Positions 1 to 61,581 of a DNA stretch of 61,581 nt are shown here, one piece after another; positions within the stretch are counted from its first letter, which is position 1, and the number at the start of each line of letters is the position of its first letter. The translations under genes were made by a program, and so were the position numbers. The notes beneath the pieces are model-generated. The model worked only from the letters and a program-made list of their open reading frames with translations, was not told the origin of the DNA and did not search any database. The stretch comes from a virus, in IMG/VR virus record IMGVR_UViG_3300046368_001160, positions 1 to 61,581 of that record; one strand, written 5' to 3'.

Positions 1-44
1 AACCATTACCTTATTTTATTTTGAATTAGTAGTCAACTTATTTT

Positions 45-440
45 TTAAACTTTTTTAATATTGTATAGACGGGTGCTGACTTCACGATATGAATCACCAT
101 CTACGAGTAGTATTTTATTTTTATACACATTCCAATCTATAACAAAATTGTTATCTAATATGCCGTTATTAAGTTTTTTTATCAAAGCATTTAGTGAGTT
201 AATTGTGTATAGAGTATTTGAATCTTTTTTTCGGTGGACACTTATTGTATTTTTGTAGAAATTACTAGTATTAAATGTATCTTGATTAATGTTGTATGTC
301 AACATCAAACTATTCAAATCGTCTATATCTTGTAATATAAAAATCTTATCAAAAACAATATCATAATATTTCTTTATCGATTCCAATTCTGCATCATAGG
401 AATGCATATCAGTAAATGTGCAAAGTAGTTTTGTTTTCAT
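45..440 (-). CDS. Hypothetical protein, 131 aa
   Basis: I do not recognise this family. The product is 131 residues, rich in Lys, Asn, Ile and Tyr, with no signal peptide or membrane segment. It starts with ATG at 440 behind AAAAGG, about 9 nt upstream, and a TATATTTAT-type element at 460-468 lies just before that. It therefore looks like the start of a new transcription unit after the family A polymerase gene. The charged, alternating helix/strand composition suggests a soluble cytoplasmic protein. Nothing in its surroundings fixes a role. It is real with moderate confidence, because of its length, its start signals and its strand agreement with its neighbours. Confidence 0.6.
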   Translation of the reverse strand: MKTKLLCTFTDMHSYDAELESIKKYYDIVFDKIFILQDIDDLNSLMLTYNINQDTFNTSNFYKNTISVHRKKDSNTLYTINSLNALIKKLNNGILDNNFVIDWNVYKNKILLVDGDSYREVSTRLYNIKKV

Positions 441-459
441 AAGATGTAACCTTTTGGGT

Positions 460-468
460 ATAAATATC
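460..468 (-). promoter_or_regulatory. Putative late promoter element (GATATTTAT)
   Basis: On the minus strand this reads GATATTTAT and sits 19 nt before the ATG at 440. It matches the element that recurs at other unit starts in this window. Confidence 0.45.
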
Positions 469-486
469 TTATTTATGTTTCAAAAC

Positions 487-1773
487 TCAAATTTGCTTCA
501 TATCCCCATAGTTACGACCCATATATGTACGAACCGGATACTTATCGTTTGATGTAATTATAGGTTGCATTTCTTTAATTAACTTGAACTCACTTTTATG
601 CACATCAAATAAAAAAGCATCGTATGTGTAAAGTATCATTTTTGACTTTGATGCTTCTAGGTATTTATTTAGTTTTAATATAACTTCACAATTTTTTTCG
701 GTTTCAGCGGATTGCAGTAGATAATTAAACACTTTATATGAATTAATTTTGTCACCGAAAAATATAGAAGCAATTTTGCGTTTGTAGTACCACGTTTCAA
801 CATAGTTGTTGGTATTATAAAAATCCCAAACTGAATCCACATATTCTGAGATTCGTTTCATAAACGGCACATTGTCTTTGACATCGTCAGTAATTCCACC
901 GTATATTAAATTGAATGTAATTTTCTTAGATAGTTCATATTCATCTTCATTTAGTTCATCTTTTCCATGATAAAGTTTTCCAAGATATTCATGTAAAGAA
1001 GTTCTAGGTAGATCATAATCAAGAAAGTTTGCCAATAGTCTTAAATGGTAACTTTCGTAATCAACCATGATCAATAATCCATCGTCACCAAATCTACTTG
1101 TAAAACAATCTCGTTGACCAGTTTTTTTATTTAACGCAGCGTAATTAACATTACCAAACGCATTACTCGGACGACCCGTTGGAGTCATCATGTTATATTG
1201 ACCAAAAACTAAATTATTTTCATCCACAAGAGTTTGTTTACCCAATTTAAAGTTTTCAACATACATCCCATTTTTTTCTATATCATACAATGCATGAGAA
1301 AACTCTTTTTCGTATTTAAGTAAGTTGGGTTCGAATTTGATGTTACCAATTGAATAGCACAACTTTTTAAAATGCTTTAACAGAACCATAATGGGAACTG
1401 ATCTAAAATCTGTTACTTTAGACTCTAGATAATTGTTATCAATTTCAAGTTTAGATGATAAATACGAACAAACCATAGCATCGTGTGAGTTTTTAATTTC
1501 ATTAACATGATATTTTAATTTTTTTCTGTCAAATATTAACTTCGTTCCCGTTGACTTAAAAATTAAATTAAGAAAATCGACTGGAATATTTGTAGAATCT
1601 GGATGTTCAAACGAAACAATGTAATATTTACGATCCACATTTACCATCAACACAAGAGGTGAGTTTTTGCATACATGGGTATTTGATTTGGTATAATACA
1701 CATTAATGATACTGGAATGTTCATTTAACAAAGAAAGTAAATTCTTTGCATCTGTGGGATTTTCTATAAACAT
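487..1773 (-). CDS. Divergent family A DNA polymerase, short form
   Basis: Template-directed DNA synthesis is the family role. Numbering here is from the possible TTG start at 1812 (441 aa). The ATG at 1773 gives 428 aa and avoids overlap, so I prefer it. The Pol I signature TPTGRP lies near residue 210. Motif A is DYESYHLRLL (Asp251 kept, the usual Glu replaced by His). Motif B is KKITFNLIYGG (Lys296 and Tyr304 kept, the upstream Arg lost). Motif C is YDA, where Pol I has HDE (Asp398 kept, Glu lost). Residues 50-130 resemble a 3'-5' exonuclease fold whose acidic catalytic residues are mostly gone. Both metal-binding Asp residues of the palm remain, so activity is possible. The protein is far shorter than bacterial Pol I. 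It lies just downstream of tail genes, an unusual place for a replicative enzyme. Confidence 0.8.
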   Translation of the reverse strand: MFIENPTDAKNLLSLLNEHSSIINVYYTKSNTHVCKNSPLVLMVNVDRKYYIVSFEHPDSTNIPVDFLNLIFKSTGTKLIFDRKKLKYHVNEIKNSHDAMVCSYLSSKLEIDNNYLESKVTDFRSVPIMVLLKHFKKLCYSIGNIKFEPNLLKYEKEFSHALYDIEKNGMYVENFKLGKQTLVDENNLVFGQYNMMTPTGRPSNAFGNVNYAALNKKTGQRDCFTSRFGDDGLLIMVDYESYHLRLLANFLDYDLPRTSLHEYLGKLYHGKDELNEDEYELSKKITFNLIYGGITDDVKDNVPFMKRISEYVDSVWDFYNTNNYVETWYYKRKIASIFFGDKINSYKVFNYLLQSAETEKNCEVILKLNKYLEASKSKMILYTYDAFLFDVHKSEFKLIKEMQPIITSNDKYPVRTYMGRNYGDMKQI

Positions 1774-1789
1774 ATATAAAGATATTATA

Positions 1790-2209
1790 TTATATATCTC
1801 TATAAAATTCAAGTGGATTATTTAAAAGTAAAGATATTCCTGTCATCCGATTTTTTGCCTTGGAAATAGAATTTAAATTAAATTCTCTGACTCCGAAGAT
1901 TTTACCATCTTGGGTATCGGTTGTTTCGAGTTTTCCTTTTATTTTCCACAAAACCGTAATGCATAAATAAAATGGATTTTTCTGTATGGTGTTGAATTGA
2001 TCCAAACCTACTTCGTATATAGTAGATGTCTCTGCATTTCGTTTTTTTACAAAATATCTTTGAATGTATTCATTTTCGTAATTAATGTCAGAAATTTTTG
2101 GTTTCTTTGAAACTGGATGTGTGAAAATAATGCCATCTAATTTCCCACGATTTTTTGTAAGAGCAGAATATAAACTATTCATGTAAATGTTTTCATCTTC
2201 GTTTTTCAT
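1790..2209 (-). CDS. Hypothetical protein, 139 aa
   Basis: This 139-residue soluble protein follows the baseplate hub gene after 4 nt and ends at 1790, overlapping a possible TTG start of the polymerase gene. The central segment, with TIYEVGLDQF and later ITVLWKIKG, resembles small uncharacterised proteins that I associate with baseplate gene clusters of marine myophages, but I cannot name a family. No signal peptide or membrane helix is visible. Its position suggests either a minor baseplate component or an accessory factor co-transcribed with the hub. Function unknown. Confidence 0.65.
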   Translation of the reverse strand: MKNEDENIYMNSLYSALTKNRGKLDGIIFTHPVSKKPKISDINYENEYIQRYFVKKRNAETSTIYEVGLDQFNTIQKNPFYLCITVLWKIKGKLETTDTQDGKIFGVREFNLNSISKAKNRMTGISLLLNNPLEFYRDI

Positions 2210-2213
2210 ACTT

Positions 2214-5200
2214 TTATCCTGGATAATAATGTGATTCTATTGTAGTTGACCAATCACCATCTCCGATAGTGTGTTTTACACCCTTAATTGCGAATATTCC
2301 GTTATTGAAATATTTAACAGGAACTCCTGCACAATTAAATGTATCATATAACCGCAATCCTTCTATACCATCTAATGTTATTGAAAGGTCTACACCCGGA
2401 AGTGGCATATTATTAATTACATTATTATGTGGATTTAAATCAGATTCGCAGAATTTTTTCATGCGGTTGCTATCTGTATCTACGAGTTCAATTTGAATTT
2501 CAAAATCATTTTTATCTGTTCCATATGAATCATCGTGTATTTTAATGTTTGATCGTATAACTGACATATTTTTGCTGAATCCGTCTTTATTAGTACCGTT
2601 CGTACCGTGGTATGTTAGAATTTCTTGTTTATCTAAATAGTCGGTGGATAAATTGTTGTCTTTTATATGTTTTTTTAGTCGGTCGGGTAATTTATCTTCA
2701 AAGTCATCTTTTCCATGTCTTTTCTTTGTTGCGTGATATGTTTGCAATGCACCCTCGTTTAATCCTGTTTCTTGTCCTTTAAGTTCTTGTAAATGAACTA
2801 AATATGGATATTCAGTTTTATCTGATCCAGGATATACAGACGCAGACACAATTATATAATTTTTATCTTCAGGTTCAAGTTGATCAGATTCTACAAATAC
2901 ATCGGAGGACCAACCATCATAATCATCGTAATTAATTACCTTTCCTATTAAATATTTAGGAAATCTATCAGGATATTTTGTAATTTTATCGTTTCCACCT
3001 GCATTTGCTTCAAATACCAAGTTGCCATCAAAAACTTTTGAATTGGTCGATCCTTCTAATCCTATGTTCGTTCCTACTTTATTTACAAAGTCACCATCTA
3101 CTTGTATTTGATATGTTCTTGGTTGTTTTATATCCCCACCTCCGGATGAACTTGCATATGCGGTTTTTTCTTTTTCTATGTTTGCATTTTTTCCTGTTCG
3201 GATGGTTCGTTCTGCTTTCTCTTTTTTTGCTTTTTCTATATTGTCCAATAAATCTTGTCGTGAACCTCCTTTTAGTACAGTTGGTTTACCGTCTTTGTAG
3301 TAAACCATATCATATTTACCAATTGATATATCAGATTTTCCGTCCGCAGATTTAATTGTATCAGTTGATGGATATACCGGCCAACTTGATTCTGATGCAT
3401 TTTCTATACCGAAATATTTACTAGAAGCTGCAACTATGTATTTCTCTGGATCTTCCATATTTTTAGGTTTGTCATCAATATTTTCAACCTGCTTAGTGTA
3501 GTTTTCAAGTGGATTTTTAGCACCTTGTAATATCAAGTCTTGATCTTCTTTTGCAAAGAATCCGTTTTTCTTATTCATATTACCAAACACTATCATTGAT
3601 GCCATTTCCGAAGATGGTTCTACACTCAAATCCATTTCTCTTACTATACTATCACCACGATGCGAAGGAAATACCCATGCGTCACTTTTCTGTTTTAAAA
3701 CTGGTTCTGATCCTGAAAAGTTTTGATCAACTAAACTTAAAATCGAGTTTGACGAAGTATTGACATCATGTCCAATTATTGCAAATTTCCACATATTACC
3801 ACCGGCAGTTGAAACTTTTTTCATTATATCAAGTAATATAGCAGATGCATTTTCTCCATGCTCAAACGATTCTGTGATTGTATCCAAACTTACATATAAA
3901 TCTTGGATTCGTCCTGAATATCCCATAGTATTTCCTTCTTTGATATCCGAGTAAAAATCCGGAAAAGGTTTTACGACATCTTCGGCTTCTTCCCATGCAT
4001 TTTCTTTAAGGTCTTTTGCGTGTTCACCTAAACTTGCCAAATGTTGTAAATTGTATCCCGATACTGATTTTACAGTAAGTATGCGATGCAAATCATCCCG
4101 TGGACTTTCTTTCATTGCTTGCTCTAATGTCTGTGCACTAGAAACTCCTTCTGGATTCATACTTTTCAGTATATCAATAAAATTTTGAGTTGTTTCTTGA
4201 TATGCAGTTCGTGAATCTCCACTTTCTCCTTTTTTAAGAACAGAAAATCCAGCACCCCCCTTTTTACTTCCATCTGCATTTATACGAGATACAGTTGAAC
4301 CGTGATATGTTTCTTTGTTCCATCTAGGTGCAACTGAATTTGGTATAAGTAGCACACTACCATCAACCGATTTTATATTAGGATGAGCAACACACCGGTT
4401 ACCAAAACACGAAAATTCACATATTCGGGTGTTCTGCTCTTCGGCAACTCTTCTAAAAAATATATTGAATATATCAATTAAATACCCAACGGTTATGTAT
4501 GTTCCTCCATTTGAATTGGATTTTCCTGCCATAAAAGGTTTTGCGGAATTGTATTTATTGAAAGTAAAATATCTTCCACGGGCAAGTGCAACTGCTTGTT
4601 GCTCAGCTGCTCCTAAGTTTATCGAATTTCCTGATCCGGTCACACTTTCCATAATTTTTTGGTCTTCTGGATCAAGGCCATCATTAATAGTTGCACCTAC
4701 ATCATTTTTACCCATTAATGAACGTCTTAATGTGGTATTAATAAATGTTTTTATATCAAGGTATTTATTACTTTCTTTGTTTGGTTTGGCTCCAGTTTGA
4801 TTCATTATTTGTTGACCCACCTCTGACATACAGGAAATTTGTATTGTGCAATCATATCCTCCGTCTTCACGAATAGAATAATTAAAACTTGTAATTAGTC
4901 CCATTGTAAATCCATAGTTACCAAGACCTTTTCTTAAATGCTCTGAAGAAGCCGGAGGTACAGGACCGTGCTTTGCCTCATAAGCATCAGAAACTATATT
5001 TTTTTCATTATTCCATATACGATGAATTTTTCTATATCCATCAGGTGATAAATCTAATAAGGAATCACGTGGGTAGGTGTTCCAACCCCACTCTACTATC
5101 ATAGTCATCCCAGGTTGAAAAAAGTATGGTTCTAAATAATCAAGTTGCGCTTGACTCCAACACGTAAAGTTTACCGTAGTTTTTCTAAAGTTTTTACCTG

Positions 5201-5810
5201 GTTCTATATCCTCGGATTCTATACTGGTTAATCCAGGTGAAGGACGAAACTTATAATCTGGTTCATCGATTTCGTGTCGTTTTGGTTCTTCGTTTGCTCC
5301 TGATGTTGTATATCCTAGCAGTGTTTTTGCTTCACCACCTCCACCGTTTGTTCCATCTCCACGGTCAAATCCGTATGTATCATGAAAGTTTCCATTTCCA
5401 CCTAATACAAATCCGTCCATTATTTCTTTCGTGATTGGATTTTCTACAATGGCACTTGATACAACCCTTGCCCACGAAGTTTTGGGTCCTTTGTATGTGT
5501 TATTATCCCAATCTACAAGTGAATCGGTGTCTTGAGATATAACTGCATTGTATCCACCATTTGCATAACGATTTCCATCTTTATCTTCACCAACTAAATC
5601 TCTTGCCGAATAATTGGATGCTTCACCTCCTGTGGTGTGTGTATAATTTAATCCAAAATTTCTCCAACGATTTAAAAATTCTTCACGCACCCAGTTGCGT
5701 ACATGATTCCGACACGGATATTGTAAAACGTCACCACGTGACCAATCTCTTTCCATAAATGCATCAACTGGTTGATCATTTACATCTCCGTTTAAACTAG
5801 TAGCTTTCAT
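2214..5810 (-). CDS. Large baseplate hub protein (gp27-like C-terminus)
   Basis: This is probably the central hub of the baseplate, joining the tail tube to the tip. It has 1198 residues, about three times T4 gp27. A folded region around residues 200-330 contains FFQPGMTMIVEWGW and a segment reading GLITSFNYSIREDGG, typical of hub beta domains. The C-terminus (DGIEGLRLYDTF, then GIFAIKGVKHTIGDGDWST, with WSTTIESHYYPG at the end) has the usual hub ending, in which a tube-axis beta domain closes with a Trp-Ser/Thr strand. The gene overlaps the gp53-like gene as TAATG, and both sit in the baseplate cluster after the tape measure. The middle is unassigned and may carry tip or fibre-docking domains. 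No lysozyme motif was seen. Confidence 0.7.
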   Translation of the reverse strand: MKATSLNGDVNDQPVDAFMERDWSRGDVLQYPCRNHVRNWVREEFLNRWRNFGLNYTHTTGGEASNYSARDLVGEDKDGNRYANGGYNAVISQDTDSLVDWDNNTYKGPKTSWARVVSSAIVENPITKEIMDGFVLGGNGNFHDTYGFDRGDGTNGGGGEAKTLLGYTTSGANEEPKRHEIDEPDYKFRPSPGLTSIESEDIEPGKNFRKTTVNFTCWSQAQLDYLEPYFFQPGMTMIVEWGWNTYPRDSLLDLSPDGYRKIHRIWNNEKNIVSDAYEAKHGPVPPASSEHLRKGLGNYGFTMGLITSFNYSIREDGGYDCTIQISCMSEVGQQIMNQTGAKPNKESNKYLDIKTFINTTLRRSLMGKNDVGATINDGLDPEDQKIMESVTGSGNSINLGAAEQQAVALARGRYFTFNKYNSAKPFMAGKSNSNGGTYITVGYLIDIFNIFFRRVAEEQNTRICEFSCFGNRCVAHPNIKSVDGSVLLIPNSVAPRWNKETYHGSTVSRINADGSKKGGAGFSVLKKGESGDSRTAYQETTQNFIDILKSMNPEGVSSAQTLEQAMKESPRDDLHRILTVKSVSGYNLQHLASLGEHAKDLKENAWEEAEDVVKPFPDFYSDIKEGNTMGYSGRIQDLYVSLDTITESFEHGENASAILLDIMKKVSTAGGNMWKFAIIGHDVNTSSNSILSLVDQNFSGSEPVLKQKSDAWVFPSHRGDSIVREMDLSVEPSSEMASMIVFGNMNKKNGFFAKEDQDLILQGAKNPLENYTKQVENIDDKPKNMEDPEKYIVAASSKYFGIENASESSWPVYPSTDTIKSADGKSDISIGKYDMVYYKDGKPTVLKGGSRQDLLDNIEKAKKEKAERTIRTGKNANIEKEKTAYASSSGGGDIKQPRTYQIQVDGDFVNKVGTNIGLEGSTNSKVFDGNLVFEANAGGNDKITKYPDRFPKYLIGKVINYDDYDGWSSDVFVESDQLEPEDKNYIIVSASVYPGSDKTEYPYLVHLQELKGQETGLNEGALQTYHATKKRHGKDDFEDKLPDRLKKHIKDNNLSTDYLDKQEILTYHGTNGTNKDGFSKNMSVIRSNIKIHDDSYGTDKNDFEIQIELVDTDSNRMKKFCESDLNPHNNVINNMPLPGVDLSITLDGIEGLRLYDTFNCAGVPVKYFNNGIFAIKGVKHTIGDGDWSTTIESHYYPG

Positions 5811-6103
5811 TAAATTCCATTTATTCTGTTATACTCGGCTATTATCATATTTATATCACGTGGAATTCTAATTTGCGAGCCTAATTTAGCAAACATTGTT
5901 CCTTTGATATTATTTGCAGATGCTATAATCCACCAATAATTTGGATTTCCGTAGAATTTATGTGCTAAGTGGTCTAATCGGGTTTTCTCGACCATTAATA
6001 CGAATGTATCAGAACTTTTTTTTCTAACGGTTGGTAAAATAGAAGTGGATACAATGGTATTTCCATCTTCGTCTGTTTTGGTTGGTATTGTTTTGTATCT
6101 CAT
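5810..6103 (-). CDS. Baseplate wedge protein, gp53-like (LysM-like)
   Basis: This 97-residue protein holds one compact domain. The core reads TRLDHLAHKFYGNPNYWW, followed by IIASANN and SQIRIPRD. This is the LysM-like pattern of T4 gp53 and of short tail proteins, in which a Tyr-Gly-Asn/Asp-Pro-x-x-Trp-Trp stretch and a terminal Arg-Ile-Pro are conserved. T4 gp53 is longer (about 196 aa), so this is a minimal version. In the T4 baseplate this protein staples wedges together and ties them to the hub. Its place between the 1806-aa baseplate protein and the hub supports the assignment. The start is the ATG at 6103, 2 nt after the preceding stop. Confidence 0.8.
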   Translation of the reverse strand: MRYKTIPTKTDEDGNTIVSTSILPTVRKKSSDTFVLMVEKTRLDHLAHKFYGNPNYWWIIASANNIKGTMFAKLGSQIRIPRDINMIIAEYNRINGI

Positions 6104-6105
6104 AA

Positions 6106-9100
6106 TTAAAAATCTGATAATTCCTCTGCGTTTAATAAAGCAGTTTCTTCTTCAGTCAACCACCAACGTTTATGATATTTTATCTTCAGATCGTAATCGT
6201 CTTTGTAAGAATTTAAATTACGTTGTTGCGATGCCATTAGGTTGTCAGGAAGTGTTCTATCATTTACGTCATCTGGTCTATGACCAGGTGGTGTTGTAAC
6301 TGATCCCATTGATATACGAGTTTGTGCAATGTATAATACACCATTGTGAAATACTTTATTTGAAATTATTGCTCGTTCACCGGGACAATTTGCTAATTTA
6401 GGATCATTGACGTATTGGGATTTGTATGAATCGGTTGGATTCCACGTTGGTATGTATTTCATTGTTATATATGCTTCACGTTCATCTCCCGTAAGTGAGT
6501 TTCCTTTATTTAGTATGAATGTGTTTTCTTCAATATTTGCTACATCAGTTTCTTTTCCGTCAAAAACTACTTTCATACACATTCCTGTATCCTCGTCGAA
6601 AATACTGTAATTGTATTGTGCAGTTGATACATCAATTCCTTTTTTACACGCAAGATACGTTGCCACTTCTTTTCTCCATAATTTTTTAACATCATCTTTT
6701 TGTGTGCTAAATTTAGATGATTTAATTTTACACCACCTCGGGTCGGATAAAAATAACTCAACTGGTTTAGGAGCATCTTCACATCCCTCGTTTGATTGAG
6801 ATGTAGGTGTTGCTGGAATTGAAGTACCATCTTTAATTTCTACCGTATGAGTTCCAACTTCTGATGATCTTATTACGACATTCTCAGAACGACCACCCGC
6901 AAAAGTAGATTTTGATTCTTCTGCGGTTACTGATATTTCATAAAGTCCATCTTCAAGTGCTAGTAAAGGTTTTGCTTCAGTTTTATCAGAATATTGAATT
7001 ATTCCATAGTCTTCAACAGTGACCCATCCATATGATCTTGAAGAAGCACTTGCTTTTACTTTTCTTAATGTTACTTTGTATTTATTTGCTCCTGAAATTG
7101 GTGACCATTTCCATATTGGTTTTGAATTATCGGTGGGAGTTTGAGAATGTGGATTTGGTGCTCTCAATGGTTCATCTGGATCATCAGCAGATTCTGCACC
7201 CTTTGCAGAACCATCTTCGTTTGGACCACATCCCATATCAAATTCACCTTCATATTTTGCAGGTTCATTTCCAATATATTCTCCATTCATTCTGGTTGGA
7301 TAACTTTCTTCTCCGTTTACTCCTAAACTTGTTAGTGTGTCTCCTGCATACATCCATTTCATTTGATTTTGTTCATATACAGTTACTGCTCCGTACTTAT
7401 TAGTTGACCAAGATACTTTGTCTGGATCAGCAGGATAAGTCAAATTACCTATATCTTCTTTTGCTACAATGTATGCCATTACATCACCAATCCACATTTT
7501 TATATTTCGTTCAATTGCTTGTTTTATTCCATCGTCAACTTGACTTATTTCGTTTGAAAATGGATCAGCAACTTCAAATCCTACCAATCTACCATGCGAA
7601 TCTTTTTCTCCTTCACTACCTACCTTGTATGGACACTTTGGTGGTTTTGGTGGAACTACTCGTTTGTCAATTTTAACTTCATGTATTCCTTTTGTTGACC
7701 AGTCGGTTCCTGTTCCAGACTTATTCGGCGCACCTGCTTTTACTTCAATTGTATGTAATCCCGACCTCAATTTCATGGGTTCATCTTTATCATCAGTTGG
7801 TGTGTAAGAAGTTTTCTTTGTTACAATAGTTTTTCCTTTAAAATACACTTCGTACATCTCAGCACCTTTTACGGGATCCCAGGTCCAAGTTGGTGTTTTA
7901 TTCGGAGTTGGTGTATCAGTCTTTGGTTTTGGTTCAGGAACTATATTTTTAGGAGGTTCTGGATCATCATTTGAATTACTTCCATCGTCCACAAATTCAA
8001 TTTTTTCAAGTGCATGATCTTTTACCCAAGGAATAAAATGTAATTGTGATGATTTATTATCAAAATAATATCCAAGTTCAAGAGGTGCACTGTCATCTTT
8101 TTCTATTACTTTATTAAACACTTCTTGATCTTTTTCATATTGTCTTATTTTATTTTCTAAAGATTCAACATCAGATTCTTCCATTGCAGATTTATTAGCA
8201 TTGGTCAATTTTCTATCACTTGCAAGATCACGATATTTTTCGTCTGCGTTCCTGATGTCATCATCCGTTGTTCCTTCTAATATTATCAGATAGTTTTCAA
8301 GTTGAATTAATGTCATTTTTTTATCAGTAATTAAATTCCACTTATCTGAGATAATTTGTTGCAAACGTGAATCTTGCATTCTATTTGATATTTTTTCTTT
8401 TTGGAAGCGATTCCAGTTGCCGATTGGTTCGTACTCCAATACACGTTTGTTGGGATCACGAAGTTGCTCAGTTAAATTATTAATCTTTAAAAGTTTTTGT
8501 TTGAGTCTTTCTATTTCTTGTTGTCGCAACCGAGTTCCACCACGGTCTAGTTTTACTGCTTTTTCTTGGTCAGTGTTCATTTCTGTTCCAGTTCCACCTG
8601 CTCCTTGGAGTTCAGATGTCCTACCACCACCAAATGTTTCACCATTTAATGACCAAAACTGTTCAAATATGTAATCTGCGATTTCATTCTCAATGTTTCT
8701 ATCGGCAGCTAAACCTGATATTTTTTCTTTTGTTTTACTGACAAGTGCGTAAAATCCAAATTTTAATTCAGCATATTTTTTGCCTTCTCCGAGTTTTAAC
8801 TGAGCAGATACATCGTTATTAACTTCGTAATTTACATAGTCTGTTGTACCAGGATAAACTTTATGACCCTTGATCATTTTGTCCCGATCTTCTTCATATG
8901 GAATGTAATACAACTCATCATTTTCTATTACAGTACCTTTGTGTTCTTTTCGTGTAAGGTCACCGTATTTTTTAAGACCACGTGTTCCTACATTACCAGG
9001 AGCAGAGAATGTATCGTTCATTCGTTTTGACACAAATTCTGCAAGAAGAGTTTTAACTTGATTTACATTATTATAGTTGTCATTTGTAATTGCATTTTTG

Positions 9101-11526
9101 TCGTTATAGTCAAGTTTGATTCTAAATGGTTGATTTACATCAACATAAATTACGGGTTGATAGTGTCCAGCAAGTTCACGAATTTCTTGAATATCGTCTT
9201 CGTCACAATCTATTTTAAAATCAGGTTTCCATTCTTTAGATATTCGTTGTCCTGCATAAGTTTCAGGATTTCCATCATCATTAAATTCTATTACTATTGA
9301 CTCATTTTTGCTCAACACTCGTCTTATCTTTGACAACGGAGGATTTTCTTTAAAGTTTTGATCTTGGTAGATGTAAGGTCCGTTTCCAATTTTTCCAAGT
9401 CCCATTTTATGTGCAAGGAAATCACTTACATCTTTAACCCAATATTCTAAATTTCGTTTTTTAAGTCTTGATAATGTTGCTGGATCTTTTTTATCAACTA
9501 GTTCTTTTTCTGATTGCGTGTATCCTATAGGTCTACCGTCTTCATCTGTTTCGTCAGAACCTCCGATTGGATATGGGCATTTTGGAGGTTGTATATCATC
9601 TTCTTCTTCTTCAGGTTCTTCTTCAAATGCTGATGTATAAACACAATCCATACCTTCGGGTACTTTCTTTCCGTTCACATGAGAAATACACTCTCCATCC
9701 CAAATACAAGTATTTCCTCCACGTTCTTTTGCCATTGAATCGGCAAGTGAGAAGTTACGAGTACCTGTGTCTTCTTCTTCAGATGGTACATTGTCTGCGT
9801 CACCTTGACCCATCATTTTTGCCATTTGATCACACGCACAATTTTTCCAATCTTCACGTTCACTTTTAATCCGCATTGCTTCTTTTGTTTTAAGATTTCC
9901 ATTGGTAGAACTGCGATAATATTTAGACGGAGGGTATGTTGAACAAGCAGGATTGTCAAATCCTTGAAATGGATCGGGATCAGGTGCATTTAAATCTTCT
10001 TCCTCCGGAATATCAGGAACTTCTTCAATTTCTTGTTCTTTACGAGTTTCGTTAGCAGGATCGGGATGAATTAAATTATAGTTAAAACCTTTACTTGGAT
10101 CACCTTTATCATCTTCAATTTTTGTATTGAGTGGTTCATCTTCACTTCTATAATGTCCAAAATGTCTGTTGTTTGTTTTTGGTAATCGTTTTTCAAGAAA
10201 ATTAAATGATATAGAAAGTTGTGCCATATTTGGGTACTGACCCACCATAATGTTTTCATCGGCATTTGTTGTAACAGTTCCGTTTAAATATTCATAATTT
10301 TTTGACATATTCTCTTTATCAGATGTAAGTTCCCATGCAGCCTCAGGTGGAATCGTCAATGCAACGGATGTCATAACAACAGGTTGATCTACGTACATAT
10401 CACCTAAATTTAGTTTTAAAAAGGGTGGTATTATATAATTAGAATTTTTTGGTGACGCAAGTAGAGTGTCATCTGATGTATATCCGGCAGGTTTTGTTAA
10501 TCCAACTAAATAATTAATTCGTTGCCACATTGGATGAAGTTCACTTAAACTAAAACACACAGTAGTAAAATCAAGAGACACTGTTCTGGTGAACCCACTA
10601 TATATTTGTACATTGTCCGCACGGCCTATATATCTTATTTGTTGCCACTCTGCATCAGATTGGTCACTTACCGAGTTTATATACGATCTAAATGGTAGAT
10701 ATTTTTTATTCGCAATGTCGTGTAAAACAAACGGAATAAAGTCCCAATTTTTCCAAGTTTGAAACTCGGTTTTGAGTTTCGTTACATCATCATCAAGTGA
10801 ATAAAGTTTATTATGTGCGTCATACTTTATTCCAGGACCCGAGGTATAATCTGGAATTTTTTTCTTTGGTAGATACTTAGGATTGTCTTTGTATCTAGAT
10901 TCGTATCGTTTTGATGCGTTGTCTTCGTAGTCTGACTGGGAGTCTCCACGACCTTTGGTAAGAAATGGTTTTACATTTTCAGATTTATTTTGGGCATACG
11001 CATCAATTACCTCTTTTCGTTTAGTGTCATTAACCATACCAACGGAATTTAATCCATTTCGTTTTAATGCAAACTCCATATCACTTTTAAATGTATCGTG
11101 CTGACCTTGTGTTTGATTTGCATATACATTTTTTGATGGTTGTATGGTTTTGTCTGATTTGTCTTTTGTATTTGAACTTGGTGATAGATTGGGGTATTTT
11201 GTAAGTCGTTGTACCTGTTCTGAATCAGTTACCTGACCACCACCACGGGTTACGGTATTTCCATACCAATTCGTTATCAATTGATCTTTTTCTTTATCAT
11301 GATAATGTGACCAACGGGGTGTATCTTCTTGTCGTGGAGATGTCCAATAAATTGTACCGTTATCAGTATATATTTTTTCGGTATTTTTCGAGATAGATAA
11401 TCTATCTGATGAATATCTAAATGGTGTATATTTGAAATTAGTTTTAGGTTTTGTTGAGTTACTACCACCCATACCAGTTATACCTTTAACTGCTTCTTCT
11501 ACAACCTTTTCCAATACTTTCTTCAT
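6106..11526 (-). CDS. Giant baseplate/tube-initiator structural protein with FN3-like and triplicated domains
   Basis: This virion protein of 1806 residues is encoded straight after the tape measure, where T4 has the tube initiators gp48 and gp54. A beta-rich domain at about residues 255-470 (motifs FVLHDIANKKYLPFRSYI, YSGFTRTVSLDFT, ELHPMWQRINYLVG) resembles tube-like or initiator proteins of large myophages. After an acidic, Cys-bearing segment, a module appears three times, starting near residues 650, 1299 and 1582. The first two copies open with KCPYP/KCPYK, and each contains an aromatic-rich helix ending in a DV..YLA/IAxK pattern. Two fibronectin-III-like domains (W.W.P..GA..Y.V) lie near residues 1215-1290 and 1465-1560. 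The product is probably a baseplate component with a surface-exposed extension. The ATG at 11526 lies 5 nt after the tape measure stop. Confidence 0.7.
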   Translation of the reverse strand: MKKVLEKVVEEAVKGITGMGGSNSTKPKTNFKYTPFRYSSDRLSISKNTEKIYTDNGTIYWTSPRQEDTPRWSHYHDKEKDQLITNWYGNTVTRGGGQVTDSEQVQRLTKYPNLSPSSNTKDKSDKTIQPSKNVYANQTQGQHDTFKSDMEFALKRNGLNSVGMVNDTKRKEVIDAYAQNKSENVKPFLTKGRGDSQSDYEDNASKRYESRYKDNPKYLPKKKIPDYTSGPGIKYDAHNKLYSLDDDVTKLKTEFQTWKNWDFIPFVLHDIANKKYLPFRSYINSVSDQSDAEWQQIRYIGRADNVQIYSGFTRTVSLDFTTVCFSLSELHPMWQRINYLVGLTKPAGYTSDDTLLASPKNSNYIIPPFLKLNLGDMYVDQPVVMTSVALTIPPEAAWELTSDKENMSKNYEYLNGTVTTNADENIMVGQYPNMAQLSISFNFLEKRLPKTNNRHFGHYRSEDEPLNTKIEDDKGDPSKGFNYNLIHPDPANETRKEQEIEEVPDIPEEEDLNAPDPDPFQGFDNPACSTYPPSKYYRSSTNGNLKTKEAMRIKSEREDWKNCACDQMAKMMGQGDADNVPSEEEDTGTRNFSLADSMAKERGGNTCIWDGECISHVNGKKVPEGMDCVYTSAFEEEPEEEEDDIQPPKCPYPIGGSDETDEDGRPIGYTQSEKELVDKKDPATLSRLKKRNLEYWVKDVSDFLAHKMGLGKIGNGPYIYQDQNFKENPPLSKIRRVLSKNESIVIEFNDDGNPETYAGQRISKEWKPDFKIDCDEDDIQEIRELAGHYQPVIYVDVNQPFRIKLDYNDKNAITNDNYNNVNQVKTLLAEFVSKRMNDTFSAPGNVGTRGLKKYGDLTRKEHKGTVIENDELYYIPYEEDRDKMIKGHKVYPGTTDYVNYEVNNDVSAQLKLGEGKKYAELKFGFYALVSKTKEKISGLAADRNIENEIADYIFEQFWSLNGETFGGGRTSELQGAGGTGTEMNTDQEKAVKLDRGGTRLRQQEIERLKQKLLKINNLTEQLRDPNKRVLEYEPIGNWNRFQKEKISNRMQDSRLQQIISDKWNLITDKKMTLIQLENYLIILEGTTDDDIRNADEKYRDLASDRKLTNANKSAMEESDVESLENKIRQYEKDQEVFNKVIEKDDSAPLELGYYFDNKSSQLHFIPWVKDHALEKIEFVDDGSNSNDDPEPPKNIVPEPKPKTDTPTPNKTPTWTWDPVKGAEMYEVYFKGKTIVTKKTSYTPTDDKDEPMKLRSGLHTIEVKAGAPNKSGTGTDWSTKGIHEVKIDKRVVPPKPPKCPYKVGSEGEKDSHGRLVGFEVADPFSNEISQVDDGIKQAIERNIKMWIGDVMAYIVAKEDIGNLTYPADPDKVSWSTNKYGAVTVYEQNQMKWMYAGDTLTSLGVNGEESYPTRMNGEYIGNEPAKYEGEFDMGCGPNEDGSAKGAESADDPDEPLRAPNPHSQTPTDNSKPIWKWSPISGANKYKVTLRKVKASASSRSYGWVTVEDYGIIQYSDKTEAKPLLALEDGLYEISVTAEESKSTFAGGRSENVVIRSSEVGTHTVEIKDGTSIPATPTSQSNEGCEDAPKPVELFLSDPRWCKIKSSKFSTQKDDVKKLWRKEVATYLACKKGIDVSTAQYNYSIFDEDTGMCMKVVFDGKETDVANIEENTFILNKGNSLTGDEREAYITMKYIPTWNPTDSYKSQYVNDPKLANCPGERAIISNKVFHNGVLYIAQTRISMGSVTTPPGHRPDDVNDRTLPDNLMASQQRNLNSYKDDYDLKIKYHKRWWLTEEETALLNAEELSDF

Positions 11527-11531
11527 AACAA

Positions 11532-14500
11532 TTATTGATCATGTGCAGATGCTACTGCACGTGAAACTTTGCGGCCGTCCATGTTAACAGAAATGCCACC
11601 CTTTCTCATAAGTAGGATCAACTCATCTAATTTCTTTACTACTTTAGAACCATCTTCGGTTTTTTCTGATTCTACCGATGGTGTGTCTTTGCCTACTATC
11701 TTTGCAATTTCTTCTACGAAAATATTATGACCCTTGACACTTATTGTATCAAGTCCACTTAACTCTATGTTTGTTGAACTTTCTGGTTTATCTACATCAG
11801 AGAATACATCAAGTAAACTAAAATCGGGTATTAAATTGCTAGTAAAATCTGCAATTTTTGTTAGCATATTAGTTGGTGCCGTTGCAGTTTCTTGTAATTG
11901 AGCATTCATCGGTTCTACTTGACTTTGAATCGTAGGTTGGTTGGCACTTGGTTGTACTCGATTATTTATGGGTTCTACTTGACTTTGAGTCTTGTTAACT
12001 ACAAGTCTTCCTTCATCTGTCAATTGTTGTCTACGTGACTCTAACAACTTGTTCAGTGAGTCATTTTCAAGGGTTGTGCCATTGATGATTGCTTCGTCTA
12101 ACATCTTAATTCTAGACCCGGCACTATTTGCAAGTTTATCCGAAACATCTGTTACACTAACATTCGTGGTTTCTTCTACTTTTGTGAATCCATCTTCATC
12201 TTCATACATCCGTCTGTTCGTGTCTGTGTTTATACCTACAAGTTGACCTTCTGCGTAAAGTTTAGTTGGTAGTTCTTTCCTTAAAACTCCTGCCATGATT
12301 TGATCTAATAAACCGGTCGATTGTGCGACTTTTTCATATTGAATAGATGAAGTAAATTCATTTTCGGTGATTTTACCGTTACTTGAATTTAAAGTGGAAG
12401 CATCTTTTGCAGACATTACTCCCATGTCACCTAAAATATTATTTGTTACAGATTCATTGACACCAAGTGACCGTTTATATGCTTCCATTGAATGATCTTC
12501 ATCTAAATTGAAGTATTCATTTTTAGCAAAATCAGAAAACTTTTGTTTTATAGACTCAGGTATAAATTTGGTGTAAATACTACCAACGACATCAACAATA
12601 GGTTGAACCATTTCATTTACTTTTTTAGCATCTTTTATTTTTTCATTTTTAAGAATACTTATTTCAGGTTTTTGCTCTGTTACTATTTCAGGTGGAGGTG
12701 ATGAAAATACATCTGCTAATGATGTAGTTCCAGTCTCGGTTACTTGTTGAACTTGAGTCTCAGTAGTTGGAGTTGAAAATACTTCTGCTAATGATGTAGT
12801 TCCAGTCTCGGTTACTTGTTGAACTTGAGTCTCAGTAGTTGGAGTTGAAAATACTTCTGCTAATGATGGACCAGGTGTTGCGAATGGATCACTTGGTGGC
12901 AAAGAACCTCCTGCTACATCAACCACAGGTAAATCGGCCATTTCAGTCATCATAAGTTTAGGACCAATTGTGCCTTCTATTATTTGTTGCTCGGATTTTC
13001 TTGCTGGTATTTTAATTGGAGTTTGAACTCCACCTAGATTTATGTTTTGTAAACCACCGAGTTTATCAACATCAAGTTTTTCAATTACATCACACAACAT
13101 ATACAACTCACTTGTTATAGCACTTAATGCTTCAACTGCTGGATCCTGTATTCCTGAAAATGAATTAATTGCATCAACTACCTCAGATGTAAATGTTTTT
13201 AGTTTATTTACATTTTCTAAATTCAAAGTATTTGATATGTCCGATAAAGTTGTTAGTTTATTTACTATACTTAGATCACCTATGCTACTCAACTTACTCA
13301 TACTTTCAATAAATTTTGGAAATGCAGCTCCCGTTTGTTTAAAGAATGTATTTATTTTGCCGGCCTCACCATCATTTACATAATCAGCAAATTGCTCTAC
13401 ACCTTTACCAAGATCAATTAAGATGCTATCAAATCCTTCACTTGGAAGTGGTGCTTGGGCAAATGCTTTTAAGAATGGAATCATTCCTTGTTGTATTGTT
13501 ACGAGATGTGGTAATATTGTTAAGTCGGTGGGTGCGAGTTCATCAAAGAATTGAAAAATTCCATCTCCCACATTGTTCATGATTGAGTGTACGTCTTCTG
13601 AAATTGATGACAATGGAATTGTTGCAAAGTTAGTTATAAACGGAGTTATTCCTGCGTTTATTTCTACCAAGTTAGGTAATATTGTTAAGTCAGTGGGTGC
13701 GAGTTCATCAAAGAACTGATAGATACCGTCACCTAAATCATTCATAATAGAACTTATGTCTTCTGAAATTGATGATAATGGAAGTTCAGAGAAGTCTGTT
13801 ATGAATGGAATCATGCTAACTCCAATCTCAGGTAATATCTTTATTTTTGATGTATTTACTTCGTCCATTGCATTAAAAAATTCATCTAATCCGTCAGCAA
13901 CTTTTACTAAATTCTTAGAATCACTTGTTTTTATTTTAGGTAACGAACGAGATAATCCATTTAATAATTTGGTTAAACCTCCCGATATTCTTTCTATAGA
14001 AGCAATTGTAGTTGGTTGTACACTTTCAAAAACATTAAAGAAATCACCCAACCCATCACTAACCATTTCAATTTTGTCTTCAAAATCATCGGTTACATTG
14101 TTTAAAAATCCACCCAAATTTAAATTACTAAGCATTTCAAATGATTCTACATTTATGTCAACTGAACCTAATTTAGCAATTAAATCGATTACCTTGTCAA
14201 CAGGTGATTCTTGGTCTTGACCCAACAACCCACCTATAAAACCAGTTAAACCTCCACCAGTTGCTCTGGCTGCTCCAGCACCAAATGTAATTAAAGCATC
14301 TCCAAATACTTTCAACGCTTCAGCTGCACGTGTTAGTACAGTTTCCATGTTGGACATTTTTTCAAATGATGTTAATAATAAATCTAAACCATCAGAAACT
14401 CCAACAATAGATTGTGCTTGATTAGCAAAATCAAGTATTTTTTGCAAAGGACTTTTATTAAGTTCTTTGGTATCACCTGCACCCAAAACCGAAGCGATTT

Positions 14501-17500
14501 TGTTGCCAAATGCTCCAGCTGCATTGGAAGCACCTTCTAAAACTTTGCCTCCTGCTTGTTTGATTTGCATACCTAGTAACTTGTTTGAAAATGATGCGAT
14601 TGCATCACCGGCCGGTTCTAATATTGCTTCAAGACCATTTAATTGCTGAAATGATAACATAAGTGCATCTAAATTAGTGGTTGCCAAACCAAGACTCTCT
14701 GCTCTGTCCGCAAATTCTAAAATCTTTTCAAATGGACTACGGGTATCTGCTTGTCCCAATGTCACAATTTCTGCGACTCCATTACCAAGTCCTCCTACCG
14801 CATTACCAAGTCCATTTATTGCAGATGCACCACCCATAGCAGCCATTGCTTTTGACATTTCCCAAATAGCATCAGATGCTTGTGTTAATTTCTTTGAATC
14901 AACACCACTTAAACGAATGATATCGTCTGTTACAGATGTTACTGCTCCCGCTATAGAATTTATTACTCCTGATATTCCACCCGAAATTGAATTTATTACT
15001 CCTGATATTGCGTCACCGATTGCAGTTACGACACCTACAATCGCATCACCCACGGATGTTATTGTATCCGAAATTGCATTTGCAACGGAAGTTATTAATG
15101 ATGCAAATCCTTCAAAAACTGCTTTGTAAATATTTGCGATTGCGTTTCCAACTGATTCTATAATACCACCTACAGTTTGAAATACTTTTACGATAACCCC
15201 ACCCACAACTTTTGCAAATTCAATTATTCCACCAATTATCGCCTCAAGTGCTTTTACCATAATAGATGCAAATCCCAAAAAGACTTTTCCAAATGCTTCA
15301 ATTCCAGGTGTTGCTAAGTTTAACGCATATGCAAGAGGTATCAACGATGCACCTAATGCAGCGATTGCCACCGCACCTAGTAGTATTGCAGCTGCTCCTA
15401 CTCCACTACTCATAATCGCACCCAATTTCATAGCAGCCACTCCAAGAACTATTAATGCACCTGCTACTACGAATACCGTTTCAATTCCGACACCTTTCAT
15501 CATATTAAGTGCAAACGCAAGTGGAATTAATGCAATAGATAATACCCCAATTGCGAGAGCTCCTTTTATCATTGCCGTACTTCCTTTGCTCATAGCTTTA
15601 GCAGCGACTGCGAGGGCTGCTATTACAGCAAGTCCTGGCCATGCGTTTTTCCAATTAACTTTCCCAAACTCTTGAAATGCTTTAGCGGCAACATACATTG
15701 CTCCTGATAATATAAAAATTGATCCAGCGACAGCAAATAACTTGCTTGGTTTTATTCTATTGATTGCAGTCGTAATTCTTCCGAGTATTCCACTACCTTT
15801 TTTACCCCCTCCTCCACCTTTAAATAGTTTAGAAGTAAGACTGCTCGCAAATCCATTTATCAGACCCAATACTACTTTTAATCCAACAAATAATCCTGTA
15901 ATTACGATTAGATTTGTAATCAGACTATGACCAAAGAAGTTTGAAAAGAATGCACCGACACTCATTACAACCGTTCCGATAGATTCGATTGCACTTCCGA
16001 TTCCCATTATTGTGTCTTTTAGATCATTCCCCCGATCACTGAGCTCCGTAACTTGTTTTCCATCCACACCTATTCCTGTTTTAACAAACGACTGAAAGAA
16101 ACCTTCAATTTTAGGCAATATTTTCTCTACAAGTGGAACTAATGCTGTTGAAATTTTGTACATTAGTTCTTTGATACGAGTTTGCATTGCTTCTATTGAT
16201 TCTGCTTTTTTGTTTTCTAGTTCCATCAATTTCAACTTATCAATGGCCGTCATATTTTCTTCTTCTTTTGCTTTATTGCGCCGGGCCATTGCATCCTCTG
16301 CCCATGCTTCTCCTGCATTAGCAGCGTTTTGTAGCATTCGTTCTTGTTCACGGGCTTTATTCATGTTCATCAACTCACCTACAGTTGTACCCATTGCTTC
16401 CGCAAGTGCTTTTTGTTGAAACCGATTCATGTTTTCAAGACCACCCAAGGAATCCATAATTTTATGTCGTTCTTCAAGCATTGCATTTGCATCACCTGCC
16501 ATTGCAGCTTGACGAAGACCCTGTAGGTGGAGTTGTCTACCAAACATCGTACTTGCTTGCATTTCCGAATTTATACTTCCTTCAAAATCTAATAATGCTT
16601 CAGCAGATGATGCTACATCTTCTAAACTACTTCCCATACGACGTGCATGAATTGCACCAGATGCGAGTGCTTTTGCAGAACCTTTTGCAAATATTAAAGC
16701 ATCTTCACCTGCACTGGATACATCTTCCATGACCTGTGCGTATTTTACTCCATGTTTTTGAGAAAGAGTTTGCATCTCCATAACAAGTCCTTCTGCTTCT
16801 CCACGAGCAGTAGCACCTAGTTTCATCAAATTTGACATAGCACTTGTTGTAGTGGCAGCTGATACACCAAGTGTTTGTTCCATTCTTGCTACAAATTCTA
16901 CTTGATTAGCAGACGCATGATCAATGGCTGCGTTTACATCAGAAAATGCACCAACTGCGGCGTAGAGTTCTTTAACGTCTAAACCTAAACCACTTCCGTT
17001 TTTTGATGATCTTTCAATTTGCTCCACCTGGTCACGTATACCTGCAACTTGAAATGCACTCGCACCCATTTCCATTCTAAACTCTTTTGAAGCACCTTGT
17101 AAACGACTAACTTGATCAAATGCACTTTTGAGTAAAAATAACAATCCACCAACCGCCACCAAGACCAAAGTAAACGGATTTAATAATGCTCCGATCACTG
17201 CTTTTCCCATTCCGGCAATTCCAGATACCAAAGACTTTGTTCCAGCTGCCATTGCTCCTAAACTTCCTGCTCCTTTGTCAGCTGCGTCAGCTGCATCTAA
17301 AAATGCTTTTCTAAGAGATTTTTTTGCTAAATCAGTTGCTTCTTCTAGTGGTTTTTTAAGATGTGCAGATAACATACCCCCCACCAATGGAAACTTCCCA
17401 AAAAATCCATCTATTCCTTGTGATATACCATCGAGCATACCCTCATATTCTTCTAAGATTGGTTGTGCTTGTTCAACTAATTTCTTTTTGGCATCACCTT

Positions 17501-18203
17501 GTTTTTCTAAAATTCCTAATAACTCTTGATTTTTCTTTAAATTATCATCTGACAATTTAACTTGTTTATGTAGGTGCTGATTTAATTTACTTGAACGATC
17601 CGAAGAAACTCCCGTTGTATTTGCAATTTGTTCAAGTGTTGCCAACTCAGTATCTCTAAAATGAGTTGCAGCTTCAATTTGTCCAATGTAATCTGCTACT
17701 TTGGTATTTGCCCGTGATAAGGTTTCTTCAATTTGTTTGACTTTATCTTTTTGTGAATCATATGCAGAATCTTTTACATTCAATAAAAGAAGTGCTTCTT
17801 GCTCTTTTTCAAGTTGTAATTGTATACCGGGAATTGTTTGTTCAGTTACTTCTTTTAAGTCCGTCTGACGTTCTGCGATACTGTTTGTAATATCAGTTCT
17901 TTTTTTACCTATTTCTGCAAGTTGGTCTGATTTACTTACGTGACTTGATAAATCACCTTTCAGTTCTTCGGAAAATTTTCTTATTTGTTCAAAATATGTA
18001 GAACTTCCAGCTAAGTTTTGATTTAAAGCTTTAACTTTATCATCACCAACGGTTTCTATAGCAATATCATAATTTCCTTCAAGTATTGCTTCTTGAAATT
18101 TTTTGACTATATCAGTTTTAATTGCGTTGAATTCAGGCGCAAGATTTTCAGTCACTGACTTTTGCAGTGTCTGAGTAAAATCTGTAACATCTATAATATC
18201 CAA
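11532..18203 (-). CDS. Tail tape measure protein
   Basis: This 2223-residue protein scaffolds tube polymerisation and sets tail length, and is later ejected. Residues 1-270 are a charged coiled coil. Hydrophobic segments occur near residues 330-360, 755-785 and repeatedly between 820 and 1000 (runs of Ala, Leu, Val and Gly), as is usual for tape measures. A conserved globular part lies around 370-670. From about 1050, short Gly/Ile/Val repeats (GDAI..V, SGVINSI) and then ~52-residue repeats containing DGIYQFFDELAPTDLTILP follow. Near residues 1780-1830 a Thr/Gln/Val-rich 25-residue unit is repeated exactly. The start codon is TTG (plus-strand caa at 18201-18203), with no in-frame ATG nearby, so translation is likely coupled to the upstream gene. 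At about 0.15 nm per residue the tail would be some 330 nm, much longer than in T4. Confidence 0.92.
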   Translation of the reverse strand: MDIIDVTDFTQTLQKSVTENLAPEFNAIKTDIVKKFQEAILEGNYDIAIETVGDDKVKALNQNLAGSSTYFEQIRKFSEELKGDLSSHVSKSDQLAEIGKKRTDITNSIAERQTDLKEVTEQTIPGIQLQLEKEQEALLLLNVKDSAYDSQKDKVKQIEETLSRANTKVADYIGQIEAATHFRDTELATLEQIANTTGVSSDRSSKLNQHLHKQVKLSDDNLKKNQELLGILEKQGDAKKKLVEQAQPILEEYEGMLDGISQGIDGFFGKFPLVGGMLSAHLKKPLEEATDLAKKSLRKAFLDAADAADKGAGSLGAMAAGTKSLVSGIAGMGKAVIGALLNPFTLVLVAVGGLLFLLKSAFDQVSRLQGASKEFRMEMGASAFQVAGIRDQVEQIERSSKNGSGLGLDVKELYAAVGAFSDVNAAIDHASANQVEFVARMEQTLGVSAATTTSAMSNLMKLGATARGEAEGLVMEMQTLSQKHGVKYAQVMEDVSSAGEDALIFAKGSAKALASGAIHARRMGSSLEDVASSAEALLDFEGSINSEMQASTMFGRQLHLQGLRQAAMAGDANAMLEERHKIMDSLGGLENMNRFQQKALAEAMGTTVGELMNMNKAREQERMLQNAANAGEAWAEDAMARRNKAKEEENMTAIDKLKLMELENKKAESIEAMQTRIKELMYKISTALVPLVEKILPKIEGFFQSFVKTGIGVDGKQVTELSDRGNDLKDTIMGIGSAIESIGTVVMSVGAFFSNFFGHSLITNLIVITGLFVGLKVVLGLINGFASSLTSKLFKGGGGGKKGSGILGRITTAINRIKPSKLFAVAGSIFILSGAMYVAAKAFQEFGKVNWKNAWPGLAVIAALAVAAKAMSKGSTAMIKGALAIGVLSIALIPLAFALNMMKGVGIETVFVVAGALIVLGVAAMKLGAIMSSGVGAAAILLGAVAIAALGASLIPLAYALNLATPGIEAFGKVFLGFASIMVKALEAIIGGIIEFAKVVGGVIVKVFQTVGGIIESVGNAIANIYKAVFEGFASLITSVANAISDTITSVGDAIVGVVTAIGDAISGVINSISGGISGVINSIAGAVTSVTDDIIRLSGVDSKKLTQASDAIWEMSKAMAAMGGASAINGLGNAVGGLGNGVAEIVTLGQADTRSPFEKILEFADRAESLGLATTNLDALMLSFQQLNGLEAILEPAGDAIASFSNKLLGMQIKQAGGKVLEGASNAAGAFGNKIASVLGAGDTKELNKSPLQKILDFANQAQSIVGVSDGLDLLLTSFEKMSNMETVLTRAAEALKVFGDALITFGAGAARATGGGLTGFIGGLLGQDQESPVDKVIDLIAKLGSVDINVESFEMLSNLNLGGFLNNVTDDFEDKIEMVSDGLGDFFNVFESVQPTTIASIERISGGLTKLLNGLSRSLPKIKTSDSKNLVKVADGLDEFFNAMDEVNTSKIKILPEIGVSMIPFITDFSELPLSSISEDISSIMNDLGDGIYQFFDELAPTDLTILPNLVEINAGITPFITNFATIPLSSISEDVHSIMNNVGDGIFQFFDELAPTDLTILPHLVTIQQGMIPFLKAFAQAPLPSEGFDSILIDLGKGVEQFADYVNDGEAGKINTFFKQTGAAFPKFIESMSKLSSIGDLSIVNKLTTLSDISNTLNLENVNKLKTFTSEVVDAINSFSGIQDPAVEALSAITSELYMLCDVIEKLDVDKLGGLQNINLGGVQTPIKIPARKSEQQIIEGTIGPKLMMTEMADLPVVDVAGGSLPPSDPFATPGPSLAEVFSTPTTETQVQQVTETGTTSLAEVFSTPTTETQVQQVTETGTTSLADVFSSPPPEIVTEQKPEISILKNEKIKDAKKVNEMVQPIVDVVGSIYTKFIPESIKQKFSDFAKNEYFNLDEDHSMEAYKRSLGVNESVTNNILGDMGVMSAKDASTLNSSNGKITENEFTSSIQYEKVAQSTGLLDQIMAGVLRKELPTKLYAEGQLVGINTDTNRRMYEDEDGFTKVEETTNVSVTDVSDKLANSAGSRIKMLDEAIINGTTLENDSLNKLLESRRQQLTDEGRLVVNKTQSQVEPINNRVQPSANQPTIQSQVEPMNAQLQETATAPTNMLTKIADFTSNLIPDFSLLDVFSDVDKPESSTNIELSGLDTISVKGHNIFVEEIAKIVGKDTPSVESEKTEDGSKVVKKLDELILLMRKGGISVNMDGRKVSRAVASAHDQ
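12718..12857 (-). repeat. Tandem 75-bp repeat in the tape measure gene
   Basis: Two nearly identical direct copies, 75 bp apart, encode the 25-residue unit containing TPTTETQVQQVTETGTTSLA. The difference is confined to one or a few bases. This suggests a recent in-frame duplication in the C-terminal, non-helical part of the tape measure. Confidence 0.85.
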
Positions 18204-18217
18204 AACTATATATCCAG

Positions 18218-18499
18218 TTACATAAGGTCTTTAAGTGTTTTTAAATTCGGATCATTTTTTGTTGCGTCTATTAAATCTTGCCTACTTGTTAATCCGAGTC
18301 TTTTTAATTCTTGTTTAAATTTTTTGGTATCTTCAACGTAATCATCAAATGCTTTAACCATACGAGGATCTTTAAACATTTTTTTTCCGACTTTAAGTGC
18401 TTTACTATTGAATATCTTTGTTACCAATTTTCCAAAGAATTCGTGCAATATTTGTTCCTCGTTTAGAGGTTCTTTTTTAGTGATTTTATTTTTTTCCAT
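18218..18499 (-). CDS. Small charged protein upstream of the tape measure
   Basis: This gene encodes 93 residues from the ATG at 18499; an upstream in-frame ATG at 18532 would add 11 residues. It is Lys/Glu/Asp-rich and probably helical, with the segment KKMFKDPRMVKAFDDYVED. There is no signal peptide or membrane helix. It lies between the frameshifted gp26-like extension and the tape measure, a position usually occupied by tail assembly chaperones or minor hub proteins. I infer a role in tape-measure or tube assembly from context only. The stop at 18218 is 14 nt from the TTG start of the tape measure gene, which fits translational coupling. A TATATTTAT element precedes it at 18535-18544. Confidence 0.65.
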   Translation of the reverse strand: MEKNKITKKEPLNEEQILHEFFGKLVTKIFNSKALKVGKKMFKDPRMVKAFDDYVEDTKKFKQELKRLGLTSRQDLIDATKNDPNLKTLKDLM

Positions 18500-18534
18500 A
18501 TTATAAATTCCAGAGAGTGTACATATATCCATGT

Positions 18535-18544
18535 ATAAATATAT
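18535..18544 (-). promoter_or_regulatory. Putative late promoter element (ATATATTTAT)
   Basis: This element reads ATATATTTAT on the minus strand, 35 nt before the ATG at 18499. It lies in the short gap after the frameshifted ORF, so it may drive the small gene and the tape measure. Confidence 0.45.
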
Positions 18545-18572
18545 GTCTGTGGGAATTTATGTGGAAAAACGA

Positions 18573-18803
18573 CTACCTAAATGATGGTTTAGAACGAGGA
18601 GAAGCAGATGTTTTTGCTTTTGCTTGTTGAGCTTTTACTTGCTCGTTCTCTTTGGTTTTTACATCCAACAATTTTCGTGAGTAAAACCTACGCAGATAAA
18701 TCGGCATATTGTATACGATGCTTTGATTAAAAGCACCTTCACTATAATAACAGAGATTAAAAATCTCTTCGTGTAAACCTATTCTATACTCCGGTGGAAG
18801 GGT
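18573..18803 (-). CDS. Start-less 76-codon ORF, +1 frame extension of the gp26-like gene
   Basis: This reading frame runs 76 codons from the end of the T7 run to the TAG at 18573-18575. It has no ATG, GTG or TTG before a Met at codon 33, and a TAG lies in the same frame only two codons upstream of the T run. The sequence is clearly protein-like: EEIFNLCYYSEGAFNQS, then YNMPIYLRRFYSRKL, then a Lys/Gln/Ala-rich tail. The NMPIYLRRFY type of motif is one I associate with small chaperone-like proteins encoded beside baseplate hub genes. Expression as a C-terminal extension of the gp26-like protein by ribosomal frameshifting best explains it. The fusion product would be about 371 aa. Spliced or independently initiated expression seems unlikely. 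Confidence 0.75.
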   Translation of the reverse strand, partial: TLPPEYRIGLHEEIFNLCYYSEGAFNQSIVYNMPIYLRRFYSRKLLDVKTKENEQVKAQQAKAKTSASPRSKPSFR

Positions 18804-19689
18804 AAAAAAAGTCGACCCCTAATGGGATCGTCATCCTTTCAGTATAACCGGTGTCTTCCGATTCAAAGTTAAATGTCATATCTAAATCAGGAGTATTTTC
18901 CTTGATATGTTCACGAAATGCCAAACTATCACGTGCAAGCAATTCTTTATCTACAAAACTTTTGATTCTAGCACGATCATCGTCTCCGTCTAATGCTTTA
19001 ATTACATACTTTAAACGAGTTGTAACTTCTGATGTTTGGTTCTTGTTCTTTGTAAACTTTTTCATTCCTTTGAGTTCTGCATCAATTGCTTGTTCATCTG
19101 AATGAGTAAGTAACTTCCAATGAACTACTCGTTCACTATGAGGAAGTGTATATTCAAAAATATTATCACCACGTGTATAACTTTCAAAATTTAATTCTCG
19201 TGGGTCTAATTTAGTAAGATCAATTGTATCTTCTACATCGTCACCAGTTGATGGGTCTTTAAACTTAATTTTATAGTCTTTACCATACGCAAGAACACGT
19301 GCAGCGATGAAAATTGCGTTTTTATCACCAACTAAAATATCATCTAGTTTAACACCAGGAGAAATAATAAGTTGTTCAAGCAATTTATCTAAAACGATTC
19401 CTTTTTTAATAAGATTTTGACTTGTTAAAATGTCTTCTTCTTTTGCAGTCATGTACTTGATGTCTACTCGACCACTTGCAAGTGGTGAAGATTGATCATA
19501 AAACCACCCTTTACTTGGTAAATCTACAACTTCACTTGGATATTCTGTTTTTTGAACAGTGTCAGTTTGTTGTTTAAGTACATTTGCATCAGTGGTTCTG
19601 ACGTTTTGTGTTTCAGATGCGGTTGGTCCATCACTTTTCATTGCCTGACGAACTTCGTCTGGGATTTTAATACTATCTTCGTTTTCCAT
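18784..19689 (-). CDS. Baseplate hub / tail assembly chaperone, gp26-like
   Basis: This 301-residue protein has the pattern of the T4 gp26 base plate family: VVDLPSKGWFY near residue 55, YMTAKEEDILTSQNLIKKG, then LVGDKNAIFIAARVLAYGKDY. T4 gp26 is about 208 residues. The N-terminal 45 residues are polar and probably disordered. The gene ends GVDFFYPSTGV. The two Phe codons lie on a run of seven T that could shift ribosomes into the next frame. It stands immediately upstream of the tape measure region, as tail assembly chaperones do. The start is an ATG behind AAAAAGG. In lambda-type phages the frameshifted chaperone binds the tape measure; I infer the same division of labour here. Confidence 0.75.
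   Translation of the reverse strand: MENEDSIKIPDEVRQAMKSDGPTASETQNVRTTDANVLKQQTDTVQKTEYPSEVVDLPSKGWFYDQSSPLASGRVDIKYMTAKEEDILTSQNLIKKGIVLDKLLEQLIISPGVKLDDILVGDKNAIFIAARVLAYGKDYKIKFKDPSTGDDVEDTIDLTKLDPRELNFESYTRGDNIFEYTLPHSERVVHWKLLTHSDEQAIDAELKGMKKFTKNKNQTSEVTTRLKYVIKALDGDDDRARIKSFVDKELLARDSLAFREHIKENTPDLDMTFNFESEDTGYTERMTIPLGVDFFYPSTGV
18804..18810 (-). promoter_or_regulatory. Candidate programmed frameshift slip site (T7)
   Basis: On the minus strand the end of the gp26-like gene reads GAC TTT TTT TAC, giving a homopolymer of seven T. A Phe tRNA on the second TTT can re-pair one base forward. Reading then continues ACC CTT CCA CCG into the 76-codon ORF without a stop. A -2 slip gives the same frame. 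A -1 slip would hit TAG after eight codons. Confidence 0.65.
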
Positions 19690-19779
19690 AAAATTATAAC
19701 CTTTTTAAAATATTAGTATAATATATACCAATATATATACATATTCAAGAACAAAAATTTTTGAACGAAAAGTAGATAA
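19690..19779 (-). other. AT-rich leader before the gp26-like gene
   Basis: This is a 90-bp gap with no ORF. It contains a degenerate copy of the late element (GTATATATTATAC) about 30-45 nt before the gene and AAAAAGG close to the ATG. No hairpin terminator was seen. Confidence 0.4.
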
Positions 19780-20121
19780 TTAAATGTCAGCAAGAGCAAA
19801 ACTTAGTATTTTCTTATGGTCTTTGTAACTGAAAAACTCACTATCTTTTCTACCCTTCCAAGTCTTGTTCGCAGTTACACCAAGTTTCATATCATTAAAA
19901 ACTATCTTTTTACCACTTCCGGTTTGAAATACCATTCTTCCTGCGTTATCGTCAATGTCATAATTTCGCAGAAATTTTCCTCCTTTTACTTGTTGAAGTA
20001 AGAACTTGGCAAGTTTGGCATATGCACCACTTAGACCTTCTAATTGTAGTTCACTTTGAGTATCTTGTTTTATTTCTTCAAAGATATCGAGTATTTGATT
20101 TTTAAGTTTGTCAGATTTCAT
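19780..20121 (-). CDS. Hypothetical protein, 113 aa, in the tail cluster
   Basis: This gene encodes 113 residues from the ATG at 20121; an upstream in-frame start would add nine residues of AT-rich leader. The N-terminal half is helical and charged (LDIFEEIKQDTQSELQ). The C-terminal half is probably beta-rich and carries a Gly-Ser-Gly-Lys turn. No recognised family, signal or membrane segment was found. It is flanked by a terminator/promoter junction upstream and by the gp26-like gene downstream, so it is an independently transcribed tail-region gene. There is no Shine-Dalgarno sequence. The TATATTTAT element ends only 7 nt before the ATG, which suggests a leaderless transcript. Function unknown; a minor tail or assembly factor is likely by context. 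Confidence 0.65.
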   Translation of the reverse strand: MKSDKLKNQILDIFEEIKQDTQSELQLEGLSGAYAKLAKFLLQQVKGGKFLRNYDIDDNAGRMVFQTGSGKKIVFNDMKLGVTANKTWKGRKDSEFFSYKDHKKILSFALADI

Positions 20122-20128
20122 TGTATTA

Positions 20129-20138
20129 ATAAATATAT
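20129..20138 (-). promoter_or_regulatory. Putative late promoter element (ATATATTTAT)
   Basis: This element reads ATATATTTAT on the minus strand. It begins 8 nt after the terminator hairpin that closes the tail tube unit and ends 7 nt before the next ATG. The hairpin leaves little room for a -35 box, which suggests a promoter with a -10-like element only. Confidence 0.55.
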
Positions 20139-20146
20139 ACAAAAAC

Positions 20147-20174
20147 AAAAAAACTCCCCGAAGGGAGTTTTTTT
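20147..20174 (-). terminator. Intrinsic terminator after the tail tube gene
   Basis: A perfect stem AAACTCCC/GGGAGTTT with a short CGAA loop is flanked by A and T runs. On the minus strand it ends in at least seven T. It lies 28 nt after the tube stop codon. Confidence 0.9.
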
Positions 20175-20201
20175 AAATACAACCGAGTTATTAAGTTCTT
20201 C

Positions 20202-20693
20202 TTAGTATTGAAGAATTGCGTAGTCATACGCAACAGTCAAGTTAACATTCAAAGGATCACCTGTTGACCAGTCTAATGTACCGAAGTCAACTGCGGTACA
20301 AAAAGCACCCTTGATTGTCCACTCTTCAACCTTATCACCGACAGGACCAAGTAGATTAATTGTCATGTCTTTCTTGTAGAAGTCGGCATAACCATTTCTA
20401 CCAGTTACTGACTCGTGTGAGAGACGTATCCATTCCATTGCACCTTGAGCGGCACTTGGAACAACTGGATCATAAAGTGTCATCGTGATATCTTGCCATT
20501 CTGCTTTACCACCACGTAGTTTTCTTTTAATATTAATATGATCGATTGTTACTGGATCTATATTAAGATTAGGACGTGTTACAGACTTAATTAGATATGC
20601 GGGTAATCCGTCCATATACATAATGAATCTGTTTGCTGTTTTTGGTTCGAATGCCGTAAAGAACATTTCGTTTACATCTATTACTTCTGCCAT
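20202..20693 (-). CDS. Tail tube protein (gp19-like)
   Basis: Hexamers of this protein stack to form the inner tail tube through which DNA passes. The 163 residues match the T4 gp19 size and pattern: an N-terminal FEPKTANRFIMYMDG, a central RKLRGGKAEWQDITMTLYD, and a closing beta strand region (LDWSTGDPLNVNLTVAYD). There is no signal or membrane segment. The start is the ATG at 20693 with GGAGAAA 9 nt upstream. Two TATATTTAT-type elements lie 39 and 89 nt before the ATG, and a strong terminator follows, so the gene forms its own highly expressed unit, as expected for a major virion protein. The sheath gene is upstream in the same region, as in T4 (18-19). Confidence 0.92.
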   Translation of the reverse strand: MAEVIDVNEMFFTAFEPKTANRFIMYMDGLPAYLIKSVTRPNLNIDPVTIDHINIKRKLRGGKAEWQDITMTLYDPVVPSAAQGAMEWIRLSHESVTGRNGYADFYKKDMTINLLGPVGDKVEEWTIKGAFCTAVDFGTLDWSTGDPLNVNLTVAYDYAILQY

Positions 20694-20732
20694 TGTTTAT
20701 TTCTCCAAATTTTTAGGTTGTAACTTATTTTA

Positions 20733-20741
20733 ATAAATATC
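20733..20741 (-). promoter_or_regulatory. Putative late promoter element upstream of the tail tube gene
   Basis: This element reads GATATTTAT on the minus strand and ends 39 nt before the tube ATG. The gene has a normal Shine-Dalgarno sequence in the intervening leader. Confidence 0.5.
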
Positions 20742-20782
20742 GGTTTGATTTTTGAAAAGTTGTTTTTTTGTAAAACACATTA

Positions 20783-20791
20783 ATAAATATC
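20783..20791 (-). promoter_or_regulatory. Second putative late element upstream of the tail tube gene
   Basis: This element also reads GATATTTAT and lies 50 bp upstream of the first copy. Tandem copies before the tube gene would fit high late expression. Confidence 0.4.
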
Positions 20792-20811
20792 CATTTAAAT
20801 AAAAAATATAT

Positions 20812-21519
20812 TTATTTATTTTTATCTTTAGTTAGTTTTTTTCCAACTATTTTTGCTGAACCATATAATACTGCCCCTATAAACTGCATATGTTGTGGTC
20901 CTGGCCAAGGAAATGATAAACCTATCATACCCGTTGCAAACAATGTCAGCAATGCCATTCCTTCTGGTCCAGCAAATAACTTTGATAATGTGAATCCCCC
21001 ACCGAGAGCCATAATCATGTCTCCCATATCAAAGTCATAATCTGCATTTCCTGTGAATGTCATATTTAACCAAATATAAACGAGTATACCAGCAACTGCT
21101 AATCCCGCTATTTTCTTGGTTCGTGGGTGCTTTGCTAGAAATGCGTCTAAATCTTTGAGTTTTTCTTCCGTCCACTTTCCCACCTTAGTGCTTGCTACAT
21201 ATTCACCAATTGCTTTTATTACTTCTTTATATGCTTTAAATCCTTTCTTAACAAGTTTGAACAGATACTCCATGCTGAACTTGATTTTTGCAAAGAACTT
21301 GAAAACAACCTTATCCATAAACAACTTAACCAAGTCTTTTAATTTTACGGAAAGCTTTCCTTTTAAATCTTTTATGAATCCCCATACTTTCTTCAACTTA
21401 CCTGGTATTATTATTTCGTTTATTAGTTGAGTAGTTTCCGTTAGTTTATGTTCGTTTACAAACGACACAAATTCATCGTACTGAATTTCAATTACTATAT
21501 CTGTTAAACTTTGATTCAT
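20812..21519 (-). CDS. Predicted membrane-associated protein, 235 aa
   Basis: This gene encodes 235 residues from the ATG at 21519; a non-preferred upstream start adds eight. Residues 1-135 are Lys-rich amphipathic helices (KLKDLVKLFMDKVV, then LFKLVKKGFKAYKEV). A hydrophobic segment near 138-158 (IAGLAVAGILVYIWLNM) and two weaker ones (about 170-190 and 195-215) suggest a C-terminal membrane hairpin or triple span. No family is recognised. It is transcribed alone, between a terminator and the tube unit, from an element only 6 nt before the ATG. Possible roles are a virion pilot or channel protein, or a holin-like factor, but neither is supported by a diagnostic motif. Confidence 0.65.
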   Translation of the reverse strand: MNQSLTDIVIEIQYDEFVSFVNEHKLTETTQLINEIIIPGKLKKVWGFIKDLKGKLSVKLKDLVKLFMDKVVFKFFAKIKFSMEYLFKLVKKGFKAYKEVIKAIGEYVASTKVGKWTEEKLKDLDAFLAKHPRTKKIAGLAVAGILVYIWLNMTFTGNADYDFDMGDMIMALGGGFTLSKLFAGPEGMALLTLFATGMIGLSFPWPGPQHMQFIGAVLYGSAKIVGKKLTKDKNK

Positions 21520-21525
21520 TCTACT

Positions 21526-21535
21526 ATAAATATAT
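21526..21535 (-). promoter_or_regulatory. Putative late promoter element (ATATATTTAT)
   Basis: This element reads ATATATTTAT on the minus strand. It lies 7 nt after the sheath terminator hairpin and 6 nt before the ATG at 21519. Confidence 0.55.
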
Positions 21536-21541
21536 ATCCAC

Positions 21542-21572
21542 AAAAAAACCCTTCCGTAGAAGGGTTTTTTTA
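21542..21572 (-). terminator. Intrinsic terminator after the tail sheath gene
   Basis: The stem ACCCTTC/GAAGGGT with a CGTA loop is flanked by A7 and T7, extending the pairing. It lies 22 nt after the sheath stop codon. Confidence 0.9.
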
Positions 21573-21593
21573 TTTTAAGTTATTATTTAATTC

Positions 21594-24266
21594 TTACCCA
21601 AAAGCGGCACCGGTTGCTTGTAAGTTAAAATCAAGTATGATAAACTCAACTGCACGTGCTGGTTGCAAGAATATTTGTCCATAAAGGATGTTTCTGTCAA
21701 TCAAGTCAGGTGTGTTGTTTGATTCGTCCATGATAACATTGAACGCATACAAACCTTGACGTTGTTGAACTGCTTCCAAATAAGGATTAACGATTGCCAA
21801 GAACTTGTTACGAGTAGCAGCGGTATTTTGTTCAAATAACAAATAACGTGATGTACTTGCGATAAACTTCTTGAGAGTGATCAACAAACGTCTAACATTG
21901 ATTCTATCAAGTGCAGATGATCTTCTTTGAAGAGTCTTTTGACCGAATGCTACGATTCCTTGACCAGGAAACTGAGCAATAGGGTTAACCTTACCTTCAT
22001 AAAGAGTATCTCTTTCTGCGAATGTAAGACGATCAAGCACACTTACTGCTCCTTCAAGACCACCACGATTTAAACCGGCAGGTGCAAACCACTCAGCAGC
22101 GGTTTTATCATTGGAAGCATAAACTGCTGGCATAATAGCACTTGGTGGGAAAGGTTGAAGTGCGTTAGTCGCAGGATCAATAATTTTAACCCAAGGATAA
22201 TATGTCGCAGCGTAATTACTATCAATAGTTGATGCTTGTAATACTGCTTCATCTACCAATCCAGGTTGTCCATTTGCTTGAACACAATCAAGAATGTAAA
22301 AACAATCTTCACGTGTTTCACACAAATCAACACCCATGTTAATAACACTTCTGTGTAAGTCCAATGTAAGTCCAGGTGTTACAAGCAAGTTAATATCGAA
22401 CTCGTCTTGGTTGCTAAGTGCTTTAAATGCTCGTTCGTAACCTTGTGTACCTGATGTGAATCGTTTACTACAATCCATTCCCTGTACATTGTCAGCACGG
22501 ATATCGTCACCAAGAAGAACTGGTAAAACAGGAGAATCTCCATCTTCACCACCTTGAAATCCTATTAAGAATCTACGATGACCACGTGCATCTGCTTCTT
22601 CACTTGCACTTGATGGTACACTTGGAATAGGAACAAATGTTTCAGTTTCAATAACTCCGTCAATATCTTTGTGAATAGTTCCAGGTTGATCCATGTAAAA
22701 TCCAACACCAGCGAATCCGGAATTTTCAGGAATTGGAGAAAATAACTCGATTGTATCTTTACTCCACTCAGGAATCTTAAGAACTCCGTCTGGTGAATCT
22801 TCATTGAATACTGCACCACAGAAGTATCTTTTTGGTACACGTGAGTATTGAGATGCATATGAGTATTTAGGTTCTGGTAAATCCAAAACTCCGATTGGGC
22901 ATTGATAAGCAGCGTGTCCGTAAGGCATACATTGCGTAGGAGCAATACTTTGCTTTGGCATTTCAACACGAATCCAATCACTTCCATTTACATAATCACC
23001 ACGTTCAATAATTTTACCCATTTCATTGATGTATGTATAACGATCACCAATAACACGTGGAAGGTATCTAGCACTCAATGGATCAAGAGTTACATCTCTG
23101 AAATCTTCTATGACATCTTGAGTTTTATCATTATCACCGAAACCACGAACAACGACACTAAATGAACCGTACTCAGTTCCGTCAAGTGTACCTGGAGTTT
23201 TAACATTGTAAATACCAACTTTAACTTCACGATTAGCCGAACCACCAAAACTGCGAGTATGAAATCTAAATAGTTCGTATCTTGAACCACTGATTTCTTG
23301 TGACATTACATATGGAGTGGAAGCAGGACGACAAGCGTGTTCACCTTTTCCAGCACCATCATATGCAGGATACTGATAATCTGTATCTTGGTAGTTAAGA
23401 TATCCATCCCCATCTGCATCTTCTAATTGAGAAGAAAAGTTCAAGAAGTCATCGTTCATTTCAATTGAAATTTTGTACTTTGCAGCCACACCACCGTCAG
23501 CAACAGGTTTCATAAGATTGAAGATTTCTGTTTGTGTACTTTCAAAGTATGAATCAAAGTACGCAGGTTTAACATTTCTTTGTGGTGCTCTTCCGAAAAT
23601 ATTTTGTAAACTATTAGGAGATGCTGGATCAATACTAAATGTAAACGAACCAAGTTCAGTTGGTTCAAGTTCATTGTTGCTTGTTGCACTATCTTGTTCG
23701 TTGAAAACTTGTCTTAGTACTAACTGACCTGTTGTGTTCTCACTGCTAAGTTCAAGTTCAGTAACTTGGTTTCCGTCTGAATCTTGTAAATATGATCCGT
23801 AGAATCCAATACTTGTTTGTCTTGGTGATGCCAAGTTTGGTTTTAGAATTAACGAACCATCGTTATTTTTTTCTTTTAAAGTATTTGCCAATACACCAAT
23901 TACTGCTTCTTTTGGAATGTCACCTTCTGCAATATCTGACTGATCAAGACTTGCGGTAACAAACTCTGCTTTAATCGCAAGTGCTTGTAAATTATACCAC
24001 CCTTCAAGAGCACCAGTTCTCACAATTGTGACAACTCCTTGTTGTAGAAGATATTCACGTGCGGTGAATGGTTGGTAATAAATACCTTGTGGAACACCAA
24101 ACAGTGCTTCTAATTCGTTAATACTTGTTACAACGGTTGGTGAATATGCTGGACCTTTTGTGAAAGGACCTACAATCGCACCACCTATTGCCGAAATTCC
24201 TTCAACCAAGAAAGTTGAATCTATTTCATTGGTGAATACTGCCGGACTTACTATACGTTCTGCCAT
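21594..24266 (-). CDS. Contractile tail sheath protein (gp18-like)
   Basis: This protein polymerises around the tube and contracts to drive infection. It has 890 residues (T4 gp18 has 659). The N-terminus, SPAVFTNEIDSTFLVEG, then IGGAIVGPFTKGPAYSPT, is the standard sheath handle region. The C-terminal domain contains PIAQFPGQGIVAFGQKTLQ and NVRRLLITLKKFIASTSRYL, then FEQNT and a final beta strand ending DFNLQATGAAFG, the conserved sheath core that interlocks subunits. The extra length lies in the middle (about residues 150-600), which would form outward-facing domains. SD AGGAGAAA precedes the ATG at 24266. It forms its own unit between a promoter-like element and a strong terminator. Confidence 0.95.
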   Translation of the reverse strand: MAERIVSPAVFTNEIDSTFLVEGISAIGGAIVGPFTKGPAYSPTVVTSINELEALFGVPQGIYYQPFTAREYLLQQGVVTIVRTGALEGWYNLQALAIKAEFVTASLDQSDIAEGDIPKEAVIGVLANTLKEKNNDGSLILKPNLASPRQTSIGFYGSYLQDSDGNQVTELELSSENTTGQLVLRQVFNEQDSATSNNELEPTELGSFTFSIDPASPNSLQNIFGRAPQRNVKPAYFDSYFESTQTEIFNLMKPVADGGVAAKYKISIEMNDDFLNFSSQLEDADGDGYLNYQDTDYQYPAYDGAGKGEHACRPASTPYVMSQEISGSRYELFRFHTRSFGGSANREVKVGIYNVKTPGTLDGTEYGSFSVVVRGFGDNDKTQDVIEDFRDVTLDPLSARYLPRVIGDRYTYINEMGKIIERGDYVNGSDWIRVEMPKQSIAPTQCMPYGHAAYQCPIGVLDLPEPKYSYASQYSRVPKRYFCGAVFNEDSPDGVLKIPEWSKDTIELFSPIPENSGFAGVGFYMDQPGTIHKDIDGVIETETFVPIPSVPSSASEEADARGHRRFLIGFQGGEDGDSPVLPVLLGDDIRADNVQGMDCSKRFTSGTQGYERAFKALSNQDEFDINLLVTPGLTLDLHRSVINMGVDLCETREDCFYILDCVQANGQPGLVDEAVLQASTIDSNYAATYYPWVKIIDPATNALQPFPPSAIMPAVYASNDKTAAEWFAPAGLNRGGLEGAVSVLDRLTFAERDTLYEGKVNPIAQFPGQGIVAFGQKTLQRRSSALDRINVRRLLITLKKFIASTSRYLLFEQNTAATRNKFLAIVNPYLEAVQQRQGLYAFNVIMDESNNTPDLIDRNILYGQIFLQPARAVEFIILDFNLQATGAAFG

Positions 24267-24320
24267 CTTTGGGTTTCTCCTATATTGAGTTGTTAATGGT
24301 TAAAAAATGAAACTTTTAAA

Positions 24321-24330
24321 ATAAATATAG
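24321..24330 (-). promoter_or_regulatory. Putative late promoter element upstream of the tail sheath gene
   Basis: This element reads CTATATTTAT on the minus strand, 54 nt before the sheath ATG, in a 100-bp gap without an ORF. Confidence 0.5.
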
Positions 24331-24366
24331 TTAAAAAATTCCAAAATTTAATATTTATCTAAAATA

Positions 24367-24642
24367 CTAACTTTTAACATATATTCCAGAAGAAATATCT
24401 AAATCTCCTGCACCATACTTTTTTGTTAGTCTATCTGAAAATATAGTCTCTTTATTTTTAAATTGGATAAGTGACTCTTTATACTTTTTCTTGGTCTGTT
24501 TTACTGATTTTAGTTCAGCCTTTAAAGTAATTTCATTTACTGATAGTTCCCCCATTGACAAAAGAAGAGTTTGATATTCTGCATTTAACTCTACCAATTC
24601 GTTTTTTTCATCTTCGGTAATTTTACATTGATTATTTTCCAT
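24367..24642 (-). CDS. Small coiled-coil protein, 91 aa
   Basis: This gene encodes 91 residues from the ATG at 24642. Longer forms would need the TTG at 24669. The whole middle is a predicted coiled coil (KSVKQTKKKYKESLIQF), and it ends with LTKKYGAGDLDISSGIYV. Short coiled-coil proteins with a KYG-x-G-x-[IL]-[DN] ending are common in large phages, but their function is not established. There is no signal or membrane segment. It sits between the gp15-like tail completion gene and the sheath gene, 43 nt after the former's stop, so it is probably co-transcribed with the neck/tail completion genes. Confidence 0.65.
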   Translation of the reverse strand: MENNQCKITEDEKNELVELNAEYQTLLLSMGELSVNEITLKAELKSVKQTKKKYKESLIQFKNKETIFSDRLTKKYGAGDLDISSGIYVKS

Positions 24643-24685
24643 AAGCTTATGGTAACAAATAAATTCCAATTATTCAATGATAATG

Positions 24686-27600
24686 TTAAATTGTTTCACA
24701 AATATTGATTTCAATGCGTTTTATTCTTTTATGTGGAACACTGTAATAATATTCTTCGTTGAAACTACCTATCAATGGTAAAGTGTAAGAATCAGTCTCG
24801 TAATCAGAAAACTGAATTGTTGCATTATAGCATAGTTCTTCATCCGATATTAAAAATACCGACTGCTGGTCTGTTGATATTTCGTCACCACTTGTATATT
24901 CAATAATAGTTGGATTTAAATCTCCGTTTAAATCATCTTGAGTTAGAGTATATGGATTGGAATCATCTGAAACTGAAACTAGATATAGTTTTACTTGTAA
25001 CGGTTCTGTTGTGATAGTTTCAGTTTGAGTTTCAGTCGGAGTTGGAGTTGGTGTTTGCTCAGGAGTTGGTGTCTCGGTTTGAGTTGGAGTTGGTGTTTCG
25101 GTTGGAGTTTCTGTTTGAGTTGGAGTTGGTGTTTCGGTTGGAGTTTCTGTTTGAGTTGGAGTTGGTGTTTGCTCAGGAGTTTGAGTTTCGGTTGGAGTTG
25201 GAGTTGGTGTTTGCTCAGGAGTTTGAGTTTCGGTTGGAGTTGGAGTTGGAGTTTGCTCAGGAGTTGGTGTTTCGGTTGGGGGTGGTGTTTCAGTTGGGGA
25301 TGGTGTTGGAACTGAAGTATCGATTATTAAAATCTCAATGCTTACGTTTTTCCACTCATTTCTTCCAGTACTTGAACCCGCCAACTCTAATGTAAAAGTT
25401 TCAATCCCCTCAGACTTAAAATCTTCGATTGGTATAAAAGAAACAGATGCTGTTCCGTCTTCATCAATTATAAAACTACCAACTAAGTCCGACACTCCAA
25501 GGTCACCTCTATTTGTAACTATGTAACTTACATCTGTTCCGGTGGGAACATTTACAGTTCTTAATGTTATTGTAACTTCAGAACCTTCATCTATCTCCAA
25601 AGAAGAGGTCACGAGTTCATAGACGGGTGGAACAGATGTATCTTTTATTTCGACAGAAATTCTATTATTTTGCCATTGATTACCTCCTATACTTGAACTT
25701 ATAAGTTCTAGTGTGAGTGTTTCTGTACCCTCTGTTTTAAAGTCCTCTATTGGTGAAAATGTAATAGAGGTGTTGCCATTGTCGGATACAATAAATTCAC
25801 CAATAAAACTTTTACCGAAATCATCTGGATTTGACATTGCATAACCTACTCTAGTCCCACTTGGAACATTAATTGTCGCAAGTGTAACGACTAAAGCATC
25901 TCCTTCATTTATTGTGTCAGTTGAGGTTTCTAACTTATATTGTGGAATTGGAGTCGGAGTTGGTGTTTTCTCAGGAGTCGGAGTTGGTGTCGGTGTATCA
26001 GTTTGAGTTGGTGTAGGTGTATCAGTTTGAGTTGGTGTATCAGTTGGAGTCGGAGTTGGTGTTTTCTCAGGAGTCGGAGTTGGTGTCTGCTCAGGAGTTG
26101 GAGTTGGTGTTTGTTCGGGAGTTGGAGTTTCAGTTGGTGTCTCAGTTGGAGTTGGTGTATCAGTTGGAGTCGGAGTTGGTGTTTTCTCAGGAGTCGGAGT
26201 TGGTGTTTTCTCAGGAGTCGGAGTTGGTGTCGGTGTATCAGTTTGAGTTGGTGTATCAGTTTGAGTTGGTGTATCAGTTGGAGTCGGAGTTGGAACTGAT
26301 GTATCATTTATGGTAATTGTAATGCTTTCATTTTTCCATTCATCACGTCCTGTGCTTGAACCAGCGAGTTCCATTGTGAAAGTTTCTTCATCTTCTAAAA
26401 GATAATCTGCTATTGGAGCAAATGTTACACTTGCAGTTTTATCGTTTCCAACTGTGAATGTTCCTAGTGGTTTCTCAACTCCTAAGTCTTCTATATTTGT
26501 AAGAACATAAGTAACTTCTGTTCCAATTGGTACATTTGTTGTTTTTAAAGTTATTGTAACTGAATCACCTTCATCAACTTCTAAAGCAGATGATTCAAGT
26601 GTATAAGTTGGAGGAGTTGAAGAATCAACGATTGTAACTGAAACACTTGTGTTTCTCCATTGTTCTCCGTTGATGCTTGAATCTATCAAAGTCAAAGTTA
26701 GAATCTCAGTTCCTTCAATTTGATAATCTTCTTGTGGTGTGATTTTTAAAGTTGTTTCTCCTGTTTCTGATACTTCGAATTCTCCGATTGGTGTAAGATT
26801 TGCAAAGTCATCTGGATGAGTTATTGCATAACTTACTAAAGTACCGCTTGCAACATTAGTAGTTCTAAGTGTGATTGTAACTTCTTCTCCTTCATTGATT
26901 GTGTAAGGAGATGCTACGAGTTCATAAATTGGAACTGGAGTCGGTGTATCAGTCGGAGTATTTGTTGGTGTATCAGTTGGAGTATTTGTTGGTGTATCTG
27001 TTGAAGTTGGTGTCTGAGTTTCTGTTGGAGTCGGTGTATCAGTTGGAGTATTTGTTGGTGTATCTGTTGAAGTTGGTGTCTGAGTTTCTGTTGGAGTCGG
27101 TGTATCAGTTGGTGTATTTGTTGGTGTATCAGTTGGAGTATCTGTTGAAGTTGGTGTCTGAGTTTCTGTTGGAGTTGGTGTATCAGTTGGAGTATTTGTT
27201 GGTGTATCAGTTGGAGTATTTGTTGAAGTATCTGTTGAAGTTGGTGTCTGAGTTTCTGTTGGAGTCGGTGTATCAGTTGGAGTATTTGTTGGAGTATCTG
27301 TTAGAGTTGGTGTAGGTGTATCAGTCGGAGTATTTGTTGGAGTTGGTGTATCCGTTGGAGTATTTGTTGGAGTATCTGTTAGAGTTGGTGTAGGTGTGTT
27401 GGTTGGAGTTGGTGTTTTTTTTTCCCTTGGTGTGGGTGTTTCGTCATGCCGATGTGGACCACACGTCGGAGTTGGTGTCTCGGTTGGAATTGTTTGATCG
27501 GGAGTGGGAGTTGGAGTTTGCTCGGGAGTAGGAGTTGGTTGTTCAAGTGTAGGAGTTGGAGTTTGCTCTGGAGTAGGAGTTGGTTGTTCAAGTGTAGGAG

Positions 27601-28981
27601 TTGGAGTTTGCTCTGGAGTAGGAGTTGGAGTTTGCTCGGGAGTAGGAGTTGGTTGTTCGGAAACAGGAGTGGGAGTTTGATCAGGAACTGGAGTAGGTTG
27701 TACAGGAGTTGGATTTGGTTGATCAGTATTTGGAAATTTTATTAACAAAAGTTCCAGTGCATTTTTAGTAATTACTTGTACTCCACTTCCTGTATCAAGT
27801 TCAATGTTATATTGATTGTTAGGTGTAATTTCTATTTCAGACAAACCTACATCCCATATTATTTTATGATCGGACTCGTCTATATTAATTCTAAAGTTTC
27901 TACCTTCTATGTTGATAGTATAATCAAGAAGATCTTTCCAAATTCGGACAACAAATATATCACCCTGATCTTTTGTTAAATAAACTTTTGGTGATTTTCT
28001 GTTTAATACTACACTCTTTTCTGTTGTATTTGCTTTTTTTTTAAAGTCGAGTGATAACTCAGTTTGTGTGTGCTTAGTCGGTTTTCCTAATTCATCTGTA
28101 GATACATATTGTGCTTCAGTACCCCACATTACTTTTCGTGTACTTAGTCCTCTTTTTATATTTGTTTGGTTGTTGAAAACCAATGGAAGTAAATACGCAT
28201 TTATAGTTAAAGTGAAAGTTGAACTTACTGATCTATCATCGTCAGATGGTACTTCAACTGAATTGGAGAAAGAATCTATATTTGCTCTGAACTTAAATCT
28301 AGCAGGATCACCCCAATAATCATTATCCGCAAAATTTATAGTTTCAATTAACTGATTCATTTGCTCGACATACTCCGTGTTTATTGTAAAGTCGTATGTC
28401 AAAACTACATGATCAGGAAAAGTTATGTTATGTATTTCGTGTAAGGGCTCTGCACTGTTTAATAAACTTATTTTATCGTATGAATTTTTACTACTGAATT
28501 TTTTGACCACAGGAACAGACAAATATTTATTAAATGTAACAAATGAATCATCTTTTGCTACACCAGTTCTAGTGAAAACTATAATGGGTCTTTGTAACTG
28601 ACCCTTATCATCTCTGTATCTACCATCACTTTGAATCGCACTCCACCTCTCGGGTGATGCGTGTCTAACAGGTACACTTATTTTTGAATTGTTTGTATCA
28701 ATAACAGTTGGATTAATAACATTAGTAAAATATTCATAAATTATATTATCTATATCAACCAAAGTAATTGAATAGTTACCAAATGTTTTAACATCATCTC
28801 CCCATCTTAATTTATCTGCACGATTGTCAGAATACAACGCATGATTTGATTTTTTAAGATTGGACATATTTGGATCGTTTGAAACATTAGGCACATCCTT
28901 ACTCAAGTCAACCGTAAATTCTTTATCGGTTTTATGATTTCTAAGCGTAATAAAGGGATTATTTACTTTATCGTAATCCAT
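24686..28981 (-). CDS. gp15-like tail completion protein fused to Calx-beta and Pro/Thr-rich extension
   Basis: This protein has 1431 residues. Residues 1-330 resemble T4 gp15, which caps the tail and stabilises the sheath: [14 protein letters not shown], then [16 protein letters not shown], then [18 protein letters not shown] and a final beta region. T4 gp15 is only about 272 aa. After a small beta domain (about 330-420) come a Pro/Thr-rich linker (about 420-685), two Calx-beta-like domains (about 686-893; [17 protein letters not shown]), a second linker (894-1012), two more Calx-beta-like domains (1013-1223), a third linker (to about 1322) and a C-terminal beta domain. The linkers are TPTPTPEQ-type repeats. 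The tail end of the virion would thus carry a long extended appendage. It starts 1 nt after the gp14-like gene. Confidence 0.75.
25022..25312 (-). repeat. Low-complexity Pro/Thr-coding repeat, tract 3
   Basis: Degenerate 6-bp units (ACTCCA, ACACCA type on the minus strand) encode [14 protein letters not shown] repeats. The tract stays in frame throughout. Confidence 0.9.
25940..26300 (-). repeat. Low-complexity Pro/Thr-coding repeat, tract 2
   Basis: This tract encodes [11 protein letters not shown] and EKTPTPTP units between the second and third Calx-beta-like domains. Several 30-60 bp segments recur exactly or almost exactly. Confidence 0.9.
26930..27725 (-). repeat. Low-complexity Pro/Thr-coding repeat, tract 1
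   Basis: This is the longest tract. It holds higher-order units such as [18 protein letters not shown] and is interrupted once by a His-bearing segment ([12 protein letters not shown]). Length changes by whole repeats would keep the frame. Confidence 0.9.
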
Positions 28982-28982
28982 G

Positions 28983-29450
28983 TTACTGAGTTCTTGGTAC
29001 TATATTCAATTTACTTTTACGTGTCATATGTGCGTTGCACAACAAACTATAATTCTTTTCTGGTTGCCCACCCAAAAATTGATTTTCTACTATATTTGAA
29101 ATTTCAAAAAATGTATTTTCCCACATTACTATATCACCAATTTCTGGATATATATCTTTTGTTTCACATAATTTTTGATGAAATCTGAATATAGTTCCTT
29201 TTTTGACATCAGGTCCGAACCCTTCGTAACTGGTTGATTGTGGATCAGATTCTACTAAACAACTTGTTTCTACACCACTATAGTAAACTTTGTTCATAGC
29301 CTCTCCGTAAATTGTAGATTTAGTTTGATCTGAATTTATTTTATATACAACAATTATTTGCTCTATAATATTTAACATCAACTCTCCGTTCAAGCTGTTC
29401 ATAAAACGGACGTCTCTACGCGAAAAGTATCTCCCTCTTGATCGTTCCAT
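28983..29450 (-). CDS. Neck / head-tail connector protein (gp14 position)
   Basis: This 155-residue soluble protein shows a pattern I associate with small connector proteins of marine T4-like phages: [18 protein letters not shown], later [18 protein letters not shown], then [18 protein letters not shown] near the C-terminus. It lies between gp13-like and gp15-like genes, exactly where T4 has gene 14, and overlaps the gp13-like stop as TAATG. In T4, gp13 and gp14 form the neck on which the tail docks. The assignment to gp14 function is from position. Sequence similarity to T4 gp14 itself is not evident to me. Confidence 0.65.
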
Positions 29451-30817
29451 TATCCTATGTATAAAAAGTTTGGAACTTTTCTTAGATTTTCTTGTAAATT
29501 ATCCGCAACTTGATTTAGTTGCTCACTTGTTGTACTACGACTTGTAACTTCTAAATCTTCCCGTAATTCGGTTATCAACTGCTCTTTTTCATTTTGTGCT
29601 TCTGCTCTTAGTTCAGAACCATCTAATGAAGTTTCACCTCCAGGAATTGGAATACTTTGATATTTTGCACGAATTGCTCCAAGTAGTTCTTTGCACAAAG
29701 ATAAATAATATTTCATTATCCATCGTTTTCCTACATCATTTATTGAACCAAAGTTGTGAAACTCATATGGAGCATTGCTAACATCCGTTACACTTGAGTC
29801 ACATCCACCCGAAGATGTCTTATGTGCATCTTCCGTATGACAACTTCCATCGTCCAAACCCTGTCTCGTTTCGGTTGAAACCACTTGTTGTGTAGTTGAT
29901 TCGTCAATTTGAGTTTGTGTTTTTGGTATAGTATTGAATTCATCGGCATCCACATAACCTTGAACAGCTGCTAAATCTCGTTCTCGTTTATACACATAAT
30001 CAAACCACAATGTAAAATCCTTCTGTGGAACGGGTAAAATAGTTAATTTATTATTGATTACCTCAAATCCATACGCACTTCTTCTTACTTGTTCATTAAA
30101 TTCAATTGCTTGCAATCGCATTAAATCTTCGTTTACAGGTCTTAATAAAAATTGAGTACCAAGTGGAGACATTCCGTTCCAATTGAATTCACTTAATAAA
30201 TTTGAATGACTCATACCAGAATTAGACATTGGATCGTATATTTTATTCATAGCAGGAGGTGGATGATGCCAAATTCTTTTAACTTCAATTCGTTCTATTT
30301 TCTTTTCACCTGTTTTTGGACAAATATAATATTGATTAAATAAACCTTGTAAATCGTATGTTTGTACACCCGATTTTACTTTAAGACTTGCCTTTCTCCA
30401 ATCAACATTACCACCAGTACCTACCTCTGCTCCGTATGCTTCAGATAGTTTTAAATAAAATGGTAAAGGTTGAGTTTGCATAACCGAAGTTGTTAAATTC
30501 ACACTTGTGGTAGTTCCTTTCAAACTATATAAATTTTGTTTAATTGAAAATTGATTTACTTGTGAACTATATTCAGTAATTGCTTCTTCAAAACAAGCAT
30601 AAAACTGTATATCGATCATTTCTACATCAACAATTGGATGACCTAGTCGTTTAGCTGCCCAATCAGCTGCTCTTGGAGCAAATCCAACAAACGACTGATC
30701 ATTGTCAAAAAAACCAAACGGAGTTTTTCCGATGGGTGAACTTAATGTTCCATCCCACCTAACTCGTTCTAATTCTACACTTTGTTCTGCGTTCTCTTCG
30801 TTATTCTCTTCGTTCAT
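29450..30817 (-). CDS. Neck protein, gp13-like
   Basis: This 455-residue protein is probably part of the head-tail neck that forms after DNA packaging. The N-terminal core (FGFFDNDQSFVGFAPRAADW, then KRLGHPIVDVEMIDIQFYACFEEAITEYS) is characteristic of gp13-like neck proteins in large marine myophages. T4 gp13 is about 309 aa, so this version carries extra length in the middle and C-terminus. The C-terminal 70 residues are helical and charged. A promoter-like element ends only 4 nt before the ATG, with no Shine-Dalgarno sequence between. A terminator lies just upstream, so this begins the neck/tail-completion unit. Confidence 0.75.
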   Translation of the reverse strand: MNEENNEENAEQSVELERVRWDGTLSSPIGKTPFGFFDNDQSFVGFAPRAADWAAKRLGHPIVDVEMIDIQFYACFEEAITEYSSQVNQFSIKQNLYSLKGTTTSVNLTTSVMQTQPLPFYLKLSEAYGAEVGTGGNVDWRKASLKVKSGVQTYDLQGLFNQYYICPKTGEKKIERIEVKRIWHHPPPAMNKIYDPMSNSGMSHSNLLSEFNWNGMSPLGTQFLLRPVNEDLMRLQAIEFNEQVRRSAYGFEVINNKLTILPVPQKDFTLWFDYVYKRERDLAAVQGYVDADEFNTIPKTQTQIDESTTQQVVSTETRQGLDDGSCHTEDAHKTSSGGCDSSVTDVSNAPYEFHNFGSINDVGKRWIMKYYLSLCKELLGAIRAKYQSIPIPGGETSLDGSELRAEAQNEKEQLITELREDLEVTSRSTTSEQLNQVADNLQENLRKVPNFLYIG

Positions 30818-30821
30818 GTCT

Positions 30822-30830
30822 ATAAATATA
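30822..30830 (-). promoter_or_regulatory. Putative late promoter element (TATATTTAT)
   Basis: This is a perfect TATATTTAT on the minus strand. It lies 28 nt after the capsid terminator and 4 nt before the gp13-like ATG. Confidence 0.55.
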
Positions 30831-30858
30831 CATTACTTATAGTAATCGTTATAAATAA

Positions 30859-30884
30859 AAGAGGGGTTCAAACGAACCCCTCTT
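30859..30884 (-). terminator. Intrinsic terminator after the major capsid gene
   Basis: An 11-bp stem AAGAGGGGTTC/GAACCCCTCTT with a short loop lies 26 nt after the capsid stop. On the minus strand it is followed by TTTAT. Confidence 0.9.
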
Positions 30885-30909
30885 AAATTTTGTGTTATTC
30901 CAAACAGAA

Positions 30910-32421
30910 TTATAAATCTTCTGTACCTGATACAGAGATTTTTCCGTAGAATTCTGGACGAACCATCTTCTTGGCATAACGGGTCATTACACCACGACGT
31001 GGAGTAAAGTTGACCGGATCGTATACCAAAGGAGTTTGGATCAACGGAATGTACGGAGCATATACTGCACCTGTTTCGAGGAAGTTTGTTCCACGGAATC
31101 CGATAAGAACGTCACCACTTGTCATGTATGGGTTCTTGTAGACTTGGAAACGATTGTTCAATGCACCAACCTTGGTAACACCCATTGCGAACTGAGACTG
31201 ATTTCCGTCTGTGTCAGCTGCGTATCCTGGGATACTTTCAAGAACGGTAGCAACTTGTGGAGAACAAACCAAGAAGTTTGCACCACCACGAAGAGTCAAT
31301 TGATGAATTGTGTTACTCACCTTTTGAATCTTTGTACCGAGACGTTGGAAATATGTTCCTTGTGTGTCTCCGTCTCCACCAAAACTTGCTGGTGTTGCAT
31401 CGAAGTCACCTCCGTCTGTATGTGCGTTAACGATAAGCATATCGAGAATTTCCAAATCAATTTCCATTGAAACGTACTCGGAAAGAAGAGAAGTCAATTC
31501 TGCTTCTGCGTCAATACTATGATATGCGTTAAGGTCTTGTGCCAACTCTGGTGTCCAAACTGCTTTCAACTTACGTGTCTTTGCAACGATTGGTTCACTT
31601 TTGAGTTCCAAGTTAACTTCTGGAATACCGATGTCTTTTTGAAGACCTGTGTCAGCTGCGTCAGAGTCACCAAGTTTATCTTCAAAGTCACCACGGTTTT
31701 CCGCAACAGTTTGAACATGGTAAGCAATGTCTGCACTTGTAGCAGATTCATCGTCTGCAACTTTAAGTTCAAGATTTACTGAACCATCAGCATTTGTTGA
31801 ACCACCTGTAACGATTCCCACGGTTGATTGGAAAGCACGAACACCTTCTCCATCAGCACTAAGGCCTTTTGCAAGAACAGCGGTTGCCGTTCCAACATCA
31901 TCACCTGTACCAAGTGTAAGTGTTACACCTGTTGCAAGTTGGTCATTGATTGAGTAACCATGACGTCCTGCTCCGTATAAACCACCTTCTGCTTTGTCGG
32001 TTGAACCGAGTTTTGCAGCTGATGATCCACCGAACAAACTTGCTCTTCCACTTGTACCTTGAAGTGATTGGTCTGTTCCATACTTAAAATCTAAGTAGAA
32101 GATCAATCCGGATGGAAGATTCATTGGTTGAACCGAAACAAATTCCTTTGATGCGATTTCTGCGAACACACGACGTACCAAAGGAAGTGCTACTCCACTC
32201 CATTCTTCGTTACCTCCACCTGTACCGGTGCGTGTTGATTCATCGATCAACTGCTTTGCTTGATTTTCTAAAAGAATGGACATACCACTCTTTTCGGTAT
32301 CAGTTGTGATACCTTCTAAAAGTCCAGTTTTTTCCCACTTAGAGACAAGACCACGAGTTTCCTGCATGAGTCTAGCCTGAGGATTCTGACTTTCACTTAA
32401 CAATTTACTAATTTCGCTCAT
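30910..32421 (-). CDS. Major capsid protein (gp23-like)
   Basis: This 503-residue HK97-fold capsid subunit has the gp23 signature. The N-terminus contains SILLENQAKQLIDEST and then GGGNEEWSGVALPLVRRVF, followed by SVQPMNLPSGLIFYLDFKYG. The second half has TRKLKAVWTPELAQDL, SLLSEYVSMEIDLEILDML and the C-terminal PRRGVMTRYAKKMVRPEFYG. A likely prohead-protease site is IDE|S after Glu61, close to T4's cleavage after residue 65. The variable segment at about residues 130-260 is probably the surface insertion domain. It follows the scaffold gene with 36 nt between and an SD of AGGAAAAA. A strong terminator follows. Confidence 0.95.
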   Translation of the reverse strand: MSEISKLLSESQNPQARLMQETRGLVSKWEKTGLLEGITTDTEKSGMSILLENQAKQLIDESTRTGTGGGNEEWSGVALPLVRRVFAEIASKEFVSVQPMNLPSGLIFYLDFKYGTDQSLQGTSGRASLFGGSSAAKLGSTDKAEGGLYGAGRHGYSINDQLATGVTLTLGTGDDVGTATAVLAKGLSADGEGVRAFQSTVGIVTGGSTNADGSVNLELKVADDESATSADIAYHVQTVAENRGDFEDKLGDSDAADTGLQKDIGIPEVNLELKSEPIVAKTRKLKAVWTPELAQDLNAYHSIDAEAELTSLLSEYVSMEIDLEILDMLIVNAHTDGGDFDATPASFGGDGDTQGTYFQRLGTKIQKVSNTIHQLTLRGGANFLVCSPQVATVLESIPGYAADTDGNQSQFAMGVTKVGALNNRFQVYKNPYMTSGDVLIGFRGTNFLETGAVYAPYIPLIQTPLVYDPVNFTPRRGVMTRYAKKMVRPEFYGKISVSGTEDL

Positions 32422-32457
32422 TGTATATTTTTCCTATTTTAATTTTGTGATTATTGA

Positions 32458-33783
32458 TCAAACAATTCCTGCAAGTTTCTTAAAACGATTTGCGAGTTGA
32501 TCGCCTTCCGTCAAAATCTTCTTTGATGGTTTTGTTGATTTGATTGCTTTAGATGCCATTCCTTCTGACAATGACTTTTTAACTGCCTTTGGTGCTTTTG
32601 GAGTTGCCTCTTCTTTTACCTTCGGTTGTGCTTTTGTATCAGTTGTGCGAAAGGATTCACCCAATGTTGCGTAAACGAGTTTTGCTTCACGAACATTCTT
32701 CGTGAGGTCAAAACTTTCTACTACTTTTAGTTTTTGATCTTCATTTAATGCGTGTGCTTTAAACAACTTGTTTGTATAAAGCAATTTAGCATTTAAAAGA
32801 TTAACTTCATTCAACTTACCACGCAAATATTTGTAGACCTTGCGGTATTCTTCGTTTTCTTTTTGAAGCTTATTGTTTGTTGCCTTTATTTCCTCAAGTT
32901 CCGAGTCTGCTTCTTCGTCTTCCAAAGATGATTCATCTTCGAGTTCTTTAAGAATTTCTTCCAAGTTGATTTCTTCATCGTCTTCACCGATGTCACCACC
33001 TTGATTGCAGTCTTCTTCATTTGTTGGGAACGCAAGTTCTTCATCAGATTCAGTTGCAGTTGGTTCATCAGATTCATCACCAGCAGCTGCTTCTTCATCA
33101 ACGATTTCAATATCAATTTCTTCGTCAATGTCTGCTACCTTTGGCATTTCGTCATCTTCATTTCCTACTTCTGAACTTTGAACTTCAGTATCATCGGTAA
33201 GTTCTTCATCATCACTATCAGCAATGTTTACGTGTTCTTCACCTTTAATACCTAATTCGGATGAATCAGATTGTTCTTCAACAGATTCAACATCCTCTTC
33301 TTCGGATTCTTCTTCACCTTCTTCTTCTTCGGTTGTCAACTCACTCTCAAGTTCAGCGATAATAGAATCCAAGTCAAAAGAATCTTCTTCAAGATCTTCT
33401 TCGTCTTCTACTTCATCTTCTACTTCAGGTGCTTCGTCAGCAACTTCATCTTCAGCAGGTGCTTCTTCAGCATCTACGTCAGCAACTTCTTCATCAGATT
33501 CTTCGTCATCTTCAAGGTATGAACCTTCTTCGACTTCATCTTCAGCAGATGGCTCTTCAATTTCTGCGTCATCTTCAGAGTATGAACCCTCTTCAACTTC
33601 GTCAGAAACTTCAACTTCATCTTCTACACCATCTAACTCTGCCTCTTCCTCACGGAGTTTCTTGGTAAGCATACTTTGCAGTCTAGGTGCAAATGCTTCT
33701 TCAAGAGCAAGACGAGCGTTAGCAAGTGCAGTTTCACGAACTGCTTTCGCATCAGCAATAGCTTCTTTTAATAATTTACTCAT
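32458..33783 (-). CDS. Prohead core/scaffolding protein (gp22-like)
   Basis: This 441-residue protein is extremely acidic between residues 45 and 300 (long runs of Glu/Asp with Ser), with a Lys-rich N-terminal helix (AVRETALANARLALEEAF). The C-terminal region, containing EYRKVYKYLRGKLNEVNLLNAKLLYTNKLF split by short gaps and a final NRFKKLAGIV, matches the helical ends of T4-like scaffold proteins. The scaffold guides capsid assembly and is digested by the prohead protease before DNA enters. It lies directly upstream of the capsid gene, as gene 22 lies by 23 in T4. The SD is AGGAAAT. A promoter-like element and a terminator lie in the 200-bp gap upstream. Confidence 0.85.
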   Translation of the reverse strand: MSKLLKEAIADAKAVRETALANARLALEEAFAPRLQSMLTKKLREEEAELDGVEDEVEVSDEVEEGSYSEDDAEIEEPSAEDEVEEGSYLEDDEESDEEVADVDAEEAPAEDEVADEAPEVEDEVEDEEDLEEDSFDLDSIIAELESELTTEEEEGEEESEEEDVESVEEQSDSSELGIKGEEHVNIADSDDEELTDDTEVQSSEVGNEDDEMPKVADIDEEIDIEIVDEEAAAGDESDEPTATESDEELAFPTNEEDCNQGGDIGEDDEEINLEEILKELEDESSLEDEEADSELEEIKATNNKLQKENEEYRKVYKYLRGKLNEVNLLNAKLLYTNKLFKAHALNEDQKLKVVESFDLTKNVREAKLVYATLGESFRTTDTKAQPKVKEEATPKAPKAVKKSLSEGMASKAIKSTKPSKKILTEGDQLANRFKKLAGIV

Positions 33784-33880
33784 GTGTTTTAATTTCCTAT
33801 TTTTTCTAAAGTCATTGTGGACCTTAATGTAATCTTGAAACCTTTAATTGTTTCCAATAAATGTGGAAGCATTTTGATAG

Positions 33881-33890
33881 ATAAATATAT
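33881..33890 (-). promoter_or_regulatory. Putative late promoter element for scaffold and capsid
   Basis: This element reads ATATATTTAT on the minus strand, 42 nt after a terminator hairpin and 97 nt before the scaffold ATG. Confidence 0.55.
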
Positions 33891-33931
33891 ACTTAAATAC
33901 AAAAATATTAAAAAAGTGAAATTATTATAAA

Positions 33932-33958
33932 AAAAAAGAGTGGAAAACCACTCTTTTT
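33932..33958 (-). terminator. Intrinsic terminator after the repeat-containing head protein
   Basis: A perfect stem AAAAGAGTGG/CCACTCTTTT with an AAAA loop is followed on the minus strand by a T run. Confidence 0.85.
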
Positions 33959-33986
33959 TAAGTTTTTTTAAATTATTTTAAAAATA

Positions 33987-34652
33987 TTAAAGAACTTTAC
34001 GATTTCCTAAAATTCTATCTAACTTTTCAGATAATGTTATTTTTGACCAGTTTTCACGAACTTTATAGGTTTTACCACCCACTTCAAATTCAGTTTCACC
34101 TGATTCTTTTGCTTTTGCTACTGCGTCTCCGAATGCGTTACCTTCTTCTACATCTTCATCATCTTCATCGCAAGTTTCACACACCCCTTCTTCAAGTTCT
34201 TCTTCGTCTTCACCTGTAAATTCTTCGGTGTCTTCTACTTCTTCTGTAACTTTTTCTTTGAGTTGGTATGTTTTTCCACCTACTTGAAATTCGGAATCAC
34301 CATTATCACGTGCAGCTTTTACCGCTGCTCCAAACGCATTTCCTTCTTCAATTGATTCTTCCACATCTTCTTTTTCTTCTTCGTCAGATGAATCGTCTGA
34401 ATTTCCTTGCTTCTTTAAAATTGCTTTTTTAAGAGGTTCTGGAAGTTTTTCTTGTGCAGCGGTTAAACCTTCTTCTACGTCTTCTTTTTCTTCTTCGTCA
34501 GATGAATCATCAGAATTTCCTTGCTTCTTTAAAATTGCTTTTTTAAGAGGTTCTGGAAGTTTTTCTTGTGCAGCGGTTAAGCCTTCAAATAGTCCCATTT
34601 CATCTGCGACTTCTTGGATAATTTCTCTGAGTTCTGATTTTGTTATTTTCAT
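33987..34652 (-). CDS. Acidic head-region protein with internal duplications
   Basis: This gene encodes 221 residues from the ATG at 34652 behind AAGGAAC. It begins KITKSELREIIQEVADE, a short amphipathic helix found at the start of several small head-cluster proteins of large phages. A 38-residue unit (TAAQEKLPEPLKKAILKKQG plus an acidic tail) is repeated twice in tandem. A second module, GNAFG.AV..A...G..EF.VGGKTY, also occurs twice. LFE|G near residue 14 is a plausible prohead-protease site. Size, acidity and position suggest a head core or internal protein processed during maturation. The exact role is unknown. Confidence 0.7.
   Translation of the reverse strand: MKITKSELREIIQEVADEMGLFEGLTAAQEKLPEPLKKAILKKQGNSDDSSDEEEKEDVEEGLTAAQEKLPEPLKKAILKKQGNSDDSSDEEEKEDVEESIEEGNAFGAAVKAARDNGDSEFQVGGKTYQLKEKVTEEVEDTEEFTGEDEEELEEGVCETCDEDDEDVEEGNAFGDAVAKAKESGETEFEVGGKTYKVRENWSKITLSEKLDRILGNRKVL
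34362..34589 (-). repeat. Tandem 114-bp duplication in the head-region protein gene
   Basis: Two adjacent 114-bp copies (34362-34475 and 34476-34589) differ at only a few positions and encode the 38-residue repeat. The low divergence points to a recent in-frame duplication. Confidence 0.9.
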
Positions 34653-34665
34653 TTTATTAAGTTCC

Positions 34666-35397
34666 TTATAAAAACATTTGGTGTCCTGATTGTATTCTTT
34701 GCATATTTTCAAATGCACTACCCGTTGAAAATGACTTTTTGCCACATTCAGTTTTAGGTTCTATTTCTTCGTTCGTTGTGGTGTTTCGGTTTTTAAAAAA
34801 TCGGTTTGATATTAATTGAATTGCATATTTGTGTTCAGATTCTGTTAACTCGATTGATTCTTCGACAAATACTTCACATGATTGCTTAATCAAATATTCA
34901 AACAAACGTGTAAATTGAGTTTTATCATACAATCTTTCATTTACCTGAGTTTCTATCTGCTCAAAAACTAAATTAGTTTTTTCTTCACAAAAAGATTCGT
35001 TTGTGAAAATGAAGTCGACTAAATTTTCAATGTTGCTCACATCTACTTCGGCCAAAACTTGATCGTTTGTTCCACATATTCTAGCAAGTTGCTCACGTGC
35101 AGACATAGAAGTTTCCATCAGTTCACCATAAAATTCAGGATTTGGTTGAAATTCATACGAAGTCATTTCGTCTAAATAATGACCACCGAAGTAAGAATCT
35201 TCAGACACGGTAAACTTTAAATTATTAGCCGAAGCAAATTCATTAACATCTTCAACTGTTCCTTCACATACACTTTCACGTTTTATGCCACTAAAACTTA
35301 TTGTCTTTTTCAGCAACTTACCTTCTACGGTTGGTTTCGTGTTAAGTTTTTCAAGTAAAACTTTTCTAACGAATGTTTTAAGTTTATTGCGGTTCAT
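34666..35397 (-). CDS. Hypothetical head-cluster protein, 243 aa
   Basis: This gene encodes 243 residues. The N-terminus, NRNKLKTFVRKVLLEKL, is the kind of basic amphipathic helix shared by several neighbours and typical of prohead core proteins. A middle alpha/beta region and a Cys-bearing helical region follow (FVEESIELTESEHKYAIQL). No family is recognised; there is no signal or membrane segment. The ATG at 35397 overlaps the end of the upstream gene, with AGGAGAAG as the SD. It lies between the prohead protease and the scaffold, so a role in the core or in capsid assembly is likely but unproven. Confidence 0.65.
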   Translation of the reverse strand: MNRNKLKTFVRKVLLEKLNTKPTVEGKLLKKTISFSGIKRESVCEGTVEDVNEFASANNLKFTVSEDSYFGGHYLDEMTSYEFQPNPEFYGELMETSMSAREQLARICGTNDQVLAEVDVSNIENLVDFIFTNESFCEEKTNLVFEQIETQVNERLYDKTQFTRLFEYLIKQSCEVFVEESIELTESEHKYAIQLISNRFFKNRNTTTNEEIEPKTECGKKSFSTGSAFENMQRIQSGHQMFL

Positions 35398-35848
35398 TTG
35401 TGTCTTCTCCTTTTATTTCAAAATATCTATTAAGAATGTTACCCATATCTTCGTAAAGACTTTGCATTCGTTGTGTATAAACTTGTCGTTCTTTTGCAGT
35501 CTTGTAAAAATCTTTCGCAAGTGTTTTAACTTCCTTTAAGTTTCGTTTAACACTAATTCCATCAAACCAATCATCGGTTTCATTTAAAATACATTGTGAT
35601 GCATTCTCTATAATATTGCATATATCCTCGGCAACATCCATATCTTTTGCTTCAAGTGCTATAAACCTCTGATACTTTCCAAACTTTGATATTTTTTCAG
35701 ATGCTATTTTTTTCTGTTCAGTGGAAAGGCCTTCATCTGAAAATTTATCTGTATTGGGATCGTATTCTTTAAGTAATTCTTTTTCTTCTTTCAATACCTC
35801 AAGAATAACTTCTTTAATTAACTTTTTTGTATTTGCAGAGTTACTCAT
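35384..35848 (-). CDS. Hypothetical head-cluster protein, 154 aa
   Basis: This gene encodes 154 residues, mostly helical and charged. The start SANTKKLIKEVILEVLKEE forms an amphipathic helix like those of neighbouring head proteins. It continues with a helical bundle (VAEDICNIIENASQCIL; TAKERQVYTQRMQSLYEDM). It overlaps the protease gene by 4 nt (ATGA-type) and the downstream gene by 14 nt, so translation is coupled. Family unknown. Context suggests a prohead core or assembly protein. Confidence 0.65.
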   Translation of the reverse strand: MSNSANTKKLIKEVILEVLKEEKELLKEYDPNTDKFSDEGLSTEQKKIASEKISKFGKYQRFIALEAKDMDVAEDICNIIENASQCILNETDDWFDGISVKRNLKEVKTLAKDFYKTAKERQVYTQRMQSLYEDMGNILNRYFEIKGEDTNEPQ

Positions 35849-36477
35849 TTTGAATCTCCTATTTCTCCTAAAATTTCGTGTATAATACCTTCCATTTTAC
35901 AATACTTTGTACACACACGACCACTTGTCACAACTTTGGGATCAGTTGAAACTGATTCATTTAAATTTACAGGTTCGAGAAATGCACCACGTGTAGATGG
36001 ATTACTTACAAAATCAAATGCTACCAATTCAAAGTCATCATTGACAAGAGTTTTACCTTCATGTTCACGGGTTGTTCCCATTCCACGTGAACTTATACCA
36101 AGTGTTATACCAGATTTAAATAGCTCTTTTAAAATGTTTCCCGATGGTGTACCGAGTACCTCAACTTTTCCAAGTAAACTCTCACCTTCCCACCACATCT
36201 TAGTAACATTGTGACTTACATTTTGTAAGTTGACTACACTGCTCTCGGGATGGTCAAGTTCTCCTAATGCACGTCTGTCGTTTATCAATTCATTATACTT
36301 AGTTGCTTCTCTTTCAAGAAGTGATCGTTCATACACACGACCATTTTGATTTTGCTCAGATGCTTTTTGAAGAATACCCTGAACGATAAGTTTTCCTGAG
36401 TTTTGTTCAATGCTTTCACTGATCTGCTCAGGTGTGAATTCAAACGGCATTGTAGTAACTAATAATTTCTTTCCCAT
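35845..36477 (-). CDS. Prohead core protease (gp21-like)
   Basis: This 210-residue serine protease cleaves scaffold and capsid proteins during head maturation. The herpesvirus-assemblin-type fold of the T4 gp21 family is visible: GKLIVQGILQKASEQNQNGR at the start, the catalytic His in LGELDHPES, and the catalytic Ser in LGISSRGMG, followed by FELVAFDFVSNPSTRGA. The length agrees with T4 gp21 (212). It sits between portal-side genes and the scaffold, as in T4 (20-21-22-23). The C-terminal 30 residues contain two Cys and no obvious function. Upstream is a variant of the late element (TATACTTAT, 36486-36494) 8 nt before the ATG. Confidence 0.92.
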   Translation of the reverse strand: MGKKLLVTTMPFEFTPEQISESIEQNSGKLIVQGILQKASEQNQNGRVYERSLLEREATKYNELINDRRALGELDHPESSVVNLQNVSHNVTKMWWEGESLLGKVEVLGTPSGNILKELFKSGITLGISSRGMGTTREHEGKTLVNDDFELVAFDFVSNPSTRGAFLEPVNLNESVSTDPKVVTSGRVCTKYCKMEGIIHEILGEIGDSK

Positions 36478-36485
36478 GTTATTAA

Positions 36486-36494
36486 ATAAGTATA
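36486..36494 (-). promoter_or_regulatory. Variant late promoter element (TATACTTAT)
   Basis: This differs by one base from TATATTTAT and lies 8 nt before the protease ATG. Confidence 0.3.
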
Positions 36495-36530
36495 TACATA
36501 TTTTTTATTTATTTGAGTTTTTCTAATGAA

Positions 36531-37424
36531 TTATTTTATCAGTGTTTCGTATTCTTTTTTTAAAATTCTATCAGAATGTCTGATTAAACTCTTGAAAGTA
36601 TCCACCACTTCTTTTAGATCATAGTCATCACCAAGTTCAAAATTATACAGATCAGACTTTAAATAAAAGTTTTGATCAAACTCAATAGTAAATTTTCTCG
36701 AATCCGTTTCAACTACAAATCCTACACCAGTTCCTTCTACATTGTCAAAATTTTCTTCAGCAAGCAAAATGCTCATGTGGTTTAATGTGTCATAATATTC
36801 ATCGGTTGGAACTTTTTCAGGTAAGTCTGTGTGATTAGTTTTTGCGATTTTCTTAGAATCTTTATCAGACATACCATTTGCAATTTTCTTTATTTTGGAA
36901 AACAAATCTGCATCTACATCACTTTTTTTAAGTTCACCTTTGTTATATGCGTGTACCATTCCAAATAATCTTTGTTGTGATTTTGATTTTGCTTCTTCGT
37001 TTACTTCTTCATCTTCATCCTCTTCTTCGTCATTAGGTTCTTCGTTGGGTTCTGACTTGTCGGATGTTGATGGTTGTTTTTCTGTTGAAGATTTTGCAGT
37101 TGCAGAATCGTCAGAGGTAGTGGGTTCTGTTTCATCTGATTTTGTTATAGGACCTGTCTTTTTCAGTTCTAACTCATCTGGTTCCATTGTATCTTTAAAA
37201 CTACCGATATCATCAATTCCAAGTTCTATCATTGATACTGCTATCTTAGACTTTTTAATAAGGCCAACTATACTAGACCAGTGATCAGACGGAAGTTTCT
37301 TACCTTCAGTAGATTTTGATAGATTTTTTGCTGATACAGCAAATCTTTTAATAGCGATTTTGAAATCATCTAATGCAGGATCATTTTCTCCTTTATCTTC
37401 TAAATCGTCAAAGTCAATATTCAT
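36531..37424 (-). CDS. Acidic head-cluster protein with DUF3008-like segment
   Basis: This gene encodes 297 residues. After an N-terminal helical part (residues 1-90) comes a Ser/Glu/Asp/Pro-rich disordered stretch (90-145). Then there is a segment starting KSKSQQRLFGMVHAYNKGEL and ending KTNHTDLPEKV, which resembles the DUF3008 pattern seen in phage and bacterial small proteins (S.aQq..g....k.Ge....K.kH..LPe.V). The C-terminal part is alpha/beta. No enzyme motif is visible. The gene lies 1 nt from its upstream neighbour's stop and before the protease gene. Acidity and position suggest a head core component. Confidence 0.65.
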   Translation of the reverse strand: MNIDFDDLEDKGENDPALDDFKIAIKRFAVSAKNLSKSTEGKKLPSDHWSSIVGLIKKSKIAVSMIELGIDDIGSFKDTMEPDELELKKTGPITKSDETEPTTSDDSATAKSSTEKQPSTSDKSEPNEEPNDEEEDEDEEVNEEAKSKSQQRLFGMVHAYNKGELKKSDVDADLFSKIKKIANGMSDKDSKKIAKTNHTDLPEKVPTDEYYDTLNHMSILLAEENFDNVEGTGVGFVVETDSRKFTIEFDQNFYLKSDLYNFELGDDYDLKEVVDTFKSLIRHSDRILKKEYETLIK

Positions 37425-37425
37425 A

Positions 37426-37908
37426 CTACTTTAGTTCTTTAAGTTTACGATTTATTCTTTGTATCTTTTCGTCTAATTTAAGAAGATACTTGCTTGTAGT
37501 TTTCCAATATGACCGACTTGATATACTATTTTCTGTTTTAAACTTAGTTGCTATATTTAAAAATTTATCCACTTCCGTCAAATTTTTATTGATCTGACGC
37601 ATGGTTACACCTATTTTTTGCTTCGGTGTCAAGTCTGGATGATCACGAAATAAATGATACAAACTACGACCTTCGTTTAATTTAACGGTGTTACTTTTTT
37701 GATTTTCAGTTGATTTATAGTCAAATACCTCTGCTTTATCCTTTATGCTTTTTTTGTGGTCATCTTCACTGTTTCCACTGAAAGCATGAGGTGTTTGGAA
37801 ACCTTCGATATTACCGGTTGTGTTTATTTCAGATAATTCTTCTTCCGAAACAAGTTCTTCGAGTAAACTACGAATGATCTTTTTTAATTTACTTCTTTGG
37901 TTGCTCAT
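37426..37908 (-). CDS. Hypothetical prohead-core-type protein, 160 aa
   Basis: This gene encodes 160 residues from the ATG at 37908, with AAGGAAC upstream; an in-frame TTG three codons earlier is less likely. The N-terminal basic helix is followed by SEINTTGNIEGFQTPHAFSG. This resembles a Gly-x-x-TP-x-AF motif that I have seen in small head-cluster proteins of T4-like phages. A long helical C-terminus follows (LNEGRSLYHLFRDHPDLTPK, then Lys-rich helices). No family name is known to me. It overlaps the upstream gene by 20 nt. It is probably a structural or core protein. Confidence 0.65.
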   Translation of the reverse strand: MSNQRSKLKKIIRSLLEELVSEEELSEINTTGNIEGFQTPHAFSGNSEDDHKKSIKDKAEVFDYKSTENQKSNTVKLNEGRSLYHLFRDHPDLTPKQKIGVTMRQINKNLTEVDKFLNIATKFKTENSISSRSYWKTTSKYLLKLDEKIQRINRKLKELK

Positions 37909-38755
37909 TCTTTTCAAGTTCCTTTATCAATTCATATGACATTAATACGGCAGAAACTTGTGAATCTTTAACAACCCTTCCCTCTTTGACTTTGTTGAGT
38001 TGTGAAGTAACTTCATTGAGTTTAATCTTTACAACATCATCGTCAATATTACTACTTAACTTTTCAATTTTGCTTTTAATGATAGGAAGTTGTTCATTAA
38101 TATATTCTCTTAAACTATTTGTATTAGAGATGTTATTTATGTAGTTTTTAAGTAATAACTTTTGATCTTCGTTAAGTTCACTATACTTTTCATTAAATCT
38201 ATCTACGAGGAGTTTATACGAAATGAGTCTCAAATCTTCATTATGCTGGACATAACTTTCTAACTGATTTAACTCATTGCTTACTACCTTATCTTTACAC
38301 AAACCACCGACTATCGTATTTTTGGATTCAACTAATTCTCTTGGATCACAAAAAACATCAGTCTTACTTCCTTCAAACAATTTATATATACTTGCGTAAG
38401 TTTTGTAGTTTCTGATTTTTGAACGAAAGAAGTCATCAATAGGATATACATCCTTCATCTCTTTAACGAGTTCATATCTAAGTCTTGATAAAACTCGGTT
38501 ATCTAGTTTTTTGTGCTCACTAACTACAGCGTCAACTAATTTATATGCAGAACCTTCGGATTTTGTAGTTTCTTCCATAAGCACTTGATACAAACGTTGT
38601 TCTTTTCCAAGGTCAGTATCTTCTGCAAAATATTTTTTTACAAGTTTATTGGCAGACGACTCATTACTATCGAGTATATCAGCCGTTATTTGTCTGATTA
38701 ATAATTCAAACAAAATTCCTGTATTTTTGAATTTGCTGTGTTTTAATTTTTTCAC
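37889..38755 (-). CDS. Hypothetical head-cluster protein, 288 aa
   Basis: This gene encodes 288 residues, almost entirely helical. The N-terminus, LKHSKFKNTGILFELLIRQI, resembles a conserved opening of a phage protein encoded near the portal in marine myophages. I know no function for it. There is no signal or membrane segment. The start codon is GTG (plus-strand cac at 38753-38755) with no Shine-Dalgarno sequence. A cluster of late-type elements lies 17-54 nt upstream, so initiation may be unusual. It is situated between the portal and the protease gene, so a role in head assembly or portal-core contact is likely. Confidence 0.65.
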   Translation of the reverse strand: MKKLKHSKFKNTGILFELLIRQITADILDSNESSANKLVKKYFAEDTDLGKEQRLYQVLMEETTKSEGSAYKLVDAVVSEHKKLDNRVLSRLRYELVKEMKDVYPIDDFFRSKIRNYKTYASIYKLFEGSKTDVFCDPRELVESKNTIVGGLCKDKVVSNELNQLESYVQHNEDLRLISYKLLVDRFNEKYSELNEDQKLLLKNYINNISNTNSLREYINEQLPIIKSKIEKLSSNIDDDVVKIKLNEVTSQLNKVKEGRVVKDSQVSAVLMSYELIKELEKNEQPKK

Positions 38756-38772
38756 GTGAAAATTTTATCTAG

Positions 38773-38809
38773 ATAAATGTATACAAACATAAATATGAAT
38801 ATAAATATA
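38773..38809 (-). promoter_or_regulatory. Cluster of three late-type elements
   Basis: On the minus strand TATATTTAT (38801-38809), CATATTTAT (38789-38797) and TACATTTAT (38773-38781) occur within 37 bp, after the portal gene and before the GTG start at 38755. Confidence 0.4.
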
Positions 38810-38838
38810 ATTATTGTTTATTTTCTTAAAATATTTAA

Positions 38839-40692
38839 TTATTTTGAATCTTCTACTTTAGAATCAGAGTCGTTAACTATATCGTTTAATTCTTTTTTTA
38901 AGTCAGTCATTTCATTGGATTCTGATATAATTTGCTTTTTTTTGTTGTCATTTTTCGTAGGAGAATTGTTTAAAAACTGATCAAGTTTTTGTAAATCAGC
39001 CTCTAGTTTTAACGGGCTTTCTGACCACGAACGACCCGATACTTTTCTTTCATCACGACCAAGTGGGTCTCTGCCCATAGGTTTATCATCAGGGTGGTCG
39101 TATTCTTTATCAGCATTTTTTCGTTTCTTTTCTTCTTTCTCTCTTTCTTTTACCCGTGCCTTTTCTTCATCGGTCATTTCATCAAACTTACCAAATCCCC
39201 ATGAATTTTCTTCTTCTCCACTTTCATCAGACGCATTTGGATCAGCAGGATCAGTTCCTTCGTTTTGAATTGCTTCCAATCTATAAAATTCTTTTGCATC
39301 ATCTACAAATGAGTTTCTAATTTCTTCTTGTTCATCGTTGGATATATTGAAAATATTATTATAAATCCACTCTTTAGAAAAGAACTTTGCATCAACCATA
39401 TCACGTGCGGTATTTAACTTTTCACTAAAAATTCGTATACGTTCTTCTTCAAAAATAGTAGATGGATTAGTTAATTGTAAACTAAAATCAACAAGTTTTG
39501 CGTCTGTGTATCCTTGTGAATACAGATGAACTACTGCAATTTTTGTTAATTCACTTACCGTTATACGTTGCACACGTTCAATTGTTCGGGCAAATCGTAT
39601 ATCCTCGGCTGCCAAAGTTGCTTTACCAGTTATGCTTTCATCATAACCTAAAAATGCTTTTGGTACTTTTAATGCAGCCATCATTTTATTTTTTAAATAC
39701 TCAATATCTTCTGTTCCATCGTATGTCATTGCTCCTAAATTTTCAATACGAGTTCCACTGTCACCCCCACGAACTGGCATAAAAAAGTCTTCAGTCATGT
39801 TTTGTAGATTGAATTTTAGGTTATAGTCTCCTGTTTGCTCGTCAACAAATGGAACTTTTTTCATTTTGTTGATTGCTTTCTGCATAAAGTTATCGACTTC
39901 ATTCGGTGGGATGTTACCTATATCTATATAAAACATTCGTTTCTCGGGTGCTCTCATTACACGATGAATAAGCATAGCATCTTCCATAAGTTGGAGTTGC
40001 TTCCATGTTCTCCGAGCAGGTTCAATTACACTTTTTCCATAGGGCAGAAAGTTACTGTCACCCAACATTCTAAAGTGTGCGATTTCATAATTTTCATATT
40101 GATCTTTGACTTCACCTTCTTGTTTGAAAATAACATAATTTGGATTCGCAGGATCCATATCTTCAATCCGTGTCATTTCATATGTAGATATAGGTTTTAC
40201 ATTTAAAACACCATACTCTGGTTCAATTTGTAAATTTAAATAAAAATCACCGTATTTGCACATATTACGAGTCCATCCCCATAAATTAAACTCTACATTT
40301 AATATTTCATAAAATAAATTTTCAAGAATGCCTTTAATGTTAGAATCCGGACTTGAAATTCTCAAAACATCACCAAATTCACTTCGGGTTGTGCATTCAT
40401 CTGCGTATATGTCTAATGCACTTGCAATAATAGGATCATTTTCCATTGTATCGTAGTCCGAAAACAACTCAAGTCTCGCAGTTTCAAATCCTATGTTATT
40501 GTATTTACTCGCATAATCACTATACAAAGTGTGCATACGACCATATCTGTCTTTGGTCTTGGATGAGTATTGGATGTTATCAGTATCTACAACTTTTAAC
40601 TTCTTTCCACCTACATTTCTAACAACCACATCAGTTGAAAATAATTTTTTCAACCCACGCAATAGTTTTTTTGTTCTAGTTTCGTCTGCCAT
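38839..40692 (-). CDS. Portal protein (gp20-like)
   Basis: This 617-residue dodecameric portal is the gate for DNA and the docking site of the terminase. The gp20 pattern is clear: FETARLELFSDYDTMENDPI, then SALDIYADECTTRSE, FRMLGDSNFLPYGKSVIEPARR, RVMRAPEKRMFYIDIGN and KVPKAFLGYDESITGKATLA. The C-terminal 120 residues are Lys/Glu/Asp-rich and probably disordered (EEKARVKEREKEEKKRK). The length is somewhat above T4 gp20 (524), mainly through this tail. The start is an ATG at 40692 behind AAGG. A sigma70-like promoter lies just upstream. Confidence 0.95.
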   Translation of the reverse strand: MADETRTKKLLRGLKKLFSTDVVVRNVGGKKLKVVDTDNIQYSSKTKDRYGRMHTLYSDYASKYNNIGFETARLELFSDYDTMENDPIIASALDIYADECTTRSEFGDVLRISSPDSNIKGILENLFYEILNVEFNLWGWTRNMCKYGDFYLNLQIEPEYGVLNVKPISTYEMTRIEDMDPANPNYVIFKQEGEVKDQYENYEIAHFRMLGDSNFLPYGKSVIEPARRTWKQLQLMEDAMLIHRVMRAPEKRMFYIDIGNIPPNEVDNFMQKAINKMKKVPFVDEQTGDYNLKFNLQNMTEDFFMPVRGGDSGTRIENLGAMTYDGTEDIEYLKNKMMAALKVPKAFLGYDESITGKATLAAEDIRFARTIERVQRITVSELTKIAVVHLYSQGYTDAKLVDFSLQLTNPSTIFEEERIRIFSEKLNTARDMVDAKFFSKEWIYNNIFNISNDEQEEIRNSFVDDAKEFYRLEAIQNEGTDPADPNASDESGEEENSWGFGKFDEMTDEEKARVKEREKEEKKRKNADKEYDHPDDKPMGRDPLGRDERKVSGRSWSESPLKLEADLQKLDQFLNNSPTKNDNKKKQIISESNEMTDLKKELNDIVNDSDSKVEDSK

Positions 40693-40718
40693 GTTTATGT
40701 AACCTTATAAATTATATG

Positions 40719-40747
40719 ATTTTAAAAGATATATATCTAATTGTCAA
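40719..40747 (-). promoter_or_regulatory. Putative sigma70-type promoter upstream of portal
   Basis: On the minus strand, TTGACA (40742-40747) is followed after exactly 17 bp by TAAAAT (40719-40724), 27 nt before the portal ATG. The -35 box is perfect and the -10 box matches five of six positions (TATAAT). It lies in a 68-bp intergenic gap after the lipoprotein gene. Confidence 0.5.
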
Positions 40748-40760
40748 CAAGTATTATATA

Positions 40761-41366
40761 TCACTGAAACTCACTAGCTGCTCCGATGATGTCTCCACCG
40801 TCAAATCCTTGAAAGGGACCTAGTGGATTTCTTTCACGTTCATGACGATCAATGTTTTTCTCTCCCGAAAATAAAACATATTCTACTGTGTCATCTACAA
40901 CGAGAATAAGAACGTTTATGTTCCATCCAGTTATATGCACATTTTTTCTAAAGTTTAGCATATCCAAAAATAAACTACCTTCTCGTTGATTTTTTAATCT
41001 TTCTAAATTAAGTTCATATGCCAACCCACTTTCTCTTGCAGCCAGTGTCTTCAAAACTCCAACAGGAAGTTCTATTTTATTAAATAATGTATATCGTGAT
41101 GGACTATCCAACTTAAACTTAGTCATTACATCAAGATATGTTAGACGTTTAACATTGGGCATATTTTCTAAATCAAGACCCATTGTAACTAAATAAGAAT
41201 ACTTGGTTTTACCAGGAACGATTCCGTCAACTAACTCTTCAACTTGCGTATAAGTTTCAAACGAAGACTCTGTATACACCCCTTGTGTTGGCAACAATGA
41301 CTGAGTTGCACAACTACTTGTTAATAATAAACTAAATGCTATGAGTATATTTGACGTTTTTTTCAT
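40761..41366 (-). CDS. Phage-encoded lipoprotein
   Basis: This 201-residue protein has a classic lipoprotein signal peptide: two Lys, a hydrophobic stretch (ILIAFSLLL), then TSSC with Cys19 as the likely lipidated residue. The mature part is soluble. Early in it, VDGIVPGKTKYSYLVTMG loosely recalls the pattern of small outer-membrane lipoproteins of the SmpA/BamE kind, but I would not assign that family. The C-terminus is Gly/Asp-rich. It is encoded between terminase and portal, with AGGA 8 nt before the ATG and the SD overlapping the terminase stop. Exported lipoproteins in phages can block receptors or alter the envelope; that role is inference here. Confidence 0.75.
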   Translation of the reverse strand: MKKTSNILIAFSLLLTSSCATQSLLPTQGVYTESSFETYTQVEELVDGIVPGKTKYSYLVTMGLDLENMPNVKRLTYLDVMTKFKLDSPSRYTLFNKIELPVGVLKTLAARESGLAYELNLERLKNQREGSLFLDMLNFRKNVHITGWNINVLILVVDDTVEYVLFSGEKNIDRHERERNPLGPFQGFDGGDIIGAASEFQ

Positions 41367-41376
41367 ATGTTTTTTC

Positions 41377-42960
41377 CTATTTTAATAACCAATCTAAATT
41401 TTCAGTTCCACCGTGGGGGTTTTTCATTTCATATGGATTATGTTTCAATCCTGAGTTTGCGAAGTTTTGTCCGACATTTAAATTAGTTGTGCTTCCCATA
41501 TAGTCAAACAATGACTTCTGAGATTGAACATTTTCAGACCTAAATCTTAACGCGGTGTCTCTGACCCACAGTGCAATACACAAACTCATAACCAAGTCAT
41601 CGTTGTATCCTTGCATTGCTTCTGCTCGTTGACCATTCCAAACAAATGTAAATAACTCATCTAAAGTTCTTTCCGAGTAAATTTCAACTTCTTTTTCACG
41701 AACATAACTTTCCATTTTGCTGATAATCAACGGACGAGTTTTAATTGATGTTGTAAATCCAGGAACTTGTTTCTTTTCTTGTCGGTTTAATTTATTGGTG
41801 TGTTGTGTAAATTCATCTATGTATTGATAGTCTCGTTGTGTGTAGTATAAATTACTGTATCCTTTATCTATAATTTGCTGAAGAACTGCCCAACCTATAT
41901 TTGCATTTTCAACCACAAGTAATGCCCCGTTGAATTCACTTGCAACTGCTACTAATAAATTTCCAAAGTCTTTAGTTTCAACTTCTCCTTTGAATTCTGC
42001 AACTTGTTTTACATTTTCTACATCAAATACATGAAATGCACTTTTATCACGACCATCACCTCGGGCAACATCAGCTGCCACAACATAATCTTTGTTGTGA
42101 TTTGGATATTCCCATATCCAGTATTCTTTATTTGCTCCTCGTTTTTCAACGGGTTCTTTTAGTAGGTTTCCTTTATACCAATCAATTATATCAGCATCTA
42201 CAACTGAACGACCACTGCTGATAAAGTCGCAGTCACATTCTTGGGCAGCGTCTTTTTCTCCTAATAACTTTGTTTGCAATTCTCGCCAAGTTTGGTCTCG
42301 GTCTGGATGCAAGTCCCAATGTAGACGGATTGGATTAAAATCATTCGATCCGTCCATTGAACCAACCCAGGTTTTATGAAAGAAGTTACCAATACCATTA
42401 GGAGTAGATAGCAAAATAGAACGACCACCTGTTGTAATCGTAGATTGCGATGCGGTCCATATATCTTCCATATTTGTAATAAACGCACACTCGTCCACGA
42501 TAAGTAAACTCAACGAAGTAGAACGAGAAGCATCAACACTACTTGAAGCCGCACGAATGCTACTTCCATTTTTGAAACGCATACTTAGTTTATTTTTTTC
42601 TGTACACTCACTTCTTAACCAACTCGGAAGATTTTCTGACATATGTGTCACTTTAGTAACAATATTTTTTGCAGTTTCTTGGTTGATAGCAATACACAGA
42701 ATTGATCTATCAGTGAAAAAAGTCATTAACCACAAAGCATATCCAGATACCAATGTGGATATTCCCATTTGTCTTGCTTTTAAAACAATATTAAATTGTT
42801 CTTCTTTAAAACTTTCTAAAGTTCTTTCCTGAAATTCATACAGGTGAAATGGTATTGTTCCCAATGTAGGATGTTGAATCTTACAATAATTTTTCATAAA
42901 GTATATAGGTGACTTCAGACACTCTGTATACTCTTGTTTTATTATTTCCCTTAAGGGCAT
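41377..42960 (-). CDS. Terminase large subunit (gp17-like)
   Basis: This ATP-driven DNA packaging motor and headful nuclease is 527 aa from the ATG at 42960, or 533 aa from the ATG at 42978. The ATPase domain has the deviant Walker A LKARQMGIST and Walker B LLIVDECAF, followed by the coupling motif LSTPNG. The nuclease domain has three acidic clusters: VAADVARGDGRDKSAF, LLVVENANIG and YNDDLVMSL. I prefer 42960 because AGAAGG lies 7 nt before it. A start at 42978 would be only 5 nt from a promoter-like element and has no Shine-Dalgarno sequence. In T4 the terminase is separated from the portal by the sheath and tube genes; here only the lipoprotein gene intervenes. Confidence 0.93.
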   Translation of the reverse strand: MPLREIIKQEYTECLKSPIYFMKNYCKIQHPTLGTIPFHLYEFQERTLESFKEEQFNIVLKARQMGISTLVSGYALWLMTFFTDRSILCIAINQETAKNIVTKVTHMSENLPSWLRSECTEKNKLSMRFKNGSSIRAASSSVDASRSTSLSLLIVDECAFITNMEDIWTASQSTITTGGRSILLSTPNGIGNFFHKTWVGSMDGSNDFNPIRLHWDLHPDRDQTWRELQTKLLGEKDAAQECDCDFISSGRSVVDADIIDWYKGNLLKEPVEKRGANKEYWIWEYPNHNKDYVVAADVARGDGRDKSAFHVFDVENVKQVAEFKGEVETKDFGNLLVAVASEFNGALLVVENANIGWAVLQQIIDKGYSNLYYTQRDYQYIDEFTQHTNKLNRQEKKQVPGFTTSIKTRPLIISKMESYVREKEVEIYSERTLDELFTFVWNGQRAEAMQGYNDDLVMSLCIALWVRDTALRFRSENVQSQKSLFDYMGSTTNLNVGQNFANSGLKHNPYEMKNPHGGTENLDWLLK

Positions 42961-42983
42961 TTTTTTACCTTCTGCCATTAGGG

Positions 42984-42993
42984 ATAAATATAT
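42984..42993 (-). promoter_or_regulatory. Putative late promoter element upstream of terminase
   Basis: This element reads ATATATTTAT on the minus strand. It ends 5 nt before the ATG at 42978 and 23 nt before the better-supported ATG at 42960. Confidence 0.5.
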
Positions 42994-43017
42994 ATGTATT
43001 TAGTTTTCTATAATATA

Positions 43018-43046
43018 AAAAGTTTCAAGGTATCGTTGAAACTTTT
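43018..43046 (-). terminator. Weak AT-rich hairpin after the Cys-rich protein gene
   Basis: An 11-bp stem AAAAGTTTCAA/TTGAAACTTTT with a 7-nt loop spans the stop codon at 43045-43047 and is followed on the minus strand by TTTTTAT. The GC content is low, so efficiency is doubtful. Confidence 0.5.
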
Positions 43047-43671
43047 AGAATTCCATGTCAGCATACTCAGTTAGACTTTCTTCAACCTCGGACAATCTTG
43101 CTTCAAGTTCTTCTAAGTCTGAATCTAAATCTTTCATAAGTCCTTCTTTATTTGGAATATTCCATTGTTCTAAAGAACCATCTTCGTTTAAGAATTTAGG
43201 GTCGTTGGTTATATGTTCTTTTGATTCAACCAATTTTGTTTTAGTGTCCGATAAGAAACTAAGTTCATTTTCAAGCATTGTCTTTTTTTCGTATGCTTCG
43301 TACTTACCTTCGTCTTTTAGTTTTTGTTCATGTTCTTGGACACAATCAAAACACATACCTCGCATAGCAAGCATTCTTTTATCTAAGTTCTTAGTTGGAT
43401 CAACGGTACACATTTTCTTAGGACAATTGGGTGCTTCACGCAAAGTCTTTCTTACTTTGTCCATCATAGTTTCGGTTCTCACTTTTGAGTTACTTCCAAC
43501 TTGCTTCCACTCTTTTCCGTCCTTATCTGTCCAAATTTCACCTGGTTGTCGGATAATGAGTTCTTCAACTTCTCCTTCATAACCATGTACTTTGGGAATT
43601 TCTTCTCCTTTGAACAACTTACGTGATCTGCTGATTACGTATTTTAAATCGTCTTTATCCATTTTAGCCAT
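43045..43671 (-). CDS. Hypothetical protein with possible Zn-binding cysteines, 208 aa
   Basis: This gene encodes 208 residues. The central part contains NCPKKMCTVDPTKNLDKRML and then RGMCFDCVQEHEQKL. The spacing C-x4-C ... C-x2-C looks like a small zinc-binding knuckle. The flanks are helical and highly charged; the C-terminus is acidic (DSDLEELEARLSEVEESL). I recall similar proteins in large T4-like phages, without known function. It lies immediately upstream of the terminase gene, where a small terminase might be expected. Zinc binding and coiled-coil ends do not by themselves prove that. The ATG at 43671 has no clear Shine-Dalgarno sequence. Confidence 0.65.
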   Translation of the reverse strand: MAKMDKDDLKYVISRSRKLFKGEEIPKVHGYEGEVEELIIRQPGEIWTDKDGKEWKQVGSNSKVRTETMMDKVRKTLREAPNCPKKMCTVDPTKNLDKRMLAMRGMCFDCVQEHEQKLKDEGKYEAYEKKTMLENELSFLSDTKTKLVESKEHITNDPKFLNEDGSLEQWNIPNKEGLMKDLDSDLEELEARLSEVEESLTEYADMEF

Positions 43672-43709
43672 AATAGTAATATTACATTTTTTTACGATTT
43701 TGTCAAATA

Positions 43710-44111
43710 CTATGATAACTTTTTAAAATTTAATATACACTCTTCTAAAAAAATATTTATCAAAAAGTTTTCATATTGATTTCTGTGCTTTTTGCGCTGA
43801 GAATCTGTTAAGTCATACTGCATAAAATATAGTTTACTACAACACTCTTCTAGTTTTCTAAATCTATCTACAATTGCTTTTATTATTTTATCAACCGCTG
43901 CGTAATTTTCTCCATATCCATATAAATAAAACACCGACAATGTTGCGTTTTTTGCTTCATTTTGTATTGCTTCTACAAATTCTCTGTCTAAATATGTTAC
44001 TTGTTGTGGTAAAATAGCACGATGCGAAGTTCTAAATTGTTTTGATGTATCAGTCACTATGCGTTCTATCTCCATCTCTGTCAAATAAACATTGCCATTC
44101 AACTTGATCAT
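43710..44111 (-). CDS. Hypothetical helical protein, 133 aa
   Basis: This gene encodes 133 residues from the ATG at 44111, which has AGGGAG about 7 nt upstream; the longer in-frame form from 44129 has no such site. The protein is mostly helical (LTEMEIERIVTDTSKQFR; then VDKIIKAIVDRFRKLEECC), with several Cys and Tyr near the C-terminus and no signal or membrane helix. No family is recognised. A small terminase or a regulatory protein is conceivable because it is two genes upstream of the large terminase. There is no direct evidence. Confidence 0.6.
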   Translation of the reverse strand: MIKLNGNVYLTEMEIERIVTDTSKQFRTSHRAILPQQVTYLDREFVEAIQNEAKNATLSVFYLYGYGENYAAVDKIIKAIVDRFRKLEECCSKLYFMQYDLTDSQRKKHRNQYENFLINIFLEECILNFKKLS

Positions 44112-44171
44112 ATTATGCTCCCTATTCAATCAATGTATATATTTAATTCCATGTCAGGATTAAATACACTC

Positions 44172-45023
44172 TTAGTCATATTTCCCTTTTTTAAAATCTT
44201 TTCTGTCGTAGGTTTTCTTGCTTTTCATTGGTCTGCTTTTGGGCAATGTTTCTTTGCGAACTTTTTTATACGCATCCATTTTAGACATAAACTTTTTCTT
44301 TTTGGATTCCGACAACTTTCTTATTTTATGAACAAGCATTTTGATGTATTCTTTTTTGCTACCACGACCTTTGAAATATGGACTTTTATCACTCAACATT
44401 TTTGCTATATCAAGCATTGCTTTTAAATCTTTTAAATTATCTTCGCTTTCTGTATCTTCCATTTTAAAATCCTCATCAACAGGTCCATCTATTTTTGTAA
44501 ATTCTACATAATAAGTACCATCTTGATCCTGAATTATTTTACCACCGACTTGTTTTGAATGTTTTTTCGCATCTTCTTCGTTGTCAAATTTTAAAGGTTC
44601 TACATTTCCATTTTGTTTAACACCCGACACATTCATTTCACCCCCACCGATTTTGTGCTTGCTGATACCAAATTCTTCGTTTTGTGGTTTTTGTCTCATT
44701 CGTTTAAGTCTTTCTTTTTCTTTTGCTCTCACCTTTGGTAGCAACTTCTTTGCAACTTTTGCAATAATAGCAGGTTTCAATTTATTATCAATAGTTTGTT
44801 TTTGACTAATACTTAAATCTGAGTAGGATTTACCTCCAGTTAACTTTTTTACCAACACATTTTTTGCAGCCTTCTTTGCAGTATTTTTTAACTTTTCAGG
44901 AGATTTTGGTCGTTTTGCCAAAAGTTTCTTTTTAAGTTGTCGTTTTTTTGCAGTACGTTTGGCAGCCCTTGCCATTTTTCGTCTAGCTGCAATTGATAAT
45001 TTTCTTTCATGTTGATGATCCAT
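44172..45023 (-). CDS. Very basic protein, possibly DNA-binding, 283 aa
   Basis: This gene encodes 283 residues. The N-terminal ~120 residues are strongly basic and helical: LSIAARRKMARAAKRTAKKR, then YSDLSISQKQTIDNKL and KLLPKVRAKEKERLKRMRQ. The pattern is shared with uncharacterised proteins in marine T4-like phages. The middle (about 120-185) is a small alpha/beta domain. The C-terminus is again Lys-rich and ends in a K/R/D tail. The composition fits binding to DNA or RNA, for instance an internal head protein packaged with the genome. That is inference. The start ATG lies 1 nt after the upstream gene's stop. Confidence 0.65.
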   Translation of the reverse strand: MDHQHERKLSIAARRKMARAAKRTAKKRQLKKKLLAKRPKSPEKLKNTAKKAAKNVLVKKLTGGKSYSDLSISQKQTIDNKLKPAIIAKVAKKLLPKVRAKEKERLKRMRQKPQNEEFGISKHKIGGGEMNVSGVKQNGNVEPLKFDNEEDAKKHSKQVGGKIIQDQDGTYYVEFTKIDGPVDEDFKMEDTESEDNLKDLKAMLDIAKMLSDKSPYFKGRGSKKEYIKMLVHKIRKLSESKKKKFMSKMDAYKKVRKETLPKSRPMKSKKTYDRKDFKKGKYD

Positions 45024-45024
45024 A

Positions 45025-47541
45025 TTAAAACCTCATTATTCCCATAATTTGATTTATAGGAGCAAATGTTCCCGTGAGTTTATATGTTCCACCTTTATAT
45101 TGAAATACAACTCCCTCACTAGGTGCGATAACCTTTGTTCCACCAATCGCAGTTAATCTATCAAGATTTTTGAAAAGTTTTGCAATATCTTTTTTGAACT
45201 TTTCAGGAGATTCCACCGAACTAATCTTTTTTGCTTTTAAAGTTTTAGTGTGTGCATCGAGTGCTTTTGCTATATCATCACTTCCACCCGCTGCTACAAA
45301 TCCTTTAACATTTTGCAGAACTTCTGCTCCGAGTTTTAAAAATATGAATTGGAAAGGCCACATATTTGCTTCAAATTGCTTTACCGTGTCTTCTTTTTCA
45401 AACTTGGTAACCCAAGCAAGCAACTTGGGTTGTTCAGATAATTCTTTTTTAATTGTAGTAATTTTATTAGACTTATCGTTATATGCCCAACGACCAATAA
45501 GTGCTTCGTATACTTTTGCAGGAAATATCTCTTTTAATTTGCTTTGTTGCTTATTCAAAAGATTTCTCCACCACGCATCGTGATACTTCATTACTTTATC
45601 GTTGTCTTTTAATTTAAATTCTTTTTTAAGTTTGTCAATCATCGCAGAATATTTTTTAAACGAATCACCAAATGTTTTGCTTTTAGGAAGTTCCACTACA
45701 ATTGGTGCATTCAACGAATACCGACTTTGAACATCTGCATTGATTTGTTTGAGCATTCCACTTAACATACGAGCAGAATCTTTTAATTCACTTGTTATGT
45801 CGTTTCCATCAGAATCTTCTGAAACTGGTTTTCCTGCGGAATTGTATGCTTGTGTTCCGTGAAAAACCAACATATCTACATTTTGAGGAATAACATTCTG
45901 TGTAGCAGGTGTCATAACCTCTATGTTCATAAATCGTTCACCTTCTTTAAATACTTTATTTTTTTGTGCATCGGATAACTTTGAAATTGCTGATTCTAAA
46001 TCTTTAACTGCACTTACGAACGCATCACGAATGTTTTCAGGACGATCCGCAAAAATGTTTTCAAATGCAGTTACATCTGGAGCATTTGCACCTGCGTTTT
46101 TTAAATGACCTTGATTTCTCGCCGAGACCAACTTGCCATCCTTCCAAGAAAACATTAAATTTTGACCATCAAGTTTTTCAGTAACTTCCTTTTCAACATT
46201 AAGTTCACCTGCCAATGACCTACGAATCATTTCTTTTAAATCAGCAAAAGTTAAATCTTTATCATCAAACGGGTGACTCATGTGGCCAGCCGCACCTCCC
46301 TCTGATATTAGTTTACTTTCTTTGACAGCATGACCCTCAACTCCTTTATCTATTTCATCCCCATCTTCTGCCTTTTGTGTATCAATAACATTCCCACTAA
46401 CATCTTCGTCTCCGTGTTCGTCTTTGGTTCGTATTGACTTTTCTGAACCAAGGAAATCAACCAACTTGTAACCAGCAGTTTCTGCAACTCCGTTGATAAA
46501 ACCAACCCATTGTTGGTGAGCAGATTTTGATGCATCTGTGTCAATCTGATTCATTGGAGTCTTTGCATCAATGTCACCTGCTGGATAAAAACTAACCGCA
46601 GGTACTGGTCCTGCATACTTTCCCCATTCACGGTAGTCTGCGTTTCTGCCTAAACCGTGCTTTCCTACCACATAGTCAAGTAGATCATATCCGAGTTGTT
46701 GTGCTCGTTTATTTGTATATCCTTCATATGACTTACCAGGATAAAACATACTTGGACCATCATCAACCATATTTATTCCCATTGGACCAATTGCACTTAT
46801 TTCATTTAGTAAGTCGGGTATGTTATCTATATATGTTTCAAACTTAGGATATTCATACAAGAAATTTTCAAATAACTTTTCATTTTCAAAAAGAGTTGCA
46901 AACTTATCGGTCAGGTATTTAAATATTTTTTCATCATACCATCCGAACAATTCTTCAAATGCACGGGTTTTGGTCATTTTGTCGTGTTTAGGACTTCCAA
47001 GTAAATCACGTATACGTGTTCCACTTACTTCCTTACCTAGAACTTTAATACTTACATGGGGAGCAACAATAAAATAACCATGTTCTCCAAATGGTTTCAA
47101 ATCATTTTTATTTTTTTCATATGATTGATAATAAGCAGGAGAGCCATCTGCTTTTGTTGTTTTTAATCTACCTGCATCTTTTTCACCAAATATATAAACT
47201 ACGGCAGTTGTATTGGGGTCATATTTTTTTAAAAGTTCTTCACACACATACGGATTCTTAACCTTAACAACATTTTTTACTTTGTGTTTTGTCCATATCA
47301 TTTTCTTTTCTTTAAAATTCAATGGACTTTTTGTAGAATCTGTTTTATCACTTGTTGCTACATATGCTTTATCAAACTTACCATCTAACCACTTGTATGT
47401 TTTGTAGTGGTGAATACCAGCAGGTTGAAATCTACCTGGATAAATGCCGATTACTTTTTTAATTTTTGCTTCTTGTAAGATATCGTCAACCATATAGGTT
47501 GCTAAATCTTCAGATAGCAATTCTGACATTCTTTCATTCAT
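45025..47541 (-). CDS. Fusion of NMN-adenylyltransferase-like and ligase-like nucleotidyltransferase domains
   Basis: This protein has 838 residues. Residues ~28-230 form an HIGH-type nucleotidyltransferase: IGIYPGRFQPAGIHHYKTY resembles the GRFQPxHxGH loop of NadM/NadR-type NMN adenylyltransferases, with the first His replaced. EVSGTRIRDLL near 171-181 is the second signature (ISxTxxR). A linker of ~200 residues follows. The C-terminal ~390 residues show covalent nucleotidyltransferase/ligase motifs: EKLDGQN near 455 (KxDG motif I), ARNQG, MNIEVM, and EGVVFQYKG plus YKLTG near 809 (motifs IV and V). Such an enzyme could make or use NAD or an adenylated end in nucleic acid repair. Substrates are unknown. 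It overlaps the upstream gene by 4 nt. Confidence 0.7.
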   Translation of the reverse strand: MNERMSELLSEDLATYMVDDILQEAKIKKVIGIYPGRFQPAGIHHYKTYKWLDGKFDKAYVATSDKTDSTKSPLNFKEKKMIWTKHKVKNVVKVKNPYVCEELLKKYDPNTTAVVYIFGEKDAGRLKTTKADGSPAYYQSYEKNKNDLKPFGEHGYFIVAPHVSIKVLGKEVSGTRIRDLLGSPKHDKMTKTRAFEELFGWYDEKIFKYLTDKFATLFENEKLFENFLYEYPKFETYIDNIPDLLNEISAIGPMGINMVDDGPSMFYPGKSYEGYTNKRAQQLGYDLLDYVVGKHGLGRNADYREWGKYAGPVPAVSFYPAGDIDAKTPMNQIDTDASKSAHQQWVGFINGVAETAGYKLVDFLGSEKSIRTKDEHGDEDVSGNVIDTQKAEDGDEIDKGVEGHAVKESKLISEGGAAGHMSHPFDDKDLTFADLKEMIRRSLAGELNVEKEVTEKLDGQNLMFSWKDGKLVSARNQGHLKNAGANAPDVTAFENIFADRPENIRDAFVSAVKDLESAISKLSDAQKNKVFKEGERFMNIEVMTPATQNVIPQNVDMLVFHGTQAYNSAGKPVSEDSDGNDITSELKDSARMLSGMLKQINADVQSRYSLNAPIVVELPKSKTFGDSFKKYSAMIDKLKKEFKLKDNDKVMKYHDAWWRNLLNKQQSKLKEIFPAKVYEALIGRWAYNDKSNKITTIKKELSEQPKLLAWVTKFEKEDTVKQFEANMWPFQFIFLKLGAEVLQNVKGFVAAGGSDDIAKALDAHTKTLKAKKISSVESPEKFKKDIAKLFKNLDRLTAIGGTKVIAPSEGVVFQYKGGTYKLTGTFAPINQIMGIMRF

Positions 47542-48065
47542 TTATTAAGTATTTCGGACAATATAGTGCGGATTTGTTTACGAAGTTTTTGTTCATACAC
47601 TCGTCTTTGTACAAATTTATTAAACTCACCTTTGGACATACCCATAAGTTCGTCTGCCATTTCATCAAATCCTTTTCTTTGTAAAAACTTAACAACTTTG
47701 TCTTTTGCTTTTAGAATACTTGAATGTAAGTCAGACATAAAGTTGATTGCCTTTTTATACTCATCACTTGTAATTTTAATTTCGTTTGTTTCTTTTTTCA
47801 TGGTGGACTCCTCATATTGAGACATATAAAAATCTTCATCGGAAGCAGCTGCTTGAAAGTCACGATATGCTTGCTCTGCTTTTTTTCCTACTAATATTAC
47901 TTTTCCTTTTGGGTAATAAAGTATTTCATCACCCTTCTTAAATTTTACTTCACCTTTACGTAATCTACGTTGAACTGGTAATCTTTGTTCACCAGATACT
48001 CCGTCATATTTTGACTTCATCCAAAATGGATCATCTTTGTATCGTTTGTATTCTTTGATGCTCAT
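47538..48065 (-). CDS. Hypothetical protein, 175 aa
   Basis: This gene encodes 175 residues. Residues ~10-85 (DDPFWMKSKYDG, then KKGDEILYYPKGKVILVG and QAYRDFQAAASDEDFY) match a small phage domain I have seen in other large phages. Those versions usually carry Cys ligands that are absent here. The second half is helical and basic (SDLHSSILKAKDKVVKFLQR), ending with an amphipathic helix IRTILSEILNK. No function is known. It is flanked by 4-nt and 2-nt junctions, in one coupled run with the kinase-like and ligase-like genes. Confidence 0.65.
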   Translation of the reverse strand: MSIKEYKRYKDDPFWMKSKYDGVSGEQRLPVQRRLRKGEVKFKKGDEILYYPKGKVILVGKKAEQAYRDFQAAASDEDFYMSQYEESTMKKETNEIKITSDEYKKAINFMSDLHSSILKAKDKVVKFLQRKGFDEMADELMGMSKGEFNKFVQRRVYEQKLRKQIRTILSEILNK

Positions 48066-48067
48066 GA

Positions 48068-48418
48068 TTAATCCTCAAGATATTCTTCTATCTTTCCTGT
48101 TTTAAGATGCCGTTTACAGGCCTTGCGTTTATCACGATGCATATGAGGTGCTTTTTTCAAATACTCATCGGTACAATGAAATACATATCCATCAACCACA
48201 GGACCTTCACTCGTTTCTCCTTCACTGAATATTCCTATGAACTTAAAATCTTCTTTTTCTTTTTGAACGAGTTTATTTGCCATTTTTTTTGCCCAGTTTT
48301 CATTTCCATGTTTGGACGATGAGTAACTATAACGAGCATGATTAGGAGCCATTTCAAGATGCCAGGTTTCACCCAATTTGTCTTCGGAGATTAATTCATC
48401 TATAATTTTATCAAACAT
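48068..48418 (-). CDS. Hypothetical protein, 116 aa
   Basis: This gene encodes 116 residues from the ATG at 48418, which overlaps the kinase-like gene stop as TGATG; an in-frame TTG one codon earlier is unlikely. It is a small alpha/beta protein with several His residues (WHLEMAPNHARYSYSSSKHG; APHMHRDKRKACKRHLKTG). No family is recognised and no signal peptide is present. The His/Cys-rich C-terminus might bind metal. It lies in a coupled cluster with nucleotide-handling genes. Confidence 0.6.
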   Translation of the reverse strand: MFDKIIDELISEDKLGETWHLEMAPNHARYSYSSSKHGNENWAKKMANKLVQKEKEDFKFIGIFSEGETSEGPVVDGYVFHCTDEYLKKAPHMHRDKRKACKRHLKTGKIEEYLED

Positions 48419-49467
48419 CAATCCTTTTCTCCTTTGAATTTCAATGTTCTGATGTGATGGAAATATTTTGACATTTGATTTCTACTAAGATTTAAACTTT
48501 CTACTAATCTAGATAACACTGCAAGATTTCTTTTTTCATTTAAATTAAACTTGTTTATAACATGAATAGAACGACTGAGGTGTCTTTCTAAATCCATTGG
48601 TAGCACTACATTCTCCATAGATACCATATCAAGTTCTTCAGTCATACGATTTCGTTTATCACCACTCTTAGTCATTTTATCGTGTTTCATCATTAAGGTA
48701 ATCCATTGTTTGCCAATGGGATTCTTAATTGGTTTTCCGATGAACCGTGCAGTTGCTTTTAATATAAAAGGAGCAAGATTAAGTTTACCTGGTTTTGTTT
48801 TGCTTCTTAAATCTTCAGAGTTATCAATGATCGTGAAATTTTGCTTGAATACACTTTGAAATTTTCCCATATTCTTTTGAACATCTTTCCATATAACATC
48901 CACAATTTTACGTGGAAGTTTTCTTGCACGAAAAGCATTTCGTTGTTGTGCAACTTCAAGTGTTGTATTAACGAATACCATGTAACAATCATATCCAAGT
49001 TTTTCCAACTCTTTCTTTTGCTTGGATATTTTAGCATAATCATCACCTGTTCCATCAATAATTACACCCAACCTACCATTCTTGTAATTTTCGTATTGTT
49101 TAAGCATAATGTTTTTAGCACGTGACCTAATTGAATTTGGATCGTCACTTGTTATTTTTTGAAAAACTTCATCATCCAACGAACCCAAATCTAAACTATG
49201 ACCTGCTTTTTTTAATAGATACTCAAAAGAACTATCACTATTTACGATTTTTAAACCAGACGATGTTAATGACTTTGTCTCAGGTGTCGTATTAAAAACG
49301 GTATCTACAACTGCTGATTTACCGGATCCAGGACCTCCTGCTAGAAATACTGCTTTTAAAATACCAGGATCATACACTCCTTCTACAAGAGTAAAGTATC
49401 CCTTACGAAGACCAGCCTGGATAAGACTTTCTTCTTGGACTTCTTGTTTTTCTTCGGAATTACTCAT
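48418..49467 (-). CDS. Zeta-like P-loop kinase
   Basis: This 349-residue protein has a zeta-toxin/chloramphenicol-phosphotransferase-type P-loop fold at about residues 35-230: Walker A FLAGGPGSGKS (residues 41-51), IVNSDSSFEYLL, GVIIDGTGDD (Walker B region), MVFVNTTLEVAQQRN and a lid RARKLPRKIVDVIW. Such enzymes phosphorylate small molecules or nucleic-acid ends. Zeta itself targets UDP-N-acetylglucosamine, but no antitoxin gene is next to it. The C-terminal 120 residues are helical. It lies upstream of the ligase-like fusion protein, so a kinase-ligase repair pair is conceivable. The ATG at 49467 has a promoter-like element 20 nt upstream. Confidence 0.75.
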   Translation of the reverse strand: MSNSEEKQEVQEESLIQAGLRKGYFTLVEGVYDPGILKAVFLAGGPGSGKSAVVDTVFNTTPETKSLTSSGLKIVNSDSSFEYLLKKAGHSLDLGSLDDEVFQKITSDDPNSIRSRAKNIMLKQYENYKNGRLGVIIDGTGDDYAKISKQKKELEKLGYDCYMVFVNTTLEVAQQRNAFRARKLPRKIVDVIWKDVQKNMGKFQSVFKQNFTIIDNSEDLRSKTKPGKLNLAPFILKATARFIGKPIKNPIGKQWITLMMKHDKMTKSGDKRNRMTEELDMVSMENVVLPMDLERHLSRSIHVINKFNLNEKRNLAVLSRLVESLNLSRNQMSKYFHHIRTLKFKGEKD

Positions 49468-49487
49468 AAATACACTTCGGGTACATA

Positions 49488-49497
49488 ATAAATATAT
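49488..49497 (-). promoter_or_regulatory. Putative late promoter element upstream of the kinase-like gene
   Basis: This element reads ATATATTTAT on the minus strand, 20 nt before the ATG at 49467, in the 43-bp gap after the Rad50-like gene. Confidence 0.45.
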
Positions 49498-49510
49498 ATC
49501 TAAATATGTT

Positions 49511-52111
49511 TTATGATGTGTATTTTATCTTACTAAAAGAACCTTCTTTTTGAATTTCTATAATCTCGTCCACCATATCTCTCATTACATCCAAATGACT
49601 TATAACCATTATGAACTCAAACTGCCCCTTTAAATAGGTAAACAAATTAAATACACTACTTATGTTGTCTCCGTCTAACGAACCCCACCCCTCGTCAATA
49701 ACAAGGAAATTAGAACGAGGAAGACTACTAACATTGATAAGTGCAACACGCATTGCAATACTGCTAATGAAACGTTCCATTCCACTACACATTTCTAAAG
49801 GCCAATGACGATCTTCATATGTAATCTTTGAATAGATGTGTTTTCCGTCCATTTCAAGTTGCATACCAAAATCAACAATCTGAGAAAGAATATTATTAAC
49901 TTCACTTTCAATGCTTGGAATTGTTTTGGAAATAAGTTCATATGAAATACCATCTCGTTTAACTGCGTCTAGATATAATTCGTAACCACGTTTTTTTCGT
50001 TCGTATCCCTTTGCTTCTTCAATTGACGCAAGTATATCTTCGTGTTCTTTTTCAACAATCTTTACTTCCCCAAATAAAGTTTGAAGCTTCTCGGTTTCAA
50101 TATTTGCTATATTGTTTATGTTGATTAACTCGTTCTGAATTTTATCTACATCTACTTGCAGTTTTTTATTAAACTCTATGATGTCCTTGCATTCGTAATA
50201 TGATTCTATATTTTTATCGTTAATAACAATATCCTTTTCCAACGATTCTATCATACTAGATAGTGCAAGCACCTTAGAGTCTGCTTCGTTTATTTCGTAA
50301 GTAAGTTGAGTTGTTGTAGATTTTAACTCACCTAGTTTTTCATAATTGGATTCAACATCCTTACATTCATCTAGTATTTTTAACAATTCATTTTTTTGTG
50401 TTACAAGATCATCAGCAGCTGCTTTATCTTTATCAAGTTCTTCTTTTGTTTGCGAAGCACTTTCTATAAGATTTTTTGAATTAGTTACGCAAAACTTACA
50501 TTCAGGATCATACTCATGACAATCGTAGTGTTTGAGTTTGTCTAATTTAGCATTTACAGAGGTACGAAGAACTGCTAAGTCTTTTTCAACCAACGTTATT
50601 TCTTCACGTATTTTTAAAACCTCAACATACCTGTCCTCTGTACCATCCAGTGCAGACAACTCGGTTGATTTAGTTTTTCTGTTCGTTACCAATTGTTTTT
50701 TTCTATCAGATTCACTGTTTCTATTTTCTTTAGCAACTTCTAGTCGTTCTTGTAAATTCTTTTTATTAAATTCTAGTTTATCTATATCCACCGATGATTC
50801 GTCAAAAGAACAATTCTTAAATTGAGAGTTTTTATCTGATAATTGTTTATTGAAACGTTTTTGCTCAAGTAGTGCCAAATTAGTTTTACTATCCTGTTCA
50901 GTATATCTAGTTTTAACATCCTCAAGTTTTTCTTGGGTATCGGATAATGTTTCATCAAAATCTTCACGATTAAATCGTTTCAACAAAGCATTAATTTCCT
51001 TAATGTCTTCGGATGCGGTTGAATGTAGTTGATCAAATGTATCAATGCCCATGAACTGAGCAAGCAGGTCCTTTCTTTCACTTTGACTTTTGTCTATAAA
51101 AATCGCATTGTTATTTTGCAAACTAAGTGCAGTAAGAACAAAGTCATCATACGAACCAACATGATCACGAATAGCCGCATTTGTTCCCGCTCGTTGTTCT
51201 CCGTTCAAAGATAATTGCTGACCATCTTCATCTAACTTCCAGAAATCAACAACAACGGTAACATCTCCATTTTTTTTAGTAGTTGCAGTTCTATCTATGT
51301 AATAATTTACTCCTGATATTTCAAAATTTAATTTACAATAAAAAGAATCTGTTTGTGTGTTCAATACATGAGCAGCCTTGAATGCACGATCACATTTGTC
51401 AAAGAGACAGAAACTCAAAGCACTCATAACACTACTTTTACCACTTGCATTAGACGCAAACAATCCCATAACACTTTTCATATTAGAAAAGTCAACAATG
51501 TTACCATCTCCGTAACTAAACATATTTCCAAACTCAAATTTCTTTGGTTTCCAAATACAATTTCTAAGTGTTTCTTTTATTATGAGTTTTTCGTTTATTT
51601 CTTTGTTTATATCAAGTGCGGTTTTAACTTGTTCATCTTCCACCACAAAATTACGTCTTAAATAATCTTCTATTAAATCATTCTGAACCTGGACTAACGA
51701 TATATCACCGAAGTCAAATTTGTTGTCACGATCATATTTTTTTGCTTCTGATATTGCGTCACATCGTGTTACATTTAAATCTGTAATGTTGGTTTGCTTG
51801 CGAATTTCAGCAATGATTTCTTTAGTTTCTGTTGCAGTTGTGTTAAATACCTTTACACGCAATCTTGCTTTTTTTGGAAGTTGACTTAAATCACTTACAC
51901 ACTTTCCGTCACGAACTTCTATTGTATAATACCCATAATCGTTTTGGACTTCGTGGTGGGTATGTGTTCTATTTGGAATGTCCCACATAACATATCCATG
52001 ACCGACTGGTTTTTCACCATGATTTTGTTGAATCATACTTCCCGAATAAACCACGACAGGTTTATTTGCGTTGTGTCGTTTTACCTTTATATACTCTTCT
52101 TTATCTTCCAT
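49511..52111 (-). CDS. Rad50/SbcC-like ATPase (gp46) carrying the Mre11 C-terminal half
   Basis: This 866-residue protein is the ATPase of the Mre11-Rad50 complex, which processes DNA ends for recombination-dependent replication. From about residue 190 it is a normal gp46: KKFEFGNMFSYG, Walker A GLFASNASGKSS (~216-228), long coiled coils around the zinc hook CKFC (~537), ABC signature MCSGMERFISS (~773) and Walker B NFLVIDEGWGSLD (~807). The first ~190 residues instead look like the capping and C-terminal part of Mre11/gp47: KPVVVYSGSMIQQNHGEKP, GHGYVMWDI, then NDYGYYTIEVRDGK. These are missing from the separate nuclease gene upstream. It overlaps the glycosyltransferase gene by 11 nt. Confidence 0.85.
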   Translation of the reverse strand: MEDKEEYIKVKRHNANKPVVVYSGSMIQQNHGEKPVGHGYVMWDIPNRTHTHHEVQNDYGYYTIEVRDGKCVSDLSQLPKKARLRVKVFNTTATETKEIIAEIRKQTNITDLNVTRCDAISEAKKYDRDNKFDFGDISLVQVQNDLIEDYLRRNFVVEDEQVKTALDINKEINEKLIIKETLRNCIWKPKKFEFGNMFSYGDGNIVDFSNMKSVMGLFASNASGKSSVMSALSFCLFDKCDRAFKAAHVLNTQTDSFYCKLNFEISGVNYYIDRTATTKKNGDVTVVVDFWKLDEDGQQLSLNGEQRAGTNAAIRDHVGSYDDFVLTALSLQNNNAIFIDKSQSERKDLLAQFMGIDTFDQLHSTASEDIKEINALLKRFNREDFDETLSDTQEKLEDVKTRYTEQDSKTNLALLEQKRFNKQLSDKNSQFKNCSFDESSVDIDKLEFNKKNLQERLEVAKENRNSESDRKKQLVTNRKTKSTELSALDGTEDRYVEVLKIREEITLVEKDLAVLRTSVNAKLDKLKHYDCHEYDPECKFCVTNSKNLIESASQTKEELDKDKAAADDLVTQKNELLKILDECKDVESNYEKLGELKSTTTQLTYEINEADSKVLALSSMIESLEKDIVINDKNIESYYECKDIIEFNKKLQVDVDKIQNELININNIANIETEKLQTLFGEVKIVEKEHEDILASIEEAKGYERKKRGYELYLDAVKRDGISYELISKTIPSIESEVNNILSQIVDFGMQLEMDGKHIYSKITYEDRHWPLEMCSGMERFISSIAMRVALINVSSLPRSNFLVIDEGWGSLDGDNISSVFNLFTYLKGQFEFIMVISHLDVMRDMVDEIIEIQKEGSFSKIKYTS

Positions 52112-52985
52112 ATGATATAATCTTCAAAATTTCGTCTCCAACTTCTTGATCAGTTAAATTAGGATCAAGGTGTATATGACCTCCTGACGGAAAATACTTA
52201 CGAGGTCCTAGGAATGGTTCTATATAAGTTTTATTTTTATCTACCTTAGTACCATTGGGTCCATACACACCGTGAATGTAATCAGTTGTTATTATTGTAC
52301 GTGTTCCAATTGCAGAACTTAAATTGGTAAGACATCCTTCTGGACCAATTACATAATCAGAATTTTTAATTAAACTTGCGGTAAAACTAAATTTGCTTGC
52401 TGAGTTTATACTTGGAAACTTTTTAGAATCCTTAGACTCAATCCCTATCGCAAATAGCATAATTTGTTCATTGCCTCGCAGTGATTCAATTATTGAATGA
52501 GCATTTCGTGTAATTGGTCTATCAGTTGAATTATTTAATGGGAAACTTTTTCTATCCCAGTCCATTACATAACAAACTTTTATTATGTCAGAATTCCAAT
52601 ACTCAATTTCAACAAGTTCCTTCATACTGCACTCGATTGAATAATCACTTACGGGATTTGTAAAAATCTCAAAGGTATCGTTGAAACTTTTAATATTGCA
52701 CATTCTTTGGTATTGAGAAACTACTGATGTGGAAAGATTTAATTCATGACTACTTTTATTTATGTCAAAAATATCAGTATAACCACTACCCGAATCTTTA
52801 TAGTAAACTTTGTCAATGTATGGGTTGTTATTCAAAAGTTCAAGTGGTTGTAAATAATTTACATTAAAATCAAGTTGACATGATGTTTCCCACGGAGATT
52901 CTTCTTTTATTTTTTTAGCAACACTACTTGCAAATAAAATATCACCGATATCCAAGTCAATACAATTTATTAAAATCTTAGTCAT
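52101..52985 (-). CDS. GT9-like (heptosyltransferase-type) glycosyltransferase
   Basis: This gene encodes 294 residues from the ATG at 52985, which overlaps the Mre11 stop in ATGACTAA; two in-frame ATGs slightly upstream (53003, 52994) are also possible. The N-terminus, ILINCIDLDIGDILFASS, recalls the GD loop of GT9 heptosyltransferases. Near residue 215, NSDYVIGPEGCLTNLSSAIG then GTRTIITTDYIHG matches the family's donor-binding region (viG.dtG..HLaaalg). The C-terminus is Gly/Pro-rich. The donor and acceptor sugars are unknown. It is wedged between two halves of the Mre11 coding sequence, with overlaps on both sides, an odd place for an envelope- or virion-glycosylation gene. Confidence 0.7.
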   Translation of the reverse strand: MTKILINCIDLDIGDILFASSVAKKIKEESPWETSCQLDFNVNYLQPLELLNNNPYIDKVYYKDSGSGYTDIFDINKSSHELNLSTSVVSQYQRMCNIKSFNDTFEIFTNPVSDYSIECSMKELVEIEYWNSDIIKVCYVMDWDRKSFPLNNSTDRPITRNAHSIIESLRGNEQIMLFAIGIESKDSKKFPSINSASKFSFTASLIKNSDYVIGPEGCLTNLSSAIGTRTIITTDYIHGVYGPNGTKVDKNKTYIEPFLGPRKYFPSGGHIHLDPNLTDQEVGDEILKIISYGR

Positions 52986-53682
52986 TACACACATCCCACC
53001 CATCTAATTTATATGAATCTAATTTACTTTTTGGTATAAATCTATGTTCTGTTTTGTACTCCTGTAAAACTTGGTATTTGTGAATATCACCGAGCATGAC
53101 AATATCATATCCATCAAATTGTGGAAGTGTTAAATCTCCCCCAACTACAATATAACCAATATCGGTTGTACTTCTTCTTATTGCCCCGTGATAAACTGCA
53201 ATCTTTGTGTTAATTGATGGATCATCAATTTCATTGCCGTGTATGTATTCAGATGGTTCTTCAAATATACCAAATACACTTATCGCAACATCACCGATTT
53301 TATATACACCGGTGTCTTTTAAATAAAATAAATTATTATCATCCATCATATTCATAATCGGAGATAAAACATCAAGACGGTCTGGATTGTTTAAATTGCA
53401 ATCATGATTACCTGCAATTACAACGGTAGGATGTAACTGAGAACACTTACGAAGAAATGATGAAATTTGCTGAATAAGTTCCGGTGACATCTCTGTTTTG
53501 GCATGAGCAATATCTCCTCCAACAAAGATAATAGCATTATCAAGATTGTCTTTTTTAACTTGTTCATAAAAATTATCAAAAACAGCTGAATACTCTGTGT
53601 GTCGTTTTACATTGCGAATATGTATATCAGCAAGGTGATATACTTTCTCAATATTTTTTAAACTTGATTTTAAGTTATGCAT
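52978..53682 (-). CDS. Mre11/SbcD-like nuclease domain (gp47), lacking the capping domain
   Basis: This 234-residue metallo-phosphoesterase nuclease partners Rad50. All five motifs are present: HLADIHIRN, VGGDIAHAK, AGNHDCN, AVYHGAI and LGDIHKYQV. The protein stops about 30 residues after motif V, whereas T4 gp47 continues to about 339 aa with a capping domain and a Rad50-binding tail. That missing part appears at the front of the downstream Rad50-like protein. The gene overlaps the primase by 13 nt upstream and the glycosyltransferase by 8 nt downstream. The nuclease core is intact, so activity is likely if the two halves reassemble. Confidence 0.88.
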   Translation of the reverse strand: MHNLKSSLKNIEKVYHLADIHIRNVKRHTEYSAVFDNFYEQVKKDNLDNAIIFVGGDIAHAKTEMSPELIQQISSFLRKCSQLHPTVVIAGNHDCNLNNPDRLDVLSPIMNMMDDNNLFYLKDTGVYKIGDVAISVFGIFEEPSEYIHGNEIDDPSINTKIAVYHGAIRRSTTDIGYIVVGGDLTLPQFDGYDIVMLGDIHKYQVLQEYKTEHRFIPKSKLDSYKLDGWDVCND

Positions 53683-54596
53683 AACTTTTGCTTCATTAAC
53701 TCACTAAAATCAAGAAGATTGGTTTCTCTAATTTTATGAATAATTTTGTTAAATCCTAAATCAGCAGCGTCTTCATTTTCCATTCTTACCAATTTTACTT
53801 TTATATTATCGTTCATTAAAGTTTCTGATATGTGTAGTGCATTTTTATATGCATCATTATCTAATACAATACTGACTTCTTTTACACCATGTTCTATTAA
53901 ACGCATTTTAAGTTTGCTTGGAATATTTTTTCCGAGTAAAGCAATTGCATTTCTACGAATTGCCATCGCATCAAATACACCTTCGCATAAAATCAAAGGT
54001 TCAGAGAAATCTATTTGGTTTTCGAATACTACTACATCTTTGCTCACAGGTGGGTTCTTATACTTCAAATAAGCATTACCTGTAAAATCTCTTGCAAGAA
54101 AGTAATTTAATTTGTTGTCTGCATCAAATGAAGGAACAATGATTCTTCCTGCATAATCTCCTTTGTCGCAATATCCTATATCATATCGTTCAATGTCGTA
54201 TGATTCAATTCCACGATTTTTTAAATACTTCATTGCTTTAGAATAAGAAAAATCAGTATGTGTTTCGGTCAATCTTTTAAATTCATAAGGCAACGATACA
54301 AATTGTTCTTCAGTATCTGCAAGTTTGGTATTTTTTGGAAGTTTGACAATCTTTGATAACTCTGCAAAATAATTGCTTGGAACTTGCATTCTTTTGAATA
54401 ACGAAAAGATGCTACGACCTTTGGCATTTGTATCAATCCAACTTTGCCACCTTTGCGTTGTAAGATTAACTGCCAACTTTGGTTTACGGTGATGAGAAAA
54501 CGGACACACAAACATTGCTTCGTCTTTAGAGACGATTTTACCTTCACCTAGCACCTTCTGCAACAAGGCATATAACTTTTGCTCGGAAATCCCCAT
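53670..54596 (-). CDS. DNA primase, DnaG-type with Toprim domain (gp61-like)
   Basis: This gene encodes 308 residues from the ATG at 54596, overlapping the resolvase stop as TGATG. The N-terminal zinc-type domain is degenerate: CPFSHHRKPKLAVN has the Cys/His and KP-x-L pattern of CHC2 fingers, but later Cys ligands are not evident. The catalytic core contains RIIVPSFDADNKLNYFLAR, and the Toprim domain has LILCEGVFDAMAI (catalytic Glu) and IVLDNDAYKNA (Asp-x-Asp). The size fits T4-type gp61 primases. It synthesises RNA primers for lagging-strand replication, normally with a helicase that is not in this window. It is part of a coupled resolvase-primase-Mre11-Rad50 run. Confidence 0.85.
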   Translation of the reverse strand: MGISEQKLYALLQKVLGEGKIVSKDEAMFVCPFSHHRKPKLAVNLTTQRWQSWIDTNAKGRSIFSLFKRMQVPSNYFAELSKIVKLPKNTKLADTEEQFVSLPYEFKRLTETHTDFSYSKAMKYLKNRGIESYDIERYDIGYCDKGDYAGRIIVPSFDADNKLNYFLARDFTGNAYLKYKNPPVSKDVVVFENQIDFSEPLILCEGVFDAMAIRRNAIALLGKNIPSKLKMRLIEHGVKEVSIVLDNDAYKNALHISETLMNDNIKVKLVRMENEDAADLGFNKIIHKIRETNLLDFSELMKQKLCIT

Positions 54597-55126
54597 CAAT
54601 TGTCAATAGTATACCAATGATATAGCGATGCTACCGTTGCGTCCAACATATCGTAGTTCCTTTTATCATAATTTTTTCTACTATTATAGACAATAAATTC
54701 ATTTAAATCAATCTTTTTTTCAAGTTGTTCACGTACAAAAGTCTTACTATCAACTCCTTGTTCACGACTTTTTCCGAATACGGCCTTGCGAAGAGAAGAC
54801 ACATTTACGTGTTCTACGTCCAATTCATACAATGCTTCTATTACGTAACTTATTACTGCATTGCACTTTGCCAACTTGACAATAGTCTGTTGACTTGTTC
54901 GTCCACCACCAAATCCACTTAATGTATCTTCAACTATGATTACTGAAGGTTCTATATCTAGTTTATCTAGTATTTCAGCAACATTATGTGCCTTTTGCTT
55001 GATACTGATTTCTTTACGAATATCAATGTATCCAGCATGAGTTACTTTATTTTTAGAAGAGGATACACTATAACCTACTACAGTTGAACTAATATCCAAT
55101 CCTAAACAATAGGATTTATTTTGCAT
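54596..55126 (-). CDS. RuvC-like Holliday junction resolvase
   Basis: This 176-residue protein has an RNase H-type fold. Acidic catalytic residues are visible in LGLDISSTVVGYS (Asp11), VIIVEDTLSGFGGG (Glu66) and the C-terminal YDMLDATVASLYHWY (Asp pair). GRTSQQTIVKLAKCNA resembles the RuvC-like helix that follows the second acidic motif. Length matches RuvC (about 173). It would cut branched DNA during recombination or before packaging, a task done in T4 by the unrelated endonuclease VII (gp49). It begins the coupled replication/recombination run; the primase start overlaps its stop. Confidence 0.8.
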   Translation of the reverse strand: MQNKSYCLGLDISSTVVGYSVSSSKNKVTHAGYIDIRKEISIKQKAHNVAEILDKLDIEPSVIIVEDTLSGFGGGRTSQQTIVKLAKCNAVISYVIEALYELDVEHVNVSSLRKAVFGKSREQGVDSKTFVREQLEKKIDLNEFIVYNSRKNYDKRNYDMLDATVASLYHWYTIDN

Positions 55127-55171
55127 AACCTATATGTTATGCGTCTTGTGTTAAAAAAGCAAGACTAAATA

Positions 55172-55765
55172 TTAGAGTTTGCTTTGACCTCCGTCTCCAC
55201 CACTTCTAGCATTGTCCTTACCACCATCAGTACGACCTCGTGAACTTTTGCTTCTACCACCCAGACCTGTCATTGTAGTTCCGTATTTTGCCGGATTGTC
55301 AAGACCTTGTGTATACCAACTTGCCATTGCCAAACTTTTTACTCCGGCTGCATTTGAACCATAGTCGTGGTCTGTCATTGGTACACGATAAGTTGTAAAA
55401 CCTTTAATCTCAATTGATCCTTTTTGTTTTGGTGCTTGTTTACCACGACCGTCTCCACCTGCTACATTCTCAGATCCAGTTGCTGATTGTCCTTGTGATC
55501 CACCACGTGCTTGTACATTGCCACGACCAAATCCGAAGAAACTTTGACCACCTTCAGTTCTGTTCATGCCCTTACCAATTTGATCATTCAAACCAGGTGA
55601 CTTTGCTCCTGCTGGTATATTACCACCACCCATTGCGGTATAAATACTTCCTTTTGCGTTTGCGTATAAGTCTTCAAGACCTTTGCCATGATCAATAGAC
55701 CAACGTCCACTTGAATTGTTAAGTGTTTTTGATCTTGCGTCTGCTGTTTTTGCATCTAAACTCAT
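55172..55765 (-). CDS. Gly-rich hypothetical protein, 197 aa
   Basis: This 197-residue protein is rich in Gly, Ser, Lys and Arg, with few hydrophobic residues. It is probably largely disordered except for a short folded core (SIEIKGFTTYRVPMTDHDYG, then SLAMASWYTQGLDNPAKYG). No family, signal peptide or membrane segment is recognised. The SD CGGAGAAA precedes the ATG at 55765, and a GATATTTAT element lies 32 nt upstream. It stands alone between the adhesin and the resolvase. A virion or fibre-associated role is possible from its neighbour, but not shown. Confidence 0.6.
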   Translation of the reverse strand: MSLDAKTADARSKTLNNSSGRWSIDHGKGLEDLYANAKGSIYTAMGGGNIPAGAKSPGLNDQIGKGMNRTEGGQSFFGFGRGNVQARGGSQGQSATGSENVAGGDGRGKQAPKQKGSIEIKGFTTYRVPMTDHDYGSNAAGVKSLAMASWYTQGLDNPAKYGTTMTGLGGRSKSSRGRTDGGKDNARSGGDGGQSKL

Positions 55766-55797
55766 TTTATTTTTCTCCGATTAATAGGTTATTATTC

Positions 55798-55806
55798 ATA
55801 AATATC
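55798..55806 (-). promoter_or_regulatory. Putative late promoter element (GATATTTAT)
   Basis: This element reads GATATTTAT on the minus strand, 32 nt before the ATG at 55765 and 13 nt after the adhesin stop. Confidence 0.45.
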
Positions 55807-55818
55807 AAGCCAACTTGC

Positions 55819-58800
55819 TTAATTATCAAATTTTATTAAAAAGTTTATAGGATAGTTCGGAAGTATTTTCACAGGCTTGCCTAATTTTGCAACCATAGCA
55901 AGTTCTAAACCACTATATAATCCAATTGTAGTTGCATATGGAGCAAGATAACTTCCAGTAGAATCTTGTTTGTCATTTTCAGAAAAGTCTTGAAAATCTT
56001 TTAATATTTCACGACCTAAGTTTTTGCCAGTCTTTTCATCTAGAAACTTCACTATACTATTTGAATCTGTTCTAGATGAATCATTATATTTACTTACCAA
56101 ATCACGAGTTAAATATGCTCCACGTCTTCCTATGAAATATCTTAATAATAAATTCGCATCAACTTCGTCAGTTTTTCCGTCTCCGTTAATATCAAACTCT
56201 CCATTATCATATTTTTCTTTTAAATTTGATACTATTTTATCATGTACTGGACGATTTTCGATTACATCAGAACTGAAAAATAAATCCATCAATAAAGCAT
56301 CTTCTGATTCTGTCATCAATATATCTTGTTTTGGCCAGTTATTTTTATCTGACAACTTGATTGATGTTTCATTTTCTATTATCTCATCATCGGTTATTTC
56401 TATATCACCAACTTCACCCATTATGTATTTAAATATGTAGGATGCATCAATAATATCAAATTTTCCATCTTGATTTATATCATACGCAATACTTCCGGTG
56501 GCCACAGATGTGGGATTTGTGCTGAAATTAAATTCATGTGGTTCAACTTTACACAATATTTCGTTTTCATATAAGGTATGCATAGATTTAAACTCTAACT
56601 CAAATCCAGACACACCACTGTTGCTTAGTACATCTGAGAAATACCCACTTCTATCAGTAAGTGCTATAATTCCATTCTTATAGAATATATTTCCTATATA
56701 ATGACGTTTATTGTCTCTTATAGCCGAGTGGTCATATGCAATAATAGAACCCACAACCTTTTTACTAAGTTGATTTATATAAGTAGGATGTATCATATCA
56801 TACTCTATAAAAAGTTTATCAGACTCCCCAAACGATACCACAGACCTTCCACCAAATGTAGTAATTTCATCAATATTAAAATTACCAAGCACAGGAGACC
56901 CAACCGAAATGAAGTTTTTACTTAAACTCACGGAATGACCATATTGTTTTTTACATGAGTATGATGTCTTGTTGGTCTTCATTCTTTTTAACTTATTACA
57001 TTTATTGTTAGTTTTGTCTATTGAGTAATAATATACATACCCGTTAATTGCAGACTTTACAGAGTTGTACACAAAGACTAATGTACTATCAAGTTCAGTG
57101 TCGGGAAGTAGGTTGATATAAAAGTGTATGTGATTTCCTACTATCTTTGTTTCATCACGATATATACCCCATGTTAATGATGAAGTTTGACCTGTTGTAT
57201 CATTGTTTGAATATACATTAACAACTTTACCACCAAGAGTTCCGATACCTGATTTGAAATTCATCGGAAGTTCGTCTTCGGATGACTCACTCGACAATGC
57301 GAAATTGATATTTATGTTTTTATTTATATCTTTGAATACATCACTCAACAAAAACCCACCATCTACATGGGGTTTCCATTTTTGTCTGTAACTAACAAGT
57401 TCCTCCTCGGTTAAGTCAAAGTTTTCGTCATCAGGACACTGATTTTCAACGGATGGTAGTGAGTTATATTTTCTTTGATTTATAAAATCTAAAGCAATTT
57501 TACTTAATACCCGTAAATTATATAAAGATAATTTATCATGGTAACTCGGTCTAATTTCTCTCAATAAATCACCAAGAAGGTGTTCATACCCAAGTTTAAC
57601 TGACCATGATTTTAGTATTTCATAATCTTTTAATTTATAGATGTCCAAAGTTTTAACCAATAAATTAAAATTTAAAAAAATGGGGTTAACTGAATCTAGT
57701 TCGTATATAAATGGTAGCATCCCTAGATTACTATCGGAATCTTTCCACCTATTCAGTATTTCTATATCTATTCGCTTTCTTGAATTTGAACTATACAAAT
57801 AAAACAACTCTTCGGTGAGTTCTTCATTTAATTCAAGTTTAGTAATTGACTCAAGTTCTCTAATTAAATCCGCATACCGAATTTGTATTTTAGGAATCCT
57901 AGTTTGTGTTCGTGTTTTCCATTTAGTTATCGTATCATGGTCACTTATATTATACAAAGTAAACGCACTTGTCATCATCTCTTCGGTCAACAAATTAAAC
58001 TCACTTATTAAATTAATTCGTTCAAATACTTCAAGAGTAGTACCCCAACTGCATGGTATTTCATATTCAACTGATATATTGGGTTTGTCAGTGAGAACCC
58101 AACAACTCCGTAACTTATCATAAAATACCGACCAGTTATGTTTATTCATGTAAACACGATTCATTGAATTTAAATCTATATCACATCCTGACACGACATT
58201 AATTGGAGATTTTACTAATCTATATACCCCGTTTATAGATTCAGTTAATTCACCTTCCACATCAGAAATTCTCAAGGTTTCGTAGCCCGTATCAATAAAG
58301 TTTGCTTTTAATGTTGTTTCACTGAGTAATGATTTATTTATGTTCAAACCATCTATTTTTACTTTTACCACCGCATCTCCTATCTCACTATTTAAATCAA
58401 GTTCGTAATCAGTTATCAGTGCTTCGTTTGTATTATAGGTTTTGTCTAAATATTTTGTTGCTCCGAATTCTAAGTCTTCAATATCAAGTTTTTTAACTCC
58501 ACCACTTTCGTTTATGTTAATATTCGTCATTTCTGTTGAATGACTTCCGACTAAAAAGTTACTTCCAAGTACAGATATATCATTTCCAAACTCTGAACTA
58601 AATTCATTTTCAAAGTTATCTTCACCATAAATTTTTTCAATGAAGTCTAAATTTTGTTCGTTTACCTTAAACACATATGCACTTCCCGCCGTATACGATG
58701 TTCTGTGATCTGTGTAGTACTTTCTGTCTACTGGATTTCCAATAACCAAAAACTTATCTGAGGCATCCATCCCTTTTCCAAATTTAGATTTTATATCTGT

Positions 58801-61581
58801 TGAATAAGTGTATGATTTTTTAACTAAGTTTTTACGAGTCTCTACGTCATAAATAATTGGATTGTTGTACATCTCTATCTTTGATTCTCCACCAATTGGT
58901 TGATTAGAAGAATCCAATAATAATATATACAACTTATGCAACCCAGATGTAAGTTGATTTTTATCTATTCTAACTTTACAATTTTCAAGTTCAGGAGAGT
59001 GGACTATCAAAGGTTTATTTAAATTTGGAGAAATGTTCTCATTCAACTCTGTGATTGTGTAGTGTGTGCCTTCTAGTGTACCGTCAAATAAAAATTCATA
59101 GAAAATCTCCGTACTATCACCCTCATTAAGAACCAACCTAACAGTCTCTCCGTTCAAAGCACTATTTGATTTTACTTCTGCTAGAAGTCTGTTTTTATCA
59201 TAACCATTCTCGGTGTTGTGATTCATATATATACTCATATGGTACTCATCTACATCCGATGATTTTTTTGAAATCGTTGGATAATAGAAACTCACACTTT
59301 CTCTGAAGTTTCTCCATCCGAGTGAAATCTCATCTTCCAAACCACTATGCTGTGTATGTGGTTCACCAAGTTCGGACATACTATAAAATGTGATTTGATT
59401 AGACGATTGTAGTATATCATCCGTAAGTTGAATATCATAGGTGTCTCTGTGACCGTAGTTGATGGGTAGTTTTCCAAAGGATTTTATTTTTTTAATTTCT
59501 GTACTTGTGCTACTTGAAATTGGATTAACATCGTGAGGTTCAACTTGATTTACCACTTCACTTTTAAGTTTTTCGACATAAAATCTATTATTTTTATCAG
59601 ATTTATTTTTTTGAAGAGGTGTGGTTGATTCTACTCTTTTTAATAAACCATGCTCCATGAGTTCACTAAGTGTATAATGTGTTCCGTTCAACGATCCGTT
59701 GTAGATAAACTCGTAATAAAACTCATCGTCAGTTTCGGACCCATAATTAAATGTCAATCTAACTGTGTGCTCGTTTAGCGAATCCTCTGCTCCTATTTCT
59801 GCTAGGGTTTTTATCGGGTCATAGTTACCGTTTTTATCTCTGGCACCATTTGCATATATGGTCATGAAACTGGGTTCTGATCCGGAACTTACACTTGGAT
59901 ATGAAAACGATACATTTTCTCTGAAGTTTTTCCAACTAATTGAAATCTCATCCATATGTGGATTGTGTTTATATGAACTTTGATTCTTATTTTTTGTGAA
60001 AAACTTTGCACCCGATGAGTTTAATAAATAGTCATCGAATTTTATCTCTGATAAAGAAACTGATGTTCCTTGGTTTGATGGTAGCGTACACTCAAACTCA
60101 ACTGATTCTCGTAATTCGTTGATTGTATAATGAGTACCATCTAGTGAACCGTGATATATAAAGTCATAGTAATACTCTTCACCTCCCACGAATCCTGAAT
60201 TGAATGTTAGTCTAACCAACTCTCCATTTAAAGTTTCTTGTGCTCCGATTTCTGCAAGTATATATAATGGATTATATGTTCCATCTGGTTGAACTGCACC
60301 GTTTCCGTATATTGTCATAACAGATGGAACATTTCCTTTTTTCACACTTGGATACGAAAACGATACATTTTCTCTGAAGTTTTTCCATGAAATATCAATT
60401 ACACCTTCACCAACCCAAGGTTCGGCATATGAAACTCCGTCTTCATTCTTTGAGAAAAACTTTGCTCTGGATTTGTTATCAAGAGGATCACTGAATTCAC
60501 GATCTGATATTGAGATGTAACCACCAAGATTCGCAGGAAGTGTACAATCAAACTCTAATGATTGCTTGAGCTCGTTGAGTGTATAGTGCGTTCCTTCAAT
60601 TGATCCACGATACATAAACTCATAATAATATTCATCACCACCAACAAATCCGGTGTTAAATGTAAGTCGCACGACTTCTCCGTTTAATGTTTCTTGTGCA
60701 CCTATTTCTGCTAAGATGTGCCTTGGATCATATGATCCATCTTTCCGTTTTGCTTCATTTGCATAAATTGCCATAAACGAAGGGTAGTCTCCTCTGGATA
60801 CATCAGGATAAGAAAACGATACATTTTCTCTGAAGTTTTTCCACGACAACCCCATTGAGTTATCAGATGAGTAAGGTTCTGTGTATGACAACCCTCCTTC
60901 AGATTTACTAAAAAGCAACGAGTTTTCATTTGCAGTTGAGTCTATTGTTGTTAGCAAAACAGGAATTCCCATATTGGGAGGTAGGGTACAATCGTAGTCA
61001 AGTTTATTTTTTAATTCATCCAGTGTAAAGTGAGAACCACCTACAGATCCTTTGTATATAAACTCATAAACTTGAGTTTTATCATTTTTACAATTATCAG
61101 CATATATAAATAATTTTACAAGTTGACCATTCATTGCATTTGAAGCACCAACTTCTGCCAACGTATAAATGGGATCATATGTTCCGTCTAGTCGTTTTGC
61201 ACCATTTGAATATATTGTCATGAAACTTGGTTCAGTTCCAGAGTCTATATTGGGATATGAAAAAGAAACATTTTCTCTAAAGTTCTTCCATGATATTGCT
61301 TGTTTTTTATCCGATGAATATGGTTCAACATATGAAAGTTGGTTTTCTGATTTAGAATAAAATTTTGGAAGTCTGCATTTTTTAAATATATTCAAATTTT
61401 CATAATCATTGATATATCTAATTGTTCCTGAGTTTATGTCTGTCTCAGCATAAGAATCATAAATATCTGTTAGTTCGTTGAGTGTATAGTGCGTTCCTTC
61501 AATTGATCCACGATACATAAACTCATAATAATATTCATCACCACCAACAAATCCGGTGTTAAATGTAAGTCGCACGACTTC
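55819..61581 (-). CDS. Giant repeat adhesin / tail-fibre-like protein with FG-GAP-like and dockerin-type repeats (5' truncated)
   Basis: This gene is open to the window edge: 1920 codons are visible and the true start lies beyond 61581. The N-terminal ~800 residues contain at least five copies of a ~150-residue beta module with the signatures SWKNFRENVSFSYP, MTIYANGA, LAEIGAQ and FVGGDEYYYEF. Next come FG-GAP-like calcium-binding blades (KFLVIGNPV; FGNDISVLGSNFLVGSH; YGHSVSLSKNFISVGSP) interrupted by a helical insertion. Near the C-terminus two dockerin-like calcium loops appear: DINQDGKFDIIDASYIFKYI and DINGDGKTDEVDANLLLRYF. The end, YATTIGLYSGLELAMVAKLG, is a closing motif I associate with large virion proteins of marine myophages. 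It is probably a host-binding fibre. Confidence 0.75.
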   Translation of the reverse strand, partial: EVVRLTFNTGFVGGDEYYYEFMYRGSIEGTHYTLNELTDIYDSYAETDINSGTIRYINDYENLNIFKKCRLPKFYSKSENQLSYVEPYSSDKKQAISWKNFRENVSFSYPNIDSGTEPSFMTIYSNGAKRLDGTYDPIYTLAEVGASNAMNGQLVKLFIYADNCKNDKTQVYEFIYKGSVGGSHFTLDELKNKLDYDCTLPPNMGIPVLLTTIDSTANENSLLFSKSEGGLSYTEPYSSDNSMGLSWKNFRENVSFSYPDVSRGDYPSFMAIYANEAKRKDGSYDPRHILAEIGAQETLNGEVVRLTFNTGFVGGDEYYYEFMYRGSIEGTHYTLNELKQSLEFDCTLPANLGGYISISDREFSDPLDNKSRAKFFSKNEDGVSYAEPWVGEGVIDISWKNFRENVSFSYPSVKKGNVPSVMTIYGNGAVQPDGTYNPLYILAEIGAQETLNGELVRLTFNSGFVGGEEYYYDFIYHGSLDGTHYTINELRESVEFECTLPSNQGTSVSLSEIKFDDYLLNSSGAKFFTKNKNQSSYKHNPHMDEISISWKNFRENVSFSYPSVSSGSEPSFMTIYANGARDKNGNYDPIKTLAEIGAEDSLNEHTVRLTFNYGSETDDEFYYEFIYNGSLNGTHYTLSELMEHGLLKRVESTTPLQKNKSDKNNRFYVEKLKSEVVNQVEPHDVNPISSSTSTEIKKIKSFGKLPINYGHRDTYDIQLTDDILQSSNQITFYSMSELGEPHTQHSGLEDEISLGWRNFRESVSFYYPTISKKSSDVDEYHMSIYMNHNTENGYDKNRLLAEVKSNSALNGETVRLVLNEGDSTEIFYEFLFDGTLEGTHYTITELNENISPNLNKPLIVHSPELENCKVRIDKNQLTSGLHKLYILLLDSSNQPIGGESKIEMYNNPIIYDVETRKNLVKKSYTYSTDIKSKFGKGMDASDKFLVIGNPVDRKYYTDHRTSYTAGSAYVFKVNEQNLDFIEKIYGEDNFENEFSSEFGNDISVLGSNFLVGSHSTEMTNININESGGVKKLDIEDLEFGATKYLDKTYNTNEALITDYELDLNSEIGDAVVKVKIDGLNINKSLLSETTLKANFIDTGYETLRISDVEGELTESINGVYRLVKSPINVVSGCDIDLNSMNRVYMNKHNWSVFYDKLRSCWVLTDKPNISVEYEIPCSWGTTLEVFERINLISEFNLLTEEMMTSAFTLYNISDHDTITKWKTRTQTRIPKIQIRYADLIRELESITKLELNEELTEELFYLYSSNSRKRIDIEILNRWKDSDSNLGMLPFIYELDSVNPIFLNFNLLVKTLDIYKLKDYEILKSWSVKLGYEHLLGDLLREIRPSYHDKLSLYNLRVLSKIALDFINQRKYNSLPSVENQCPDDENFDLTEEELVSYRQKWKPHVDGGFLLSDVFKDINKNININFALSSESSEDELPMNFKSGIGTLGGKVVNVYSNNDTTGQTSSLTWGIYRDETKIVGNHIHFYINLLPDTELDSTLVFVYNSVKSAINGYVYYYSIDKTNNKCNKLKRMKTNKTSYSCKKQYGHSVSLSKNFISVGSPVLGNFNIDEITTFGGRSVVSFGESDKLFIEYDMIHPTYINQLSKKVVGSIIAYDHSAIRDNKRHYIGNIFYKNGIIALTDRSGYFSDVLSNSGVSGFELEFKSMHTLYENEILCKVEPHEFNFSTNPTSVATGSIAYDINQDGKFDIIDASYIFKYIMGEVGDIEITDDEIIENETSIKLSDKNNWPKQDILMTESEDALLMDLFFSSDVIENRPVHDKIVSNLKEKYDNGEFDINGDGKTDEVDANLLLRYFIGRRGAYLTRDLVSKYNDSSRTDSNSIVKFLDEKTGKNLGREILKDFQDFSENDKQDSTGSYLAPYATTIGLYSGLELAMVAKLGKPVKILPNYPINFLIKFDN
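56118..56205 (-). other. Dockerin-type calcium loop 2 (coding segment)
   Basis: This segment encodes DINGDGKTDEVDANLLLRYF, with Asp/Asn at the EF-hand-like positions 1, 3, 5, 9 and 12 and a following helix. It is about 100 residues after the first loop, within the adhesin. Confidence 0.7.
56420..56495 (-). other. Dockerin-type calcium loop 1 (coding segment)
   Basis: This segment encodes DINQDGKFDIIDASYIFKYI, matching the D-x-N-x-D-G-x-x-[DN]-x-x-D core of type I dockerin repeats. Confidence 0.7.
60572..60678 (-). repeat. 107-bp exact repeat, internal copy
   Basis: This copy is identical over 107 bp to 61475-61581. It encodes part of the beta module (VRLTFNTGFVGG to LNE). Confidence 0.95.
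61475..61581 (-). repeat. 107-bp exact repeat, copy at the window edge
   Basis: This copy is identical to 60572-60678 and runs up to the last base of the window, so the identity may extend further. Confidence 0.95.

Follow-up and report, generated by a model that had tools for sequence, protein, structure and literature searches.

The production of a short and a long tail assembly chaperone through a frameshift is a textbook design. The G–T frameshift was described in a review as conserved in long-tailed phages except T4 (PMC5009743). The chaperone genes of T4-like phages were identified by Vladimirov, Gautam and Davidson (Virology, 2022), and some T4-like phages were described there as having, in place of a frameshift, a short gene together with a longer, fused one, as relayed by a citing paper (PMC10885494); on that account the short/long correspondence in T4 is already published and hence not new. 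Chaperone genes of T4-like phages contain poly-T −1 signals, according to PMC12846349, and the −1 case of the cyanophages described below is probably not new. For +1 programmed shifts no general motif has been identified (PMC10885494). In RF2 tests cited in the same paper, CUU was the codon most prone to +1 shifting, followed by UUU and CCC, and the +1 site of influenza PA-X, UCC_UUU_CGU, was mapped by mass spectrometry (PMC3498833). A conserved +1 branch of chaperones with a UUU-Y or CUU-U site appears to be new; a prior report of such a branch was not found in a non-exhaustive search of the open-access literature.

The stretch of DNA analysed here (the window) was IMG/VR virus record IMGVR_UViG_3300046368_001160, 61,581 bases, positions 1–61,581. 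Its tail genes are arranged on the minus strand in the order sheath, 243-aa ORF, tube, 122-aa ORF, gp26-like gene, +1-frame ORF, 104-aa ORF and tape-measure-sized gene (Table 1). Comparison of sequences indicates that a programmed +1 frameshift on one gene very probably yields two tail assembly chaperones, a short one of 301 aa and a long one of 371 aa. The overlapping ORF pair sits between the tube gene and the tape-measure-sized gene; a first-pass annotation had placed it upstream of the latter, and one small ORF (18532–18218) intervenes.

Table 1. Features of the tail cluster in the window (positions are those of the window).
Feature	Coordinates	Strand	Evidence
Tail sheath protein	21594..24266	(−)	Family profile matches
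243-aa ORF in tail cluster	20812–21543	(−)	No family match above noise
Tail tube protein (gp19 family)	20202..20693	(−)	Family profile matches
122-aa ORF in tail cluster	19780–20148	(−)	No family match above noise
Zero-frame ORF, 301 aa, gp26-like putative short tail assembly chaperone	18784..19689	(−)	PF12322 T4_baseplate; phrog_150 baseplate hub
Open +1 frame, no start codon before conserved core	18573..18818	(−)	Stop TAG 18573–18575; purifying selection
Proposed +1 shift site TTT TTT T (then AC CCT), T7 run	18804..18810	(−)	Re-pairing in relatives
Predicted helical T-like domain of long form, extension residues 7–68	18606..18791	(−)	AlphaFold2 model; cyanophage −1-frame extension related
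Zero-frame stop TAG, end of short form	18784..18786	(−)	Read from sequence
104-aa ORF between chaperone pair and tape measure gene	18218..18532	(−)	No family match above noise
2223-aa tape-measure-sized ORF, putative tape measure gene	11532..18203	(−)	Place and size; Pfam comparison without match

A small ORF (71–104 aa) between the chaperone extension and the tape-measure-sized gene was also seen in many relatives (L001, L002, L010, L012, L013, L050 and L077), although L003 and L020 have none; its product may be an additional factor in tail assembly. Directly upstream of the sheath gene, a 1431-aa ORF (24686–28981) of the tail cluster carries long repeats set among ordinary-looking stretches and had no convincing match in Pfam.

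The gp26-like gene ends, on the minus strand, in GTC GAC TTT TTT TAC CCT TCC ACC GGA GTA TAG. The +1 frame translates as FFTLPPEYRIGLHEEIFNLCYYSEGAFNQSIVYNMPIYLRRFY...; 78 residues (FFTLPPEYR...PSFR) are encoded when reading begins at its first Phe codon (18809). The first ATG, GTG or TTG of this ORF is the ATG of ..VYNMPI.., codon 34 from FF, and lies inside the conserved core. The start-less overlap at the T7 run described in the first-pass annotation was confirmed, and the fused product would have the 371 aa given there, next to the 301-aa form.

The 301-aa ORF matched PF12322 with an E value of 3.6e-6 (27.3 bits, above the curated cut-off of 24.5) and phrog_150 with an E value of 1.2e-7. 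Its structural model had a pLDDT of 83.9, and the best fold matches in BFVD were the SP-15 hub subunit and T4-like hub assembly proteins; no match was returned from the PDB. The AlphaFold2 model of the extension (pLDDT 84.3) had three predicted helices, and a fold search with it gave no match at E ≤ 0.001. DUF6760 (PF20546) was weakly matched by 10 of 60 A8 extensions (best E value 1e-4), which may connect the extension to a family of small proteins outside the phage group; a family search bearing on a possible link to bacterial contractile injection systems gave no matches, its controls being equally silent.

Relatives were gathered by scans of IMG/VR and of bacterial genome contigs, and duplicates were removed by junction sequence to leave 243 loci. 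The scans did not select for one frame, as they relied on first-ORF patterns and on frame-blind tblastn. The extension was present in 242 loci; the remaining one (L400) has the same site and its contig ends 51 bases past the stop. The second ORF lies in the +1 frame in 242/242 of these non-redundant relatives, and the canonical −1 heptamer X_XXY_YYZ was accordingly rejected for the window clade. With the second ORF as query, tblastn found Microcystis phage Mel-JY01, Flavobacterium phage immuto and a 484-kb uncultured phage, each aligned from the junction onward; the first ORF additionally led to Bacillus phage SP-15, Listeria LIS04 and a Streptococcus phage, and in every one of these phages the second ORF is in the +1 frame. 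The +1 overlap recurs in Mel-JY01, in immuto isolates, in uncultured phage LR756508 and in SP-15. Bacterial-genome contigs with relatives (L499–L513) came mostly from MAGs of Bacteroidota (Flavobacteriales and others); they are probably phage contigs binned with hosts and hint at the host range of the window clade.

The junction reads TTT TTT T.. in 212 of the 242 relatives, TTT CTT T.. in 24, TTC TTT T.. in 3, TTT CTA T.. in 2 and TTT TTA T.. in 1, the next codon being TGG or TAC in 239 and the one after it a Pro codon in every case. Re-pairing in the +1 frame is possible on the first codon in 239 loci and on the second in 239, RF2-type re-pairing of CUU to UUU included; one codon or both would allow it in 242/242. 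The T run alone is weak evidence, since the coding of Phe-Phe in both frames already forces much of it; more weight falls on the variant sites and on the third position of the first codon. At the first Phe position 239/242 loci use TTT, compared with a TTT share of 80% in the rest of the gene (P = 5e-20, a value that is only indicative, the loci being related).

A Mu-like programmed −2 frameshift, in which a two-base back-slip on the T run would enter the same frame with one extra Phe, is permitted by the T7 run of the window and by the 212 relatives of that class. In the other 30 (TTT-CTT-T, TTC-TTT-T, TTT-CTA-T and TTT-TTA-T), however, re-pairing two bases back is impossible and the ORF pair is still present. 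A Mu-type shift across the family was rejected on this count, and −2 slippage is held to be very unlikely; of the two directions in the "+1/−2" shift named in the first-pass annotation, +1 is favoured. The natural variants thus favour +1 over −2, and likewise over transcriptional slippage (see below).

The +1 shift would proceed as follows. The majority of ribosomes would keep to the zero frame as far as its stop at 18784 and so produce the short, lambda G-like form. In the remainder, peptidyl-tRNA-Phe (tRNA-Leu in the CUU variants) would rest on the U run while the next zero-frame codon, UAC in the window and UGG in most relatives, is unfilled, and this P-site tRNA would slip one base forward onto the overlapping UUU or UUC codon. 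Translation in the +1 frame would then run to 18573 and give the long, GT-like form, with the helical T-like domain added. By analogy with lambda G and GT (PMC5009743), the short form (the core) would coat or bind the tape measure protein and a few long forms would recruit the tail tube protein through the extension, the two forms presumably having the same roles as in lambda, where the short:long ratio is about 30:1; neither would be part of the virion. We infer the occurrence of slippage from comparison of the relatives; that it affects a minority of ribosomes, on one or the other of the two codons, is part of the proposal.

The surroundings of the site were examined in the 242 loci. The zero-frame stop falls 6–8 codons past the first Phe codon in 236. 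Stops in the +1 frame are frequent in the codons directly ahead of the site (at codon −8 in 67 loci, at −4 in 76 and at −2 in 22), and from the site onward a stretch of 22 codons has none; conservation of the +1 peptide begins at FF, the part upstream not being conserved. The mean folding z of the downstream 60 nt was −0.65 versus −0.18 in a control stretch, and SD-like 4–5-mers upstream of the site were in modest excess (11% versus 2%). A strong stimulatory element, looked for across the relatives in downstream folding and in SD-like sequences, was not found.

Alternatively, the second ORF could be a separate gene, translated from its own start codon or by re-initiation past the zero-frame stop. 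A +1-frame ATG, GTG or TTG is found upstream of the site in 141/242 relatives, the annotation of Mel-JY01 gives the second ORF such a start, and TAATG is the start of the homologous small ORF in Pseudomonas phage Cygsa01 (L093). Against this, 101/242, the window included, have no such codon between the frame opening and the site, and the upstream starts of the others are scattered, with none conserved and with SD-like sequence mostly absent (11/43). The position of the first ATG of the window ORF and the lack of conservation of the +1 peptide ahead of FF likewise speak against it, as does the fused form seen in T4 gp51 and in PHROG 150. A separate gene is therefore regarded as very unlikely indeed, slightly more so than the −2 shift. 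Of the features proposed for alignment across relatives, the T7-type site and the +1 overlap are widely kept, as counted above, and the start-less state is confined to the 101 loci. In the non-overlapping part of the extension pN was below pS in 106/106 pairs, as under purifying selection, and dN/dS of the window extension was 0.09 against L010 and 0.15 against L012; by these measures the second ORF is evolving as a protein.

RNA polymerase can slip on homopolymer runs, and transcriptional slippage on the T7 run would give a mixed mRNA pool, with read-through into the +1 frame on part of it. A run of no more than seven is present, however, and it is shortened to four or fewer in 30/242 relatives that retain the ORF pair, which makes this explanation extremely unlikely. 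A sequencing or assembly error splitting one gene, to which homopolymer runs are prone, was refuted and has next to no probability left: the same frame relation is found in all 242 contigs and in isolate genomes, the downstream zero-frame stops are conserved and the pair is present in variants without a long homopolymer. Programmed frameshifting is supported as the sole reading that fits all the relatives.

Loci related to SP-15, which were not de-duplicated, had the extension in the +1 frame wherever downstream sequence was present. UUU_CGU was the commonest junction among them (15/29 loci, within L182–L213); six loci were without any UUU-Y and had CCC-A in its place, a junction reminiscent of the +1 sites on proline codons in Listeria phage PSA (PMC5009743). 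The gp26 genes of T4-like cyanophages had T_TTT_TTC, one codon, a stop and then a −1-frame extension in 80/80 loci, the extension being about 60–65 aa where the contig continues. A jumbo phage locus (L007) likewise had T_TTT_TTC and a −1-frame extension. In Synechococcus phage S-SCSM1 (L091, about 3163–3240) T_TTT_TTC was kept and the extension was in the +1 frame, apparently as a result of about 11 extra bases past the zero-frame stop, where the annotated gene starts at an ATG; the −1 shift may have been lost here, or the sequence may have changed locally.

T4 gp26 and gp51 were found to be paralogues (hhalign 2.7e-22), both covering PF12322 end to end, and gp51 carries about 48 residues beyond the PF12322 part. 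The cyanophage extension matched gp51 206–249 (8.3e-10) and had no match to gp26; it also matched the extension of the window clade (3.3e-6). As direct profile comparison of the window-clade extension with gp51 gave nothing significant, the two were tied through the cyanophage extension. PHROG 634 ("baseplate hub assembly catalyst") matched the C-terminal portion of gp51 as well as the cyanophage extension, and core and extension together are covered by PHROG 150. From the paralogy, the extra C-terminus of gp51 and these matches, gp26 is taken to correspond to the short form and gp51 to the long form; and because gp51 holds core and extension in one frame, the fused protein is taken to be a natural product of the family. 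The first-pass annotation had named gp26, gp51 and gp28 as T4 counterparts and as separate genes. The link to gp26 and gp51 holds, and they are indeed two genes in T4, related as paralogous short and long forms; gp28 was rejected, as it belongs to a different family (PF11110).

Taken together, it is moderately probable that a homologous chaperone pair switched the direction of recoding in evolution and that a +1 motif of general occurrence in phages, absent from current tools, is defined by the +1 branch. The same core and C-terminal domain, joined at the same Phe-Phe point, would on this reading be linked by a −1 shift in the cyanophages, by a +1 shift in the window clade and the SP-15-like phages, by TAATG restart in some phages and by duplication in T4, and the motif would be UUU-Y or CUU-U followed by a sense codon.

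Programmed +1 shifts are comparatively poorly understood, and the relatives provide a single +1 site in 242 naturally occurring versions. Since a homologous −1 set is available for comparison, direct tests can be made of what governs +1 slippage and of how the direction was reversed. For annotation, an ORF labelled "hypothetical protein" that follows T4-like baseplate-hub genes and precedes the tape measure would often be the tail of a chaperone and not a separate gene. The value of the case lies in the direction of the shift, its breadth and the set of natural variants, the puzzle of T4 having been addressed earlier.

Among known systems, the scheme is that of lambda gpG/gpGT (Xu, Hendrix and Duda, 2004; reviewed in PMC5009743), where the shift is −1 on a slippery heptamer and not +1 as in the window. 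The likeness to gpG is one of scheme and not a homology comparison, the core of the window chaperone being of the T4 gp26 family (PF12322). The gp143/gp144 proteins of phage 0305phi8-36 (PMC2147016) are also alike by scheme: short and long forms with a shared domain were proposed, from two genes and without a frameshift. A +1 shift, like that of the window, was proposed as "very likely" for the chaperone of the Halorubrum myovirus HSTV-2 (PMC5009743), a single archaeal virus. At the level of the site, a +1 slip of tRNA-Phe or tRNA-Leu in the P site onto an overlapping UUU or UUC codon is the feature in common with RF2 (CUU_U) and with PA-X (PMC3498833). CUU_U is present in 24/242 relatives, and PA-X has the UUU_CGU core that is the commonest SP-15-like junction. 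The genes are unrelated in both cases. T4 gp26 and gp51 share a homologous PF12322 core with the window protein, but T4 has two genes and no frameshift where the window has one gene and a frameshift. A further counterpart is the gp26 of T4-like cyanophages (S-CAM8 and the 80 IMG/VR loci), in which a homologous core and extension meet at the same Phe-Phe joint as in the window, with a U_UUU_UUC heptamer leading into the −1 frame, whereas the window clade uses the +1 frame.

Follow-up and report, generated by a model that had tools for sequence, protein, structure and literature searches.

Apparent fission of an ancestral Mre11-Rad50 fusion by a glycosyltransferase gene in a clade of phages

The window, the whole stretch of 61,581 nt of viral DNA that was analysed, carries an Mre11-Rad50 locus that, as read from its sequence, is the product of a fission: an ancestral Mre11-Rad50 fusion appears to have been split by the insertion of a glycosyltransferase (GT) gene. 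Mre11-Rad50 is the universal DNA-break enzyme, and the central question about it is how the ATP state of Rad50 controls the Mre11 nuclease. The locus consists of a 234-aa Mre11 nuclease ORF, the GT ORF and an 866-aa Rad50 ORF, all on the minus strand (Table 1). The ORF coordinates confirm the overlaps of 8 nt (nuclease/GT, counted from the ATG at 52985) and 11 nt (GT/866-aa ORF) given in an earlier sequence-only reading of this DNA; an alternative upstream in-frame ATG at 53003 would extend the GT protein to 300 aa. As the same three-gene arrangement is present in 37 independent contigs, it is due neither to chance nor to an assembly error.

Table 1. Features of the split Mre11-Rad50 locus and its upstream neighbours (positions in the window)
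Feature	Position	Strand	Basis or remark
RuvC-like resolvase, next gene upstream, same operon	54596..55126	(-)	phrog_159 E 3e-9; synteny
DnaG-type primase, directly upstream	53670..54599	(-)	phrog_47 E 4e-44
Mre11/SbcD nuclease half, 234 aa	52978..53682	(-)	PF00149 above cut-off; phrog_100 columns 20-222
New C-terminal tail, nuclease residues 210-234, KTEHRFIPKSKLDSYKLDGWDVCND	52981..53055	(-)	no counterpart in fused relatives examined
GT insert, predicted GT-B fold, GT9/heptosyltransferase-like, 294 aa	52101..52985	(-)	AF2 and Foldseek
866-aa chain, Mre11 C-terminal part plus Rad50/SbcC	49511..52111	(-)	phrog_100, phrog_77
New N-terminal head of the Rad50 chain, MEDKEEYIKVKRH	52073..52111	(-)	no counterpart in fused relatives examined
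Mre11 remainder, last nuclease strand(s) (KPVVVYSGSMIQQNHGE...) and capping/linker, to about residue 190	51542..52072	(-)	alignments
Rad50/SbcC ABC-ATPase and coiled coil	49514..51541	(-)	phrog_77 E 1e-41
Walker A	~51431-51454	(-)	
CxxC zinc hook	~50489-50500	(-)	
Signature	~49775-49786	(-)	
Walker B	~49691-49708	(-)	

By its motifs, the 234-aa protein can be classed as an Mre11/SbcD-type nuclease. All metal-ligand positions are kept (D19, H21, D57, N92, H93, H165, D199 and H201), and the positions checked are identical in 70/70 aligned proteins, with the exception of H21 (68/70). Motif V reads GDIH, with Asp replacing the first His, as in Mimivirus R555. Motif and profile data agree with the earlier description of a nuclease with five phosphoesterase motifs that ends right after motif V. 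The AF2 model of this half (pLDDT 84) has a good Mre11 fold up to residue ~207 and aligns to T. maritima Mre11 (3tho) with a VIA-align Z of 16.9. Model residue ~207 is equivalent to residue 214 in P. furiosus and 224 in T. maritima, and the first linker to the cap in P. furiosus Mre11 comprises Y222-V236 (PMC8824468). The break is upstream of this type of linker and therefore inside the nuclease domain. The nuclease and the capping domain are not on one polypeptide, the core ending at about residue 209 of the 234-aa chain. In all members of the split clade the break point is in the same loop, right after motif V (LGDIHKYQVLQEY^), through which the fused relatives read without interruption, e.g. 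LGDIHKHQILQEYDDNESLPVVVYAGSMIQQNHGE. The tail that follows contains no indels in 25/25 distinct sequences. It evolves with a dN/dS of ~0.20, although the GT gene already begins within its 3' end, and it is modelled with low confidence, with a short helix (218-224).

The 866-aa chain has the features expected of a Rad50/SbcC ABC ATPase: residues 86-864 match phrog_77 (SbcC, E 1e-41), profile matches in the PDB include SbcC 6s6v and Rad50 5f3w, and the motif residues (Walker A, signature, Walker B and CxxC hook) are invariant across the split clade. The proposal that its first ~190 residues derive from the C-terminal part of Mre11 held up in the profile comparison, in which residues 16-156 matched phrog_100 (SbcD) columns 222-356 with E 2e-5, complementary to the columns 20-222 covered by the nuclease half. 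In the segment of the Mre11 remainder, a fused relative aligns with T. maritima Mre11 IYPGSLIRIDFGEE. The cap is thus on the Rad50 chain, as had been supposed, but the term 'capping half' understates what this chain contains, because the break is inside the nuclease domain after motif V and the last nuclease strand(s) are found there, too. For the same reason, the missing part of the Mre11 fold is probably supplied in trans by the Rad50 chain. The short head that precedes this segment is conserved in the split clade (dN/dS ~0.26).

The direction of the event was revealed by the relatives of the locus. Among ~340 related viral loci, 284 (186 distinct C-termini) encode nuclease, cap and Rad50 in one intact ORF of ~1,050 aa without an insert, compared with 50 split loci (32 distinct). 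In the intact single-chain protein L067 (1063 aa), residues 4-216 match the nuclease half (E 3e-51) and residues 211-1062 the 866-aa ORF (E 1e-199) in collinear order, and L067 maps as two adjoining pieces in single copy in 7/7 records. A primase next to the gene is found in most fused relatives as well and shows that the insertion happened in place; the primase/RuvC order is common to fused and split loci. With 100% support, the tree places the split clade among fused lineages, with two state changes in total. Outside the split lineages, all relatives sampled are full fusions, the nearest ones and the distant L083 among them. A scan of genome contigs found no relatives in prokaryote genomes.

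The sequence-only reading had proposed the opposite history, in which a gp47 gene of a two-gene gp47/gp46 pair was broken, its 3' half joined gp46 in frame and the GT gene landed between the halves. This order of events would give the same present-day anatomy; it would, however, require many independent fusions, as all sampled relatives outside the split lineages are fused. We consider it very improbable and rejected it on the prevalence of full fusions and the nesting of the split clade. The suggested survey for an unsplit ancestor did recover unsplit forms, but these are full Mre11-Rad50 fusions and not gp47. Likewise, a covalent Mre11-Rad50 link is present, as cap-Rad50, but it was not made by the rearrangement; the 284 fused loci mark it as ancestral. 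No unsplit gp47, and no second metallophosphoesterase or Mre11/Rad50, was found in the window record and six larger records of the clade (115-170 kb; fragments of unestablished completeness).

Purifying selection on the two halves is strong, with dN/dS values of 0.09 for the nuclease, 0.06 for the cap and 0.10 for Rad50 (GT: 0.20). The view that the arrangement is stable and not in decay was borne out. Selection also bears on the idea that the halves no longer cooperate, the 234-aa protein being a lone small nuclease or inactive and the 866-aa protein a Rad50 with a merely structural Mre11 remnant. The chains are indeed separate, the new tail could stabilise the nuclease half by itself, and the model of the lone half is confident to residue ~207. 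Nevertheless, we regard this loss of cooperation as unlikely: no other part is as constrained as the cap/strand segment, every ligand position is retained, and no substitute Mre11 was seen in the seven records. Co-inheritance was dropped as evidence for an interaction. The nuclease-Rad50 distance correlation was at first much above that with the GT, but the contrast vanished once the deep members were removed (nuclease-GT r 0.70, nuclease-cap r 0.45); the correlation between the halves is no better than that of either half to the GT, so co-inheritance offers no independent proof.

Could the GT gene still be bypassed, by RNA splicing or by programmed frameshifting, to give a full-length fusion? 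In favour of this, the two pieces run in the same order as in the intact fusion. An intron at the split was rejected, as neither split locus has an Rfam match to a group I/II intron or any other RNA family; the sequence outside the GT gene, into which an intron core would have to fit, amounts to just ~70 and 30 nt. The three ORFs are in three different frames, and tail and head show the substitution pattern of protein-coding sequence (dN/dS 0.20 and 0.26), which leaves this explanation a negligible probability.

The inserted protein was identified at the level of predicted structure, in agreement with the earlier assignment of a glycosyltransferase gene between the halves. Its AF2 model (pTM 0.79) has a predicted GT-B fold closest to GT9/heptosyltransferases, with GT9 3tov (E 2e-8), WaaC 2h1f and WaaF 1psw as the best Foldseek matches (range E 1e-7 to 1e-8). 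The profile match to 3tov is weak (E 0.08), and the window protein has no significant match in Pfam, PHROG or NCBIfam; DUF354 (PF04007, best E 0.0016) matches 13 of 17 relatives, but not the window protein. The insert matches the GT-B fold of the GT9 ADP-heptose glycosyltransferases WaaC, WaaF and TibC, but differs from them in having ~10% identity and no family profile above cut-off. All GT relatives detected (37/37 contigs, IMG/VR) are located at this site, and a tblastn search of 50,697 phage records found none. The GC content gives no signal of a recent insertion (31.1% in the GT, 32-33% in the flanks). Probably, the GT is an unrelated host-surface or glycan gene housed in the locus.

The account we favour, and hold to be likely as a whole, begins with an R555-like single chain of ~1,050 aa in the order nuclease-cap-Rad50, encoded in a RuvC-primase-Mre11/Rad50 operon. 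Insertion of the GT gene into the loop after motif V would have turned one gene into three overlapping cistrons. The upstream 234-aa piece would have retained every metal ligand of the nuclease, and the downstream 866-aa piece the last beta-sandwich strand(s), the cap and the whole of Rad50 behind a start codon of its own. A single message would then yield two chains, whose translation would be coupled where the stop and start codons overlap, and these chains would refold against each other, with the N-terminal extension of Rad50 completing the nuclease domain. The product would resemble any other Mre11-Rad50 end-processing ATPase-nuclease, except that its chain break has moved from the Mre11/Rad50 junction to about Mre11 residue 209. 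The split, the insertion in place, the fixation across a diverse clade and the purifying selection on both pieces are evident from the comparison of sequences.

A second split in the same loop is present in the distant huge phage LR756508 (L082). Its insert is a 305-aa protein with a Zn-ribbon and a TnsA-like PD-(D/E)xK domain, resembling a homing endonuclease by partial matches to HNH-endonuclease-type profiles. An AU test rejected one split clade when L090 was included (p 7e-10), and so did a test with L090 and L091 under a mixture model (p 9e-5), but one clade was not rejected when the sister lineage was omitted (p 0.32). As the result hinges on this one lineage, two independent fissions, in the window clade and in LR756508, are favoured but not proven. 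The L082 tail did not match an HMM of 25 split-clade tails at E 10; in a shuffle test against L082 the tail showed similarity (p ~4e-4) and the head nothing, and this resemblance was not counted as evidence. The tails, or tail and head joined, were also considered as a known inserted module (DUF4177-like or homing-endonuclease-associated), without a Pfam or convincing PHROG match. A bolder extension of our account, which we offer tentatively, is that the Mre11 active-site fold is completed in trans by the strand on the Rad50 chain, Mre11 being active only when docked on Rad50, that fission took place twice in the same loop, and that tail and head form a docking module.

The L082 insert raises the question of how the GT gene arrived, since a homing endonuclease gene may first have invaded the motif-V site and split the gene, with the GT coming along or replacing it later. 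Split phage genes are known to be caused by free-standing homing endonucleases, and T4 has such endonucleases next to GT genes, segA at beta-gt and mobB at alpha-gt (PMC2988022), a precedent in favour of this route. On the other hand, the GT is alone at the site in all members of the split clade examined, with no endonuclease gene left, the window record has no GIY-YIG match, and the L082 insert was assigned as an endonuclease from partial profile matches. We see this route as conceivable, with the balance leaning somewhat against it.

Fission by GT insertion, the reading preferred here, combines features of several known systems. Mre11/Rad50 (SbcD/SbcC) fusions of the Mimivirus R555 type were described in 2011 by Yoshida et al. 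(PMC3175470), and Microcystis phage Mel-JY01 (PP395634, 1066 aa) is a phage example of an intact one. These viral fusions share with the window clade the order nuclease-cap-Rad50, the retained cap and the Asp at the His206 position. Unlike them, the window clade does not encode all three parts in a single ORF: another gene interrupts the chain within the nuclease domain and leaves the nuclease core as a polypeptide of its own, while the covalent cap-Rad50 link is kept. In T4, the homologous nuclease and ATPase gp47 and gp46 are products of neighbouring genes with the small 46.1 and 46.2 between them; in contrast to the window, each is complete, with neither a fusion nor a split inside Mre11. 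Phage genes split by homing endonucleases include Aeh1 nrdA (mobE), the T4 60/39 topoisomerase (mobA) and gene 43 of phage 25/44RR, and the split enzymes Aeh1 NrdA, phage 25 gp43 and T4 topoisomerase have been shown or are presumed to reassemble (PMC2988022). As in those cases, a DNA-metabolism gene of the window was split in place with both pieces retained, and uninterrupted homologues with the same primase/RuvC flanks exist. Unlike them, the insert is GT-B/GT9-like throughout the window clade, endonuclease-like in L082 only, and the target was a pre-fused Mre11-Rad50. Mre11/Rad50 fusions and split phage enzymes are already known, whereas a fused Mre11-Rad50 split by a GT is new.

The locus shows a complete cycle from gene fusion to fission, and the gap in a core replication/recombination gene is filled by a GT instead of a homing endonuclease. 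In the course of evolution the chain break has shifted away from the Mre11/Rad50 junction to a point midway in the nuclease domain, where a diverse phage clade has retained it. This makes the locus a natural split-protein experiment, with the prediction that the nuclease domain would not need a continuous covalent chain and that Rad50 may carry part of the active-site fold.

The three minus-strand ORFs of the sequence-only reading are present in the window as claimed, and direct reading of the sequence gives the same cistron overlaps, 8 and 11 nt. The record is a 61.6-kb fragment of a contractile-tailed phage with terminase, portal and tail sheath genes, and a primase and a RuvC-like gene lie upstream of the nuclease half. 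Columns 20-222 of the PHROG SbcD profile (phrog_100) match the 234-aa chain. The proposed comparison of the 866-aa N-terminus with Mre11 C-terminal regions was positive: columns 222-356 match residues 16-156 and exactly abut the columns on the small chain. The remainder is SbcC/Rad50 (phrog_77, E 1e-41). Elsewhere in the window, inspection by eye of an 838-aa protein suggests a nucleotidyltransferase-like segment at the N-terminus (IGIYPGRFQPAGIHH) ahead of a long C-terminal part.

Coordinates of the features discussed (GT, glycosyltransferase; cap, Mre11 capping region)
Feature	Locus	Position	Strand	Basis
Metallophosphoesterase (Mre11 nuclease half), 234 aa	window	53682-52978	minus	ORF
Middle gene (GT-like), 294/300 aa	window	52985 or 53003 to 52101	minus	ORF
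Cap + SbcC/Rad50, 866 aa	window	52111-49511	minus	ORF
Nuclease tail	window	52981-53055		
Protein, 838 aa	window	45025-47541		
Nuclease (243 aa), insert (305 aa), cap-Rad50 (861 aa)	LR756508 (L082), 484-kb uncultured phage			
Insert, 305 aa, Zn-ribbon/TnsA-like PD-(D/E)xK	L082	3040-3957		
Rad50 ORF, 773 aa	L027/L182	7538-9859		
'Endonuclease subunit', 866 aa	L085	3998-6598		
380-aa gene	L086/L089	4255-5397		

Scanning a viral collection with Mre11/Rad50 queries returned about 340 loci, a few of them cut by contig ends, which we classed by profiles for nuclease, cap and Rad50. All three lie within one ORF at 284 loci (186 distinct C-terminal sequences), and 50 loci (32 distinct sequences) are split; certain contigs are counted under more than one locus, which makes the numbers of distinct sequences the more meaningful figures. 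The fused ORFs (about 1,040-1,070 aa) mostly adjoin the same primase and are without the GT; examples are the 1066-aa protein of Microcystis phage Mel-JY01 and one of 1202 aa in a 735-kb uncultured phage. Apart from L082, the split loci all fall into one clade with a GT-like gene between the halves. When the GT itself served as query, 37 contigs were recovered, and in 37/37 it lies together with the nuclease and cap-Rad50 genes. Aligned to the window and six larger clade records, an intact 1063-aa fusion (L067) falls into two adjoining pieces, which cover about residues 4-216 and 211-1062; neither a second Mre11/Rad50 copy nor an unsplit gp47 turned up elsewhere in these seven records, and each has one metallophosphoesterase.

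Some loci deviate. L027/L182, a contig with about 98% identity to the window, has a Rad50 ORF that ends early with the rest in another ORF, reflecting either assembly error or decay. The Thermus phage phiLo protein (L085) matches the Mre11 nuclease profile and neither the cap nor the Rad50 profile used for classification, and is possibly another Mre11-Rad50 fusion, cap-less or very divergent. L086/L089 carry a different gene between primase and intact fusion, and a GIY-YIG-looking gene directly upstream of the primase.

In a tree of 1,022 columns, the split clade is a single group (100%) nested among fused lineages, fused being the background state. The simplest history has gp47-gp46 fusion first and fission second. 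This reverses the order proposed from sequence alone, in which gp47 was broken and one half joined gp46; the survey did recover unsplit relatives, in the form of complete fusions.

Alignment also located the break. Fused relatives read ...LGDIHKHQILQEY-DDNESLPVVVYAGSMIQQNHGE... at this site; in the split clade, the small chain reads ...LGDIHKYQVLQEY followed by a 25-residue tail (residues 210-234), and the large chain starts with a 13-residue head before ...NKPVVVYSGSMIQQNHGE.... The nuclease half was modelled with AF2 at a mean pLDDT of 84 (about 50-60 in the tail); its residues 12-207 superpose on residues 7-224 of T. maritima Mre11 (Z 16.9) and also on residues 1-214 of P. furiosus Mre11, and a fused relative's VVVYAGSMIQQNHGEE aligns with T. 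maritima TIYPGSLIRIDFGEE. In P. furiosus Mre11, three linkers join the cap to the nuclease domain, the first being Y222-V236 (PMC8824468). From superposition, alignment and this linker position, we infer that the break lies inside the nuclease domain, ahead of the first cap linker, and that the large chain carries the last nuclease strand(s), cap and Rad50. Mre11 halves do flank the GT as first described, with the break now placed within the nuclease domain. All metal ligands are on the small chain, and its motif V, GDIH (first His to Asp), is the same as reported for Mimivirus R555 (PMC3175470).

The L082 chain is broken in the same loop. Its insert has Cys-rich segments, a TnsA-like PD-(D/E)xK domain and HNH-endonuclease profile matches; it resembles homing endonucleases and is possibly a new free-standing one. 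Closest to L082 are the intact fusions L090/L091. The AU test rejected one common origin for both splits (p 7e-10; with mixture model, p 9e-5); omitting L090/L091 gave p 0.32, with power lost. The trees favour two independent splits. The nuclease tails of window and L082 are similar beyond shuffling (p ~4e-4), yet a profile built from the split clade's tails fails to find the L082 tail. The pattern ...L..Y...GW is common to both tails.

The inserted gene product had no significant family match by sequence; its relatives gave weak DUF354 matches, and its model (pTM 0.79) matches GT9 3tov, WaaC and WaaF. Within the split clade, GT identity is about 50% where the nuclease reaches about 77%; this divergence, greater than that of its neighbours, would fit a GT dealing with variable host glycans. 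Short GT forms (window, L006, L007, L012) and longer ones with an insertion of about 12 residues are intermixed in genomes that otherwise resemble each other, which suggests exchange of alleles.

Across the split clade, the median of pairwise dN/dS values was 0.09 for the nuclease core, 0.06 for the cap segment, 0.10 for Rad50, 0.20 for both GT and tail and 0.26 for the head, values that are approximate with dS close to saturation. They exclude neutral decay, and the 0.06-0.10 of core, cap and Rad50 bears out the earlier reading of a stable arrangement rather than decay. Because of this constraint, the absence of another Mre11 and split-enzyme precedents, the two chains probably reassemble: in the T4 family, split NrdA of Aeh1 is fully functional, in phage 25 polymerase activity co-purifies with the split gp43, and the T4 topoisomerase was split through mobA insertion (PMC2988022). 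The overlaps suggest translational coupling of the cistrons; the 866-aa start codon has no strong Shine-Dalgarno site upstream, and promoter-like matches around the locus do not exceed shuffled expectation.

Mre11/Rad50 fusions were described for Mimivirus R555 and twelve others, and R555 homologues were reported to be abundant in aquatic viral metagenomes (Yoshida et al., 2011; PMC3175470). We found no earlier account of such a split in our searches of open-access papers. A single-chain Mre11-Rad50 split inside its nuclease domain by a glycosyltransferase gene is real, stable and unusual.
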